Source: Dryococelus australis (Eukaryota > Arthropoda > Insecta > Phasmatodea > Phasmatidae). Taken from it: a stretch of 64,000 nt of DNA. The notes under the pieces were generated by a model, which was given only the letters and a program-made list of their open reading frames with translations, was not told the DNA's origin and searched no databases. Every line of letters begins with the position of its first letter. The first letter of the stretch is position 1. Positions 1 to 64,000 of the stretch are shown piece after piece. The stretch covers positions 143,304,457-143,368,456 of the forward strand of contig CM056994.1 in assembly GCA_029891345.1 (NCBI GenBank), in the 5' to 3' direction. The translations under genes were made by a program, and so were the position numbers.

Positions 1-1079
1 TGTGATCGTTAAACCATCCTAACAGATTGTAATAGAATTTGTAGGCATGTAACACAACTAAATGTCATATGAACGCAATTATTCGCAAAACCAAATAATC
101 AGCAAATATAAAACTACATCTTTGTGAATGTGCAATCAACCTACAGACATTTAATAACGCCCTGAAATTAGTAGTTTCCTAGAACACTGCCCTTTGTTCT
201 TCCTCGAGAAGTGGCATAATTATTTTATTATAACAAGATAATTCCTATATAGTTGTTTAATACAATTAAACATGTGTGGTAAAATGGTTTTAGTCGTAGC
301 ACGAAGCTTTGGGAATCGAGTCTTTCTATCACCTGAATTGTTTTCAATTTCAAAATACAATTTTAAAAAAGAAACATATTTTTTATCACATATGTTTATA
401 TTTATTGGAAACAACTGATAAACCAAAGCACAATATAATTTTTTATTTTAATTTATCAATAGCGTAATTGAAAATGTAATCACACAACTCCCTATATTGA
501 ACTTGCAGCTCTCTCCTTTCTACACGTATGCTGGCCAACTGATGGTGTTAAGCGGTTTTCAACTAACCAACACGGGACTGAAGTACTGACAATGTATTAA
601 TAAATTATCTTGGAAGAATGTATACAAAACCGCTGTGGGTTTTCCGAGGAACCTGTGGCAGTTTACTCCCAGTAACCAACATAAATTTTATATATCGAGC
701 GGCCAAAAGGAATCCCAACCAAGTACGCGGAAAAAGAATAGGTTCACATGATGCACTGAGGATAGAAAAGCCCTAATAAGAAATGCACCTTAGTGCCAGA
801 TCGGCTTACAAATTTTGAGAATATGAAAAACAAAGAACTGTACCTGATACATACCTTGAACATAATGGAAGAGTTTTGATACATGATGACGTACTGATGG
901 GAATATTAACCAATGCATTCCACTTAGTTTACTGTCACAGTGTGATTATGTGTCTGCTACCTTTAAATTCTGACAACGATGTTTGACTCCTGCATCATAC
1001 GAAGATATGTAAGAAAGTTCCAGATATTAACTAACTTAAATTAATATGCCAGCAGCTCTTTCCTTAATATCTGGTATCA
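1..1079. other. AT-rich spacer, no gene seen
   Basis: I see no recognisable coding region, RNA gene or repeat boundary here. The short open frames carry no motif I recognise. Confidence 0.5.
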
Positions 1080-1300
1080 GGGCAACGGCGATGCAGTGCT
1101 CATGACACTTGCTTCTACCAAGGAGAACAGGGTCCGATCCCCCGTGGGATCGCTCCTGAATTGTTGCATGTGGGAGTCGTGGGGCAATGCCACTGATTGA
1201 CGGGTCTCCTCGGATATGTCCTGTTTCCCCGCCCTTGCGCTGCTTCACGCTCACCTCGTTTCAACTTCAGTCGCCAAAATCTCTCCACTCCAATCTCCGG
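1080..1300 (+). repeat. SINE-like interspersed repeat, forward copy
   Basis: A GC-richer block in AT-rich DNA. It contains a B-box-like stretch (GGGTCCGATCCCC near 1130) and the phrase CATGTGGGAGTCGT near 1167. The same landmarks occur in the same order on the opposite strand at 1545 to 1322, so this is one member of a multi-copy family. The B-box-like sequence suggests a tRNA-derived (pol III) origin, but no complete tRNA fold is visible. Open frames here are incidental to the repeat. Confidence 0.6.
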
Positions 1301-1321
1301 TATCATCTCATGTATTGAATG

Positions 1322-1545
1322 GTAAGTCGTCGGAAGGAGAGAGAGTTGAGAGATAAGAGCGGCTTTTAACATCGTGGTCTTGAGAGCTGAAATGGGTGAA
1401 GTGAGGTGAGTATGGAGCAGCACCGGAATGCGAGGGACTAGCTGCATTGTCTGGTACGATTCCCACATGTGAAAATCCGGGAGCGTTTCCGCAGGGAATC
1501 GAATTCGGCTCGCCGGGGTTGATAAGTGTACCACGCCTCAAATAA
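1322..1545 (-). repeat. SINE-like interspersed repeat, inverted copy
   Basis: Read on the minus strand this carries TTCGATTCCC (B-box-like, rc near 1500) and CATGTGGGAATCGT (rc near 1465), aligning with the forward copy just upstream. The two copies are head-to-head with almost no spacer. Translations resemble low-complexity insect hypothetical proteins I remember from stick-insect gene sets, which I regard as repeat artefacts. Confidence 0.6.
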
Positions 1546-1855
1546 GCCCGAACAGTAGTTTTCATAATTTGTTATTAAGGATTATATAGTTACCCTTTTT
1601 TCGCTTCATTTCGTTTAGTCTTTCGACCAAACCTAACTTCTTGTTCCCGAAATTCAAGCAAATACATAATTGAGTAATATGTATGGTGTAATTGAACACA
1701 TAACAATAAATACTATGTTGGGGTAGATGATCACAAATGGAGCATATTTGATCCAAGAACAAATTGTAGGTATATCGTCCATACTTAACACGCAATTGTA
1801 GTAGCAATGCGCAGCACGAGTATACAACCACATATTCAGGCAACAGGCAGTGCAA

Positions 1856-2345
1856 CGAAATGGCAATTTATTTACAGAAGGCATATGGATCACAGTGTCG
1901 CTTCAAAGTGTCGACCACCGTTGGCCCCACAGAAAGTGCAGTACTGAAGCATGTTGTGACCCACATTGCAAAGGTTTCCGCCAGGCCATTGGTGTTGCCA
2001 AACCTATCCGTATTCGCGCCAAGAGCTCAGCCCTCGTGTCAAGTGGTGTGGCCTAAACCATCGACTTGATGTGGTTGCATAGCAGGAAGTTAGGTGGTGT
2101 GACGTCAGGTGAGCGTGGTGGCCATGCTTTGGGGCCTCCCCTGCCTACGTATCTACGGGTTCATGGAGTGCACGTTGAGGTGCCAGCGAAGATGAATGGC
2201 GAAATGTGGCGGGGGCTTATCCTGCTGTAACCACATTACCTCAAGAGCACCTAAAGGAACTAATTCGAAGTATTCCAGTAACAAGTTCTCAGGAACTGGA
2301 GATACGTAGCACCATTGAAACTGAGACCATGCTGTACTGAACGGT
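1856..2345 (-). pseudogene. IS630/Tc1-mariner-type transposase relic
   Basis: Reading the minus strand across frameshifts gives the C-terminal half of a DDE transposase of the kind common in insect genomes. QQDKPPPHFAIH (near 2215) corresponds to the block around the second catalytic Asp. AWPPRSPDVTPPNFLL (near 2110) corresponds to the block holding the third acidic residue, where Asp appears replaced by Asn. After it comes a degenerate helical tail reaching to about 1860. The N-terminal half, including the first catalytic Asp and the DNA-binding domain, is missing. I could not define terminal inverted repeats. The element is dead. Confidence 0.75.
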
Positions 2346-2715
2346 GTTATAAGAGCGCAAAACTGCCCACATGCATGTTACAATGCCATGCACATAAATT
2401 TGCAGATCCGCCCATGATAATTGCAACTGCTAATTGCAATTGCGAGTTAACTATAGATGTTATACAATTTGTTACTCGATGAAATTTGCTCTATTTGCGC
2501 TCATCCACCCCACTGTGGTGTTTATTATCATTTGTTCAAGTACATCCAGTATAATGGAAAGCTGTTAATGTTATAATGTGCTTGTAGGACACTCCAATAA
2601 TCGGGGTAAGTTAAATATTCCCGAGAAAGAGTTAGGCCCACGGTAAGAAAATATATTGCACCATAGAAAACTTCATTCTATGTGCATGATCCCAAGGGTT
2701 GTTGTTAACGTTATT

Positions 2716-2717
<2 letters not shown>
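2346..2717. other. Spacer, nothing recognised
   Basis: AT-rich sequence between the transposase relic and a TA microsatellite. No supported feature. Confidence 0.5.

Positions 2718-2772
<55 letters not shown>
2718..2772. repeat. (TA)n microsatellite
   Basis: About 55 bp of nearly pure TA dinucleotide with one interruption (TATTATAT). Confidence 0.97.
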
Positions 2773-5700
2773 AACAAACGTTATTGACTAATTTCAAACT
2801 TATAATCACGTCGACTCGAGGCTTCTAAGAATTTGTCACACTTTAGGAGTAGAATTGAATTAAGAGTTGAAAATAAATTCATAGAAATGGTGGAACATAC
2901 ACAGGAACTCAGCTTGGGAGGAACCAGGGAATGGGTACTGTTTCGTACTATGCTTTTCGCGCGCTATGTCTATGTGGAGACACTGCGTAGTGCTGTGCGG
3001 CACTGTCATCGACACAGCATGGGGAAACGTGCTGGAGTTTGTAACGGGCAGGCAGTGAATTTGCTCTTCAGAAAAAACGTTATTTGTCAATGATTTCGCG
3101 CACAGCACAACATTTTGATACGCTGACGTTAAAATTTTATAAAATTCAATATTTCCAATTTATTTTATGAGAGAAACTACACAGTTTGTTTAGTTTTGCA
3201 GCTTACTACAAGCAAAATTTCTGTATTTTAGGTTACATGAATTAGATTTAAGTCGCGGCAGCTCCACAAAGACGGAGAAAGCAATACGGTATAAATCTAT
3301 ACAAAATGATTAATATTATTTAATTTTATTATAAACAAAATACAAAAAAACACTTAAATTACAGGGCAATAAATTTTACGTAAGTAAATATGATTAAATA
3401 TATGTAAGAATAAATGGATCCACTTGTTAGAAACACCCATTTAGATTCCTCATTTTCACTTATAATTTAATTTGGTACTAAAATGAGATGAAAATTTTAT
3501 AAAATTGCAACAAATTAAAATTTACATTTTGCCATAGCCTATAGACCTACTGCAGGTCACAAAAACGGTTAAAATAATTTATGTTACTTACACAAGTTTC
3601 TGTCGTTTTCATATTCTAAAGAACATAATTACTCTCAGGACAGGCAGAACCGTAGATGTTCTTACAAACCAAGTGGTGAGTCAGTAATTCCAGGGATTAC
3701 CCTGAGTCCCATGTTGTTACCTGCTGTTCGTGTGGTTGCCATGTCGAGTTACTCCATTCTACAGGAATATCTTTGATAGCTCGGCCGGTCTTGTGAGCGA
3801 GCCATCGGATACACGCCTTCATAACTTGGCGGGCTTCAGCTATACCAGGAAAATTACTCGTCAGGGGAAGTGTATGGGTTTTAATATCATCTTAATTTCC
3901 AAGCACATTTGTGCCTTAAATACTGCAGTAAAAATGGCCCACATTGCCGTTTTACTGGCGGTCCCATTCTACCGAACGTTAGGGACACTTGCAAAAGACA
4001 TTTTCGACAAACTGGGAAGAAAGCAACAAATGAGGGGAAAAAAATGGTTTCTATTTTTCGGCTTTTAAATACGAACTTTACGTTTCCCTAGATTAAATAA
4101 TCTACGTTTCCCAAATTTTGACTAGAAAACCGAAAGAAATAAATTTTATATTGGCACTTCTTTAATTTGTACCTTTAAATGTTTATATGTTCGTATTTAA
4201 AAAAAAATTATGGCAGCAACGTTAACAGTTTTATAAAACTAGCAAAAATTACGTACACTATTTTTGTGAAACCCTGAGGTCAACAATAACGTTCGAAAAT
4301 AATTATGTTTCCAACTTTTAGAAGAATTTATTCAACAAGAACTTCAAATAAAATAATATGAGACAACTGGCTGTTAACATGCTTAAACTAAGACTCTGTG
4401 TTTGAATGGTTATGTAATTGTAATTTTCACCTATTTCACCTATGATAGGAAATTTATTGTTATTATAGCTTCGTACTGAATTATTTTTACGCACAAAAAT
4501 ATTTTTCTTTCTCTGAATCCTGCTAAAGTCAATTTAAAAAAAAAAATATTCATTATTAAATATTATTGCCGAATGTTCTGCATATTTATTAAACCGCACT
4601 GAAACATTAAGGGGGTAAATGTCTGAATAATTTTTGTCATAATTGAAGGTTTTTGCTTAATAGCATGAATAAATCCACTATAACTTTGTAGTTGAACGTT
4701 AAGTATTGAATTTATCAGCTCTTAAATTAATTTTAAATGGTTTAGAAAAAAAATTATGCCGAAGTTTTGTCAACTCAAACATGAATGGATTACATATTTT
4801 GTCATGAATTTAAGTTTTTTAAACTGTGAAATTATGTTCTTTGTCGTACTTCAGGCATTTTTTTAATGTCCAGAATACTTCAAAAATCCGATATTTTTAT
4901 ACGCCTTGTTTCGTAGGTTTTTGGCTTTTCTTTTCTAATAGTAGCAGTTGCAAAATAATGGAAAAAGACTCCAAAGAAACGAATCTGCAATAAAATGAGG
5001 AAAAACCTTGTGCATTTCATAACATATTTGATCATCGAGCTCAAATAACATATAGCGGTTACCGTATACGATAGACAAAATATATATTGGCAAATAGTTC
5101 CCGAGAAGTGGCCCACTCTTCGCCAGTGTTGCTCGTCGTGGAACTACGTGGGTTCGCAGACAATGACAGGGTGGTGAGGTGTGGTGGGTAGGGACCAAAG
5201 TGCCTAAGCGTAGGCCACCGGTGGTTTCAGAGCCAGGTAGCTTGCTTGTATGAAAGTGATGGTGAAACTGCCACCTTCCTACCACACAGTTCTCGGAATC
5301 GGCCAAAGCTCTAATAATTAGCGGTGCTTTCAGTACTTGATAAACGTTGTCACCCCACATTAAAAACCCCTAAGCAATATTTTCAAATTTCCAAATGAAT
5401 TGAACTATATGTTCAGACCGGTTGAACTAATTACGGCATTTGGAGTAGTGTTTTTATCTGTATTACGTGTCATAATAACGTATTTTCTTTTCCCATGATA
5501 ATAAGAATAATTGTAAGGTAATTGTTCGGCTTGTAAATAAAAAATATTCTAAAGCAATGTGCTGTTTAGCTATCATCTCAAACAAAACTGTTGACACAGA
5601 CATCTAAATACATATTATAAAAATAATGAATATATTCTTTTATTACTGTGCTGAATCTTAATTAGGAGAAAAATGTAAGTTTTATAATTCGTCTAGAGTA

Positions 5701-6364
5701 ACTGATCTTTTTTATTTTGTTTAGATATTCAGTATAAAAAACGAAAAAATATTTAAGATTTAGGGATTTAAAAAAAATCAGAAAATGTGTGATAAAGTAG
5801 CCCATATAAAAAAATAGTTGCTATTGAAGATAAATAGTTTGTGCACGTTTCAGGAGACATTTTATAATGTTTTAGAATCAAAGCACGTTTGTGAAATGGG
5901 GTATATAATAATGCTTTAGTTTACGAACATTGTGACAATATGAGTATAAAAAATACGACGATTACGACCATTTCGAAACACAGAGGAAAAAATATGTAAT
6001 CGAATCTGTGTAAACATAAAAATTCACTCAATGATAAAGTAGAGTGCCTTTACGATTGCAATATCGCGTAAATGAACCTTTCTCCTCTAAATGCGAACGT
6101 AGTTCACGTGACATGGCCTGTCACACTACTAGTACATATTCCGCAAATAGGGCGTGTGCCTATTCGCGAAGCAGCAAAGTCTAAGAAACGCTTCATTGAA
6201 AAAATAATGGGATACCACAGTTTAGAAAATAGTATAAGTGTATCAAATACAGGGACAGCCTCACATAGCAGACAGAAATTTCTGTGATTAAGTAATATGT
6301 CGTGATAGTGGGATATTAATAATATAGAACTGAAAGGCGACGAATTCTGGAGAGAAAAAGGGTT
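2773..6364. other. AT-rich region without recognised genes
   Basis: I read both strands and saw only short open frames without family motifs. GC-richer islands at about 3660 to 3880 and 5100 to 5350 may be unclassified repeat relics. No TIRs, RNA genes or protein domains were recognised. Confidence 0.5.
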
Positions 6365-6611
6365 CCCCGCAATCTAAATCGGAATCAGTTATTTTTTACT
6401 GATTGTCAGTTGAAACTGCTCCATCCAGAATGTGTAGGAAAAAATATCACTAATTCATCAGTCAAAAGAAATCTACTAATTCAAGCAGTAGAAAACAACT
6501 TATTTATGGTTGTTATTGATAAAAAAGTAGAGAGCATTCCTATGTGATGTAAGTTAGGTACGATTTAGTCGCAGAACACAAGTATTATCTACACAAAAAC
6601 GTTTTCGGAGG

Positions 6612-6696
6612 TGGTTGAGCTCGAACCTCCGTCCATAAAGCAAAGTGTGATGAAGTTTTCATGATAAGCCATATCCACTGCCCTACTTTACCATTG
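6612..6696 (-). ncRNA. tRNA-like (pol III box A/B) module, left arm
   Basis: On the minus strand an A-box-like TAGGGCAGTGG (6675 to 6690 region) is followed about 50 nt later by GGTTCGAGCTC (rc of 6617 to 6627), a good B-box match. The order and spacing suit an internal pol III promoter of tRNA type. I could not fold a convincing cloverleaf, so this is a tRNA-derived module or SINE head rather than a functional tRNA. Confidence 0.5.
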
Positions 6697-7447
6697 CCAA
6701 ATGTGTGCTCGCATGTAATGTCAAATATTGCTGTTAAGTTTCGTGATGTGAAAGTATTTTTTGTTGTCGAAATATTCAGATTTTCTGAGCAAGTACACGT
6801 ATTTGCAAAGTTTGAAAGTCAATCTATCTTTAGTTTAGTTCGGATTCTGTGATTTAAAAGATGAATATAGTGATTTTAATGTACGGGATTATCAATATCA
6901 ACTACAGTATACGCCATTTTACAATGCAATGAGACACAACAGATTTAAGCTGTTAATTTTAGTGACAGATAGATCAGTGATAATTTTACTGACTCGATAG
7001 TGCGGTGATTCAATAAGAAAGTTGGATTTACACCAACAAAAGTTTTGTGGTCTCTTGCAAGTTAATAGATCAAATAATGAGGAAACGACAAATTTAATGA
7101 AATATTGCATTGTTTCTAACGTTCCACTGTCTAATTACCACTGTTATTACTAGTCAATCTGTCTCTTCAAAATAACAATTTAATTCTGTAAATGTTGTAT
7201 TGTAAAATAGCAGATGCATAGAAAACATCGACAACAACGTTAAAAACACTATATTTCTCTTTTAAACCACACGTTCTGAACTAAACTTAACTTAGAATGA
7301 CTTTCGAGCCTTACAAAGACATGTACCTACTTACGCATAATGTGTATATATTTCGACTACATGAAGTACTTTCACATTACGAAACTTACAGCCGTTCGCC
7401 ATTGTAAGTTTATGTTACTACGCAAATGAGAGACCGTTTTTATCATT

Positions 7448-7536
7448 GACAAAGTAGCAGAGTTGGTAGCACGTCAGGCAAAACAAATAAGAGATTGTAT
7501 TGCCTTTTGGGGTGGCGGTTCGATACCAGCCTCTTC
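7448..7536 (+). ncRNA. tRNA-like (pol III box A/B) module, right arm
   Basis: TAGCAGAGTTGG at 7455 to 7466 fits the A-box consensus TRGCNNAGYNGG exactly. GGTTCGATACC at 7517 to 7527 fits the B-box consensus GGTTCGANNCC exactly. The approximately 50-nt separation is compatible with a tRNA-like pol III promoter. The anticodon arm is irregular and the T stem is weak, so a working tRNA is unlikely. It is the mirror partner of the module in the left arm. Confidence 0.6.
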
Positions 7537-7800
7537 CAAAATATTCTTGTATAGGTAATAATTTTGTTTTGCGACGAAATAACTGTATACCTAATTTATT
7601 TCAAACCATAATGCACGGTTTTCAATCCTTGTGCTTTTTATTAATCGACAATGAATAACTGATTTTCTACTGTTTGTATTAGTGGATTTCAATTAACTGA
7701 AGACATTAGTAGTTTTCTTATTATACTAATTCCGTATGGATCAGTTTCAACTGACAATCAGAAAAAAATAACTGATTCCGATTTAGAGTGCAAGCTGCAT

Positions 7801-8921
7801 ATAGATTGCATAGAATGCGTGTTACCGGAATTGGCAGACAGTCGAATAAGCAGAGGAACGTGTATACGGGAGTCACCGTACATACTTGAGGAACAAGAAA
7901 GAACCAAAGAAAATAAACAGGTATGAAATAAGAATGCTACATTGTAAAACATTTTTATTAGGTAGCCTAGCTCAGAAATATAGTTCCTACAATAACCTGA
8001 AAAATACTGATATTTCTGGAAATAAAAATCATCTTAGTCATATGTTAAAATTATATTCTCAATGTTAAGTATTTTTGTAGGTAATGAAAGTTATACATAT
8101 GAACACGTATTTTGCATAACAATTTGTTAGGAAACGATATAAATTTAAATTGTAGTAGTTGACATGTGGAATTTACTTGTATTTCGAATGAATCAATAAA
8201 TAATGGCTTTGGATGTTAGTGAAATAAAGAATCTTGTATCGTACGACATTATAAATAACACGCATGTTTATTTCTTATAACACCAACAAAGTGGCAAGAA
8301 CATTTTTCCATTGCAGTAGTGATAAGTGGTGTGAGACAGATAAAAGAGGATTAAATGTACTTTGTTCGCATCATTTTACAAATGGTACAGATTTGGCATA
8401 ACGATTTTGTTATCTCTGGTCTGTTAAATTTTTAGCCCAACTGTGCAGCCATCCAAACCAAAGGTAACAATATCATGTATGCTAATTGGCCCACCTAGAA
8501 GGAATAAACATCTTAAATGAAAGAGGAGTGAAACCATTTTAAAAACATAAATATGTTTCTATTATGAGCATTCTTCCTTCTAATTTGTTATGTACATGTA
8601 GACAAACCAACACACTCACGGGCATGCACGCGCAAACACACACAAGAAACAATGTGATCTGATTTGCCAATAATTTAATAATTACTATTTTAATAAAACA
8701 GAGTCTGTCTGCCTGCCTCACTATTCGCACACAAAATAGCAGTCAATTGTTAGATAATTTGAATTTTTGGTACTGAATATCGTATCTTGAAGGCTGGCAC
8801 CAGACTGCCTAACCAATCTTAAACACCATGAAGGTGAGTGGCTAGGAAGGTAGGCAATTTTACTTCGCCAATGGATTTCGCGAAAGCGATTCACCTGAGA
8901 GTTTTCGACAAGACGACGTTT
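7801..8921. other. AT-rich spacer
   Basis: No gene, RNA or repeat recognised. A short run of CA/TG alternation near 8600 to 8650 is present. Confidence 0.5.
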
Positions 8922-9335
8922 TTGGTTCGTTATGACGTGCTAATTAAGGTATTTGGTGCATGAAAGCAGTATATTTATATAATTTTTGTCGGAACTTGTT
9001 TTCCAAAGGTTTTGTCGAAATCTTTGGGTTGATACGACGTAAATAACAATTTTTAGCACCTTATTACGTAGTTAGATATTCACTGCCGTCATTATTCTCG
9101 GAGCACTGATGGAAGAAAAAAACAAAATTTTGGTTTTCTGATCTGTAATCAGTGCTCCGAGAATAACGAACACAGTGAATTTGTAACAAATTAAGTAGCT
9201 ACTAAAAGTTATTATTTACGTCTTGTCATCCCAAAACTTCAGAAAAATCTGTCACGTGAAACAATTTATGACAAAAATTATATAAATATACTGCTTTCAT
9301 GCACCAATGGAATTAAGTCATGTCAACGAATCGCC
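8922..9335. repeat. Foldback (MITE-like) inverted repeat
   Basis: GGTGCATGAAAGCAGTATAT begins at 8955 and its exact reverse complement ends at 9305; the perfect match spans about 36 bp. The arms continue inward with moderate divergence to ATTCTCGGAGCACTGAT (about 9093 and 9165), leaving a loop of roughly 45 nt. Weaker similarity extends outward to about 8922 and 9335. It has no coding capacity and would form a long hairpin. I could not identify a target-site duplication. Confidence 0.85.
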
Positions 9336-9654
9336 TATAGCTTATTGTTCACATTTTTTGTGCAAAAACAGGATGGTAGCCGCTATTTTTATGATGACGG
9401 GGGATGATATTACCTACCCTGTTTTCATTGGTGTAAGATCTCCGCTCTACAAATCATCGATATGTTGCTAAATCGAGAGTTGTTCCGATATTTTTTACTC
9501 AATTACATTCGCAGCCATGGTTTTTAGGTGCCCGTGACTTCCTTAATAATCACTTTAAAGAAAAAGAGGTACAGATATTAGGTGCTATTTTTTCATCACG
9601 AATAATATGCCTAAATTCGTCGGTATTTTTCGGAAACAAGTTGGATATCAAAGG

Positions 9655-9658
<4 letters not shown>

Positions 9659-9747
<89 letters not shown>
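9659..9747. repeat. Compound (CA)n(CATA)n(TA)n microsatellite
   Basis: About 50 bp of CA, then CATA units, then TA. The open frames across it are repeat artefacts. Confidence 0.97.
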
Positions 9748-9749
<2 letters not shown>

Positions 9750-12700
9750 ACGTCTCGCACATTTTAATTTGCTAACTTTAAGCAAAATAGTGCCATAAAA
9801 GGTTTGGATCGAAACGTACTTTATTTTCTAGAATTTCTTAGATTTCTTATTTAATACTTCATATTTTGCCTTTATATACAAAATGTTAAGAAATAGAGTA
9901 CAACAAATTAGCAGTATTGCGTTCCTAACACACGAAATTCGATGTATCCCAATTAAAACCTTACAAATTACTAGACGCGAAATACTTCCAAACTTATTGG
10001 AACACGGCCTCACTCACTGATATAACCAGTACGTGTAATAATGTAACAAATTTCGGTTTAAATTTGGTTACCTCTTCCCAAATTTATTTTACTCTGACGT
10101 ACTTAGGTTAGAATACTATGGCATGAGTTACTTCTGGCCGTAGCCTTACAACATATATAGATAAGACTTCGCTGTAGGAAGTAAGATTACCGGAAGAGAA
10201 CGCACCGAACAACGGCACAATACGCCAGGTGTTCCACGTGTGGAAATCCGACAGGCACTTAGGTCGCTCTGGTGGAAGGCAAGCGATCTGACTACTACTT
10301 TGTGTGTCCCCACAAACGAAAAGGGAACAGGAAATTACTAGTTATTTAACTGTTGTTAAATAAAATTACTTATTTTCCGAATACATATTGCAATCCAATT
10401 TATTTAAAAGCATTAAACGGTATATTATCATAATTTAATTAGTTTTTGTATATAATCTTAAATAATAATCAAAATTATTATTACGTTATGAGACAAACAA
10501 TCTAGGCGTACCAATAGTTCAATTTGAATTACAGTATCTAATACCTTTGCAGGATATGCAGAATTGTATATTGACCATAATCGATTCTCCGTTCTGATCA
10601 CACAACCAAGATAACTCATTTTAGCCAGTTTAGACCATGTAAAAAAAAAACTATAAAAATTTTCTGATTTTCTATAGGATAATTATTTTAATGCGAGAAA
10701 TCCATGGAGCAAACGTGTATGTTGAATAATGATTAAACGTAAATATTAATGTCATTTTATTATTTTTCCTTTTCACTTTGTACTACCTGCGACAAAATAA
10801 CGTCGACTCAAGTTTAATAAACATTTGGGCCTAGTTCAATGTTTTAGGTTTACCACAAATTATTTATTATTCAAAATTATTACTTATGACACAGTTTAGG
10901 AAGGAAACAAACACAGGCCCAAAGAATTCATTAGCAAGGCTCTTTGTTTCCCGTAGCTACAGTTGCTAATGACTGGTATGGGGTGAGTTGGAGAAATGTG
11001 CAGGTCATCGGCAACAAACCTTTCCTGCAGACCATCGTGTTGGGCGTCACTCCCGGAGGGTAAGTACTTTCCTCAACTCCCCTACCCCCCCCCCCCTCCC
11101 CAAATTTAAGTGTTTATCTTTTACTCATCCTTGGCCACAGACTACCTTGCGTCTAACCAGCGGACCGTACCGTGTTCCTTAGAAGCATAAGTGCCTTCCA
11201 ATAAATGGCGATTGTGTTTTGTTACCAATATGTGTCGTTGCTGTCGCCATCTTTCTTCGAAAGGGTGAAATAACAGGAGAACGTTCAATCTTCGTCTCTG
11301 AAGTCTGTCAGGTGCAACACTGGCCAAATCTACCTTATGGCCGCCAGGGAAACCAGCGCTTTAAGGACCTTAGGTAATTTTATTTAGATTAAAATTACCA
11401 GCGTGTAACTGTTGTCAACTTGAGTGGTATTACTTATACTTTTGAGTTATATAACCGTAATAACATTACTCTGTTGTTTTTACGTAATACTTTTCTTGGT
11501 GGTTTCAGCATTCTTGACAAAATTTACTATGAAACTATATAAATGTATTATGACATCTACAATGTAAATTTTGACATTTATTAAACAAGTAAAGGTTATG
11601 ATATTACCATACAACTGAATTAACAACTTCAACAATTTAATTTAACCAATATTTTGAATTTAACGTCTTCATGGTTTCCAACACCAAGATTGCATGAATA
11701 TTTTTATGGAGAGTAATTAAAACATTCAGTTGCCGTCATAAAGACATAATAATTAATATGCAAGATATACGATAACACAGTTGCCAATTGTGTTTAAAAT
11801 CATGGTACTCACCATTCAGAAAATGCTGTCCTTATTTTGATAGGATATGCTGGCGCAGAATGCCACAACCATCTCCACCTCATCTGGAATAAAAAATGTC
11901 TCTATAATTTTTTTTTTTTTGTAATACAAGACGTTAAATTTTTATGACAGTAGATAAAACTCAAATGTTTCTTGATATATTTGCTAAGAGTAATGTTTTA
12001 CAACCATACTATAGCAAGCAATAAAATTTCACCACGCACATATTAACACTATTATAATTTAAAACACGTGTACAATAATACCTATTTTTGATACCAAAGT
12101 TTTAATATCCAAGGGTTTACCAAACAAGATAACTCACTAATGTGGCAGTTACATTTTTTGGTGGTTTGAGTCCCACGTGGAGTAAAGAATTTTTCGAATA
12201 TTAAAACAAAAATTTTCTTTTTTCGAAGCAATTGTCTCATTTTGTGCAAGTTATCTGTTCTCCGAATAAATGACCAATGACAAAACGAATATCATAAACA
12301 TTACTGTCCTAAGAGGTCCTGTGTTTGAATGCCTAATATGTCCAGGTTTATTTGTGAACTGTTTCTTCTTTATCATCAGTTGGCCGATATTATCTGGGAC
12401 GTTAAAAACATAATTTAAGACGCCATAGTTACTTAAACAAGTTAGATTATAATTATTATTTAATATACTTGTTCGAATAAACATCATAAAACACAGTTGA
12501 AATTCTAACTTACTATATATTATGAACATGATATTTTAATGACATGCCTTGACGCATCTCAGTGACGTCACATGCAATTTTTACAACTGCACGTGATACT
12601 TCAAAAGTGTTCTCTACAGATAACATGTTGTTGCCCATCTAATTGCTTCTATGAATGGATAGCAAGTCCCATTTCACATCAATTAATAGAGGCTATCCTT

Positions 12701-12884
12701 TCTTTATTTACTGGAAAAATGATTTTATCAAGAAGCCTCGTGTATATCTTCAAATTACCATTTAAATTGTCAGAGAAGTAAGGCAATAGCTATACTAACA
12801 TATTTATATCCACATAGCCTACATATGTTTAGTATTTATCACCACATTGCGTACAGCAAAGGGAAAATTTTATATTTGATGATA
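9748..12884. other. Region without recognised genes
   Basis: Mostly AT-rich. GC-richer islands lie at about 10190 to 10330 and 10960 to 11370, the latter with a poly-C run near 11083. They may be repeat relics, but I recognise no family. TGACGTCA occurs once near 12564, which is not enough to call a regulatory site. Confidence 0.5.
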
Positions 12885-13023
12885 AAATGAATAAAAACAA
12901 TAGTCTTTAATACAATTGATCTTTATGTCACACACTTGTCAAAAAATACACAATATTACATATACTCAATCAAATTCTCCATTCAACAAAACTATTTCCT
13001 ATAGTTTTATTTTATAAATATTA

Positions 13024-13770
13024 TTATGAGCAGTCAAGGCACTCCGATTCGCATACGCAACATAACAATTAACAGATTGATGCATCTTATATGAAGTGCT
13101 GAACATACAGTTACTAGCTTCACGTTGTCTGGCACTAAAGCTAGTTGCAAATGTTTTGAGGCAATATTTTCATTCGCTTCCCGATGATAAACAAACACTG
13201 CCTTTACACTTCTTCTTTGGCATATACTGGTTATCACTGTGGGTAAACACAGCATAGCACTTATCACAGTGGAACGCTTTTTATGCTGGACTGAACAAGT
13301 AATAGCTATGTTCATATCGGAGTGAATTACAAATTTGGCAAAATGTATTTCCACACTAACAACATCCTTACCATATAGCTTGAACAGACTCTTCAGAAAC
13401 CCTTGCTGTTAACGACGCGGACAGTGTTACACATGGTGAGTCTTCAGCCATCTTCATATAATAGCAGAGTATGCTATCGCAATAATAACATCGAATCCGT
13501 ATTGCTTGTAGAGACTCTTCAGATACACTTTTTGACGAAGTTGTTGGTGTTACAAATGGTAAGTCTCTAACCGATGATTCCATATTCATACTGTAGTAGA
13601 GTACACGGTCGTAGTAGATGATTCCACTCGAAAGATCTGCTTTGCACCACGCTCACTGGCGAACTGACATCCGTTTATACTTGATGATTGCTTATATGCT
13701 GTTTTCACAACAGAACAATTGATACACAGACTAATTTTTTGGGTTAAAGTGATACAGCAAAGTCTCATCT
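13024..13770 (-). pseudogene. C2H2 zinc-finger-like gene, left-arm copy (broken)
   Basis: This is the mirror copy of the frames at 15392 to 16123. On the minus strand the N-terminal part (13768 to 13586) has CINCSVVKTAYKQSS and QFASERGAKQ. The middle (13589 to 13368) has two copies of a module ending SEESLQAIR or SEESVQAIW. The C-terminal part (13354 to 13034) is shifted out of the zinc-finger frame, but in other frames it keeps FHCDKCYAVF-type and SVNCYVAYANRSALT-type fragments matching the right arm. At least two frame disruptions separate the parts. The gene family is unknown to me; a DNA-binding role is inferred only from the finger-like spacing in the sister copy. Confidence 0.5.
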
Positions 13771-14181
13771 CACTCGAACTCAGTCAGAGTAAGAGAGCTC
13801 ACACTACAACAACATGCAGACTGCGAATGGATCAGAGAGAGCTCAGGCTCGCTTATATAGACTCGCTTTCCTCCCACCGCAACATCCATCAGTTTCCCAA
13901 AATATATCTGACAACATCTCCTAGAATGTGATATCACTGCCTTCCATTAGACTTCCTTGAAAACCCTATAAACATGAGAGACGTGAAAACCTACTTATAA
14001 ATTGCATTGTTATGTACTGTTAACAATACAGAACCAACAGTTTATGTTAGACATCTAGACTGTCTCAACATATTTTTGAAAATGATGTATCTAAGTCTCA
14101 AGTCACTCGAACTCAATCAGAGAAAGACGAACAGCAATGAAACCATCTCGTCTGTCTCAATATATGTTTGAAAATTTGTTT

Positions 14182-14264
14182 CCATTTATGATATTCGAAC
14201 CCATGTTCCCCTACAAGAAACCGAACCTTAAATCCATCGTCTTAGACCGCTCGAACAACCTGTC
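14182..14264 (-). ncRNA. tRNA-Leu(UAA)-like module, left arm
   Basis: Read on the minus strand it starts GACAGGTT. TTCGAGCGGTCTAAGAC follows (A-box region, typical of long-variable-arm leucine tRNAs), then an anticodon loop TTTAAGG implying anticodon UAA, then a long variable region, then GGGTTCGAATATC (B box). The anticodon stem pairs only partly and the acceptor 3' strand is poor, so I call it a tRNA relic or tRNA-derived module. It is better preserved than its mirror copy at 14863. Confidence 0.6.
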
Positions 14265-14474
14265 AATTTGTATTAGTGTGGAGAATTTCAGAACAAGATT
14301 TAAATTGAAAAGTGCTAACCTTAGCCCGGAATGACTTCAGAGAACCTTAACCTTTCTTACCATCTCGTTCAAAAACTACTGTATAAAACAAAATAAACAT
14401 AATTTTTCTAGAAATAGCAGAAAAAATCCAGGGAGCATTCTGCGGAAACACAAAACACATTCAACACATAATAA

Positions 14475-14640
14475 AAGATGTTATATATAAGAGAGTAATA
14501 TGCATACTTATATGTATGATAATAACTAATGTACATAATTATATATAAGATAGGAATATGCAAACATATATATACTTAATTGTATATAAGATAGGAATAT
14601 ACATAGTTGTATAAGTCATGATTTCTTCTGTGGTGAATAT
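14475..14640. repeat. Loop region with AT-rich direct repeats
   Basis: The centre of the large inverted repeat. TATATAAGATAGGAATAT recurs at about 14542 and 14583, with a related TATATAAGAGAGTAATAT at about 14483. No coding content. Confidence 0.7.
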
Positions 14641-14862
14641 GTGTTTGTGTTTTCTCAGACTTATCCCATTCCGCGAAGGTCTCACATTGAACCTGGATTT
14701 TTTCTACTATTTTCTGAAACGACTATGTTGCTTTTGTTTTGAACAGTAGATTTTGAACGAAACGGTAAGAAATGTTTATGGTTCGATAATGTCATCCAAT
14801 GTTAAGGTAGGCGCTTTTCAATATAATAACTTGTTGTGAAATTTTGAACACTAATACAAATT

Positions 14863-14948
14863 GACAGGTTGGTCGAGCAGTCTAAGACAATGGATTTAAT
14901 ATTAGGTTTCTTGTTAGGGGAGCGTGGATTCGACTCTCATAACCGGAC
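14863..14948 (+). ncRNA. tRNA-Leu-like module, right arm (degenerate)
   Basis: GACAGGTTGGTCGAGCAGTC, then TAAGACA, mirrors the left-arm module. The anticodon loop region reads ATTTAAT and the stem is broken. The B box is GTGGATTCGACTC, a weaker match than on the left. It lies within the right arm and points away from the centre, towards the zinc-finger-like frames. It is not expected to be a working tRNA. Confidence 0.5.
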
Positions 14949-15391
14949 AAAATTTTCAAGCATATATTGAGTCAGACGAGATGGTTTCATTCGCAGTTCG
15001 TCTGTCTTTGATTGAGTTCGAGTGACTTGAAACTTAGCTACATCATTTTCAGACATGTAGGAACAGTCGAGATGTTTAACATAAATTGTTGGTTCTGTAT
15101 TGTTAACAGTATATAACACTGCAATATGTAAGTAGGTTTTCACGTCTCCTATGTTTATGGGTTTTAAAATCAAGTCTTACTGTTACAGACATAACTCATT
15201 CTAATAGATGTTGTCTGATATTTCGAGAAACTGATGGGTGTTGTAGTGGGTGGAAAGCGAGGTTATATAGACTCCTGGGCTGTTTCTCGTTCATTCGCAG
15301 TTTGTAGATCTTTGTAGTAAGATCTTTTTTTCTCTGACTGAGTTCGAATGAGTTGTGACTTCACTAAATAATTTCAGACCTAAAATGCAGT

Positions 15392-15622
15392 ATGTGTATC
15401 GATTGTTCTGTTCTGAAATCCGTATATAAGCAAACATCATGTAAAAATAGAAGTCAGTTTGCCAGCGAGCGTGGCGAAAAAGCAGATCGTTCGAGTAGAA
15501 TCATATATTACGATCGTGTACACCAGTACAATATAAATACAGAATCATCAGTCGTAGACTTACTATCTGTAACACCAACAGTATCATCAACAGCAAGTGT
15601 CTCTCAAAAGTCTCTAAAATAA
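15392..15622 (+). CDS. Uncharacterised 76-aa frame upstream of zinc-finger ORF
   Basis: Unrecognised protein, MCIDCSVLKSVYKQ to SVSQKSLK. Its frame is conserved, with different substitutions, in the left arm (CINCSVVKTAYKQSS; QFASERG; SVxDLxxVTPT). This supports a once-coding sequence. The C-terminal 26 residues contain the same D-L-x-x-V-T-x-x-x-S-x-T-A-x-V-S/Y-E module that recurs at the start of the next frame. It is probably the 5' part of the gene whose 3' part is at 15668 to 16123, separated by a stop and about 45 nt, or by an intron that I cannot prove. Confidence 0.45.
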   Translation: MCIDCSVLKSVYKQTSCKNRSQFASERGEKADRSSRIIYYDRVHQYNINTESSVVDLLSVTPTVSSTASVSQKSLK

Positions 15623-15667
15623 ATATAGTATTAATGTTAATATTGAGATCGCATACTCTGAGATTAT

Positions 15668-16123
15668 ATGGAGATAGCTAAAGACTTACATTATGTAACA
15701 CAGTCAACTTCGTTGACAGCAAGGGTTTATGAAGAGTCTTTACAAGCTATACGTTATGAATGTTGTTATTGTGTAAATACATATAGTAAAATTTTTTATG
15801 CATGCCGACATGAACATAGTCATTGCTTGTTCAGCCCAGCATACAATTTGTTCCACTGTGATAAGTGCGATGCTGTGTTAAACCGCAGTGATAACCAGTG
15901 CAGGTATACGAAGTGTAAATGCAGTGTTTGTCGACCATCGAGAAGTGAGTGCAAGTATTGCGTCAAGGCATTCACAACTATCTCTAACACTAGACAGCAT
16001 GAAGTTGGAAACTCTATGATCAGCACTTCATATAACATATATCCATGTGTCAATTGCTGTGTTGTTTATGCGAATCCGAGTGCCTTGACTAATCATAAAA
16101 AGATACGTACTATTAAATTATAG
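15668..16123 (+). CDS. C2H2 zinc-finger-like protein, right-arm copy
   Basis: Open for 151 residues. After a module ending YEESLQAIR comes a canonical C2H2 finger: CCYC, 12 residues, then HEHSH (C-x2-C-x12-H-x3-H), at about residues 32 to 52. Three finger-like repeats follow. CDKC lacks clear histidines. CKYC-x12-H is followed by EVGN in place of the last His. CVNC-x12-H is followed by KKIR in place of the last His. The spacer phrases SPAYNLFHC and STSYNIYPC mark tandem finger units. The family is unknown to me. A nucleic-acid-binding role follows only from the C2H2 pattern. Three of four fingers appear damaged, so the protein is probably decaying despite the open frame. Confidence 0.6.
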   Translation: MEIAKDLHYVTQSTSLTARVYEESLQAIRYECCYCVNTYSKIFYACRHEHSHCLFSPAYNLFHCDKCDAVLNRSDNQCRYTKCKCSVCRPSRSECKYCVKAFTTISNTRQHEVGNSMISTSYNIYPCVNCCVVYANPSALTNHKKIRTIKL

Positions 16124-16236
16124 CAAATATTTTTTGAATGGAGATTATGTTTGAGTGTGTGTATTATTACGTATTTTTAACAAGTGTGTGAAATAAAGAT
16201 AAAGTGTATGGAAGACTATTTTCTGTATTCATCCCG

Positions 16237-17968
16237 TCCTTATATTAAACATTTAAGTCAAATGTGAGTTAAAGGTGAATTGATGAAGTTATAAATGTTT
16301 ATAGTCTAATATTTTTTTTTCCGATGATTGCAGTGAATGGCTTGATACACACATAATAATTATAAGCTATGAGGGTATAATAAAATTAAACATATGTATA
16401 TACATGCATATGTATAAATATATATTTAATGGCTTGGACTTATCTGATAATTAAATGGTACTTAGAAAGGAAATACGAGAAATTTGTTGCATGTATTTTT
16501 CCAGTAAAGTGTAAACTGCGAATAAATGAAGGAAAATATACATTAATGAATGTGCGATGAAATATGTTATCTAGCTTCAGTAGCATTCACTTTGACACTA
16601 GATTAGTTGTTTGAGTTCGTATCTGATTGAAAATGATGATAGTAATGGTATGATGATATAATTTTGTGAAATTGAGTACTGAGCTTAATTCTATATGCAA
16701 AACTTATCCAAATATAACACTAGAAGGGAAATATATTGTTTTTTTTTAATTATAAATCTTTTAGTAACATCTGGTGTTGAGTACCTATAGGACGAATGTT
16801 CTGAAGTAGTTCTGATTTAAGACCTTTTGTGATATGATGGAGATTGTATGCAATTTAATATAAATTTGTTTTATTAATATGCAATGAAATATATATATAA
16901 AGGTAATTTTATCTTGTTTGGATTGATTGTTTGGAGTGTTTTGTAAAATAAGTCTGGTGGCATTATATTTGTATTATAGGTTGAAATGGTCTAATAATAT
17001 GATCGTGCCGGTTTTTGTATAATTTGTTCATTTGTGATTTATGATATGTTTATATGGTTTTTAAGTATTTCATTTATCTTTAAAATTTGTTACTTAGTAT
17101 TTTGCAATTGGCTGGTATGTGCAAATGAGTTGTGTGATTGTGTATGCTTGCATTGTTCGGTAGTATCGGAATGAAATGGAACATATTATTTCAGACTCAA
17201 TTGTTTAAAAAACATATCATCTTCATAAGCAATTAAAATATGTAACATTTCTTTTCTATCAAATTGAAATGATTACGAAATAAAAAGGACCAGGAAATGC
17301 TTCATGAGAAAAAAAAAACCTTGGAATTTCTTGAAAAGTAAGCTGGTGTTAGAATATTTCAGTATAAAACAGATGCCATCGTTTACACACCCATCCGGCA
17401 TGGCTTTAGTAGAATTTTAGTTTCCTGTTGATCTTAATCGTGGTATTATCTATTCGACTTTAAAACTAATAAGAGTTAAATAACAACAGTCGCAATGCGC
17501 GAAAAAAATTTGGGTGTTTTCAAACTTACTGTAAGACTTTTTTAGAATAAAATTAAATTTTATTATGTAAGTAAGTAATTTTATTATGTAAGTATTATGT
17601 AAATACAATGTACAGGGATAACAACACGACTCATAGTTTGAAAGTCGTATCTAAATACAAGTATGTTTAAAGGAATATATATGGGAAATTATGTTATCTA
17701 GCAAATCCAAACAATTTTTAATGAATAAAGCTGTAGTGTTGAGACAGATTAGCTACGTATATGCGGCCAACGATGCAAGGAGAAAAGTGCTAGTGTGTGT
17801 GAGACAGAAAAAGAGTTAATTGGTGTCGCCCTCTTGTGCCAGGGCCATGAACTACACATTTCAGGTCAGCAGCAGAGCCAGAAGGATGGGTGTTCGTTCG
17901 CGCTCCCCTCCGTATGTGTGGTCTGCCAGGTGTGATGAGCAGGCAAGTATGTCATATTAATATATGTA
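16237..17968. other. AT-rich region, no gene seen
   Basis: No motif-bearing frames and no RNA genes recognised. There are short ATATGTATA-type simple-sequence stretches near 16390. Confidence 0.5.
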
Positions 17969-18096
17969 TTCCACGGAAATTCTCTGTGTGTTCAGATCTG
18001 GCTGGAGGATTGGCAAAACGCGACTTTTGAGGAATCCGCACAGGACATCATCGCAAACCGACAGATCGGGCGAGTGGGCAGGCCATGGAATGTCTC
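17969..18096 (-). pseudogene. Fragment of mariner-like transposase (inverted copy)
   Basis: A stretch of about 128 bp is nearly identical to the reverse complement of 19557 to 19692. Shared phrases include CCACTCGCCCGATCTGTCGG and TGCGATGATGTCCTGTGCGG when read on the minus strand. It covers only the block around the third acidic residue of the transposase. It is a broken copy lying about 1.5 kb from the larger element and in opposite orientation. Confidence 0.85.
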
Positions 18097-19286
18097 ATAA
18101 AGCATAAAATACAAATAAATATATATAATATAAGACATTTACACAACTACGTGAAATTGAACACTAGATAAATTTTAAGTGGGTTTCAATAGTAATTGTT
18201 AATTTTCTTTGTAAATTTTTTTTTTTTTATAATTTCAAAATTGAGAATATTTTCTTAACCATATGACATAGTTTGCAATACAGGAGTGAGAATAAGGTTT
18301 GTTGATGATAGCGTTAATAATATGTAAGAACTATACACAAAACAAGTAATAAAAAAATGGTTTGTTTAGCGCATGCTGCTCTAGCGAGCTGGCTTGAGCT
18401 ATCGTCTGGGACATGGCCGGAGTGAGAGTGATGAGGGTTAATGAGCGCCGTGCTCGGCAAACAATGTGCGACATATCTGTTCAGCGGGGTAGAGACGAGA
18501 CCAGTTGTCTTGCATTGTGTTTGGAGTATGCTTACACGTTATATATTGCTACGCCTAAGCCAAAACAGTATAATATAAATTAGTTTACACCTAATATTTA
18601 AATGATAAAACAAAGGAAAGTAACAGAGAGTCTTTAATATTAAAATAATTTTTTTAATAAATGTGTTACGAGCTGAGGTAGAATAAAATGTAGCTTATGA
18701 TAAATACTGCTTACTAAAATGGGGAGAAGAAATGTATCTAAGTATAGGTTTGTATAGTAATACCAAGGCCTGGCAGGTCAACAATTGTTGCATTCAGCTA
18801 CATTATTGGATCGGTGGTCATGGAACGAAGCAGCGGAGACATTGCTTGTTTGGTGCGTCAGACAAATAGTATTTGTGCATTTATAACCCTAACACAATTT
18901 TGGTTGATAATATTTTTTGTTTATAATACATATATTTTAAAATGAGTTTTAAAATATGTGTGTGAACAGTTACAACAGGAGCTGTAGTTCGGTCGGCTTT
19001 CAATAGTAGCAGGAACGCACTGCGCAAGCTCCGAGTTGAATTTTCCTATTTAAGCCTGATCGCACACCCTTCCGAAATAAAGTAAAAGAGGAAAACAAGA
19101 CTTATTTTGACGGAACATATCAGACAGTCTTTATATAGGCTATAATAAGACGAAATGTGAAATTTCCTTATACTAACTGAGATGCTGGGAAACATTATTG
19201 AACATGTAAAACAGTCTTTATTTAAAAAGACATAAAAAATGAGAGTTATGCAATTCACACAGTTATACTAAGAGTGAAATATTATA
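18097..19286. other. Spacer, nothing recognised
   Basis: AT-rich, with GC-richer patches at about 18370 to 18520 and 18960 to 19040. No family recognised. Confidence 0.5.
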
Positions 19287-19938
19287 CTGTTGTCCCAGCG
19301 TTCACCTACCATTTTGACTCATTTAGTACTCGTGTGTCCCTAGGGTAGGGGTGGCGTGATACTGTCAGATCTTTCTGGCGAGTGATGACATTGTCATTAA
19401 GCATGGAGCGGTGGTCATCTGCACACCGCGAATTATGTGACCTAACATCGACCTTGGAAATGTTTAATTTCATTAATATGGAGCCACAGCACACACCGCT
19501 CGCCTGTCTATCGACATTTTACAAACAATGTTTCAGCATCGAATAATTTCGCTCTTTGGAGACATTCTATGGCCTGCCCACTCGCCCGATCTGTCGGTTT
19601 GCGATGATGTCCTGTGCGGATTCCTCAAAAGTCGGGTTTTGCCAATCCACCAGCCAGATCTGAACACACTCAAACAGAGAATTTCCGCGGAAATTAACGC
19701 TGTACCGGCAGCAGCATTGTTGCGGGTTATGCAAAACCTGCTGTATCGAATGCGTGAATATGTGAACCTGGACAGGCGTTATCTTACTGGAGTAATATTT
19801 AAGAAATGATTCTGTTGTGTGTATTGGTACAAAAGGCAGACATGTATCATTCGGTTTTCTGTAACGCCGATAAATATTCTCTCTGCTTTAACATACTTCA
19901 CGTGTTTCACAATGGTAGGTGAACGCTAAAACATCCTG
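19287..19938 (+). mobile_element. Decayed TA-flanked mariner-like element
   Basis: The ends carry inverted AGCGTTCACCTACCATT, on the left at about 19297 and as its complement near 19911 to 19927. TA dinucleotides sit directly outside both ends (19285 and 19939), as expected for an IS630/Tc1-mariner insertion. The interior holds the C-terminal part of a transposase. At 652 bp it is about half the usual length of an autonomous element, so it is internally deleted. Confidence 0.75.
19528..19809 (+). pseudogene. Mariner-like transposase, C-terminal remnant (93 codons open)
   Basis: The block ILWPAHSPDLSVCDDVLCGF corresponds to the WPPRSPDLT.xD.FLWG signature of insect IS630/Tc1-mariner transposases. 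It is followed by LKSRVLPIHQPDLNTLKQRI and a helical tail to a stop. Only the third catalytic region is covered, and the N-terminal DNA-binding and first catalytic regions are gone. It sits inside the TIR-bounded element at 19287 to 19938, so it cannot encode an active enzyme. Confidence 0.8.
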
Positions 19939-20521
19939 TAATAAGAGACGTAAATTTAACTTGCACAACGTAATACTTAAGTGAAACTAGCGGTGTGGTG
20001 GTGTGCGGTCTGTTGGCCAGTGGGTGTTTAATGTAAATATTGATACCCAAACTGAGTTCAGTCGGCAGAGTTACAATCTCTGCACTTCAAGAAATGTATA
20101 TCTATTGACATTATATGACTACCTGCGCTGTGCATGGGCATTAAATGTTCCTATACCATGGCTACAGTAATATAATTTTACAGGTAATTTTAACAAGTGG
20201 GAATAGACTTTTCTTATCCAAGATAGAAAATTAACAGTATTGTGAATCAGAGATTATAACATAAAACTTTGTGATGTACACCATGGTTATACAGAATTTT
20301 TATATAACAAAATTAAATTCACTTAAACAAATTTTTTATATAATTAAGTTAATTTTACTGAAAATTCACATACTTCATTTAGTAAAATAACAGGTGTCGG
20401 GATCGTTGGAATGCAGGTGGTTGTTGGGCTGCCGATGATGGTTGGCCATTAAGTACATGGGTAGGTTGAGGACAATCCATTTTTTATCCTAAATTCCTTG
20501 GTTTTTCTTACGTTTTTTTCG
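19939..20521. other. Spacer before the Polinton
   Basis: AT-rich sequence with T-rich runs approaching the left TIR. No gene recognised. The exact outer boundary of the Polinton is uncertain by tens of bases. Confidence 0.5.
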
Positions 20522-20960
20522 TAATTTACTATGTTTTTTTTTTTTTTTCAACAATTTCAACCTTTTTTTTCTCGCATTTCGGACCAATTCAGAGCTTCAT
20601 CCATGATTCTCATAATATTTTTTCGTAATTTACTCTGATTTTCCAATAATTTCAAGCTTTTTCTCCGAATTTCAAGCTTTTTTCCTCCAAAATCCAGTTT
20701 TTCCTCGATTTTCTAATTAGAAAACAGACTCAAAAATTAAGCAAAATCGCGTCAAATCAATTAAAATTTTGACCCATATTCTATGATTTTCCCCGAATTT
20801 CACCTTTTTCCTCCAATACCAAACTTTTTTCCTCGAATTTCAACCCAAAAAAAATCCTGCACGAATAGTGAACGCATATATCGTTCACAAAAATTGTAAA
20901 AATCATGACAATTTGAACCAAATCAAGTAAAATAATATAAAATAAAGTGAAATATTAAAA
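20522..20960. repeat. Polinton left terminal inverted repeat
   Basis: Matches the right TIR over its length. Shared landmarks include AATTTCAACCTTTTT, GCAAAATCGC.TCAAAT, TTTTGACCCA, ATTTCAACCCAAAAAAA, TCCTGCA.GAATAGTGAA and ATCGTTCACAAA. It has internal sub-repeats of the type TTTTTTCGTAATTTACT followed by CAAxAATTTCAA, at about 20514 and 20608. Confidence 0.9.
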
Positions 20961-20985
20961 ATATAATTCGCTGAATTTATAAATT

Positions 20986-21261
20986 TTATTCAACAAAAGT
21001 AAAACCACAATAAGCCTTTTGAAGGCCTAAAAATAAAGAACCGTAACCATTACTGATTTCATAATCCCACTCTGCACAAAAATCCAAAACATAAACATCG
21101 TCTTTAAAATTAGTAAATTTATCTGATAAGAAATAATTTTTATTGATTTATAAAACAATGTTGATATTTACCATATTCAATTCTTTATCAATGGAAGTTG
21201 CTGGTTTTATAATTTCATACCCTATATCCAAAAGTTCTCAAAGTTCTCTAATTTGATCCAT
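20986..21261 (-). pseudogene. Small TIR-proximal Polinton ORF (about 91 codons)
   Basis: Unrecognised. The frame runs from an ATG at 21261 to a stop at 20986 with only two internal stops (TGA at codon 8, TAA at codon 38) over 92 codons. The second half, from LSDKFTNFKDDVYVLDF to GLQKAYCGFTFVE, looks protein-like. It reads outward into the left TIR, mirroring the small gene at the right end, although the two are not visibly related. I infer it was a real gene because the frame is kept despite the decay. Function unknown. Confidence 0.4.
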
Positions 21262-21438
21262 TTATGATACATGAAATTTCATATATATTTTATAAAGTAT
21301 GACTATGAGAAAATCTTTACTAAAATTATGAAAACAATTTTTATTCGATCATATAATTCTTCTATATTACTAAAAATTTGTAAAACTTTTAAAAGTAACC
21401 ACCTCACTATAAGTCCAAAAAACTGTTTTAAAATATCG

Positions 21439-22766
21439 AAACAATTTGTTGTTTCTTCCATCTAATAAAAGAAAAATTTATATATCTTCAGTAATTCCTC
21501 CTTTCTAATAATCATGTTAGGTTCCTTTTGATAACTAATACAACATTAGAAACTGTTTTTGCTTGAACATCTTTATTGCAATCAACACAAATTTTAATGT
21601 TTTTTTTTTCCTTTAACTACAGTTTTTTTCTATATAAACAATAATTAACATTTGTTTCCGCCCAAAAAATTAATAATATTTGATATTGCCTTCGAAATTT
21701 ACAGTTGGTTTATAATAAGTTAATCATTTCTACGTATTGCATCTAGTTTTTGTTTTTGGATTTCTAAAATCACTATAAGCAAGGAACATTTTATGACAAA
21801 GACCATTTTTAAGTTCTAGATTCCTATTTTCTTTTGGAAAAAATTCATTTATTCTTAATTTTTAATATAAATATTTTTCATATTGCAATGGTCAAACATA
21901 GAAGCGTGGACATAATGTTCAGCGCAATTTTTCTATTGTTTTGAAAGCCTACAAATACCAAATCGGGCTTGTCAAATTGTAAATGATTAATCTGATCTTT
22001 TATATCAAAGTTAAATCATGGACTTCTTTTTCTAAAAATTGCCAATAATTAAAACTACGAGATATTTTAGGATGTCTGAATATTTTTCTTTTAATTTCAT
22101 TTGCTGTGTTATATTTGTAATCAACAATAGGCTACACAATTTCTAATTTTCGAATAACAACTTTACCTGAATCAGCATAGCTTTGCTGAACTGCACCATC
22201 TGCATCTTTTGTTACATAAAGATATTAACAATTGTTATCAGATTAATTTCTAAAAAAAGTAATGTTATAACCGTCTTTCCAATAAATTTCATTGTTGTCA
22301 CGAATAACACCAAATAAATATCTCAGAGGATACATTATTTCATTTGTTTTATTACTATGGACAGATTTGACTGTATATTTATTATCAACACCAGAAAATT
22401 CTAAATGATTTTGTTCACTTGGTGATCTTAATAAAGCATTCATTATTGTTGGTGTTATACCTGCATTATCAACTGCCTCAACAATATTTCCATGATTATA
22501 AATTTCTACTCTAGAAAACTGAAAAGGAAAAAAGTTCTAACAAACATCGACATTATCTAATTGTGCAAATTTTTCCTCATTTCCTTCTTTATCTCTTTTT
22601 AGTAATCTATATTGCTCAAAAACATAAGCATAATTTGGGAAAGAATTCAATCTCCTATACGAATTACAAATAGAACAATTTTATTGTAAACATTCAAATT
22701 CCCCTTAGTATGGTCAGTTGTAGGAAAAGTTTGCCTCTCAAACCTCTAGATACTTTTATATCTCAT
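21439..22766 (-). pseudogene. Polinton major capsid protein (double jelly-roll type), broken
   Basis: The start at 22766 (MRYKSI, then a stop, then RFERQTFPTTDHTKGNLNVY) matches the way insect Polinton capsid proteins begin, as I remember them. A clear 66-codon stretch follows at 22443 to 22243, from NALLRSPSEQNHLEFSGVD to PLRYLFGVIRDN. Several stops and frameshifts interrupt the rest. The family forms the hexameric shell of Polinton/adintovirus-like particles by structural homology to adenovirus hexon. A second copy at 51258 to 52514 shares the same landmarks at high DNA similarity, which gives independent support. The 3' end is approximate and is set by where similarity to that copy fades. 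Confidence 0.8.
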
Positions 22767-22982
22767 TTGAAAAGTAAAAATAAAACACATGTGAATGTCA
22801 AATTCAAAAGGTACTTCTCGAATTAAATTACTCATTGAGAAGTACAAAAATAATAAAAAGATTAATGAAACAGGATAAGTAAAAAATTGAAGAAAATATC
22901 TACCATTAATTTGCGAATTACAAAATACTGGTAAAAAAAAGTAGTACAAGTAAGTGAAGAAAATAAAATTTTTATAATAACG

Positions 22983-23183
22983 CTAGTTCCTGTTGCGGCA
23001 AAAAAATTTAGATTCTCCACCATCACCACAAGAAACATTATTTGAAAGAGAATCATTCACAAAATCTCCTAATTTGGAAGAGCGAATGGGAACTGTACAT
23101 TGAAAAATTTGACGCAACGCACGTCTGATTCTACTATAAATTTCGGAAAAGAAATTTCTCAACAACTTTATTTTAATAAGCAC
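22983..23183 (-). CDS. Small basic ORF upstream of capsid gene
   Basis: A 66-codon open frame beginning MLIKIKLLRNFFSEIYSRI. It contains RIRRALRQIFQ and the Gly/Ser-rich SCGDGGESKFF. It lies just upstream of the capsid gene on the same strand. I do not recognise the family. The basic N-terminus could suit a small virion DNA-associated protein, but that is only inference from composition and position. Confidence 0.35.
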   Translation of the reverse strand: MLIKIKLLRNFFSEIYSRIRRALRQIFQCTVPIRSSKLGDFVNDSLSNNVSCGDGGESKFFCRNRN

Positions 23184-23199
23184 AACAGTTTATGTATAG

Positions 23200-23648
23200 A
23201 AGGTCAAAATGTTTATATAAATATATATATTAACAAAAGGACTTTGTAAATTGTTAGCAAAAGAAAATTAAGGAGATCTTAAAGGTAAATTCACTGTTGA
23301 TGACTATGAAAATTATATAGACATTGTTAAAGTAACAAATACCATGTATCAAGATTATGATCCTGATAATCAAGTCAATTCAAAAAAAGGTTAGAAGGTC
23401 AAAAATATAATTGAACCAATTTATCATAAGTTTATAAATAAATCTAGTTCAACATCAGTGTCAAACACACCCTAAATAATGATTTCTCCATGAACGCCTA
23501 TATCTGAAGAAGGTATAAATAATACAATAGTTTACCAAAAGCATATGTTTGGATGGATGACTTTAGACATTTAATTAATAGATTATTAGGCATTCACCAT
23601 AAAGAAAATGCTGGAAATAACAATTATTACAATACAATTGTAAGTATA
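23200..23648 (+). pseudogene. Uncharacterised Polinton protein remnant
   Basis: Across one frame with several stops the text reads GKFTVDDYENYIDIVKVTN, then TMYQDYDPDNQVN, and later IIEPIYHKFIN. After a frame change it continues YVWMDDFRHLINRLLGIHH and ENAGNNNYYN. This order resembles an uncharacterised insect Polinton-associated protein family that I recall only vaguely. It lies directly upstream of the PLA2-like gene on the same strand. No catalytic motif was seen. Function unknown. Confidence 0.4.
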
Positions 23649-24095
23649 ATGAATATTGAAAGTAATAAATTTTCTAATTTTGTAATAAATAATAATCGAA
23701 AAGGTACTCCATATCTTATAAGAGATTTAAATATAATTGCACATACATTTTGTAGTTCTGAACATCATGGTAAAGGTATAATAAATTGTGCATTAAACAA
23801 TTTAAATTTACCAGAGATGCATCTGCCATGTTATTCAATGCGGTCCATTTACAAGATTAAATAGAAGATTGGAAAAAGGAGATGTTGGAATGAATAAATT
23901 AGATGAAGCATGTAAATATCACGATATAGCTTGTAGAGATAATTAAGATTAATAATTTAGACATTATGCATACAAAATTTTACAAAAGGAAGCAAAAGAA
24001 ATTATGTTAAATAAAAGTACTCCGATTGGTGAAAAAATTAATTCTGCGGCTGTTGCTTCAACTATGTTTGCAAAAAGAAAATCAGGATGGAATTA
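23649..24095 (+). pseudogene. Phospholipase A2-like (parvoviral VP1-type) Polinton protein, one frameshift
   Basis: After KGTPYLIRDLNIIAHTF and LPEMHLP, a shift of frame near 23830 leads into QCGPFTRLNRRLEKGDVGMN and LDEACKYHDIAC. The CGPxT Ca-loop-like stretch and the HD dyad are hallmarks of the parvovirus-type phospholipase A2 domain. In that family the domain is used in virions to breach membranes. The Tyr usually found a few residues after HD is Cys here. The 3' part has stops, then IGEKINSAAVASTMFAKRK. It sits next to other virion genes, so a minor capsid role is inferred. This copy is non-functional. Confidence 0.65.
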
Positions 24096-24159
24096 AAATG
24101 TTTTATTATTTATATTCGTTTTCTACATAAATGAAGATAAAAAATAACTTTTGATATAC

Positions 24160-24500
24160 CCATTTTTCAATGAAGAGATTTGGGTATAGATCAATTTTTA
24201 ACAAAAGATTAACTAGATAGAAAGATAAAAAATTAAAAGAAGGAATTGGTTTCTTACTAGCTTTGTCATTACCAATACTAAAAACAAAAATGTTAAAAGA
24301 AAAATAATGAGGCAGAATCATTGAGGAATTATACGAATTGTACTTGCTGCTTTAAATGCACATAGTGCTTTAGCAAGTGGAACTACTTCATTTTATAATT
24401 AGGTTGAACAAACTAGAAGGAATAACAAATAATTAGATTTGCAACAAAGCCATTACTAAGCAATCGAAAATAAGTCAGAAAGTGGCTTAAAAAGAGGAAG
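24160..24500 (+). pseudogene. Small hydrophobic Polinton protein remnant
   Basis: Two hydrophobic stretches in different frames, KEGIGFLLALSLPIL (about 24237) and IRIVLAALNAHSALASG (about 24332), are followed by a charged tail with VEQTRRNNK. Small glycine/alanine-rich hydrophobic proteins lie at this position, between PLA2-like and protease genes, in other Polintons as I recall. I assign no function. Stops occur in every frame. Confidence 0.35.
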
Positions 24501-24509
24501 ACAAAAAAA

Positions 24510-24945
24510 ATGAATATATCACCGTTATCTACTATTTATATTTAAAAAATTGAAAAATATTAAATATTAAATATTTCAAAAATGATTATATAATTGATGA
24601 ATTACCAAGAAATGTACACTAAAATTAAAGTGCGATAGTTAATTTTGACATTTCAACCAGTCCTGGTACTCATTGGGTTGGTTCTTTTAAAGATAGCAAT
24701 AATTTTTAATATTTTTATCCTTTTGTAGGAAATATTGCTACTAATTAAATTAATTATTTAAAAAACAGGAATGTTTATTACCATGATGATAGAATTCAGA
24801 ATTGTATTTCAGTTATTTGTGGACATTTGTGTTTAAATGTTTTACATCTTTTTTGGATTGGTTTAAATTTAATGATATAATTTCTTTGTTATTAAATGAC
24901 AGATATAATTGGAAAACCATTAATCAAATCTCTAAATTTAATATT
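24510..24945 (+). pseudogene. Adenain-type cysteine protease (Polinton PRO), broken
   Basis: Begins MNISPLSTIYI and then has stops. The main block has DELPRNVH, SPGTHWVGSF (catalytic His in THWV) and VICGHLCLNVLH (catalytic Cys in ICGHLC), in the usual order and spacing of the Ulp1/adenain family. This enzyme processes Polinton capsid precursors. The acidic triad residue normally found in a YFDxFG motif between His and Cys is replaced: the text reads YFYPFVG. Five or more TAA stops and a frameshift near 24855 confirm inactivity. It lies between virion genes and the integrase on the same strand. Confidence 0.8.
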
Positions 24946-24959
24946 TGACACTGGCACTT

Positions 24960-25350
24960 GCTTTGATTATACAAAATCATATGTTTCTTTTTAGGGCAAA
25001 GAGTTTTTAATATAGCTGATTCTATAGACGATAAAGATGCAGTCAATAAAAAGTTTTTAGTAAAAAAGTTGTTGATTATTCTTTAAAAGAAGATACATTT
25101 ACAATTCAGTAAAACTATTTCTGATTATATAAAATGGATAAATAATTCAAAACAGGCTTTAGAAAAAGATGTATTCAAAATATAAACTATTGTTTTGATT
25201 ATTCCTTAAAAACATATGTAAATTCAAAATACAATACTATTGATTCTGATTATGCCTCCAAAAATATGTAGATTCAAAATAAAATACTAATGCTTTTGAT
25301 TATACACTTAAAACATGTTTCTGCAATACTTTTTGATTCAGAATTGAAGG
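24960..25350 (+). pseudogene. Fibre-like repeat protein remnant
   Basis: Three DNA units start ATTCAAAAT at about 25172, 25222 and 25272, exactly 50 bp apart. They encode degenerate repeats of the type YVNSKYNTIDSDYASK. A similar AVNKKFLVKKVVDYSL stretch lies just upstream. A repeated x-x-K-Y-V-D-S-K pattern fits a repeat-containing fibre-like protein. Assignment rests on repeat structure and position only. A 51-bp (17-residue) ancestral unit with deletions is inferred from the 50-bp spacing. Confidence 0.4.
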
Positions 25351-25359
25351 ATTAATAAT

Positions 25360-25605
25360 ATGGCTGATCCTCTAAATGGAAAATATGTGGTCAATAAAAT
25401 ATATTTCGATAAAGAAATAGCTGATAAATTACAAATGTTAAACCAAGCATTTACGTATTATTGTGGTACACTTATTAACACAAAAGAATAAAAAAGCAAA
25501 GAAGAATCCAATTATGAATTAGATTTTAAATTGCAAAATTTAAACTCGAAAAAAATGCAAGGAAGAAAAATCTTTTACATTTTTTATTCTTGGAGAGTGG
25601 AATAA
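25360..25605 (+). pseudogene. Small Polinton ORF with KYV repeat-like start
   Basis: A frame of 82 codons from ATG at 25360 to TAA at 25605 with one internal TAA. It starts MADPLNGKYVVNK, echoing the KYV-containing repeats of the preceding tract, and continues FDKEIADKLQMLNQAF. It may be a continuation or a paralogue of the fibre-like gene, probably coiled-coil. Function unknown. Confidence 0.35.
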
Positions 25606-25676
25606 ACATATTAAGGTTTTTTTTTGCATAGAAATGATGTAAATGTATTTTCTTTGTTGATGCATTGACGTATCCG

Positions 25677-25685
25677 TATATATAT

Positions 25686-25754
<69 letters not shown>
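25677..25754. repeat. (TA)n microsatellite inside the Polinton
   Basis: Almost pure TA with one interruption at the left. It separates the fibre-like region from the integrase. Confidence 0.97.
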
Positions 25755-25757
<3 letters not shown>

Positions 25758-25823
25758 TTGAGAATAATTAGTGTTCGAAGTGTAAGTTACTAAAAATACT
25801 AATATAAAAAGAAAATACTAAAA

Positions 25824-26718
25824 ATGGAAAATTAATTTAAAAAAGTGAATGTTCTATATATAAATCTAATAAATCAAGAAAAAAATTTGCCCAATATAAG
25901 AGAAGTGATAATAAATGAATTATATAAGTCAGCAAGAATACATTTTCCAAGTAGTAATGTAATTTTGTATGGTATTGATGAATTATGGCAAATTGATCTT
26001 GTTGAAATGGATACACATAATTTAAAAGGTATATCAAATATAAATAATGCATAGATGTTATTGATGTGTTTTTTCAAAATATGCATTTGCAATACCTATA
26101 AAAGTTAAAAGAGCTAAAAATGTAGCATATATTTTAGAATGTATATCGATAAAAAGAAAACCACTTAATTTTCAGCTGGCTCAGAATTCCATAATATAAT
26201 ATTTAAATAACTTAAGAAATAATATAATATCAATCAGTATTAAACATTCAGCAAACTTAATGCCAGTGTTGTAGAAAGATATAATTGCACAATGAAGAAT
26301 AAAGTATGGAAGAAATTTGCTTTAAATGACAATTATAAATGGGTAAATATATTCGAAGATTTTGTTAAAGAATACAACAATATAATACATATAGCTATTA
26401 ACATACAATCAATTGAAGTTAATAAGAAAAACGAGAAAAATTCTATCAAATAGAATTATTTAAAAGGGTTATACTGCTAATTGGACAAAAGAATTGTTTA
26501 CTATTTTTGAGGTTTTTAATTATGATGTGCGAACTTACAAACTGAAATACAACAATGGTGAAGAAATGAAAGGTAGTTTTTTTTAATTCAAAATTATGAA
26601 AACTGACTATATTGATGAATATTTGGTCGAAAAAGTTTTAAATACTTAAGGTAATAAAATTGATTTAAAATGGTAAGGTTTTTATAACTCACATGATTCT
26701 TGGATAAATAAAAAATAG
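25824..26718 (+). pseudogene. Polinton integrase (DDE, retroviral type) with C-terminal chromodomain, broken
   Basis: MEN, then a stop, then KNLPNIREVIINELYKSAR. ELWQIDLVEMD holds the first catalytic Asp. The second Asp lies in a VIDVF-like stretch near 26060, followed by SKYAFAIPIKVKRA after a slip in a T-run. ASVVERYNCTMKNKVWKKF holds the catalytic Glu. The tail (DYIDEYLVEKVLN, then stop-interrupted GNKIDLKW and HDSWINKK) is a chromodomain, which binds methylated histone tails and may guide insertion. Integrase acts on the element ends. Stops and at least two frameshifts inactivate this copy although the D, D and E residues are still recognisable. Confidence 0.85.
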
Positions 26719-26783
26719 ATGTTGTGTAAATGTGAATATTAATTGTAGAAAATATAATAATAATACTGAAAAAATGTTGCTCC

Positions 26784-27215
26784 TTACTCAATTCGATGAA
26801 GATTATTATCATCATTAATCAATTGTTCTTTAATATAGTTGTTTCTGACAATATTTAAATAGTTATAGGAACACATCATATAACAATTTAATGTTTCTTT
26901 TGTTCTTTGAACTACATCTATAGTATTTGGAATATAATATAATCTCAGTAATTTTTTACAATATGGATGTCTATCTTAAATTCTATACAATTGTGTTTGA
27001 ACAATTTTTTCTTTGAGTTCTAATGACAAAATATCATATTCACAATTATCATCAAATAATTAAAAAAGAATAAAAGTTGGATTTAAATTTTGATTTGCTG
27101 TTTGTTGTACAACACGAGGGGCCATTTCTCTAATTTCATTATTCCTGCGAGCTATTACATTTAAGCCATAAGTACTGTCTGTCTTAAATTTTCCACATTT
27201 TCATCTTTAATTTTA
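26784..27215 (-). pseudogene. Unrecognised Polinton protein (two stops)
   Basis: A long, nearly intact frame with NNEIREMAPRVVQQTANQN, DILSLELKEKIVQTQLYRI, HPYCKKLLRLYYIPNTIDVV and MMCSYNYLNIVRNNYI. Only two stops occur over roughly 130 codons, far fewer than in neighbours, so the gene may have been lost late or be short. It is likely helical with scattered cysteines. It converges on the integrase gene. I do not recognise the family. Confidence 0.5.
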
Positions 27216-27359
27216 ATTTATATTTTTTAAAATGATTAACTTAGATTTCGCTCATTTAATTCGTATTTTTTAAATGATTAACTTCAATTTCGCTAATTTA
27301 ATATATATTCTTTAACTGATTAACTTAAATTTCAATCATTTTATATGCGCTATTTAGCC

Positions 27360-28090
27360 TTTGTATAAATGCATTACATATTTATTCTTATATTCATCAT
27401 GTTTATAATTGAAGGAATAACATCTTTAAATACCCATGGTTTAAAACCTAAGTAATTATACAATGCAAACTAAAAATAAGTTCACATAAACCAGGCTCAC
27501 TATTATAAACTGCTTTGCTATTGTTATAAGAGAGGTGGGATGAATTTTTCATCCCGCCTATTTCTGATAAAATTTCTTATATTTCAATTAAATTGGCTTT
27601 TGTAATGCTTCTTTTGGATTTGAATAGTCTAAAAATTTTCCTTTAAACACAAGGATTATTTTCCTCATCAATAAACATAGAAACTTGTTTACCGTTATAA
27701 ATAAGTTTGTTATTATTTATGTCTAGAATTGACGCCCTTTTTATATGTGAATTAGCACAAGAGAAATTAGCAGGTAGAAAATGTTTCTTACAAGTATTCT
27801 TTTTTAATAAATAAATGAGAAATTTTTTATTAATTATAATTGTTTTAATGCAGAATAACTAGGGTTTAAAGATTTTAATTTTCTAAATCATTAACAATAT
27901 ATTTCATTTTATTTATAATTTTATTATATGAGTCACACTTATTATATGATATACCATTTATTATATGATATACACTTTATAAACAAGGATATGTAATTTT
28001 TACAAACTCTAAGTTTTTTTTCCTTCTAAATTCATCTTATTCCATGAAATTTTAATTCGTAAAGAAATACAGTAAACAATTTGTATATCT
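27360..28090 (-). pseudogene. Decayed Polinton coding sequence, unidentified
   Basis: Scattered minus-strand peptide-like text in several frames, such as SHLSYNNSKAVYNSEPGLCE and YKHDEYKNKYVMHLYK, separated by many stops. It is probably one or two small genes. I cannot assign a family. A GC-rich hairpin at 27534 to 27558 lies within this text. Confidence 0.3.
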
Positions 28091-28099
28091 AAAAGCAGA

Positions 28100-29259
28100 G
28101 ACTATCTAGTTGGCAAATGAGGAAATTGATTCCTAATTAGACCATTTTCTTTTATTTGGAAATAACATTAATCTATTTCTGCATTAAATGCATTTGTTGT
28201 TAAATAAATGTTGTTATCAACAAACCAAACTAACTCGACCAAAGGTCTTTGGTGTATAAAAAATTATTACAATCGCTTGGTAAAAACCGAAACTTTTCCA
28301 TGATCAAAATTGGCGTATTGATTATTTTCTTATCATTTAAGACTTTTATCCAAACATTTATATTGTAAACAATATACAAATCACTATCAATAATAAAACT
28401 TTTTTTTTGTATCTTTGCTTTTACATAAATTAATTTGTTCACTATCATTACCATTTAAATTATTTTGTGTGGGTGAGCCATACAAGTTATATAAGTTTTG
28501 TATGTTTTGAATGTCGTCTGGTTGCAAATCAAATAAATCATTGTTAAGAAGTGGATACATGATTGCATTTTTATCATTTGTATGTTGTAAACCCAATGAC
28601 TGGCGGATTTCGTAGATCAAAACAGATAATAAATTAACTTTATTTTCGGGAGGGCTTTTCTCCCTGTATTATGAAAATATTCTTGTTTATTGATTTGAAT
28701 TTCAACAAGACTATTTTTTTCATTTAGAAAAAATGCATGAACTAGTGCACTACCATGCGGAAATAATGTATAAGGTTAAATTCCACGTAATCTCTGATAC
28801 CTAAGTTGTTTTTGTTTATAAGATAGAACTATGTCCGAAGATTGCATATCGTAAACAAATTTCAAATGTGTGTATTTTTGCCAAATGTTAAATGCCTCTT
28901 CAGCTAACTTTGTAATTGATATTTTTTGCATATGAAAAATTCCATTTTATTATTTTTATTCCATTTGTTGGTGGTTGAGTAGCTACCGAGTATATTGTCT
29001 TTAACATTACATCTTGCTTATTGATTAAATTAAGTATTTCATCATCGATTTTACTATCAATTGAAGAAATGTTTTGATATTCTGGAATTATTTTTAAAGA
29101 ATATTAAAATTTTTTCTTTATACATTTTTAAAGTGAATTTAAATCACCTTCTAAATATCCATATTTATTTCAAAAATTTATAACACATTCTGTCCGATTC
29201 TCTATTTGAACAGCACAAAATTTATATTTGTGATAGCAAGAGTAATTATACGTCTTCAT
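28100..29259 (-). pseudogene. Matrix metalloproteinase-like gene captured by the Polinton (broken)
   Basis: Starts MKTYNYSCYHKYKF. Prodomain-like text INFxNKYGYLEGDLNS is followed, after a frameshift, by ARCNVKD, matching the PRCGVPD cysteine switch of matrixins. The catalytic domain reads LAEEAFNIWQKYTHLKFVY, then SSDIVLSYK, then HGSALVHAFF, then NLLSVLIYEIRQSLGLQH, then KNAIMYPLL, then LQPDDIQNIQNLY. The zinc motif HExxHxxGxxH is damaged: YEIRQSLGLQH keeps only the Glu and the last His. A hemopexin-like tail follows (FIIDSDLYIVYNINVWIKVL, then EKFRFLPSD). Matrixins cleave extracellular matrix proteins. The ATG overlaps the TGA of the ATPase gene upstream, so it was part of the element and not a later insertion. 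Confidence 0.8.
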
Positions 29260-30045
29260 TTATAAACAAAATATTTTATGTATAATAAAATACTGTATTT
29301 TATTTCTGTACTTCCTTTTAAATTTTTTTTACTCAAATCCAATGTAATATAGCCAAAATCTCCATTCCAACACTTCGTAAAAATCTATTTAACATTCTCA
29401 CAAATCATGTCCCCACCAGCAAAATCGTTATAAATGTAGTTTAATTTCGTATAATTTTGTCTAAATATACACAGAAAATTCGTATTGTCCCTTACAAATT
29501 GTTTTGGCACTCTCGAATATTTTTGTTCTAAACAAAATACATCAATATTTTCCTGTCTCCACATAGTAAAATATTCACGAATTTCATCTTGATTGTTTCA
29601 AATAACTTCGCCAAATGAACCCAAAGAATAATTTTCACATTGATCAAAGGGTATGATTTCTATATTATTATAAAAGAGTATGCCACTTTTCTTTCATTTT
29701 TAGATTTTTGCATAAAAATAAAAATAATTTCGTAATTGTATATATTTGGGATAATTCAAACTTTTTCAGGAAACACATAATTTATTTAAATATATCCAAC
29801 AATTTATATAAATAAAATGTGTCATAAAATTGGTTTTTCCACTATTAATAGCACATAATTTATTTATATATATCCAACAATTTATGTAAATAAAATGGGT
29901 CTAAAATTGGTTTTTCCACTATTACTAGCACATACTATTATGTATCTTATATTGTGAGGCAAAAGTTCACCATTCTTCTTATTTTTAGGATTTTGTTCGG
30001 CAATTAAAACACCGACACCCAAAACAACTTTTTTTCATTTAATAA
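29256..30045 (-). pseudogene. Polinton packaging ATPase (FtsK/HerA-like), broken
   Basis: VGVLIAEQNPKNKKNGELLP leads into a P-loop, CASNSGKTNF, then stops. A second, tandemly duplicated P-loop follows. Downstream NNIEIIPFDQCENYSLGSFG (Walker B region, normally IMIFDD-like and poorly preserved), DEIREYFTMWRQENIDVFCL, SRVPKQFVRDNTNFLCIFRQ and CWNGDFGYITLDL fit the Polinton ATPase, which pumps DNA into capsids. It stops at 29256 in an ATGA overlap with the metalloproteinase gene and starts close to, and divergent from, the penton gene at 30062. Confidence 0.8.
29774..29928. repeat. Tandem duplication (78 + 77 bp) across the ATPase P-loop
   Basis: Unit 1 (29774 to 29851) and unit 2 (29852 to 29928) both run from CACATAATTTATTT to TTTCCACTATTA-TAG and differ at a few positions. 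Each unit includes the minus-strand codons for the Walker A stretch (NSGKTNF). Confidence 0.92.
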
Positions 30046-30061
30046 CATATTTTTGTGATAA

Positions 30062-30768
30062 ATGGAGAAAAAATTATTTATGTTAACAAATAAATGTTCC
30101 CTACTAAAGAATAAATTTCACTATGACATCATTCATAATGATAACTCGATTGCTTTGATTAGTTTTCATACGAAATTTTTAACTCCTAATATAGACAACA
30201 ATACTATAATGACACTTAAAAAATTGAGTGCTGCTGTTGATAAAAATGAAGTTATCACTATTCCTAAAGCACAATACGATATTGAATGTTTAAAAGTAAC
30301 TAAAAATTCGTTACAACAATGTTAAACTATTAAAATTGAATTAGCATCAGACATTGTAAAAACAGAATATCGATTAAATCAAAGTTTGATAATAAATTTG
30401 ATGATGGTATATCCGATATTCTTGATTTTGAGATAAATATGACTATTGAAAAAGCCAAATTTGTAGTAGGTACTAAATAACCCAATTTTAATTAGTTTAA
30501 AATAATAAATATTCACTGTAATTTAGCATACAGTATGTTTATAAAATATTATGAATCTAATAATTAACAAACAAACATAATTGCTAGTTTTCTGTCAAAA
30601 CAATATTTAGTTTTAGAGATTATATTATTTATGAGCATGCGTATGCAATTTTTTATAAAAAAAATAATGAAATTTTCATATTGTTTCAGTAATTAGAGAT
30701 CAAATGGTAAACTGATTCATTTTGATTGTTCTGATATCGATATTGTTTTGAAAATAAAATATGTTTAA
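30062..30768 (+). pseudogene. Polinton penton-like minor capsid protein, broken
   Basis: The open first third starts MEKKLFMLTNKCSLLK. It has NDNSIALISFHTKFLTPNID and NEVITIPKAQYDIECLK, which match the N-terminal jelly-roll region of insect Polinton minor capsid proteins as I know them. After stops, INIHCNLAYS and the final NGKLIHFDCSDIDIVLKIK recall the family's C-terminal strand segment. The protein forms capsid vertices. It is divergent from the ATPase gene (about 15 bp between starts) and convergent with the polymerase gene, the usual Polinton arrangement. Confidence 0.7.
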
Positions 30769-30812
30769 AATATAATATACAAATATAATAACATAAAATA
30801 TAAATTAAATGT

Positions 30813-33800
30813 TTAATAACACCACAGTAATGTGTTTATAACATCATCTGTTTCATTCAAAATCATATGTTTGCCATAGACAAATTTAAACAATTTTGCC
30901 ATGTATATTTATTCACAAAATGTAGGTTTTCTTATCACTTGTACTCATACTGTTTTTTATAATCATGTTTTTTTTTTAGTTTGAGTACGAAATCACTCAT
31001 CAATTTCATATTCAATTGTACAGCATTTTCATGATTTAAAGTGAAGCCTTTAATTTTTGTGTTGTTTTGCCAACAATATTTCATATCCATAGCTTTTTTG
31101 GACCAGTACTCATCCAATTTATAACACAATAATTTTTTCCCATATTCGTCTGTCCATTCACCTAACATACATCAATTTTCAACAGTATTTATACCATCAT
31201 CAATGTAAACTATGTATTTGTATCAAAATATACTATTTTATTACCTAATCTATTAAACATTTCATATAATCTTAATTTTGCATTTGAATTTTTTAAAAGT
31301 TGCCATATATACATTCATTTCTATTCTATCGTCTAATAACAATCCATATCGAGTTGGATCAGTGAAATTTTTGGTTTGTGTTATATTTGGTATCTTTCCA
31401 AATTTTCTCCACAGTGAGTTTAAAGAAATTTTAGCAACAGCTTGTTTTCCAGGATTGTGATCAATAATTTCAATTTTTAAAACGATTTTATGTTGTTTCT
31501 TTATAACACGAATTTATTCTTCTTTTTATTTGAACTCTTCTTTCCAAGGACTAGTCTCTTATTTCATTTTCATAAATGTTATAATATAATTTCAGAACAA
31601 GTTATTACTTCTTTGTTTCAAATGCCAAATTTAATGAATTTTAAGTAATTTGTAATCTTTATCGATAGCTTTATTTAATTTTAATGTAGTCCATGTTCCA
31701 TTTATTGCTCTTTCTTTATCACTATCTTTACACTCTCCTTTGTTCTCTACAACACATTTTGAACATAAAGTAAACTATAGTTTTTCTAATTTAATTGGAA
31801 TTACTATATTATAATAATTTCGTGGTGGTAAAACTTTACATTTCATTAATCCTAACCAATTTTCATTGTAATTTTTTGGAATAAATTTTTTAATAGGCTG
31901 TTCAACAGGATAATAATCATAAAACATCACTGTTGTATATAAACTACATATACCTAAATATCTTAATTATTTTCCTGAAACATTTATTTTGTAGCATTTG
32001 TTCTACCTCCAAACAATGCATCTATTGGTTGTAATGGTTCTATTACATTTTTAGTTTTTCCTTAATTATTTTCGAAGCAAATATTTTTTTTTTCATTTTC
32101 AAGCACGCATTTCCCTTACTTTGCAACTATTTTGTCTAAAAATTGTTGTTCGATTGTTCATTTTAGTATACAAGTCATCCATGCATATATAGTTGCATTT
32201 ACTTATAGTATCAGGAGAATAACAATCAGGACAACCATGCCAAATACATCCATGAAATTGATGTATTGTTTTATATTTTTCATCATAGCCATTAACTTTT
32301 GCTCCTCAAATAGTTACTCCTCCGCCATTTAATGCATGAATGTATTCAACCACGACATTGAAGATTTACTAAACATTTTTTTTATCGTTAACTACAGCAT
32401 TATTTTTCGCAAGACATTTTGATCTATAAATAGCCATACAAACAATAGTTATTGTTGTATAACGAAAAGGATATATATATATATATGCTATTTATAAAAA
32501 AAGTTCTCTAAATTTAAGACAACCGCACCTTAAAATATCAACGTCGGAATAACAATATTCAGCAAGTTCCTTTCATCCAACTATTATTGGAAATGTTGCA
32601 AGACTTCCTTGAATAAAGTTTATACTATCAATGAATTTCATATTTAGACTCGGTATTTTAAGTCGCATAATTTTTTAACCTAGATGTATTGTTTGAGGTT
32701 TTATCCTTTTTCTAACACAATAAAGTAAAATAAGATATGAATCGTAGCCTTTGGAAATATGTGCAATAAATATGTAACCTTTATTTTCTTCAGCTATTGT
32801 CTATTCGCAAAACTCAGCATTTGTTTTAAAATGTATTTTGTTACCTTTAATATGATATACACATATAAAATTTGGAGTATGAAAACCAGTACATTGTGTT
32901 GCTTCGTAGTAAAAAAAGTTGTATTTTTCGATTTAAGAACAATCCATATATTTTTATTGTGTTTACCATTAGAAATACTGACTTTAATACAAAATCCAAC
33001 TTTTTTTGTTGTCTTTCTTGCATAACATTCATGTTCATCATTTTTCTCAAGTTTTTTAGAATTCTAACGTTTGGCATAGTCACATTTGTTTTTTTTTTTT
33101 TTTTCAAACTTATTTTGTTGCACTCTTTACACTTATAAGCAGTCTTACACACATCATCGTGATTAGTAAAACATTTTTTCCCAAAACAATATCTATTACC
33201 ATTTGTGGCGATATATTCTAATACGGTCTTCGCTTTCCGAAACTTTTTAGTGTTGTGGTGTTTTGCAAAAAGTTCATATATTTTTATTATTTTTATCACA
33301 GTCATGTTGATCTTTATTATAGTATAGTTTGTCACACTTTTTACAATAATAAACACTACCTAAAAATGCCTTCATACTCTTAATTACATCGTAATGTTCA
33401 CCGTGTAAATACAAATAAATAGATGTTGAATTGTTTAACCAGAGTGTATAATTTAATTGAAATGTGCAGCTGTAACAACTTATTTTGAACATTTAGAAAA
33501 TTTTCTGCATCCATAATATCACCTAAACTAAAACCAATTTCACAACTTTTTCCCATTCTTTTGCGAAGTTCATGAGCCAAATTTCCTTGTAATTTACTTC
33601 CTTTTCTAATCAAAATAAGTTCATTATTCGTTCATTCTCTATCCAAAATGATATTAGATTCAGATGTTAAACCTGCAATTATTGCTCTGGGGCTACACAA
33701 ATTATCATCATTGTTAATTTTATTAATGCATTGTTTTGCTTTTATATCTTTAGCTAAATTATCAATTTTTTTTACCTCTTGCGCCATTACCACTGGGTAC

Positions 33801-34330
33801 TTTGAAAACATCAATATCGAAAGTAGTTTCATTAATGTCTACATTTTCATTCGATGTAATTATTCTTTCAATTTTATTAAGTAATTTTCAGGCGTTTAAT
33901 TTGTAATTTCTTGCAGCCGAAATAGTATGGTGAAAATTTTGATTATTTGCATATATTCTCATTTGATCACCTAGTTTATAACCAGCTAATTTTTTTTACA
34001 GATTTCATTGTTGCATGAACAGCATTTCGAACAGCATTAGTTTTTTTTTTATCGAATTACACTGTAAATTGTTTATAGGAATGCCGTATTTTCTTTGCCA
34101 AATAATTTTGAAGTTGTCAATTAAATTACGACAAATTACACGAATTTCAAATGGATTTCTCCTTTCCGCACGCTGATTTAAAAGTTTTGTTTAAAAGGTA
34201 TATTTGTTCTTTTTATTTTCTTCATTAATTTCAGACTTTGAAATAGTTAAATTTTGGTTACTTTTAATTTTTAGTTTTACATATATGTGATTAGAAAGAG
34301 GAAATAATTATTTTTAATGATTTTTTTTAT
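30813..34330 (-). pseudogene. Protein-primed DNA polymerase B (pPolB) of Polinton, broken
   Basis: From N to C: ERRNPFEIRVICRNLIDNFK (about 34130); KAKQCINKINNDDNLCSPRA (33740); IRKGSKLQGNLAHELRKRMG (33600); a Cys-rich segment with YYCKKCDKLYYNKDQHDC (33330); the exonuclease region (about 32900), continued by KGYDSYLILLYC; FHGCIWHGCPDCYSP (about 32250); DALFGGRTNATK (32010), highly characteristic; NPGKQAVAKISLNSLWRKFG (31430); VYFDTNT in place of YxDTDS (31220); GEWTDEYGKKLL (31160); and a C-terminal FVYGKHMIL to the stop at 30813. The enzyme replicates the element from protein-primed ends. The motif C second Asp is Asn, and many stops and frameshifts occur. Confidence 0.9.
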
Positions 34331-34347
34331 TTTCTTTTAATTACATT

Positions 34348-34536
34348 TTAATATGAAAGGGGTAAATTTGAAAAGTTAATTTTTCTTTGTTGAATTATAA
34401 TAAAGGTTTTAATAGCTGTAATCAAATCAGCTTTCTTTAAATTGTACCAATATTTAATTTTAAAATCTCTGCTAATGTATCTCATATCCCTCACTCTCCT
34501 ATTGTTCAACTCAACTGCTAGATTGTTCGCTGACAT
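34348..34536 (-). CDS. SAP-like 62-aa ORF at the head of the polymerase gene
   Basis: Open for 62 codons: MSANNLAVELNNRRVRDMRY, then DFKIKYWYNLKKADLITAI. The helix pattern with a K-x-D-L-I motif resembles a SAP/Rho-N-type nucleic-acid-binding fold. It could be the N-terminus of pPolB cut off by a stop or a separate small gene. It is one of the few intact frames in this Polinton. Confidence 0.45.
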   Translation of the reverse strand: MSANNLAVELNNRRVRDMRYISRDFKIKYWYNLKKADLITAIKTFIIIQQRKINFSNLPLSY

Positions 34537-34759
34537 TTTAGCTGTATTTGTAAAGGAAAAAATTTATAAATAAAATGTAAAAATTGATATAATGGATAAT
34601 GATGAAAAAGTGTTTAAATTATTGGAAAATTGTATTTAACTTCTTATTATGACGATAGTGCTTAATATATTCACTAAAACATATTTTACATTTGGTTGAG
34701 TGTTTCTCCTTACTATTTTCATTAGGAGAAAATAATTACATATGTTTATTCTAATTTTA

Positions 34760-35085
34760 TACTTCAAAAGTCTTTGTTGGATCATTATCATGTTGATTTT
34801 CGTTTAGAATATCTAATGGTGTATTATGGGATTTAGTATTTTTGTGCATTTTGAGAGATGTATTATAAACATATTTTCCACATTCACACATTATTTTTAC
34901 TTTTTTAACTCATAACTACTGCAAGCATAATCACTATAATATTTTTTTCAAATGTTAAAATGCTTATCTTTTGTGTGTTTCTGTGATGCAAAACTTTCTA
35001 TGTTTAATACTTCACCATGCTTTGTACATTGCTTTTATTGATGTTCATTTCATATGGTTGCAACATTTCCTTTTTATTTACTGAA
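34760..35085 (-). pseudogene. Small C2H2 zinc-finger protein remnant in Polinton
   Basis: Two finger-like segments occur on the minus strand. QCTKHGEVLNIESFASQKHT continuing KDKH has the spacing C-x2-H-x12-H-x4-H, with His in place of the second Cys. CECGKYVYNTSLKMHKNTKS continuing H fits C-x-C-x12-H-x4-H. Stops separate them. Small zinc-finger genes occur in various large DNA transposons. The role here is unknown. Confidence 0.45.
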
Positions 35086-35348
35086 GAAAAAATGTATCAA
35101 AAGAAGAGAAAACAAGTAAATTTTTTTCTTTTATTTTAATTAAATTTCTACTAAAAGTTTTGATTGGGGAAATTTCTCCCCGCTTGGAATATCATGTAAA
35201 AAGCTAAAATATGTTCAGGAACCAACATATTTATTTTATTTTTTTAATACATTATTTTCTTTATTAAATAAACAAAAATGAATCGCTGGTCAACAAGTTT
35301 AACAATTAATTCGAATCGACTAAACTACATCACCTAGAAAAAAATAAA

Positions 35349-35580
35349 ATGTTAGTTCTTACAGATTTTCAAATTTATGAATCTAAGTATGACAAATAGT
35401 TTGGTTGTATTCTTGATTCAAACTATAAAATTACACCATCTGATCGATATGTAATTATGTTTGCTGAATATGAATTAAAATTGCTAAATAATAATAGAAT
35501 TTTTTTTATCACATAAAGGTTTAACATAAATAAAAAATGGAAAAACTGTGCATGATTTAGTATCATCTAAAAATGAATAA
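35349..35580 (+). pseudogene. Small TIR-proximal Polinton ORF, right end
   Basis: MLVLTDFQIYESKYDK, a stop, FGCILDSNYKITPSDRYVIM, then FAEYELKLLNNNR, a frameshift in a T-run, and HKGLT, a stop, NGKTVHDLVSSKNE to the stop at 35580. It has about 77 codons with two stops and one frameshift and is otherwise protein-like. It reads outward into the right TIR. Family unknown to me. Confidence 0.4.
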
Positions 35581-35609
35581 ATTCTATTGATTTGAATCTA
35601 TTAATTATC

Positions 35610-36038
35610 TTTTGTTAGTATTTCACTTGATTAAGCTAATTTTACTTGATTTTGGTTTAAATTTGCATGATTTTTATTATCTTTGTGAACGATATTTGCA
35701 TTCACTATTCATGCAGGATTTTTTTGGGTTGAAATTCGAAGAAAAGGCTTGTTTTTAGAGGAAAAAAGCACGAAATTCGAGGAAAAATAATGGAGTGTGG
35801 GTCAAAATTGTATTTATTTGATGCGATTTTGCGTAGTTTTAAGTCTGTTTTTTAATTAAAAAATCGAAGGAAAAATTTGATTTTGGAAGAAACAAGCTTG
35901 AAATGATTGAAAAATCAATGTGAATTACGAAAAAAATAAATAAATAAATAAATTTTAAAAATCATGGAATTGAAGTTCTAATTCGGTTAGAAATACGAGG
36001 AAAAAGGTTGAAATTATTGGAGAAAAACATACTAAACT
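35610..36038. repeat. Polinton right terminal inverted repeat
   Basis: Reverse-complement partner of the left TIR. It contains GAACGATATTTGCATTCACT, AGGATTTTTTTGGGTTGAAA, TGGGTCAAAATTG, GATGCGATTTTGCG and, near the outer end, AAAAGGTTGAAATTATTGG. The outermost matched bases are ACATACTAAACT. An AAATAAATAA run near 35940 is specific to this side. Confidence 0.9.
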
Positions 36039-38339
36039 ACAATAGAACATCAAAAAATAGTTTCTGACTACGCATAACTAGCGTAAACACAAATGGAACT
36101 TTTATTTTTATGACACAGTAAGGTAAACTGTTAACTAGTTTCATATAAATTGTTTTAAATTAACCCAAATTGTGAAAAAGATTGACAAAACCTGTTCAGA
36201 AACACATGTGTGAGATATCAACTAAAATTTGATAACATTAATAATCCTTTGTCAACAAAACAGAGAGAACTAATATCTGTAACTGACAACAGAAGATATT
36301 CACATAAGGGTAGCAAAAATTCTTAAAATGATGAAAATTGCACGGAATCCTCGGTTGGTGCTTAATGGAAATTTCTCGATAATGCCAGCTTGACGATGGC
36401 ATGAGTCGAGAAATGAAATATGGGTGGAGAAGCTACGGATTGCAGAAAGTGTAGGAAACAGCAGTACTGCAAGATAACCCCAACCAATATCATTTCCCGA
36501 TAAAGTACCGTTTGCTGGTTTCTGGAATTGAAACGTAGACTTCACCGCCGGAGTCTTGATTCAAAACTACTAAAGAAACAGCTTGTATCCAAACTCTCAA
36601 GAAAATTTTCTTTTTTTAGAGGTACTGTTCGCTCAAGTATACATTTCGTTCAATTGGAAACAAGAATTCATCCAGTCATCTAATTTTTATGGGAAAATCC
36701 TCCAGTTCCAGCGAAATTAGAAACTATAATTATTGTAGACCTAAAAATATATTGGCCTCGCTGGTCGTTAACACGTTCGTATACTCGCCATATTCAACGT
36801 TATGCATCATCCCATCATCACGAATCGTTGAGTCTCAATATAGTTCAACTGATTCTCATACACAACCAATTCATCAATTCACATGCCTGGATATTTTGTT
36901 ACTTACAATGGTAACAAAAAGTAACTATATTAATCAAGCTATTACAAAGTATAGCATAAGAAAATCTAATACAATCATTTGATACTTGTTTTGATAATTA
37001 ATGTATTAATATATCAAATAATATCCAGCCTAACTGGTTAAGAACTGTAACGCCAACGCGTTACCTGCGGTTTCATTAGTACTGTACTTTACCGCTCTAC
37101 GCAAGCGCCATGTTTAGTTTTGGTGCCCGCCGCCGCCCGCCACGCTGTTGCCAGACCTCTGTGATCGCCTTCGATTCCCCTCCTTTCTGCTGTCGTTTTC
37201 CCTCCCCGTCTTCTAGAAACCCCTCAAGCGACACACTATGAATGTGTGAAATTGTACCTGGGTTTCATTCTGGCATTCTGCTACGAGCCTTCGTTACCAC
37301 CACACCTGACTATTTGGAGACCTACCTCATACCATCGTGGATTGTGACGTGGTGTGGCTGCTGGAATGTGCACACTGGAACGACCGCAGCTAGGCAACAA
37401 ATTGTAATATCTTTGAATTAGTTAAACTATTCATATTAATTGTAACAGGCGAAGGAAATACAGTGGGTGACAGAAGTATGCGGTGAGTTGACGACGAACT
37501 TTAAATTTTCAGCGGTTGGTTTTTCCTGTCACATGACATTTTTTGTATTTGATGATTTTCTGTGATGTATAATTATGGCTCAGAAAATCTCTCAGAATTC
37601 CAATATTTTTTCATTATTGATGAAAGTAATTTACCTTTTCGGATGGCTGAGTGCCCAAGTTGTCCCCGTTAGCGAGTTATATTGGAACTGTGGCTTCGTC
37701 ATCAGTTCACTGCAGTTAATATTAAATTGTGTGTAGATATTTCAAATCGTAGGGCCTTGATGGGCAAACCATAGATTTGCTGCCCCTGCGTCGAGCTGCT
37801 CATATTTTATATTGAAAGTTTTAAAATGTAATTTTTATCCCGAAGGTGCTATGGAGGGCTACTCGCTGCCACCTTTGGGAGGGTATAAGTGGTTACATGG
37901 TTATATTTTTATTTTCGTGTTATGTATTCTCACGACTTAATATTTGGTAGAGTTAATCAGTGAGTTTAGTAGTCGAAATACTCTCTTAAGTCCTAAAATA
38001 TTCGATAAAAAGATTTGGTTATTTGTGCAAACGAGACGACACATATGTAAAACTTTACGCCAGGTATTTATTCAGTTCATATACTTATATAATGTGTAAT
38101 TTATGCCTCATGGTTAGAACAGAATATTTTAATTGGGTAGTTTTGCGAAGCTCCAGTGTTTGTCCTATTTGAGGGTTCTCGAGTATTGCAGTTTAAGGTC
38201 GCTTTCATACGTGGTTCAAAATGAAATAGTTTTTTTTTTCTAATATAGAGCAACGTAACTTTAAAAAAGCTGGCTTATGCAGTTAAAGATTATTTAATGA
38301 TATGGGTGAAACATTATAAGCCCAAGGCCGAAAACTTTT
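36039..38339. other. Spacer with GC-rich block (possible LTR or UTR of the next element)
   Basis: 36039 to 37040 holds nothing recognised. A GC-rich block at about 37048 to 37450 starts TGTAACGCCAACGCG and ends near ATTGTAACA. It could be the 5' LTR of the Ty3/gypsy element that follows in the same orientation. There is no second copy in the window to prove it. 37451 to 38339 is probably untranslated or decayed gag sequence. Confidence 0.3.
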
Positions 38340-38645
38340 GCTGAGTGTATCACAACCCGAATAGGCCTTAACGTGCCTGCAAATAAGAACTAGTTTTATG
38401 CCGCTCCTGGAACCTCCTGGAATTGACATTGTATTCTCGTCCGGCCTTAGTGTGCCCAATTTACACGAGAACTTGTTTTACATTTCGCTTTGCGGCTCTT
38501 GTTGGGCGTTTCAAAATAATATTAAATAATTATGAAGATGGTGGCTTTGATTGTTAATGGGGCAAGAAATCTCGTTTAATAATTTTGCATCTAGTCAGGC
38601 CTTAGCTCGGCCATAGGAAAACCTCGGCTAATGTGTCATATTTTA
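38340..38645. repeat. Degenerate GGCCTTA-type tandem repeat
   Basis: TAGGCCTTAACGTGCC (38360), CCGGCCTTAGTGTGCC (38441) and CAGGCCTTAGCTCGGCC (38597), the first two followed by AAGAACTAGTTTTA/GAGAACTTGTTTTA, suggest a decayed repeat of about 80 to 155 bp just upstream of the gag zinc-knuckle frame. Confidence 0.5.
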
Positions 38646-38662
38646 AATATTTTCTACCTTAA

Positions 38663-38941
38663 TTGTTTTCGTGCCAGATCCTAGTATATTGGAAATATAC
38701 TTGTTATCAGATTACGTGTGTTTCTAATATGGCAACGGGCAGTGTGGATCGCGGAGTTACGCTCCTTTTGAGTATCGGTCAACGAACCGCTACTGTGCGT
38801 TGTGCGAATTGCGTCAGTCCCGCGCACGTCGCGGCCTTTTGTCTATCTGAAAATATTAGTTTGGTGGAACGCCATTGTTTCCGTTGTGTACAAACTGGAC
38901 ATATGTATAACACCTGTAAATTGGCAGGAAACGGAACTTGA
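38663..38941 (+). pseudogene. Retrotransposon gag nucleocapsid (two CCHC knuckles)
   Basis: CANCVSPAHVAAFC and CFRCVQTGHMYNTC both fit C-x2-C-x4-H-x4-C exactly and lie 18 residues apart. Paired knuckles of this type bind retroelement RNA in Gag nucleocapsid. The frame is open for 92 codons but lacks capsid and matrix parts. The gag sequence breaks off at about 38940, where LINE sequence begins. The protease of the same LTR element resumes at 39864. Confidence 0.7.
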
Positions 38942-39540
38942 CCGATCGAAAGCGTGGTCCTGTCAATCGTGAGGTTAGGAAAGAAATCTCTCCCATTATA
39001 GGCATACTTCATCGGTTAAGACACCAAAACTCACCCAGTTCAGTTCTGAGAAGAATTTATTTTTCCTTGATTCATTCGCACCTCACTTACATATCAAGTA
39101 TACGGCGATGTACCAATTTACCTAAATTTAATAGTTTAGAAATATTGCAGAATTGAGCATTGACCTTACTTGGCCTTCCTCCCAGAACATACTTGAAAGA
39201 CATTTACCGTAAGGTACCCTTACCTTAAAACCCTTAAAACTATCATTACTGATGTCTACAGTGCAACGTATTATTAAAATTAAAAACCATTGGGTCCACA
39301 GTGATATAGACTTTAAATTAAACAAAGTGTAGCACAATTATTCTACACGGAGCACTAATAAAATTCACACCAGCAGCTCTGAATTAGTCAAGTATGGTAC
39401 AAAACTGTGTGTTTCTTGCAGTAATGAAAATGTATTACACGCTACCCAAAACTTTAAAAAATGCAAAATGTGTCAAAGACTGTTGAAGACAACTTTGTGG
39501 GCTGAGTTATCCAACAAATAACTTGGTTAGTATGCTTATT
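38942..39540 (+). pseudogene. 5'-truncated non-LTR retrotransposon (LINE) 3' end
   Basis: Reads SVLRRIYFSLIHSHLTYISS, NLPKFNSLEILQN, a stop, then GLPPRTYLKDIY and, after shifts, a short C-terminal tail rich in Lys and Cys. This is the C-terminal (thumb and tail) part of Jockey/I-like reverse transcriptases in insects. Only the last part is present, as expected for 5'-truncated LINE insertions. The following 300 bp are probably its 3' untranslated region. It sits between gag and protease of the gypsy element, so it is a nested insertion. Confidence 0.75.
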
Positions 39541-39863
39541 GTACTTGTAAGTTTGAATTCACTTGTTCTTCTCCTATTATATAATTTTATTTATTCGTAG
39601 GCGTACTGTCGACAGCATAATATTCAGCAGAAATAGTGTTTTCCTTAACTATTATAAAAAAAAATTATTATGTTTTCATTCATTTGTAGTTATTTACTGT
39701 TCCTGGACCGAACCTGACTATTTTGTTTATTAGCACTAAATTATTGAAATTTATAGTTATTATAACCCGCTTGTATCTGGCTACTGGTAGTTCGTTGTAG
39801 TGACTATTATTATAATTGCTGCTTTGCAACTAAGTTTCTTTATGTTATTGTCACAGTGGAATA

Positions 39864-40184
39864 GTGCCACCATGTGAAAATAATGTGTTATCCCAAACAC
39901 GAGCCATGTCTCATGGGACCAAAAAAAATGTTGCTTCACGCATTTTACAACAATGTCAGGCTAGGGTCACCTGTGGAGGGCGGAATTTTCTTGCACTTGT
40001 CGACACTGGTGCCACACATTGTTTCATAGGTGTTTATTTTCTTCATTGCCTTCTAGATAAAGAAATAGTTTCCAAAGGGAGCATCGGCTTCATGCTGGGC
40101 AAGTGTTTGTGTATCGCCAATGGCGGTATTATAACATGTAATTTGGTAGTCGATCTCCATTTTAAAATAGGGAGATTCTCCTAG
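39864..40184 (+). pseudogene. Ty3/gypsy aspartic protease
   Basis: LALVDTGATHCFIG is the retropepsin active-site motif (D-T-G-A) preceded by the usual hydrophobic strand. LCIANGGIITCNLVVDL is consistent with the flap and second half. The open frame is 106 codons, then a stop. The next part (ending near 40250 with LILGLQ-like text in another frame) fits the C-terminal ILG segment. The enzyme would cleave Gag-Pol. The gene is isolated by the LINE upstream and decayed RT downstream. Confidence 0.75.
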
Positions 40185-40379
40185 ACGTTCGCGTTTTTGG
40201 TTCTTCCCCGTCTCATCCGTAATTTGATCTTGGGGCTACAAATTTTAGGAAAATCTAATGCCGTGGTTAACGTCGATGATGGTTATCTATCTTTCGGCTT
40301 TTATCCACGTATACGAGTAGGTCTCCATGTCAACCAAAGTCAGATAATTCTCATGTCTACCCATTTCTTGTGATAATTC

Positions 40380-41200
40380 CAGACAGAAAGATTTTCAGCT
40401 CCAGTTATTAGAGTTAAGAGAGGAATTCAGTGACAACATTCTTCCAAATCTGGGAAGTGCGATGCACTCCATATAAATTCTCTCTAACCGATGGCATCCG
40501 GTTCGAGGCCAACAGTTTAAGAGCACATCACCTTAACTCTGTGCATTTCGAGAAAGTATAGATCAACTGTTGGCTTCCGAGTAATAGTCCGTCAACCTCC
40601 GATTATTGCTCATCTGGATTTCATGTTAGAAAAAAATATAGTGAAAAATATCGTTAGAGGTAAACCATTCTTTAGATATAAAAATATACATAAATACCAT
40701 ATCCCTGCCGAGCATTGATTGCGCGCTTCAACACCTGGAAAAGGCCAGTAAATGTTCCGTTTTTGATCTCAATAATAGCTTCCATCAATGTTTGTTGACC
40801 CCTCGTGAGGAATTCACCACTTTAGTATACCATGGAGTCAGTTGAATTCACAAGGATACCCATGGCTCCAATTTGGAAGCAGCATTGTCCATGCCCTGGA
40901 TCATGTACTAACCGAATATAGTTCAAATTCGTATTTTAATTACATAGATGGCATATCGTCTGCAGTGATGACTGGGAATCCATTTAGTGCATTTGAGGCA
41001 GGTTTAACAAAATGTGTGAGTTGGGCTTAATATGAACCCTGCAAATGTAACACTATAGGGACCCGTAAAATTTAGTACTTAGGATGTATGCTCAGTGAAG
41101 GCCGATTATTGATTGCCGAAGACAGTATGGCTCCCATTTTGGGTTTCCCACATCCTAAGACCTTAACAAGGCGTTCACAAATTTCTGGTCATAATTGACT
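40380..41200 (+). pseudogene. Ty3/gypsy reverse transcriptase, heavily decayed
   Basis: Fragments in shifting frames: DCALQHLEKASKCSVFDLNN, then SFHQCLLTPREEFTTLVY (first catalytic Asp region, near 40770); NSYFNYIDG (near 40940), where the YxDD box has lost its second Asp; and KYLGCMLSEGRLLIAED (near 41085). Order and spacing match gypsy-class RT. Multiple stops. Non-functional. Confidence 0.75.
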
Positions 41201-41204
41201 ATTA

Positions 41205-41770
41205 TGCCCGATTTATTAATCATTATTTCGAACTGGCTGCTCCTGTGAATAAATTAAAGAAAAAAGGCGTTGAGTTTCAGTGGGAAAGTGAGCAAGAGGT
41301 AGCCTGTAACACTCTTAAAGAGAAGTTGTCTTCACCTTCTGTCATTCATCTTTCCGATTTTTCGAAAAGATTTGTCGTTCAGGTGGATACTTCGACACTG
41401 GCATTGGGAGCAGATTTATGATGGGGGGGGGGGGGGGGTGGGGGGAGATGACAACCTTGCTCCGATTGCTTTTGCCAGTCTTACCCTTATGGACGCGGAA
41501 CACAATTTCTGAATCTATGAAAAGGAAACACTGGCTTCTATTAACAGCCTGGAGGAGTTCGCATCTTACATCGAACATGACAAATGAGATTTGCATTCGG
41601 ACAACCAGGCGCTCAGCTGGGTCCTAAATAATTTGCAACATCTAGGGAAGCTGGATTGATGGGTATTAAGATTATCCAGGTTTCGCTTTCAGGTCCATCA
41701 TTTCCGGGGTTCAGACAATCAGGTTAACGATGCGCTTTCACGCATATTCGATCCTGACGATTTAGAGATG
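41205..41770 (+). pseudogene. Ty3/gypsy RNase H region with poly-G expansion
   Basis: After RT come LAAPVNKLKKKGVEFQW and LSSPSVIHLSDFSKRFVVQV (start of the RNase H-like domain), then a poly-G tract at about 41423 to 41445 that breaks the frame. Later frames have LHSDNQALSWVLNNLQHLGK and FRFQVHHFRGSDNQVNDALS. These are standard gypsy RNase H landmarks. The G tract sits where the first strand continues, probably by slippage. Confidence 0.75.
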
Positions 41771-41781
41771 GAATCAGTAAG

Positions 41782-42147
41782 TTGCCCGTCATTTCAATAA
41801 ATCTGATTCAAGGGTTTCCAGAATTTTTTGTAAAACTGCAACAGGTGCGAAGGGATAATGAGCACTGTTCCAAGGTGGTTGATGATTTAAATGCGGGTGA
41901 AGTCCTTCCCTACTTGGTAGCGAAGGATATCTTGTGTAGCATGGAGGAAAATGGACGGGCATGCAAAATTGTAGTCCCTCTGTCTCTGCGGTCTATGGTG
42001 CATCACGACTCTTTTTTTGGCGGTCACCAAGGAGTTAGTCGAACTTTCCACAAAATTACAACTCACTTTGCCTGGCCGACCCTGAAGAATGAGGTCTATG
42101 AATTAGTGAAATTTGAGTCACCTGCGTCAAATCTAAAGAAGAATTAA
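41782..42147 (+). pseudogene. Ty3/gypsy integrase N-terminus, 3'-truncated
   Basis: LRSMVHHDSFFGGHQGVSRT and KITTHFAWPTLKNEVYELV correspond to the H2C2 zinc-binding start of gypsy integrases. The two expected cysteines and the whole DDE core are absent: similarity stops at about 42110 and the frame then runs into unrelated codons and a stop. No 3' LTR was recognised downstream, so the element lost its 3' part. Confidence 0.75.
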
Positions 42148-43314
42148 ACACTGTGAACAACACTAATTTATTTCAGTCTTTGTATATTTCAGTTTAGTAT
42201 AGCTGTAAAATTAACTATAAACGTTTCAAAGTTTAAACAAAGTGCTTAAAACAATAATAACATATATCCGTGATTACTATAGTTCATTATTTTCCAATGA
42301 AATTAGGTTAGGGTTAAATTATTGAGGCATTTGTAAGTTTAAGTTTTTTCGTTTATGATGAACTTAAGGTGCTCAGCTTTATTTTTCGACATTATGTACT
42401 TCGTTTCCGTAAATTTACTGTGCATTAAGTAAAATTCTCCGTGATTATACGGAAATGTTAAACAGTGTATTGTCAAACTGCACAGAAGCACACCCAGTGG
42501 CGGGTGTGCTCGCGAGCTCATTGTAGACTGTGACGTCAATATTTTTGATTCAAAATCATACACATATTCGTCTGCAAATCAGATGCTGTTGAACCGCGTA
42601 AACAAACAATGTCAGACATGTTGATGTGTTCTATGGTTCTGTTAACACTCAAGATGAAGCTGAATGGTCCGCAGGTGCCTTGAGGATTAGGTGCCTTGCA
42701 TCCTGTGGTGCCAGAAAATTTCGTGGTCCCATTCCGTGTTCTTTGACGCATCCTATCTTCTTTATTACACTGCTTCCACTCTAGCATCAGTGTCGTCACA
42801 TGAGCAGCAACTGCGCGTTATTAAAATCCTTCTTTACTTAAGCCGGTAATTTGGCCCTGTTCATGCTCCTTAACATGCATAAAATGTGCCATTTCACATC
42901 GACGTGGCTAACTGACTCGAGTGAGAGTCTTGAATGCTCACTGAATAAGAATATATACTTTTCTTGATCCTCAACTGTTCTCTAGCTAAACGCTTTTATA
43001 CGTCAATTCAGAGGATACTGCTACGTGCAAACAAATGTAGTCATTCACAAATTCTAATAATTAGCCTACTGTTACCATGGCCGTGCTTAGGCTATAATAC
43101 TACGACCTGCCTGAACGAGCAAACCCAATAACAACTGTAACTGTAACCAGGCAAGAGGGCAGAGGAATTAAGCAATCAGATAGGGCAATAGCCTACAGAT
43201 GATGTAAACCACCCCCCCTTTTTTTTATACACACTTTCAGGACAAAGAACAGGTAGGGGCAGAGGCATGATGGTGCGTGAATATAAGCCAGCGGGACATT
43301 GTATTATATATAAT

Positions 43315-43315
<1 letters not shown>
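42148..43315. other. Region after truncated gypsy element, unclassified
   Basis: No recognised gene. A GC-richer block at 42480 to 42830 is open on the minus strand for 87 codons but carries no motif I know. Confidence 0.4.
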
Positions 43316-43380
<65 letters not shown>

Positions 43381-43404
43381 GAGAGAGAGAGAGAGAGAGA
43401 GAGA
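43316..43404. repeat. (TA)n(GA)n compound microsatellite
   Basis: About 60 bp of TA followed by about 24 bp of GA. Confidence 0.97.
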
Positions 43405-45589
43405 TACAGGTTTGCGGTCATATTTATTAGTTTACTTAGTGCTCTGAGCCTTAGGCTTACCGCTGCTACGACCACCAAATGGTGAGGGAAAAAGATCACG
43501 CAATTTCTTCACATTTGTCCCAGCTTAGCAACTGAGTTTACCATACCCTATGCCCCAATCCGATTCACAAGTACAGCGAAGGCACACCCTTCCCAAAGTA
43601 CTGAGACCCTAGTACACTGCACTAAGACTGTGATCTGGCTGGGGTTCTATCGAAAACCCTAGTGTATTTCCAGGACACAACCGGAACAGTATCCCTCTCA
43701 CAGCATGGTATTTATTCAAGAGGGGGATCTCTCCAGAGATTCTTCTGTATATGGTATTAATCACTGCCATCATGTGTTTAGTCCTCAAATGATCCAACAC
43801 CAGAAACAACCTCGTGGTTGGGCTTGACCGATCATCTTGCGATCCGACTTATTTTTCATGTCACTTGTGGTCTTTCAGAAACGATGACACATACCAAAGT
43901 TCCCGGTGGAACCGGCGCTGATATCTCCAAACCTCCCCTCTAGGTGCCCGATTACTATTAGAAGGTCATATCTATAACGCTACTTTCTAACCGTTACATA
44001 AACTCCCACAAATACAAAAGCAAATTCGGCTCTTTGATCTTCAGGGTCCCCTGGGAACTTTGCAATTTTGATACCGTCATATTGTTCGAAAGAGAAAAAG
44101 AATCACTACACTATTCTATTCATTCACACACTAACTACTGCGTTCCGTGCTTAGTCCTTCGCGATTGAATTTAAGCATGATGATATCTCAATTAACAGCA
44201 TTCGCGGCCCAATGCGTTCGAGTGCATACCGACTCAGTTTTTGGGGGATGCCCGGTAACCACAAACATCACCCGCCACCTCGCCACCGAACACATTTCTG
44301 TTCAGGGAAAGTTCGTCACATCAAGTGCTTTGTCTGGTTTGTTGAATGACTGAGAGAGGATGGGTGGAGGGAGACGATATTCCCTGGTGTTTTCTTCCCT
44401 TTTCGTGTTCCGTCCTGAGTTCGGCGCAGCCGAGACGGCGGCCTATTGACTCCTTTTCGATCCCCCTCCTCCCACGTTTTTACTCCCTAAATCTGGATTG
44501 CCTCGAGGAGAAGTTCACATAGACTGTCTTTACTCATACGGGTGCACCTATAGTAATGGTTGAGGACACTTTAAAACCTCACCTGCCATAAGCCTAACAT
44601 CCCTTACAGGTTGGTCGCTTGTCCAATCATACCATGCCTAATCTGACCTTGCCAACAGAATAAACGTGTACTCGACACATACGAATTTGGAAAACACCCA
44701 GCCATAGGCCTGGCTTCTACCACACAAACAGGGAACATTACCGAGTGAGATTCCGACGCTCTGAAATATAAGACTACTTTCTGTCATCAACCACCCAAAG
44801 GTTATTTCATGTTTTCATAATTGCCTCCTCAGAGCACAACACTCGTGCATCCGCCAGTGCAGACAGCTAGGCGGCCGAACTGTCATCAGAATTAACTATT
44901 ACCATACATTAGATTTTCTTCACCTTGACATTCTTGTCTCGGGCCCCAACGACCGGAGTGGTAAGTGGTCCAACACCTCGCCAAGTGTTCGGGCCTAGGT
45001 TCAATGCATTGGCCCAAGCCATCATGGCAGATAACTGTGTCTAGTCATTATTAAACTGGCATCCCAGAAGGAAACAGGTGGTGGAGCCCAACCTGCATTA
45101 CCAAGGGATAGCATGAGGTGTCTTGGGACGTTATGGGTGGAGAGAGGCTATAAAAGATGCATAATACACCCTTTTAAGGGACGAGTGAGGTTACCAAGCT
45201 TGGCTACTACATCATGGCATTGCTACACGCCCTCAAGTGTCCTGATGGCTTCCTCCACTGGGAACCACCTTCTGAATAAGTCATCAATCCATATTTCCCA
45301 GACCAGCGAGTCAGCTCGAAGGTTGAGTGTTCTCGCTTAGATGCCAACATTGCGATCTGGATAAAATATCGCTATCGAAATGATGATATTATTTCAACGA
45401 ATTACTAATATAAATCGTTGATATATATTAACGATATTTCGTCGAAGTCAATATACTTTCTCAGGTAATGGAATTAAATAGTTTGGAAATGCTCATTTAA
45501 TAAACTCGGTTTTGCATTTAAATTTGAATAAAAATAATTCTGTTTACTTCGACAACTCTCTCAGTATCAACATTTTATTGGAACTACTG
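43405..45589. other. GC-richer unclassified repeat-like block
   Basis: From 43500 to 45360 base composition is more balanced than the flanks, with no coding motif. TATAAAAG at about 45149 lies in a context (GAGAGAGGCTATAAAAGATG) that could be a TATA box of an LTR-like promoter, but no paired LTR was found. It is likely one or more unclassified transposable-element relics. Confidence 0.35.
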
Positions 45590-47690
45590 TTTGGTGAAAG
45601 TTGGTAAATTACGTTGGCCCAAAGCCTAAATGTCCCGCGGAATGACGTTGGCTCTACACGAATTTTATGTTGTTTGCAAACTCAAATACAACATTGGCCC
45701 AACATAATTTGATGGCTATGTGCAAATTTTTAACAGCAGTGGGTTTTTTTATCAGAAAGGCATTGACACCATCATTAACCCACAGTGGGTAATGTTTTGG
45801 CAATATTTGTTACTACACACATAATATCAACCAATAAACAACGTTCTGCTTATGTTGGTTACCATTGCTTGAAATAAATTTTTCCCATTAATAAAAGGTT
45901 TGAAAAAAAAATTCATTTTTTCACTTTTCGCCACTTTTCACTTCATTATGACATGAAAATTTTCTGATATACTATTAGAACTTACGCCATTTATATAATC
46001 AGTCCGAGATGTTATCCAATAGACTATTGTTTCTTTTTGTCACTGATGAAGAAATAAGCGCAATTAAATGCAGTTGGATATAATGTATTGTATTTTTTTT
46101 TATATTTAAGTCAGATTTTACAATTTTGAAAATAAATATAAAACATACTAGATGCAAGGATATATTTTACAACCAACAACTAATATACAACCAGTGATAG
46201 CCAGTTTATTTTTAAAGCATCTCCTATCTCCGTGCAAATAAATTTTAACCAATAAATAAATAAAATGAATTTTTTATATTTATATGTAGAAAAAAAATCA
46301 ATATTACATGGTGGCAAAATGTGTTCAATACGATGTTGTCTCAACGCAACAAATAAAAACAAATAAGCAACTGTTATTTTCACAACATTATCGCAACATA
46401 TGAGGACCAAATGCAATTTACTAAAAAGTTACATTCGGTAATTCTTTATATGTTGTGAAATGCAATAAGTTTTTTGTTTCATTTCAAACGATTATTTTAT
46501 ATTAGTGACTTGCTGTCGATTGTACAATGTTGGCTTAACAAAAGCACACAGTGCATACAAAATACCGACTGTATGAATAATTACACGTAACCAAGACATA
46601 ACCAATGAAGTTGTTTTTAAATAAGGTCTTTGTTTGTAAAATTTTACTATCCATGTTACTGTTAGTATTATGGAAATAACCCCCTTCTCTCTCAAATGTT
46701 TTGTTTGTCAAAAACATTGTTTTTCACAAATGATACAAAAATATAGTGTTATTTAATCAGAAATATGGCAATTTCCTTTGTTGGCGTAATGTTGGTTACA
46801 CAGAGTTGGCCCAAACAAATCTACACACCAAATGACACCAGTATGATTTCCGACAAAAAAACAATACATTACCAACGAAGTAAATTTTAGTTAAGACATT
46901 GTTTGGGTGCTAAATGTTTTGCTTTCAAACACTTATAAAAATTTTAAATGTTATTTTATTCCAAATAACACATAGTGGTGGTTTCAAAATGTTGGTACAA
47001 CATGTGTTTACATACTAAATGGCAACATTAGGTTTTCCAACAAGTTACCAACACATCACCAACGAAGCAAATTTTAAAATAAATCATGAGTTGTCTGTTA
47101 AAAACATAGCTTTTAAACAAAAATACAAAGTTGTGGTTTTATATCATTATTAATTTCGTAATGATCATAGTTGGTATATCGTCGATGACAAAATGTTGAC
47201 CCAACATAACAAATAGAACCAATTAGTAACTTGCCCAACATTGATAGAACATATAAGGAACTGATAATATTTAAAAGAGAAATGTCTCAGTTCATGAAGA
47301 ACATTTAAATGATAAAAAATAAGGAAAGAGGCATTATTGTCATTCAAATAGTTTCTTCAATACTTTTACATAAAATTGTGATATAATTGTTTTTGTCCAA
47401 AATTCGCACAACAGAATAATACACATATTACTAACAGTATATTTACCAACTTGTTACCAACCCTAAACCAACCATTTTCAATAGGTTATGGCATTTTATG
47501 ATTTAGTGATATCATTGCCTGGAGTGGAGAATGCTAAGTAATATTGTAACATCTCCGTTGCAAATTTTTGTTGACAGTTTCTGTTGGGCCAACGTTGTAT
47601 TAATGTGTTCGCTCCAACTCAAAGTATAGCTAACCTTACAACCAAGTGGCAACGTTAGGCCAATGTAAATTGATACTGGGGATACGCCAA
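45590..47690. repeat. Degenerate repeat array with TTGGCCCAA-type palindromes
   Basis: Variants recur across 2.1 kb: GTTGGCCCAAAG (45611), ACATTGGCCCAACAT (45691), AGTTGGCCCAAAC (46804), TGTTGGTACAACATG (46989), TGTTGACCCAACAT (47193), TTGCCCAACATTG (47231) and TGTTGGGCCAACGTTG (47581). Between them AACGAAG.AAATTTTA and CATTACCAACGAAG-like phrases also recur. I infer an old tandem satellite with a unit of a few hundred bases. No coding content. Confidence 0.6.
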
Positions 47691-47904
47691 AAACAGGTGC
47701 CACATCTTTCTACAATGCCTCGTACCCTCAATATGAAATATTCCCTGAAATTTTACATTTGTCAAGAATTTGAATACTTAAAAATTAAATTCCTATGTAC
47801 CGAAAATTGATGTTTTTCTTTCAATATGTCGTTTCGTAAAACGATACTTAATAAATAACCAATATAAATAATATTGATATTACTTTCCCATATCAACATT
47901 CCTA

Positions 47905-48240
47905 CTCCAACCAGCGTAAAAGTTCCAGAGGAGAGCCCAAACGACATTGACGTGCCGGCAGCCGTAGTCCGTCTACATATTCAGTCTTCGGCAATGTGCA
48001 GCGTGATAAAGATCGATCCCATAACGAACAGTGAACGTGGCTTTCTAGTAATATAAATTACTCAAATTTTTAATTAACTCCCTGGAGTGTTCTAAGGATC
48101 TGTAATATTAGGAAACTTGATGCAATAATAACTAAACAATACTCAATGCTAAAAAGGAATTAGCCTCTATTTCAATTATTGAAAAGCTATGGACCATAAT
48201 TTATGTACAAATTTAAAATAAAGCTAAGTAATCCCTTTAC
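47905..48240 (+). repeat. Dispersed repeat, copy 1 (about 335 bp)
   Basis: Matches 60445 to 60781 in the same orientation. Shared landmarks are GACATTGACGTGC, ATTCAGTCTTCGGCAA, GTGGCTTT followed by TATATAAATTA, CTAAAAAGGAATT and CTAAGTAATC. A 45-codon frame (47915 to 48056), ending in the same TAA in both copies, includes RLHIQSSAMCSVIKI. The family is unknown. It could be the 3' end of a retroelement or a once-coding exon copy. Confidence 0.75.
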
Positions 48241-50519
48241 AGAATTTCTTCAATTTGCAACACTGGTGGAGGCGCTGGTCGGTTTCAGCCCTAACCAACC
48301 TCTTCCCCAATGTGAATAACATTTCCTCATCCATCTGTGTTTTGAACAGTTCACTATAACTAAAATTTGAAGCCAGGTAAGAATTTTGCCAGTAAAACGG
48401 AACTCTAATTCTAACTACTGAAACCTGATAAATAACTTTACCCACTATAGCAGTAAATGTTAATAATCGAGATTTTTCAGTATAACAGTTCCATGTATGT
48501 TAATGAAACTTAATGTGTTCAATTCTCTGTGTTCGCTGGAAGTATGATATTTCCAATGAGAAAAAATTATGCAGTGGTATTTAATATTAAACCATAACAC
48601 AAAAGTCGGAATAAATAACTATTAAAATTAAATGACTGTCACACAAGGATAATTCCATTTAGACTCAGAGTGTGAAAAAAAAAATCTAGCTCTAACGCTA
48701 ACAAGGAGACTACCGGGTATAAATAATTAAATAAAAAATGAGAGTTATTGATCACATTGTGCATAGGGAATTGTTTGCATTCGAATAAATGAGTACAAGT
48801 GTGATGAAAGCAAAGTCTTAGGGAGGAGCTTGAAATAGAATTTTCGCTTCCATACGGAATGTAATAATGAAGTTCGGAGGCACGCGCGATGTGGCATAGT
48901 GCAGAATGTGGCAATACAGGCGCGAGTCGCGCATCACTGCCAAGAGTGTCGACACCATTGCAAAACGGCGCGGGGAGGCGCGCTCTTTTTATACACCTAC
49001 TTGTTCCATTTTTTTCTGATCATATATTTGATACACAATCAGAATAGTTTGTTCATTTCAACATTTTGTGATGTACTCCCCGAGAACGAAATACAGTTAT
49101 GGACACGGACGAAAGAACACTGTTCGGTTCATGCAGTTCTGTGATACGTGGACTTAACCAACTCCTGTGGCCTTTAGAATTGTTAGAGACACGCTGAGAC
49201 ATTCAATTGTTTGATCCACAGACTTCTGAACCCGACGTGAATTAGGAACATTAATTGTATGAAATGCCAAGGGTATTTAATTAAGTAGGACTAGTGCTCG
49301 AGACACACATTGCACTCCGACTGTGACTGTCCGCTCACGGTGTACACACACCCACCCAATTGATATAATTACTTACTCAGAGGCCAACGTTCGTTTCGCG
49401 CACGAGTATGGGACATTATCGGGTCTCTGCCACAGTTGTGACCCGACAAGTGTGGCTTAATGTGTGCAGCGCTGAACTTAAAAGAGTTTAAAGGCAGTAG
49501 GGTCGATTTGCGCATGTTGTAATTTTGCTGTGGGTCCTTAGAGGAACACAGTATAGAACGTTACTACGAGGGCAATTTCTATCATTAACCTCCCTGATGT
49601 AAGCCACTTGTGCAGAATTTTCTTGTGTTTCATAATCGTAATGATTGCTAGTTGGAAGTATGTGTTTTTGTAGATTTTATTTTAAGAAAACATAATTGAG
49701 TACAAAAATGCCACACAGAAATCCATTTTAGGGAACTGTTAATTACGTTGTAAATGTTTGAAAATGTCTATTTCAATTTGAAAGGTCAGCAAACTAAAAT
49801 TATTTGTGTATGTTTGAGAATAATGCTACCTGAAAGTGATGAAGAGCAATAACCAGCAGACTGACATCAGAGCTCATTGTAAGTTCCTCCGGAGGGCGGC
49901 GCCCGTAGTAACCGCTTTAACAGCAAGATGCCCTGACGTCATACGCACAATCATTCTGCAGCATCAGCGCTACCAGTTAACGCCATTAGCTAGACATACC
50001 TAACATTATATGCAGGTAACCACCAGTTTCCATAACCTTGTGCTCATCACTTACACAACATTCTACAGGCAACAGCAACACTGTACATATGTATATAACA
50101 TATTTTGCATTAAAACAATGCTTTTTGTCATAATTATTCTTATCGTACTAGTAGTTGATATCTCCTTCGCATTGGTGAAATAAGCGTCTGATTCAAAGTA
50201 ATGGTTTACTTATTCAGGGGAAGCCTCTGCACAATATCTAAAACCCACACAATAACTTATCTAAATTCTTCTAAATATTTGTAATGTTTTAATAGGCTAT
50301 ATACATAAAATAATATACTATTTATTTTTACTGTAAAAAACCAATAATCCTAAGCCGTTACAGTTAAATTGTATGTCAATAAAATATAGCATCAAAGAAA
50401 GAAGTTCTTCAGAGTAAAAGAAAAATAAAAGATGTTAAATGGTAATTTTAGAGTAGCACTATTTCCAGACAATTGACTCCAAAAGTGCAAGAAACATTAA
50501 CATTACTATTTCCTAATAA
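48241..50519. other. Region without recognised genes
   Basis: A CpG-rich patch at about 48890 to 48990 is followed by TTTTTATAC. Other GC-richer patches lie at 49140 to 49560 and 49860 to 49960. No protein or RNA family recognised. Confidence 0.45.
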
Positions 50520-50890
50520 TTTCAGCAAGGGTGCAAACAAATTAAAGAACTGAAAATCTGGAAATTCAAAGAAAAAAAAATCAAAATCAAGCAAAATTGA
50601 GCTAAAATCAGGCAAATTACTCGTTTTTTTCGAGCGGCTTTTTCATGTTTCCAAAAGAGACAGTTTCAGTTTGAAAAGAAAAACTATTTTCATCGAAAAT
50701 CAAGCAATTTTACCTCAAAATCAAGCAATTTTATCAGTTTTTCAAAGGAGCGATGCGTCAGCAATTTATCAGATATTTCTAGAAACGCTTATTTTGCAAG
50801 CGACCAATCTAAATCAAGTCAATTTAAGAGAAAAAAAACAAGCAAAATAAGTGTAAATGAAATTAAAATATTGAAAAGACAATTGATAGT

Positions 50891-51110
50891 TTAAATTCGA
50901 AGCTTTAGTAATCTTATAAAAACTTCTTCTATCTTCCCAATGCCGCCCCCTATTTCATGAAGTACGTATTTTTTGTTAATGTTTTCTAATATTGTTAATC
51001 GTAAACTTTGTAGATTTCGATGAAATTTGTAAACTAATTCTCTGAGTTTGTCAAAAGCATCATCTAATGTATAGGAAAGCGTAGTTGATTTGCAATCATC
51101 TTAAAAATCT
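50891..51110 (-). pseudogene. Small TIR-proximal ORF of second Polinton
   Basis: Reads LDDAFDKLRELVYKFHRNLQ and NINKKYVLHEIGGGIGKIEE to the stop at 50891. Positionally equivalent to the small gene at 20986 to 21261 but not similar in sequence, so the second element belongs to a different lineage. Family unknown. Confidence 0.3.
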
Positions 51111-51257
51111 TTGTCATACTGCAAGGTAATAAGCATTTTTATTTATAAAAGAAAAATTTGCTCAGAGAATCAAGAAAGCCCACAAAGGTTTAAAAAAAGA
51201 TTTTGTATCAGATTAACCAACTTAATAATACATTAAAAAAATTGTATTGAAATATAG

Positions 51258-52514
51258 AAACAGTTTCTTGTTTCTGCAAAATCGTTTAAATCCTCCATTT
51301 AATAATATTAAAAATGTATATATCTTCAGTAATTAATTCTTTCATATAATCATAAGTAATATTTAGTTTACTAATCAAAACAACATTACAAATGGTAACT
51401 GCTTCAACCTCTTCATTAAAATCAACACTAATTTTTTTTTATTTTTTATTTAACTACTGTAGTTTTTCTATACATGCAATCTATAACATATGACAATCTT
51501 CAACCCCAAAATAAATAGTAATTAATAGCAGCATCAAACTTTACAGTTTGTTTATAATAAAATTTATTATTTCTATAGCCGGTATCTCGTTAAGTTTTTG
51601 AATTTCTAAAACCATTATAAGCAGGTAATAGTTTAAAACAAACACCAATTGCAATGTCTAGATTCCAGTTTTCTTTAGGAAAAATTGAATTTTTACTGTT
51701 TTTAACACAAATATTTCTCATATTACAATGATCATACATAGTAGCGTGTTTATGCTGTTCAGCACGATTTCTTCTATTAAGTTGAAAACCTACAGTTACA
51801 AAATCAGGCATATCAAATTTTAAATTAGTAAACTGATATTTTATATCAAAGTTAAAAACTGCTGTTTTAGCAGGGATTTTGCCACGATCAGGACGATGTT
51901 TCGTAAATTTATCATTTTTATATCAAGTTTCATAAATAAATAAACAGTTTTTACCAGATGAATTAAGAAAAAAAACGAATTATATAATCATCTTTCTAAT
52001 AAACCTCATTGTTATCACGAATAAAATCAAATAAATATCTCATCGGAAACAATGTTTCGTTGGTTTTATTACTAGAAACAGTTTTAACTTAATCTGATAT
52101 ACGAATAGAAATGGATTTATCTCAATATAGATTATCAACACCAGTAAATTATAAATAATTTTGTTCACTTGGTGATCTTAATAAAGCATTCATCATTGTT
52201 GTTATACCTGGATTATCAACAGCTTCAATAATATTTCCATGTTTTTAGATTTCTACTCTAGATATTTGGAAAGGAAAGAAAGTTTGAACAAACATCAATA
52301 TAATCTGATTCATCATAATTTTGCCTCAGCTCCAACCTTATCTATCTTTAGTAAACTAAATTGCTCATAAACATAAGTGTCATTTGAATGGAAAAGCTAT
52401 CTTCTGTAGGAATATCACATTCAATTGTATTATTGTAAACATTTAAATTCCGCTAGTTTGATCAGTTGGGGGAAAAGTTTGTCTCTCGAAACTCTCAATA
52501 ACTTTATATCTCAT
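51258..52514 (-). pseudogene. Polinton major capsid protein, second copy (broken)
   Basis: Starts MRYKVIESFERQTFPPTDQT at 52514. Shares NALLRSPSEQN with the first copy (about 52180) and has NETLFPMRYLFDFIRDNNEV where that copy reads NEIMYPLRYLFGVIRDNN. It then has an open 73-codon part, MPDFVTVGFQLNRRNRAEQH to KENWNLDIAIGVCFK (51811 to 51590), that is better preserved than in the first copy. Multiple stops elsewhere. Same family, a double-jelly-roll shell protein. Not functional. Confidence 0.8.
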
Positions 52515-52550
52515 TTATAAGCAAAAAAATTATACATAAATATAATTGTA

Positions 52551-53099
52551 AATTGGCAGTAATTATACTCTGATTCCAAAATTATTACACGAAAATGGAG
52601 AATTTCTGTAAAAAGAGCGAACCTGGGCCCTAAGGCCTGCCCACATCACCATAACTTTTCCCTCCCTCTCCGGACAAGAGATGTCCTCATCGCTTATGTA
52701 GTACTAAATTTAATTAAGTGGTCGAGTGAAGCTTGCAGTCTTCTGTCAGTAGGAAAAAGGATAGGTTCTTCTAACATGCTTGATAAAAAGTGTGGGAGCT
52801 ACTCTGCTGTTTCGCGGTCAGTGAAGTGCCTGCTACTAGCGACTTGAACTTGAAAACTGCTATGACGCGTAAACTCTGCAATGCGGGCGCGGAAAATACG
52901 CGAATGTGGTTAACATATTTCAGCCTGTTCTTTCCTTGTCTCTTTGTACAGTCTTAATAGCCCATTGATTTTCCTCATACCTTTGAACAGTCATTAAATT
53001 GATATTTTTTAAATTGCGGTGAATTTTTCCGTCAAATGGTTTAACAATTTTAATTAATAATAAAACTATATAGTAGTTGAATTTAAATTGAATTGAGAA
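52551..53099. other. Junction between Polinton fragment and gypsy pol
   Basis: No recognised coding sequence. The 52610 to 52900 part is GC-richer and could be an LTR or UTR relic of the gypsy element. Confidence 0.35.
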
Positions 53100-53455
53100 A
53101 TTCGTAGAAATAAATATTATTACAGAAGACATCGAGATTCAACAGTTTAATACTACAGTAAACATTAATATACATAGACAAAACTTTTCGCAAGAATTTT
53201 TGCTTATAGATGATTAGAAACTCGACATGATACTAGGAGTGGACTTTATAAAAATATACTATGTTGTACCCAAATTAACCAATGATATCATGTTTATCCA
53301 TGCTTCCAATAACAACAAAATTATTGAAATACCAATTAATACCAATTCTCTCGAATACGATAGCAGCAATTGCATCGAATTTCACACAAACATAACAACC
53401 ACGATGGAAGATATTACAGCACACATTTTGTTAGGAAATATTTATCCAGAATAAC
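53100..53455 (+). pseudogene. Ty3/gypsy protease C-terminus and linker
   Basis: FSQEFLLID, a stop, then KLDMILGVDFIKIYYVV is the strand and I-L-G-x-D-F segment that ends retropepsin domains of gypsy-class Pol proteins. The catalytic DTG is not visible upstream, so protease and gag are lost. The rest, to 53455, is the variable linker to RT with IHASNNNKIIEIPINTN. Confidence 0.65.
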
Positions 53456-53526
53456 CAAGTGAACAGAAAAAGGAGACAGAAGGACTACTGAAGGAATACG
53501 CTTATCGAATCGCCAGTTCCATTCAA

Positions 53527-54310
53527 ATGTTAATTGAAACGAACGCGTACAAAATAAAACGGGACTTAAATATTAACAAACCCATTCATATGCGACCTTA
53601 TTACATAAATCCAAAATTATTGGAGGGTGTCCTTGTACAGATACAACAAAGATTGATTCTTGCATTATCATGCCATCTGAGTCCGTGTACGCAGCACCAT
53701 AGTTGGTTATACCCAAATGCCAAAGCGGCATTAGGTTTCTCATGTACTTCCGCTTATTAAATCAACATCTTACGAAAGTCCAGTACCCAATTACGTGAAC
53801 TGAAGACATTATTACAACATTACAAAATTCTAATTACATAACGTCTATAGACATGTTTAGCGGGTTCTGCACCATTCCAGTCCGCAATGAAGATAGGCAT
53901 AAATTGGCTTTAAGTGTGGATGGAATTGGAATTCATGAGTATGCTCAAATGCCAATGGGCCTCGCCACTAGTCCTAACTACTTTCAGAATTTCGTTGACG
54001 GAATGCTAGGTCCACTCCAATGGAATACATCTCTCGCTTATATAGACGATATCTTTATCATTGGTAATACATTCAAAAAACACATCAACAACATTCGTAA
54101 GGTTATGGAGCATTAAAGTAAATTTAACTTCTAAATAAATAGTAAGAAGTGTAATTTTGCCTACCACGAAATCTACATCCTTGGACATTACATAACACCT
54201 CATGGTATCTAAACAGACCCGAAAAGGATTCAGACTATCCAACAAATGGCGCTGTCCAAAAATGTAAAACAAACAAGAACATTTCTCAGACTTACATACT
54301 ATTTAAGATG
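53527..54310 (+). pseudogene. Ty3/gypsy reverse transcriptase, partly open
   Basis: NKPIHMRPYYINPKLLEGVL matches the start of gypsy-class RT. After frame changes SIDMFSGFCTIPVRNEDRHK, then HEYAQMPMGLATSPNYFQNF (RT fingers/palm) and LAYIDDIFIIGNTFKKHINN give an intact YIDD catalytic box at about 54038. CNFAYHEIYILGHYITPHG is the connection. Stops occur at 53758, 54114 and elsewhere. Better preserved than the other gypsy element in the window. Non-functional. Confidence 0.85.
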
Positions 54311-54329
54311 CTATATAATTAAAATTACG

Positions 54330-54857
54330 CCCATATAGCAGAACCCCTAACTGCGCTTACGAAGGAAACAACACCTTTTAAGTGCGGCGATAAGGAAGAA
54401 ACAGCTTTTCAAAAACTTAAAACGGTGGTCAGTAACCCACCCATACCAGCAAAATTTGAGGAAAACTGGCCGACTATCTTAGCATTTGATGTGTCGCAGT
54501 CCGCAATCGGAGCCATGTTTCATCAGGAAAATCCAGCGACCAAGGAACCATATCATAGCCTTCGCTTCAAAGAAGTTGTCGCTGAACATGAAAAAATGGT
54601 CAGCTACGGAGAGGGAACTATCGACAGTAAAATACTTCATTATTTATTTTAAACAATTTCCTTATGGCCGAAAGTTTGTTATAGATACCGATCACGCCAG
54701 CCTCCGTTATTTGAAATCAATGGCCGAACATAATATACGCATTCAGAAATTGGCCATTGTGTTAACTGAACACGATTTCGAAGGCCAAAATAGTAAAGGG
54801 CAAATTAAATACCTTAACCGACACCCTCAGTCTTATACCCACGGTAGAGACAGCTGA
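54330..54857 (+). pseudogene. Ty3/gypsy RNase H domain
   Basis: ALTKETTPFKCGDKEE precedes PTILAFDVSQSAIGAMFHQE (first catalytic Asp). In the next frame ASKKLSLNMKKWSATERELS, then KQFPYGRKFVIDTDHASLRY (Asp in TDH) and LTEHDFEGQNSKGQIKYLNR follow. Order and motifs fit gypsy RNase H. One frameshift near 54560 and a stop. Confidence 0.8.
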
Positions 54858-55212
54858 CAAAATAACTATTTCTGTAAACTCAACACAATACCAAGGCAAA
54901 TGCCCGTATATACAATATACATCATTTTACACATATTTAGCTGAAACGCTCTTGTAAGACCCACAGGAGGACACAGAAATTAAAATATAAATTGCAAAAT
55001 ACAATACCAACAACTGGCCTGGTACTAAACCGTTACTTAAAGCAGACTTTCACACCACAGGTAAAGCGCGAGTCACAAAAGCCGTTATGCAGGAGGAATA
55101 CTTGCCATTGCACGCAGTGGCCAAAACCATTTCCACCATTTTCAACATCAACATGGAGATCATTCGCTAGAATAGTTCCCATACAATAACGGCTACATGT
55201 CTACACCCACGT

Positions 55213-56576
55213 TTGAGCTGTCATATTTTAATCAAGGTTGAAAACAGTGTAAAAATATTTTATCGGCCGAAATACGTTCACGAACAGGAGTATATTAAAG
55301 TAGACGACCATGCACACCTTTTGTTATTACCTTTAATTGATCAGCCGGCGTCACCATTGTTAACGGAATATGCTAACGACCGGCACATTCAACGACTGAA
55401 ATTAGGGCTAACAGACACGGACAAGAATACCCCGAAATACCGTCGCATCGCCAGACGATATGCTATTTCCGGTAACGGGGAAATTTATATGAAACAGCAT
55501 ACACCAGCCGGGTAGAGCAAATAAACTCGTGTGCCTAAATATTATGTGCCAGAAATAATAACAGCCCACCACGACGCTCTGTTAGGCGGCACGCATTTTG
55601 GGCAGTTCAAAACGGTAGAAAAAATAAACACTGCGTATTACTGAGACACAGTGAACAAGGATGTGAAGGAATACGTAAAGAACTATCCCACATGTCAGAA
55701 AATTAAGGCACCTAACCAAAACCGATAAGACAAATGACCCCAATAATGCCACTTCCTCTTCTCGAGTCTTGGGGTCTTGATGCGAAAGGGCCGTTACCAA
55801 CATCAGCACGCGACAACAAATACGTTCTAGTTATGACTGAATTTTCAGCACGATATGCAGTGGCACGCCCTGTTTAATCTATTGACGCTTCCACATGCAC
55901 AAATGTTGTTAGAGATATTACCTTAGCTTTTGGTCGCCCAAAATCGATCCTCACGGAGAGAGGAACGTCATTCAACACCGAGCTCATTGCGGACTTATTG
56001 CATATGTTGCAAATAAAGAAACTCCAAACTACGGTGTAAAATCCTGCCTGTAACGGCTTAACAGAGCAGGTCAACAAGATTTTAGCGCATACATTTAACT
56101 TTTTGCGCAAGTGACGATGCAAAATACTGCGACAAGAACGTAGAACATAAAATTTTTTATTACAACACAACAGTCAACCGAAGTTCTAAATTCACACCAT
56201 TTTTCCTTATGCACGGGGTTGAGGCCACCCAACCATCGCACATCATAAGTCACACATAATCCAGCCGCGCCAATGATTGGTGCAAAAAACTTAAGCAGTT
56301 GCGAGAACAATCTCGAGTAAAACTGATTGCGTCACAGTTGCAACAAAAACGAATTTGTGTGATTTTAAACTGACTGAACGACCTAAAAGTAGTGTAGTTC
56401 GTCTGGATCAAAACGCACGCTACACAAGAAGCGTTTTCCTTCAAGCATCAAGGGCCATACGAAATAGTTAAAATACTAGGTCTGTCTACGATAGCGGTGG
56501 CATTACGTAGACGTGGATATGACAAAATTGAAACTATCAGTACTAGAAATGTGAAACTAGCTGTCGTCCGACATTA
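55213..56576 (+). pseudogene. Ty3/gypsy integrase
   Basis: ITAHHDALLGGTHFGQFKTV and KNYPTCQKIK-like text form the H2C2 zinc site (about 55560 to 55710). ESWGLDAKGPLPTSARDNKY has the first catalytic Asp. RPKSILTERGTSFNTELIAD has Glu where the second Asp normally stands. NGLTEQVNKIL keeps the Glu. GPYEIVKILGLSTIAV and NVKLAVVRH before the stop at 56576 form the C-terminal domain. Multiple stops and shifts. A preceding region (55213 to 55515) holds the N-terminal linker. Confidence 0.8.
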
Positions 56577-56589
56577 AACCCGCCGTAAT

Positions 56590-57040
56590 GTTAGAGGGAA
56601 AGTAATAAAGGCCTTGTGAACCGAGGACAATACCACTCCACGATGTACCAGGTGACCTGCTCCGCCTTGATACAACTGCTGAGCCCTGCATCGACAATGC
56701 CTGCAGTGCCGAAGTATATGCCACACGTCTGTGTCCACTTTCTCGCAGCTGACGCCGCAAATAAGTATGTAACAACGGCGCCGTTACGATTTCCGCCGCT
56801 ACGGCGAGCACAGAACAGCGGCCAGTACAGAAGGAAGAGCATGGCGATATTTAATAATGAAGGAATTTGTGATTACCAAACGAATGTAATTGGTGTGTCG
56901 TTTAAGTGAAATGTGTCTCCCCCACGCCCACTTTTTTGTTGCAGTGTCAGTGCCCTGGCACACGGACGTCAACCAAGGCCAGGGGTGGCCACGGTAATAA
57001 TGGCACATACTGGGTGCCAAAAGTAATTGTTGTGTTGATT
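56590..57040. other. GC-rich insert between pol and envelope-like region
   Basis: About 450 bp of GC-rich DNA in AT-rich surroundings. It contains a pyrimidine tract ending in TTTTTTGTTGCAG at 56944, a plausible splice acceptor, as expected if a downstream envelope frame is expressed from a spliced RNA. It could also be an LTR or an unrelated insertion. Confidence 0.35.
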
Positions 57041-57099
57041 ATTTCTTAGTATTTTAAAGTTTGCAATTTTAATGGATTAGGAGTAACAATTTTGTAGCG

Positions 57100-58390
57100 A
57101 CATGTTGTTGTGATATCCTCACAGCACGCCTCTTTAAAGGTTTGTTATCCAAAAAAGAAATGCTGTCTGTTCAGATTTCAGTGATTGAAAATAACATCAA
57201 ATTGTTTATTAAGGATCTCAATTTAACTGTAAATACTGTAGCTGAAATGAAACAACAAGTGCAATTTAAGAATAATTATATCTATAGCCAAATTCAATCT
57301 TTGTCACACGACTTCGTGTCTCAAGAGAACATGATTCATAGCTCACAGGTTTTAAGTCAGATGATGAATGGGATAGTATATGATTTTACTAACAATGTTA
57401 TTTTAGATATAAGCTTAAATTCTTACATCCAGGTTTGCCAAAACAATTATTACCACTGCAACAGTATCAACAATTCTTAACTAGAGAATTCCTATAACGG
57501 AATGCACTTTTTCTCCCACAAAAATAATTATTAATGTTCAAGTTCCTTTGCAGAATGCACAATAAAAATGTCAATTCTTCAAGCAGTTCCAACTGCATAT
57601 TTTTCAAAAATGAATCTTGCAATATTGCACAACCTAACGGAATTATAGCTATCGACATGCTTACGCATGTCACCGAGGAAAGAAACCAGCTTCAGGGAAC
57701 GCACCTGATAGCGAAACACAACTCTGAGTCCAACGAGGTAAGTTGTTTTAAGGTCGCCATAAAAATGAAAAATCTTATTGCAAATTTTCATGTGGACCAA
57801 GTGAGAAAGTCGAAGATACAGCAGTTCAGCCTCATCATTATCTAATCAGTAATGCCTCTGGTCACTTAGCTGTCAGGTGTACAAATAAGTCACTTAGTCA
57901 AAATATTGCGAAAACAGATATAGGAACCATTGAATTACATATACCATGTGGCTGCAGAGTAACACTCGATAAGGAAACAATCATAGAATCCACTCATGTT
58001 TGTGACATCAAAAGCTCTATTACCACAATAGCACAAACAATATTGCCCATTCAATGCCTTAAGACAAATAATTTTGAGGCTTCTTAGTTGACACTAAATG
58101 AAGGAAGAGCCTTATCTTCCATCGATGGGTTTATTAACACTAACTGGAAAATTTTGCATGTAAACTTGCCAGAAGTTAAATATGTGTCAAACACAAATAA
58201 TCTCAGGCATAATGATGTGTTTTCCATCATGTCACGAAACAATTTCAATTATGCAAGCTCGTCAATTATTATTGTGTTAGTAACATTACAAACTCATAAA
58301 TGTGTCTATCCTCTTGGAAAAAGGTGTTTCACTGCACTGCGACAACATTTCAAATGTCAGTTCACGTATAGAAAGAACTTGTATGAGTAA
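57100..58390 (+). pseudogene. Envelope-like glycoprotein remnant of the gypsy element
   Basis: A 112-codon open frame (57142 to 57480) is rich in heptad-like helices (MLSVQISVIENNIKLFIKDL). Then come fragments in other frames: PTAYFSKMNLAILHNLTE, NIAKTDIGTIELHIPCGCRV (a CGC motif flanked by strands) and, near the end, a hydrophobic SSIIIVLVTL segment that could be a membrane anchor. The position directly 3' of pol on the same strand is that of env in errantivirus-like elements. The assignment is an inference from position, helix, Cys and anchor layout. Several stops and shifts. Non-functional. Confidence 0.45.
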
Positions 58391-59659
58391 TAATAGGCAG
58401 GAGTTTAATGGCGAGTATTTAATTAGGACCACTCCTAGAGGCATATGAAAAGTGCTAATAGTCATATAGCACAGCAAGCTGTGAGACAAATACCTGGGCT
58501 GCGCAACTGTTGGCCGTCCATATGTGTACAGTATCGCTATCAGTACTTTCTGTTTGCTGACTTATTAAACAAAGCAAGCACGGTGACAAGTGGCACAATA
58601 GGTGTCGCCAGTAGTATAGACTGTTCCATTTTAGTTCAAAGATAGGCGCTAGAGCGCATCAAGGCGGCAAACACCACAAGTATATGACGTTTGAAATTCG
58701 GTTTTATATTTTAAAATTATCAGGCATGTGTAAAAATGAACATACCAATCACTGTAGTTACAACCGCAAAAATATTGTGTGTATCGAAATGTTAGTCTAT
58801 GAAAATAAATATTCATGTGTTCATCAGGCTGAAAACGACAATATCTGTCACGTTCTGTACGATAGAAAAAGAAAAATGTCTAGGAATAGGATGAGGATTT
58901 TTCAATAGTACTATTACGGAATGTATCACTTAAATCGTGCACATAAAATATTTTCTCATTTCCCTTACCGAACGGCGCTGGGGAAGTAATTCTTCTAATT
59001 TAATTTTTAAGGGGAAATTTTAATTAGTTATGGCGCAGACTGCAATCTCCTACCCTCCCAATGAACACATGAAACCATAGTGGCTGTATAAATGTTGTGC
59101 TGGCATGCGTTAACTATTCATAATGTTCAGTGTTCTTTTAACATATAACAGTGTTCTTTTAATATATATGCTAACAGGTTTCATATAATTTATAATTATT
59201 AGGAGTTTTCTTACGCCAATGTGTACAATTTTCATTGTACTATACATATACGTATCAAGTTGGTTATTATAAAGGTGATAAAATAAATAAGAAGTTTTAC
59301 GTCAAAACGTACCTAATTGTTACAGACATGTCAATTGTGGAAATTAAATGTGTAGAGGTAGTTATTATAATGATCTGTGCATATTGATTCAAGGAAAATA
59401 TGGACACATATCACTAGGTAATAAAATGAAAACTGATGTAACAACATAAGTAGAATTAGAAAAATGTTTTTCACCGAAAAGATTACAATGTAATTTTTTT
59501 TAAGTAATAAGACATTTAAGCGCAAATTATAGGCAAATTAACATACATGTTTTCAAAAACTTAAATTTAAAAAAAAAATTAAAATATGGTACACTCACAT
59601 GCTCCTTTTATGAAAATGTAAACGAGACCCTAACCTCAGGACTAACAGCGCCCTAGGGG
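58391..59659. other. AT-rich region, nothing recognised
   Basis: A GC-richer patch at 58480 to 58690 could be 3' LTR material of the preceding element, but I see no partner copy. Confidence 0.4.
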
Positions 59660-60240
59660 AACAGAAAAAAATTTGCGCGGAGGACATTCATTATGTAAAA
59701 ACCCTCTCGGCTGTCACCCCAGTGGAAAGATACCTCTTCCAGTGCAGACCTTACCCTTGTTGAAGATATCGATTTCACGCTCGTCTATGAGCCACCCAAC
59801 AATGCTCTGGCTTAGCCTCTACTCACAGCCTTCCACACTTCTGTTGATGAGCATTAATCATGTGAGGACGCATAAATTTCATAGAGTAAGGGGTCTTGCT
59901 GCAAGCAGTGTTAGCTGGGGCTGGCAAGCGACGCACGAGCACCTGGGACGGTGCGGCCACGACGAGCCAGACCTGCTGTTTTGAAAACACTTCCCCACTG
60001 AGGAAGGTCGTGAGGATAGGTGGTTTGGGACGATGGCGGCTCGCGGCCATCTTTCTCCGGAGGGACCAACTAGACTCCAGCACCGAGGACCACCAGGCCG
60101 TGGTCCCCACTTCAACACCCAGCACTGCCACTGTCGAGGAGGTCTCCCTCGACGACGCCAACGAGACGACAAAGGGTAATTATAATCCCAGTAGGGCGCT
60201 AGAGGTTGTGCTGGATTAGGGTCCTCGTCGTAATTATTAA
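59660..60240. other. GC-rich unclassified repeat-like block
   Basis: Open in several frames on both strands because of composition. None carries a family motif. Sharp composition edges suggest an inserted repeat. Confidence 0.4.
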
Positions 60241-60444
60241 GAATCCTCAAGTTGTGAGCAGTCTAAAGATGAACATTGCTATAGGCTACCTAGAAGCCTT
60301 AAATGTTTGTAATTTAGCTGTGAATAATAGATCCTAGTGAATTATATAAGAGTGATTTATTATCTAGTTACCGAGATCCCCCTTCCTTGCGTGGCCTGAT
60401 TCATCCTCAGGACAGGTCACAGCAACGCCACCAGTGAATATGTT

Positions 60445-60781
60445 TTACAGGAGAACCCGAAGGGCATTGACGTGCTCGCCGCCATAGTCAGCCTACGTAT
60501 TCAGTCTTCGGCAACGTGCAACATAGGAAAAATATATCCAATAATGAAGAGTAAATGTGGCTTTATAATTATATAAATTAATCAAATTTATAATTAGCTC
60601 CTCTAAAGTGTTGGAAGATACTTTAACATTTGTAAACACAATATGGTAATAACTGAATAATATGCAATTCTAAAAAGGAATTTGCTTCTATTTAAGTTAC
60701 TAATAAGCTCTGAGCCATCATTTACGAATCCTCCCCAAATATGTATATATTTAAGAAAACCTAAGTAATCTATTTTAAGAG
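60445..60781 (+). repeat. Dispersed repeat, copy 2
   Basis: Direct-orientation match to 47905 to 48240. The shared 45-codon frame includes SLRIQSSATCNIGKIYPI and ends at the same ATATAA. Many substitutions but few indels separate the copies. Confidence 0.75.
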
Positions 60782-61119
60782 TGTAGATCCACTGGAATCA
60801 AAACTGACTTGAATCTGCGAAAGACCACCACCACGTCAGCGTAGGCCCATTGGCCTGTTCACAGGAATATTTAACCGTTTGGTTGTTCGTCCCACTGTTT
60901 TGCCTGAAAATGTGAAAAATGAACGAACCTTCTGATTTACCTGGGCTCTTAACAACCTTTTCCCGACCCCTCGGTCTAGGTTATCCTCCGATTCTCATGG
61001 CTTCGTGCTTGGTTTTTAGTTGTACGGTTAGGTTATTTTAGTGGGCAAGCAACCCGCCATCTGATTAGATTTTCGGTAGTAAAATATGGGTTTTATAAGA
61101 GCCTGCAAATTAAATAAAA

Positions 61120-61660
61120 ACTACTTAGGTACTCGCTGCTCGTAGAATTCGCGTTACCTGTAACTGGCCCTCTAACACCAGACATCCAACTGTAAATGGC
61201 CAACCTAGAGCAGGAGCATTCTCCGCGCACGCTGGAACATGAGGTATGCGAGGTTGGGAATGCGAGGCGCTTACCCCAGGGCCTGCCAGACGTCGTCTCT
61301 CCAGAGCACGCCCCAGATTGATTGCCGTCCCTGAGGTGCCGACTGCTTGAAGAAGACGCCGCGGCAGCCTGGGGAAATATCTACGACGTCTTCCCTCGGC
61401 CATCGAAGCGACGCCTCTTTCCGTTGCGTGTGCCAAATCAAAAGGGCCGACTTCGCCTCTTCTGCTCATGGCGGGAACGTTGGAGTAGGAAGGAGGGTCC
61501 ACATTAGCATGCGTCCTGCTGTGCTACGTTCGATCTGTAGGCTCCCTGCCATCCACAGCAAAACCCCCTCCTCGTCGTCTGTGCCAGGGGGCGAAACTGC
61601 AGAGAATATATTCTCAGCTCTTAGTGTGTTGGCACATGCCTCAATCTAAGCCCCACCCCA
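61120..61660. other. GC-rich unclassified repeat-like block
   Basis: Open for 125 codons on the minus strand and about 100 on the plus strand, with Arg/Pro/Ala-rich text and no motif. Composition contrasts sharply with both flanks. I consider it an interspersed repeat and not a gene. Confidence 0.4.
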
Positions 61661-62104
61661 CAAGAGATATGTTATTACTATCTTAAAATATTAAGATTTT
61701 TTTTTTAGGAATAAACAAGTAAATTTAGAGAAGAGTCGTGCCTTAAACAGAGGAAAGAAGATATTTTACTATGTGAAAATTGATAGACTTGTTAGCCAGA
61801 AGATTTTTTTTTAAAGTAGACTTTTATTACAACATGCGTATAAGAATTTTAGTGTAGATACAAAGATTTGCTCTTCAGTGTTTCTCACAAAAGGAGCGTA
61901 ACACGATATCCAGTCAATTATTATTAAAATGTGACAAAGACTAAAAAATATTTCTGATCAGGTGTCCTGCTTACATTTTCTCGGCAGACCAGTTTCAGCA
62001 CCTGTTCGTAGATAAATTTTCAAAAGAAATCATGATAAAACGTCAATAATACAGAATGTTCGGAAATTAAATCCCCAAACTGCGGGAGGTGATTATTTAT
62101 GAAA

Positions 62105-62562
62105 TATAAAGTCGAAAATATACAGCACACCATATACCTAAACATAATATTGAAGGAGAGATGAGTCTGTGGAAATCGAGTTTTGAAAATATATATTTGT
62201 TGAATACCTAGTACTTTCTGCCAGCGGTAGGGATGACGGTGATTTACCCACATTACGTTCCACATGGTTGAATGTTACACGTCCATTTGGCGCGCTATGT
62301 ACCGTGCTAGTGGAGGGCATGTCATTGATGTGCTGACGTATCACTTTCTCAATCCAAACAGTTCACACAGACCGAGGACGGTCAGCATTACTTATGTCCC
62401 TCTGATACTTGGGAAGCATAAGTCACCCTTTGTTGCGGACTTTGTGTGCGTTGTACAAGGCATTAAGCCAAAGTACGTTTTCGAATCCCAATATACTTAG
62501 GCTCATATATCGATTAATATTCCGGTTAGGTATATGGTGTACTGTATATTTTTGACTTTATA
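62105..62562. mobile_element. MITE-like element with 47-bp terminal inverted repeats
   Basis: Left end TATAAAGTCGAAAATATACA, then GCACACCATATACCTAA, pairs with the right end TTAGGTATATGGTGTACTGT, then ATATTTTTGACTTTATA, with about five mismatches over 47 bp. The interior has one open frame (62264 to 62500) with WRAMYRASGGHVIDVL, possibly a transposase C-terminus, but I am not sure. The TATA ends could include a TA target site. Confidence 0.7.
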
Positions 62563-63132
62563 CACTATCTACTAAAAAGTAATTGGCCACCCATGAAGAT
62601 AGGCAATTCAGTACGTCAGTTGACTTGTGTTTCACGGCTTTCGACGTAGGAACGCTGGTGTTTGTCCGTGGTAGCATGAACACGGAGACCTATTGTAACA
62701 TTCTGGATAATTAAATACTCCTAACAATATAGTGTTTTTTACGGAATGGGCCCATTTTACTTACAGGATGACAATGCCAGGTGCCATGTTTCAAGGGCTA
62801 CTATGCAGTGGTACACCGACAAACAATGTTCACCGATTGGACTGGCCCGCCCAGAGCCCTACCTCAACCCTATAGAACATCTTTGGGACGAATTGGATCG
62901 CCGGGTGAGGGCTCGTCAGGCGCGGCCAAAATCCATTGCTCAACTCATGTGATGGTTGCAAGAGGAATAGCGATGAATCCCCCTGGATGTCCTGCAAACA
63001 ATCGTAGAGAGCATGCCACACAGGGTAGCTGCTGTTATAGCCGCAAGAGGTGGCCCTACGAGATTCTAACGGGGTGCGAACTACCAAGCAAACATTGTGG
63101 ACAGGTGCCCGATTACTTTATGGTAGATAGTG
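62563..63132 (+). mobile_element. Internally deleted Tc1 element
   Basis: The ends CACTATCTACTAAAAAGTAA at 62563 and TTACTTTATGGTAGATAGTG ending at 63132 are inverted repeats, each flanked by TA (62561 and 63133), the Tc1 target duplication. At 570 bp it is about one third of a full Tc1 element. It abuts the MITE-like element: its left TA is the last TA of that element's right TIR. Confidence 0.85.
62690..63070 (+). pseudogene. Tc1 transposase, C-terminal part
   Basis: The frame from 62746 reads LQDDNARCHVSRATMQWYTD (second catalytic Asp in DDNARCH) and YLNPIEHLWDELDRRVRARQ (catalytic Glu in NPIEHLWDE), the DD34E arrangement of Tc1. After a TGA at 62950 the same frame continues IPLDVLQTIVESMPHRVAAV and IAARGGPTRF, the normal C-terminus. 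The N-terminal paired-like DNA-binding domain and first catalytic Asp are deleted. Weak upstream text (MNTETYCNILDN) marks the join. Inactive. Confidence 0.9.
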
Positions 63133-63835
63133 TATTTCATAAAGGTATAACCTCCCACAGGGTGGCCACCCATTCATTATAGATAACCTATTCAGGGCCA
63201 CGAATAATGAACTTCAGATGCTGGTTTATTAAAGAGTACGACTTATTTAAAAATAAAATTGTCATGTTTTTGCAACTGGCCAGGACTCACCGTTGTCTCG
63301 TAGACAAAGTTAACTTTGGCGAAGATTGGTTCTCTATATTCGTTAATGTTCATGACCTTCAGTACACGTTCGGTTTACAGGGTAGCCAATACCCGCATTG
63401 CTAGCTTTCATGGTATTCAATTACTTTGCCTATATGTGGTTCACGATTAACTGGGTACTTTTGAAAACCCTGCTTAAGATATTATTCTCTCTTTTTTTTG
63501 TGTACTTCCGTCAAATATCACATTTCCATTTTTATGTGCCTAGTGACTTCATTCCCGCGTTAGACAAGTTTAGTAATACCGAAAGGTATTACTATAATTC
63601 CATTTCGTACGTTAATCTTTATAAAGCTGATTATCACTAGTCTGAATCGCTATTAAATTCAGGCATTACTCTCGGAATACAACGTCAATACATAGACGGT
63701 TTTCTTAATACGTGCTGCCAAATTGACAGGCAGTCTACATGGCAGTGTGTGCAGTAGCATCTGACCAGTAAGCTAGTAGCGATTAGTTGCAAAGTTTGAT
63801 TTCAAAAGTCAAAAGTTCTCACATTACCGTGAACA
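63133..63835. other. Spacer, nothing recognised
   Basis: Two short open frames (63207 to 63404, 63398 to 63640) have no motif I recognise. Confidence 0.4.
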
Positions 63836-63836
63836 T

Positions 63837-63879
<43 letters not shown>

Positions 63880-63880
63880 C
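63836..63880. repeat. (TA)n(TG)n microsatellite
   Basis: About 20 bp of TA followed by about 24 bp of TG. Confidence 0.97.
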
Positions 63881-64000
63881 CGTGTTTGTGCAATGTACGG
63901 CATTGACGACTCTGTAAGATTTAGTGTTATCTCTAGAATAGTGGGAAGAAAAATATTTCGCAGGTAAAAATAAGAGCTATGGATGAAATAGGAGATGAAA

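What the first reader, a model, noticed from the sequence alone, without database searches (positions are those of the whole stretch)
28100..29259. Polinton carrying a captured matrix metalloproteinase
Seen: on the minus strand, inside the TIR-bounded element, a cysteine-switch-like ARCNVKD, a matrixin catalytic layout ending in GLQH, then AIMYP, then LQPDDIQNIQNLY, and a hemopexin-like tail. Known: matrixins are animal proteases, and homologues exist in some insect DNA viruses (baculovirus-type). I know of no matrixin in the core Polinton set. Inference: the element, or the virus-like ancestor it derives from, acquired a host-type protease that could have helped it pass tissue barriers or basement membrane. 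Two of three zinc ligands are now lost.
Basis: partly seen in the sequence, partly recalled or inferred. Interest (0 to 1): 0.88.

Follow-up and report, generated by a model that had tools for sequence, protein, structure and literature searches.

The report
Insect Polintons carrying a matrix metalloproteinase
A dead virus-like mobile element in this genome holds the wreck of a tissue-dissolving enzyme gene of animal type, and many better-preserved copies elsewhere in the same genome show that the enzyme is a maintained gene of such elements, which may have helped them spread through their host.

Summary
Confirmed. The decayed minus-strand gene (pieces about 29259-27878) is a matrixin: its best piece hits Pfam Peptidase_M10 at E 1.3e-12. 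It lies in a 15.5-kb Polinton with 79% identical TIRs. In the same genome a related zinc-site sequence occurs 206 times (control 0). Of 150 scored M10 matches 12 have a 524-aa open frame; the two checked carry prodomain, M10 and hemopexin. The gene adjoins PolB in 15 of 15 top loci. In 19 of 20 further hand-picked loci it lies among Polinton genes; one is a host multi-exon MMP. One copy has AGT/ACT ends and a perfect 6-bp duplication. In family A dN/dS is 0.27, capsid 0.30. Polinton MMPs form one clade apart from the host gene. The window element has a second layout, MMP after ATPase. A GenBank 'collagenase' of Ladona dragonfly adintovirus falls in the clade, so the kind is not wholly new; my paper searches found no description, but the founding adintovirus paper was not held. 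Action on extracellular matrix is inferred; the donor is unknown.

The parts
20541..20968 (+). left terminal inverted repeat of the Polinton
   Evidence: 79% inverted match to 35603-36027
35603..36027 (-). right terminal inverted repeat
   Evidence: outer ends and target-site duplication not resolved
21592..22766 (-). remains of major capsid protein (double jelly roll)
   Evidence: tblastn with P0125, E 2e-68; P0125 is PF21738, E 1e-27
23224..24090 (+). remains of PLA2-domain protein
   Evidence: tblastn with P0127, E 2e-50; piece 23806-23943 PF08398 E 0.0011, below cut-off
25893..26715 (+). remains of rve integrase with chromodomain
   Evidence: tblastn with P0126, E 8e-43; P0126 is rve (E 2e-11) with a Chromo match below cut-off
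29173..29259 (-). MMP N-terminal piece
   Evidence: 73% of 15 aa to L089 (E 6e-4), 69% of 16 aa to L085 (E 4e-4)
28903..29103 (-). MMP prodomain piece
   Evidence: 36% of 56 aa to L089, E 1e-4; 48% of 33 aa to L088, E 2e-5
28907..29017 (-). decayed cysteine-switch piece (ARCNVKD)
   Evidence: 68% of 22 aa to L089, E 2.8e-7
28779..28946 (-). MMP catalytic domain, first piece
   Evidence: Pfam M10 E 9e-4, below cut-off; 77% of 47 aa to L085, E 4e-23
28620..28775 (-). MMP catalytic domain, middle piece
   Evidence: 60% of 47 aa to L088, E 6e-15; no Pfam hit alone
28390..28668 (-). MMP zinc-site and Met-turn piece
   Evidence: Pfam M10 E 1.3e-12; 68% of 81 aa to L085, E 3e-31
28233..28454 (-). hemopexin-like piece
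   Evidence: matches L085 and L088 (E 5e-7, 3e-5); no Pfam hit
27878..28101 (-). last hemopexin repeat and tail, pieces 28012-28101 and 27878-27976
   Evidence: tblastn with P0001; match L088 (E 1e-8, 4e-9)
29325..30022 (-). remains of packaging ATPase
   Evidence: tblastn with P0128, E 4e-41; P0128 is Pox_A32
30071..30759 (+). remains of minor-capsid-like protein
   Evidence: tblastn with P0129, E 5e-16; P0129 has no Pfam hit, so the name rests on position and recall
30938..34563 (-). probable PolB remains of another PolB type
   Evidence: motif HGCIWHGC at about 32254 and a YCKKC...HDC motif at about 33348; no match to 8 PolB-containing proteins; identity as PolB is recalled, not shown

Best explanation
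The window holds an old, dead Polinton (adintovirus-like integrating DNA virus/transposon) of a lineage whose genomes carry a secreted-type matrix metalloproteinase as a regular, selected accessory gene. The likely working (inferred): the element makes a proMMP with signal peptide, prodomain and cysteine switch; it is secreted, activated outside the cell, and cuts basal-lamina or other matrix proteins. The hemopexin propeller and a clade-typical C-terminal helix would steer substrate or surface binding. This would let virus-like particles leave or enter tissues, including the germ line, where new insertions are inherited. Shown: gene, domains, position inside Polintons, copy number, conservation of catalytic residues, purifying selection in family A. 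Inferred: secretion, activation, substrate, benefit to the element.
For: M10 hits in the window. 524-aa open frames in 12 of 150 scored matches; P0001 has M10 E 3e-33, Hemopexin E 5e-6 and PG_binding E 2e-5. 15/15 top loci beside PolB, 14/15 also beside MCP; 19/20 hand-picked further loci among Polinton genes. TIRs, AGT/ACT ends and TSD ATATTT in one 15,426-bp copy. Zinc-site DNA 206 times, control 0. dN/dS 0.27 (MMP), 0.14 (PolB), 0.30 (MCP), 0.19 (integrase). One clade with the Ladona adintovirus collagenase, apart from the host MMP; host plus family A as one clade is rejected, p-AU 0.025. Zinc motif in 36 of 42 and switch in 40 of 42 clade proteins of at least 470 aa. Best structural match proMMP-1, E 3e-30. 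Granulovirus MMP is thought to act in virus spread (PMC4192325, passages).
Against: No expression, secretion or enzyme data. Many copies are broken, and no full-length open MMP of family B was seen, so selection was measured in family A only. Among young copies pN/pS is only 0.52 (PolB 0.53). The dN/dS used only matches of at least 60% identity, which lowers it. Six of 42 long clade proteins lack the zinc motif. The signal peptide was judged by eye. The window copy lost two zinc ligands and cannot work. The donor is unplaced, and baculovirus MMPs were not compared.
Confidence: 0.75

Rival explanations
1. A host MMP copy (retrocopy) landed in a Polinton after its insertion, so the gene is a passenger.
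For: The Polinton gene has no introns; animal MMPs are host genes.
Against: Same place beside the same Polinton genes in 15/15 and, in two layouts, 19/20 loci; one clade over many insects; the one host MMP recognised is intron-split and falls elsewhere; purifying selection in family A.
Confidence: 0.02
2. The enzyme is an element gene, but its main job is not matrix passage: it disarms host defence or alters melanisation or signalling by cutting secreted host proteins.
For: MMPs cut many secreted proteins (recalled); a granulovirus MMP expressed from another baculovirus changed melanisation of larvae (PMC4192325 passage).
Against: The complete hemopexin propeller and collagenase-like fold are typical of matrix-acting MMPs (recalled), though this is weak evidence.
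Confidence: 0.25
3. The MMP acts inside the element's own life cycle, in particle maturation or egress, beside or in place of the adenain-like protease.
For: Family A keeps it next to core genes; the adenain-like frame in L017 is only a weak Pfam hit, E 0.023, below cut-off.
Against: The signal-like N-terminus and cysteine switch suggest an extracellular zymogen; a separate protease-like frame exists.
Confidence: 0.1
4. The gene is now a host (domesticated) gene in this genome.
For: Several open frames remain.
Against: 34 of 35 loci examined show Polinton genes beside the MMP and the other is an ordinary host MMP; no lone copy was seen. Most of the 150 scored matches were not examined for context.
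Confidence: 0.03

Closest known systems
Ladona dragonfly adintovirus 'collagenase' (GenBank TPA, P0016) and its PolB (P0178)
   Same: MMP 43% identical, PolB 57% identical over residues 640-1300 of the family A PolB; same M10 clade
   Different: A single virus record; here the gene is in many chromosomal copies, in two gene positions, with a selection estimate. Gene order of the Ladona record was not seen.
Polinton/Maverick elements (vertebrate Mavericks, PMC8097293, passages)
   Same: TIRs, 6-bp TSD, AGT/ACT ends, PolB, integrase, ATPase, capsid genes, about 15 kb
   Different: MMP accessory gene; 'metalloprotein' does not occur in that paper's main text
Betabaculovirus (granulovirus) MMP
   Same: A viral MMP of insects, said to be in every betabaculovirus sequenced to 2014 (PMC4192325, passages)
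Animal secreted MMPs (e.g. proMMP-1, 1su3)
   Same: Prodomain, switch, catalytic and hemopexin domains; Foldseek E 3e-30 for the whole, TM about 0.8 for single domains
   Different: About 26% identity; no introns; whole-chain superposition poor (TM 0.36/0.45, rmsd 19), so the domain arrangement is not settled; extra C-terminal helix 504-522

Membership tests
Polinton/Maverick | Terminal inverted repeats | tested here: met
   Window 79% over about 440 bp; L007 copy 96.7% over 570 bp, 86-92% in another register of its nested sub-repeats
Polinton/Maverick | 6-bp target-site duplication and AGT...ACT ends | tested here: met
   One copy tested, L007: ATATTT on both sides. In the window element itself the ends could not be resolved
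Polinton/Maverick | rve integrase, packaging ATPase, double-jelly-roll capsid protein | tested here: met
   Window remains by tblastn; Pfam on the intact relatives
Polinton/Maverick | Protein-primed PolB | tested here: inconclusive
   Family A PolB matches a named adintovirus PolB. The window's PolB-like stretch matched none of 8 PolB-containing proteins
Matrixin (M10A MMP) | HExxHxxGxxH plus Met-turn | tested here: met
   Intact relatives HEIGHALGIHH...MYP. In the window two of three zinc histidines are lost
Matrixin (M10A MMP) | Cysteine-switch prodomain PRCGxPD | tested here: met
   PRCGVPD in P0001; RCGxxD in 40 of 42 long clade rows
Matrixin (M10A MMP) | Four-blade hemopexin domain | tested here: met
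   Pfam Hemopexin in P0001 and P0003, model with four blades, Foldseek
Matrixin (M10A MMP) | Proteolytic activity on matrix proteins | not testable with these tools
   Needs an enzyme assay
Baculovirus MMP | Common ancestry with baculovirus MMPs | not tested
   No baculovirus MMP sequence was obtained

The most novel reading that the evidence does not exclude
Insect Polintons of this clade are, or recently were, infectious viruses that use their own matrix metalloproteinase to breach basal laminae and reach the germ line; this would explain bursts of hundreds of inherited copies and the presence of the gene clade in several insect orders.
Probability: 0.3. Interest if true: 0.9.

Novelty: new variant of a known kind. 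Interest (0 to 1): 0.74.

Why it matters
How Polintons move between animals and reach the germ line is open. A conserved, selected tissue-dissolving protease in a high-copy Polinton lineage is a concrete, testable candidate for that step. It also means that several 'host' MMP gene models in insect databases (for example Schistocerca and Polyergus) may be element genes.

Tried and rejected
Host retrocopy: rejected by shared gene position, clade and selection. That A and B go back to one capture or to two: not decided; the tree does not join them, but one clade is not rejected either (p-AU 0.49). Search of IMG/VR: none with the window piece or P0001; the alignment gave 50 loci on 49 contigs with distant M10 (best segments 23-51% identical), none with a match to any of seven other Polinton proteins within the fetched flanks; MCP gave none. 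Protein search with the window piece: 19 candidates, none at E 0.01. The capsid value (pN/pS 1.00, 5 copies) is not used: the rows were compared unaligned, and at least one seems out of register; one search aligned the pieces. Naming the host species: not done. Fraction of Polintons without an MMP: not measured.

Full report
Observation. The window element is bounded by inverted repeats 20541-20968 and 35603-36027 (79%). On its minus strand the stop-free piece 28390-28668 hits Pfam Peptidase_M10 (E 1.3e-12) and MMP structures (best E 4.5e-7; 104 distinct sequences at E up to 1, 60 shown). Piece 28779-28946 also hits M10 (E 9e-4, below the curated cut-off). The switch-like ARCNVKD is there in another frame. 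No hemopexin profile hit was found in the window piece tested; the hemopexin-like tail is supported by alignment to relatives and extends the gene to about 27878. The gene is broken by several frame changes and stops, and two of three zinc histidines are lost.

Own genome. The window lies in an unnamed 3.4-Gb genome. Its M10 search had 1850 first-look candidates, of which only 150 were scored. All 150 passed the cut-off, and 12 of 150 have a 524-aa open frame. Two such frames were checked: P0001 (from L007) has M10 (E 3.2e-33), Hemopexin (E 5.4e-6) and PG_binding (E 2.2e-5) domains and P0003 (from L001) the same; P0001 shows a signal-like start (judged by eye), PRCGVPD and HEIGHALGIHH...MYP. 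A 33-base pattern over its zinc site occurs 206 times with up to 3 mismatches (30 exact), against 0 for the control.

Context. In the 15 best-ranked loci the PolB C-terminus adjoins the MMP in 15 of 15 and the capsid C-terminus faces it in 14 of 15; L005 shows none. I then took 20 loci by hand across ranks 17-150. Sixteen have the same layout (family A: PolB, MMP, capsid, integrase, PLA2 protein); of these L080 shows only PolB and MMP, L087 no integrase or PLA2 protein, and L076 and L078 no PLA2 protein in the stretch held. Three have another order (family B: PolB, mCP, ATPase, MMP, integrase: L085, L088, L089; L089 showed no integrase and L085 no PolB in the stretch). One, L073, is a host MMP split over several exons. 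The window element is collinear with the family B loci, a few stray matches apart: L085 over about 24.6-31.8 kb, L088 over about 24.7-30.8 kb, L089 over about 27.6-30.8 kb. Open frames of relatives supply Pfam-recognised capsid, integrase, PLA2 and ATPase proteins; PolB (P0124) had no Pfam polymerase hit, and the adenain-like frame is weak, E 0.023. PolB is named by its database matches, 'PolB [Ladona dragonfly adintovirus]' among them. One family A copy has AGT...ACT ends, the 6-bp duplication ATATTT on both sides and a length of 15,426 bp.

Selection. Between two subfamilies of A, pooled dN/dS is 0.27 for MMP (12 loci), 0.14 for PolB (12), 0.30 for capsid (10) and 0.19 for integrase (9), from 12 hand-picked loci. 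The loci share one divergence and are not independent. Decay after insertion pushes the values up; keeping only matches of at least 60% identity pushes them down. Among 8 young copies MMP pN/pS is 0.52, like PolB's C-terminus (0.53, 11 copies). Family B was not measured.

Relatives and tree. P0001 has 139 hits, 120 listed. Of the first 72 (P0004-P0075, 28-53% identical) every one with an organism name is an insect protein, or 'collagenase [Ladona dragonfly adintovirus]'; the rest are unnamed. Of the 123 proteins then held I dropped four (P0002, P0051, P0064, P0072) and built a tree of 119. Seventy-one rows, P0001, P0003 and the 69 kept of P0004-P0075, form one clade (SH-aLRT 99), away from vertebrate MMP28/MMP17, spider, coral and mosquito proteins. 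Of 42 of these 72 proteins with at least 470 aa, 36 hold the zinc motif and 40 the switch. In a catalytic-domain tree of 65 hand-picked rows the Polinton-type clade (48 rows) and the clade with the host exon L073 (17 rows) separate at 100/99. The window piece joins family B at 100/98; it fills only 37% of the columns. Forcing family A together with the host gene is rejected (p-AU 0.025); forcing A with B is not (0.49). Both tests were named after the tree was seen. So one or two entries of the MMP into these lineages cannot be told apart. Only one host MMP gene was recognised, and insect MMP1/MMP2 of other species were not in the tree. Genomic context of the database proteins was not seen.

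Structure. AlphaFold2 (16-row alignment) gave mean pLDDT 79 and pTM 0.50, with a four-blade propeller and a C-terminal helix 504-522. The best PDB match is human proMMP-1, E 3.4e-30, 26% identity; over the whole chain the superposition is poor (TM 0.36/0.45, rmsd 19), while single domains reach TM about 0.8.

Prior art. Full-text searches of the held library: Polinton + matrix metalloproteinase 0 papers; Polinton + metalloprotease 4, none on this by title; Maverick + metalloproteinase + transposon 3, none on this by title; adintovirus 29, none on this by title; adintovirus + collagenase 0; Polinton + collagenase 2, unrelated by title; adintovirus + metalloprotein 0; Polinton + matrixin 0. The adintovirus founding paper was looked up by a recalled DOI and is not held, so it may mention the gene. 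Passages only were seen of PMC11071296, PMC11865517, PMC4192325, PMC8097293, PMC8363768 and PMC6035795.

Working. Shown: a multi-domain MMP gene that belongs to integrating Polintons, selected in family A. Inferred: secretion as a zymogen, cutting of matrix, benefit in spread or germ-line entry. The analogy is the granulovirus MMP, thought to act in virus spread (PMC4192325).

Noticed in passing
window 23224-24090 (+); L017:4185-5573: The element encodes a protein with a phospholipase A2-like domain (PF08398, E 3e-12 in P0127), as parvovirus capsids do (recalled).
   Followed up: partly
L003, L072, L075, L076, L078-L084, L087 against L007/L016/L017: Between the same subfamilies synonymous divergence is 0.86 in PolB but 0.32 in MMP, 0.44 in capsid and 0.49 in integrase: a hint of gene exchange between Polinton lineages.
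   Followed up: partly
window 30938-34563; L085, L088, L089: L088 and L089 have a family-A-like PolB (best segments 43% and 47%) beside the mCP-ATPase-MMP module, while the window and L085 (only about 1.1 kb held beyond mCP) showed none; the window has an HGCIWHGC motif. Suggests PolB replacement.
   Followed up: partly
window 51325-52514 (-): Remains of a second Polinton capsid gene.
   Followed up: no
window 12887-16232: Very long imperfect inverted repeat, arms about 1.5 kb at 79%; no Pfam hit in two ORFs tested.
   Followed up: no
window 17986-19669: Small element with 111-bp inverted repeats at 97%, mariner-like by eye; no Pfam hit in the one ORF tested.
   Followed up: no
window 39834-42147 and 53799-54857: Remains of LTR-type retroelements: weak protease match and integrase H2C2 piece; reverse transcriptase and RNase H pieces.
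   Followed up: no
L020-L069: Fifty IMG/VR loci encode distant matrixins, best segments 23-51% identical to P0001, without matches to other Polinton proteins.
   Followed up: partly
P0010, P0024, P0041, P0055 and others: Database MMP-like models of Schistocerca, Polyergus, Tribolium and Diabrotica fall in the Polinton MMP clade and may be element genes.
   Followed up: partly
L016:4000-4744; L090, L091: The TIRs of the L007 copy contain nested sub-repeats.
   Followed up: no
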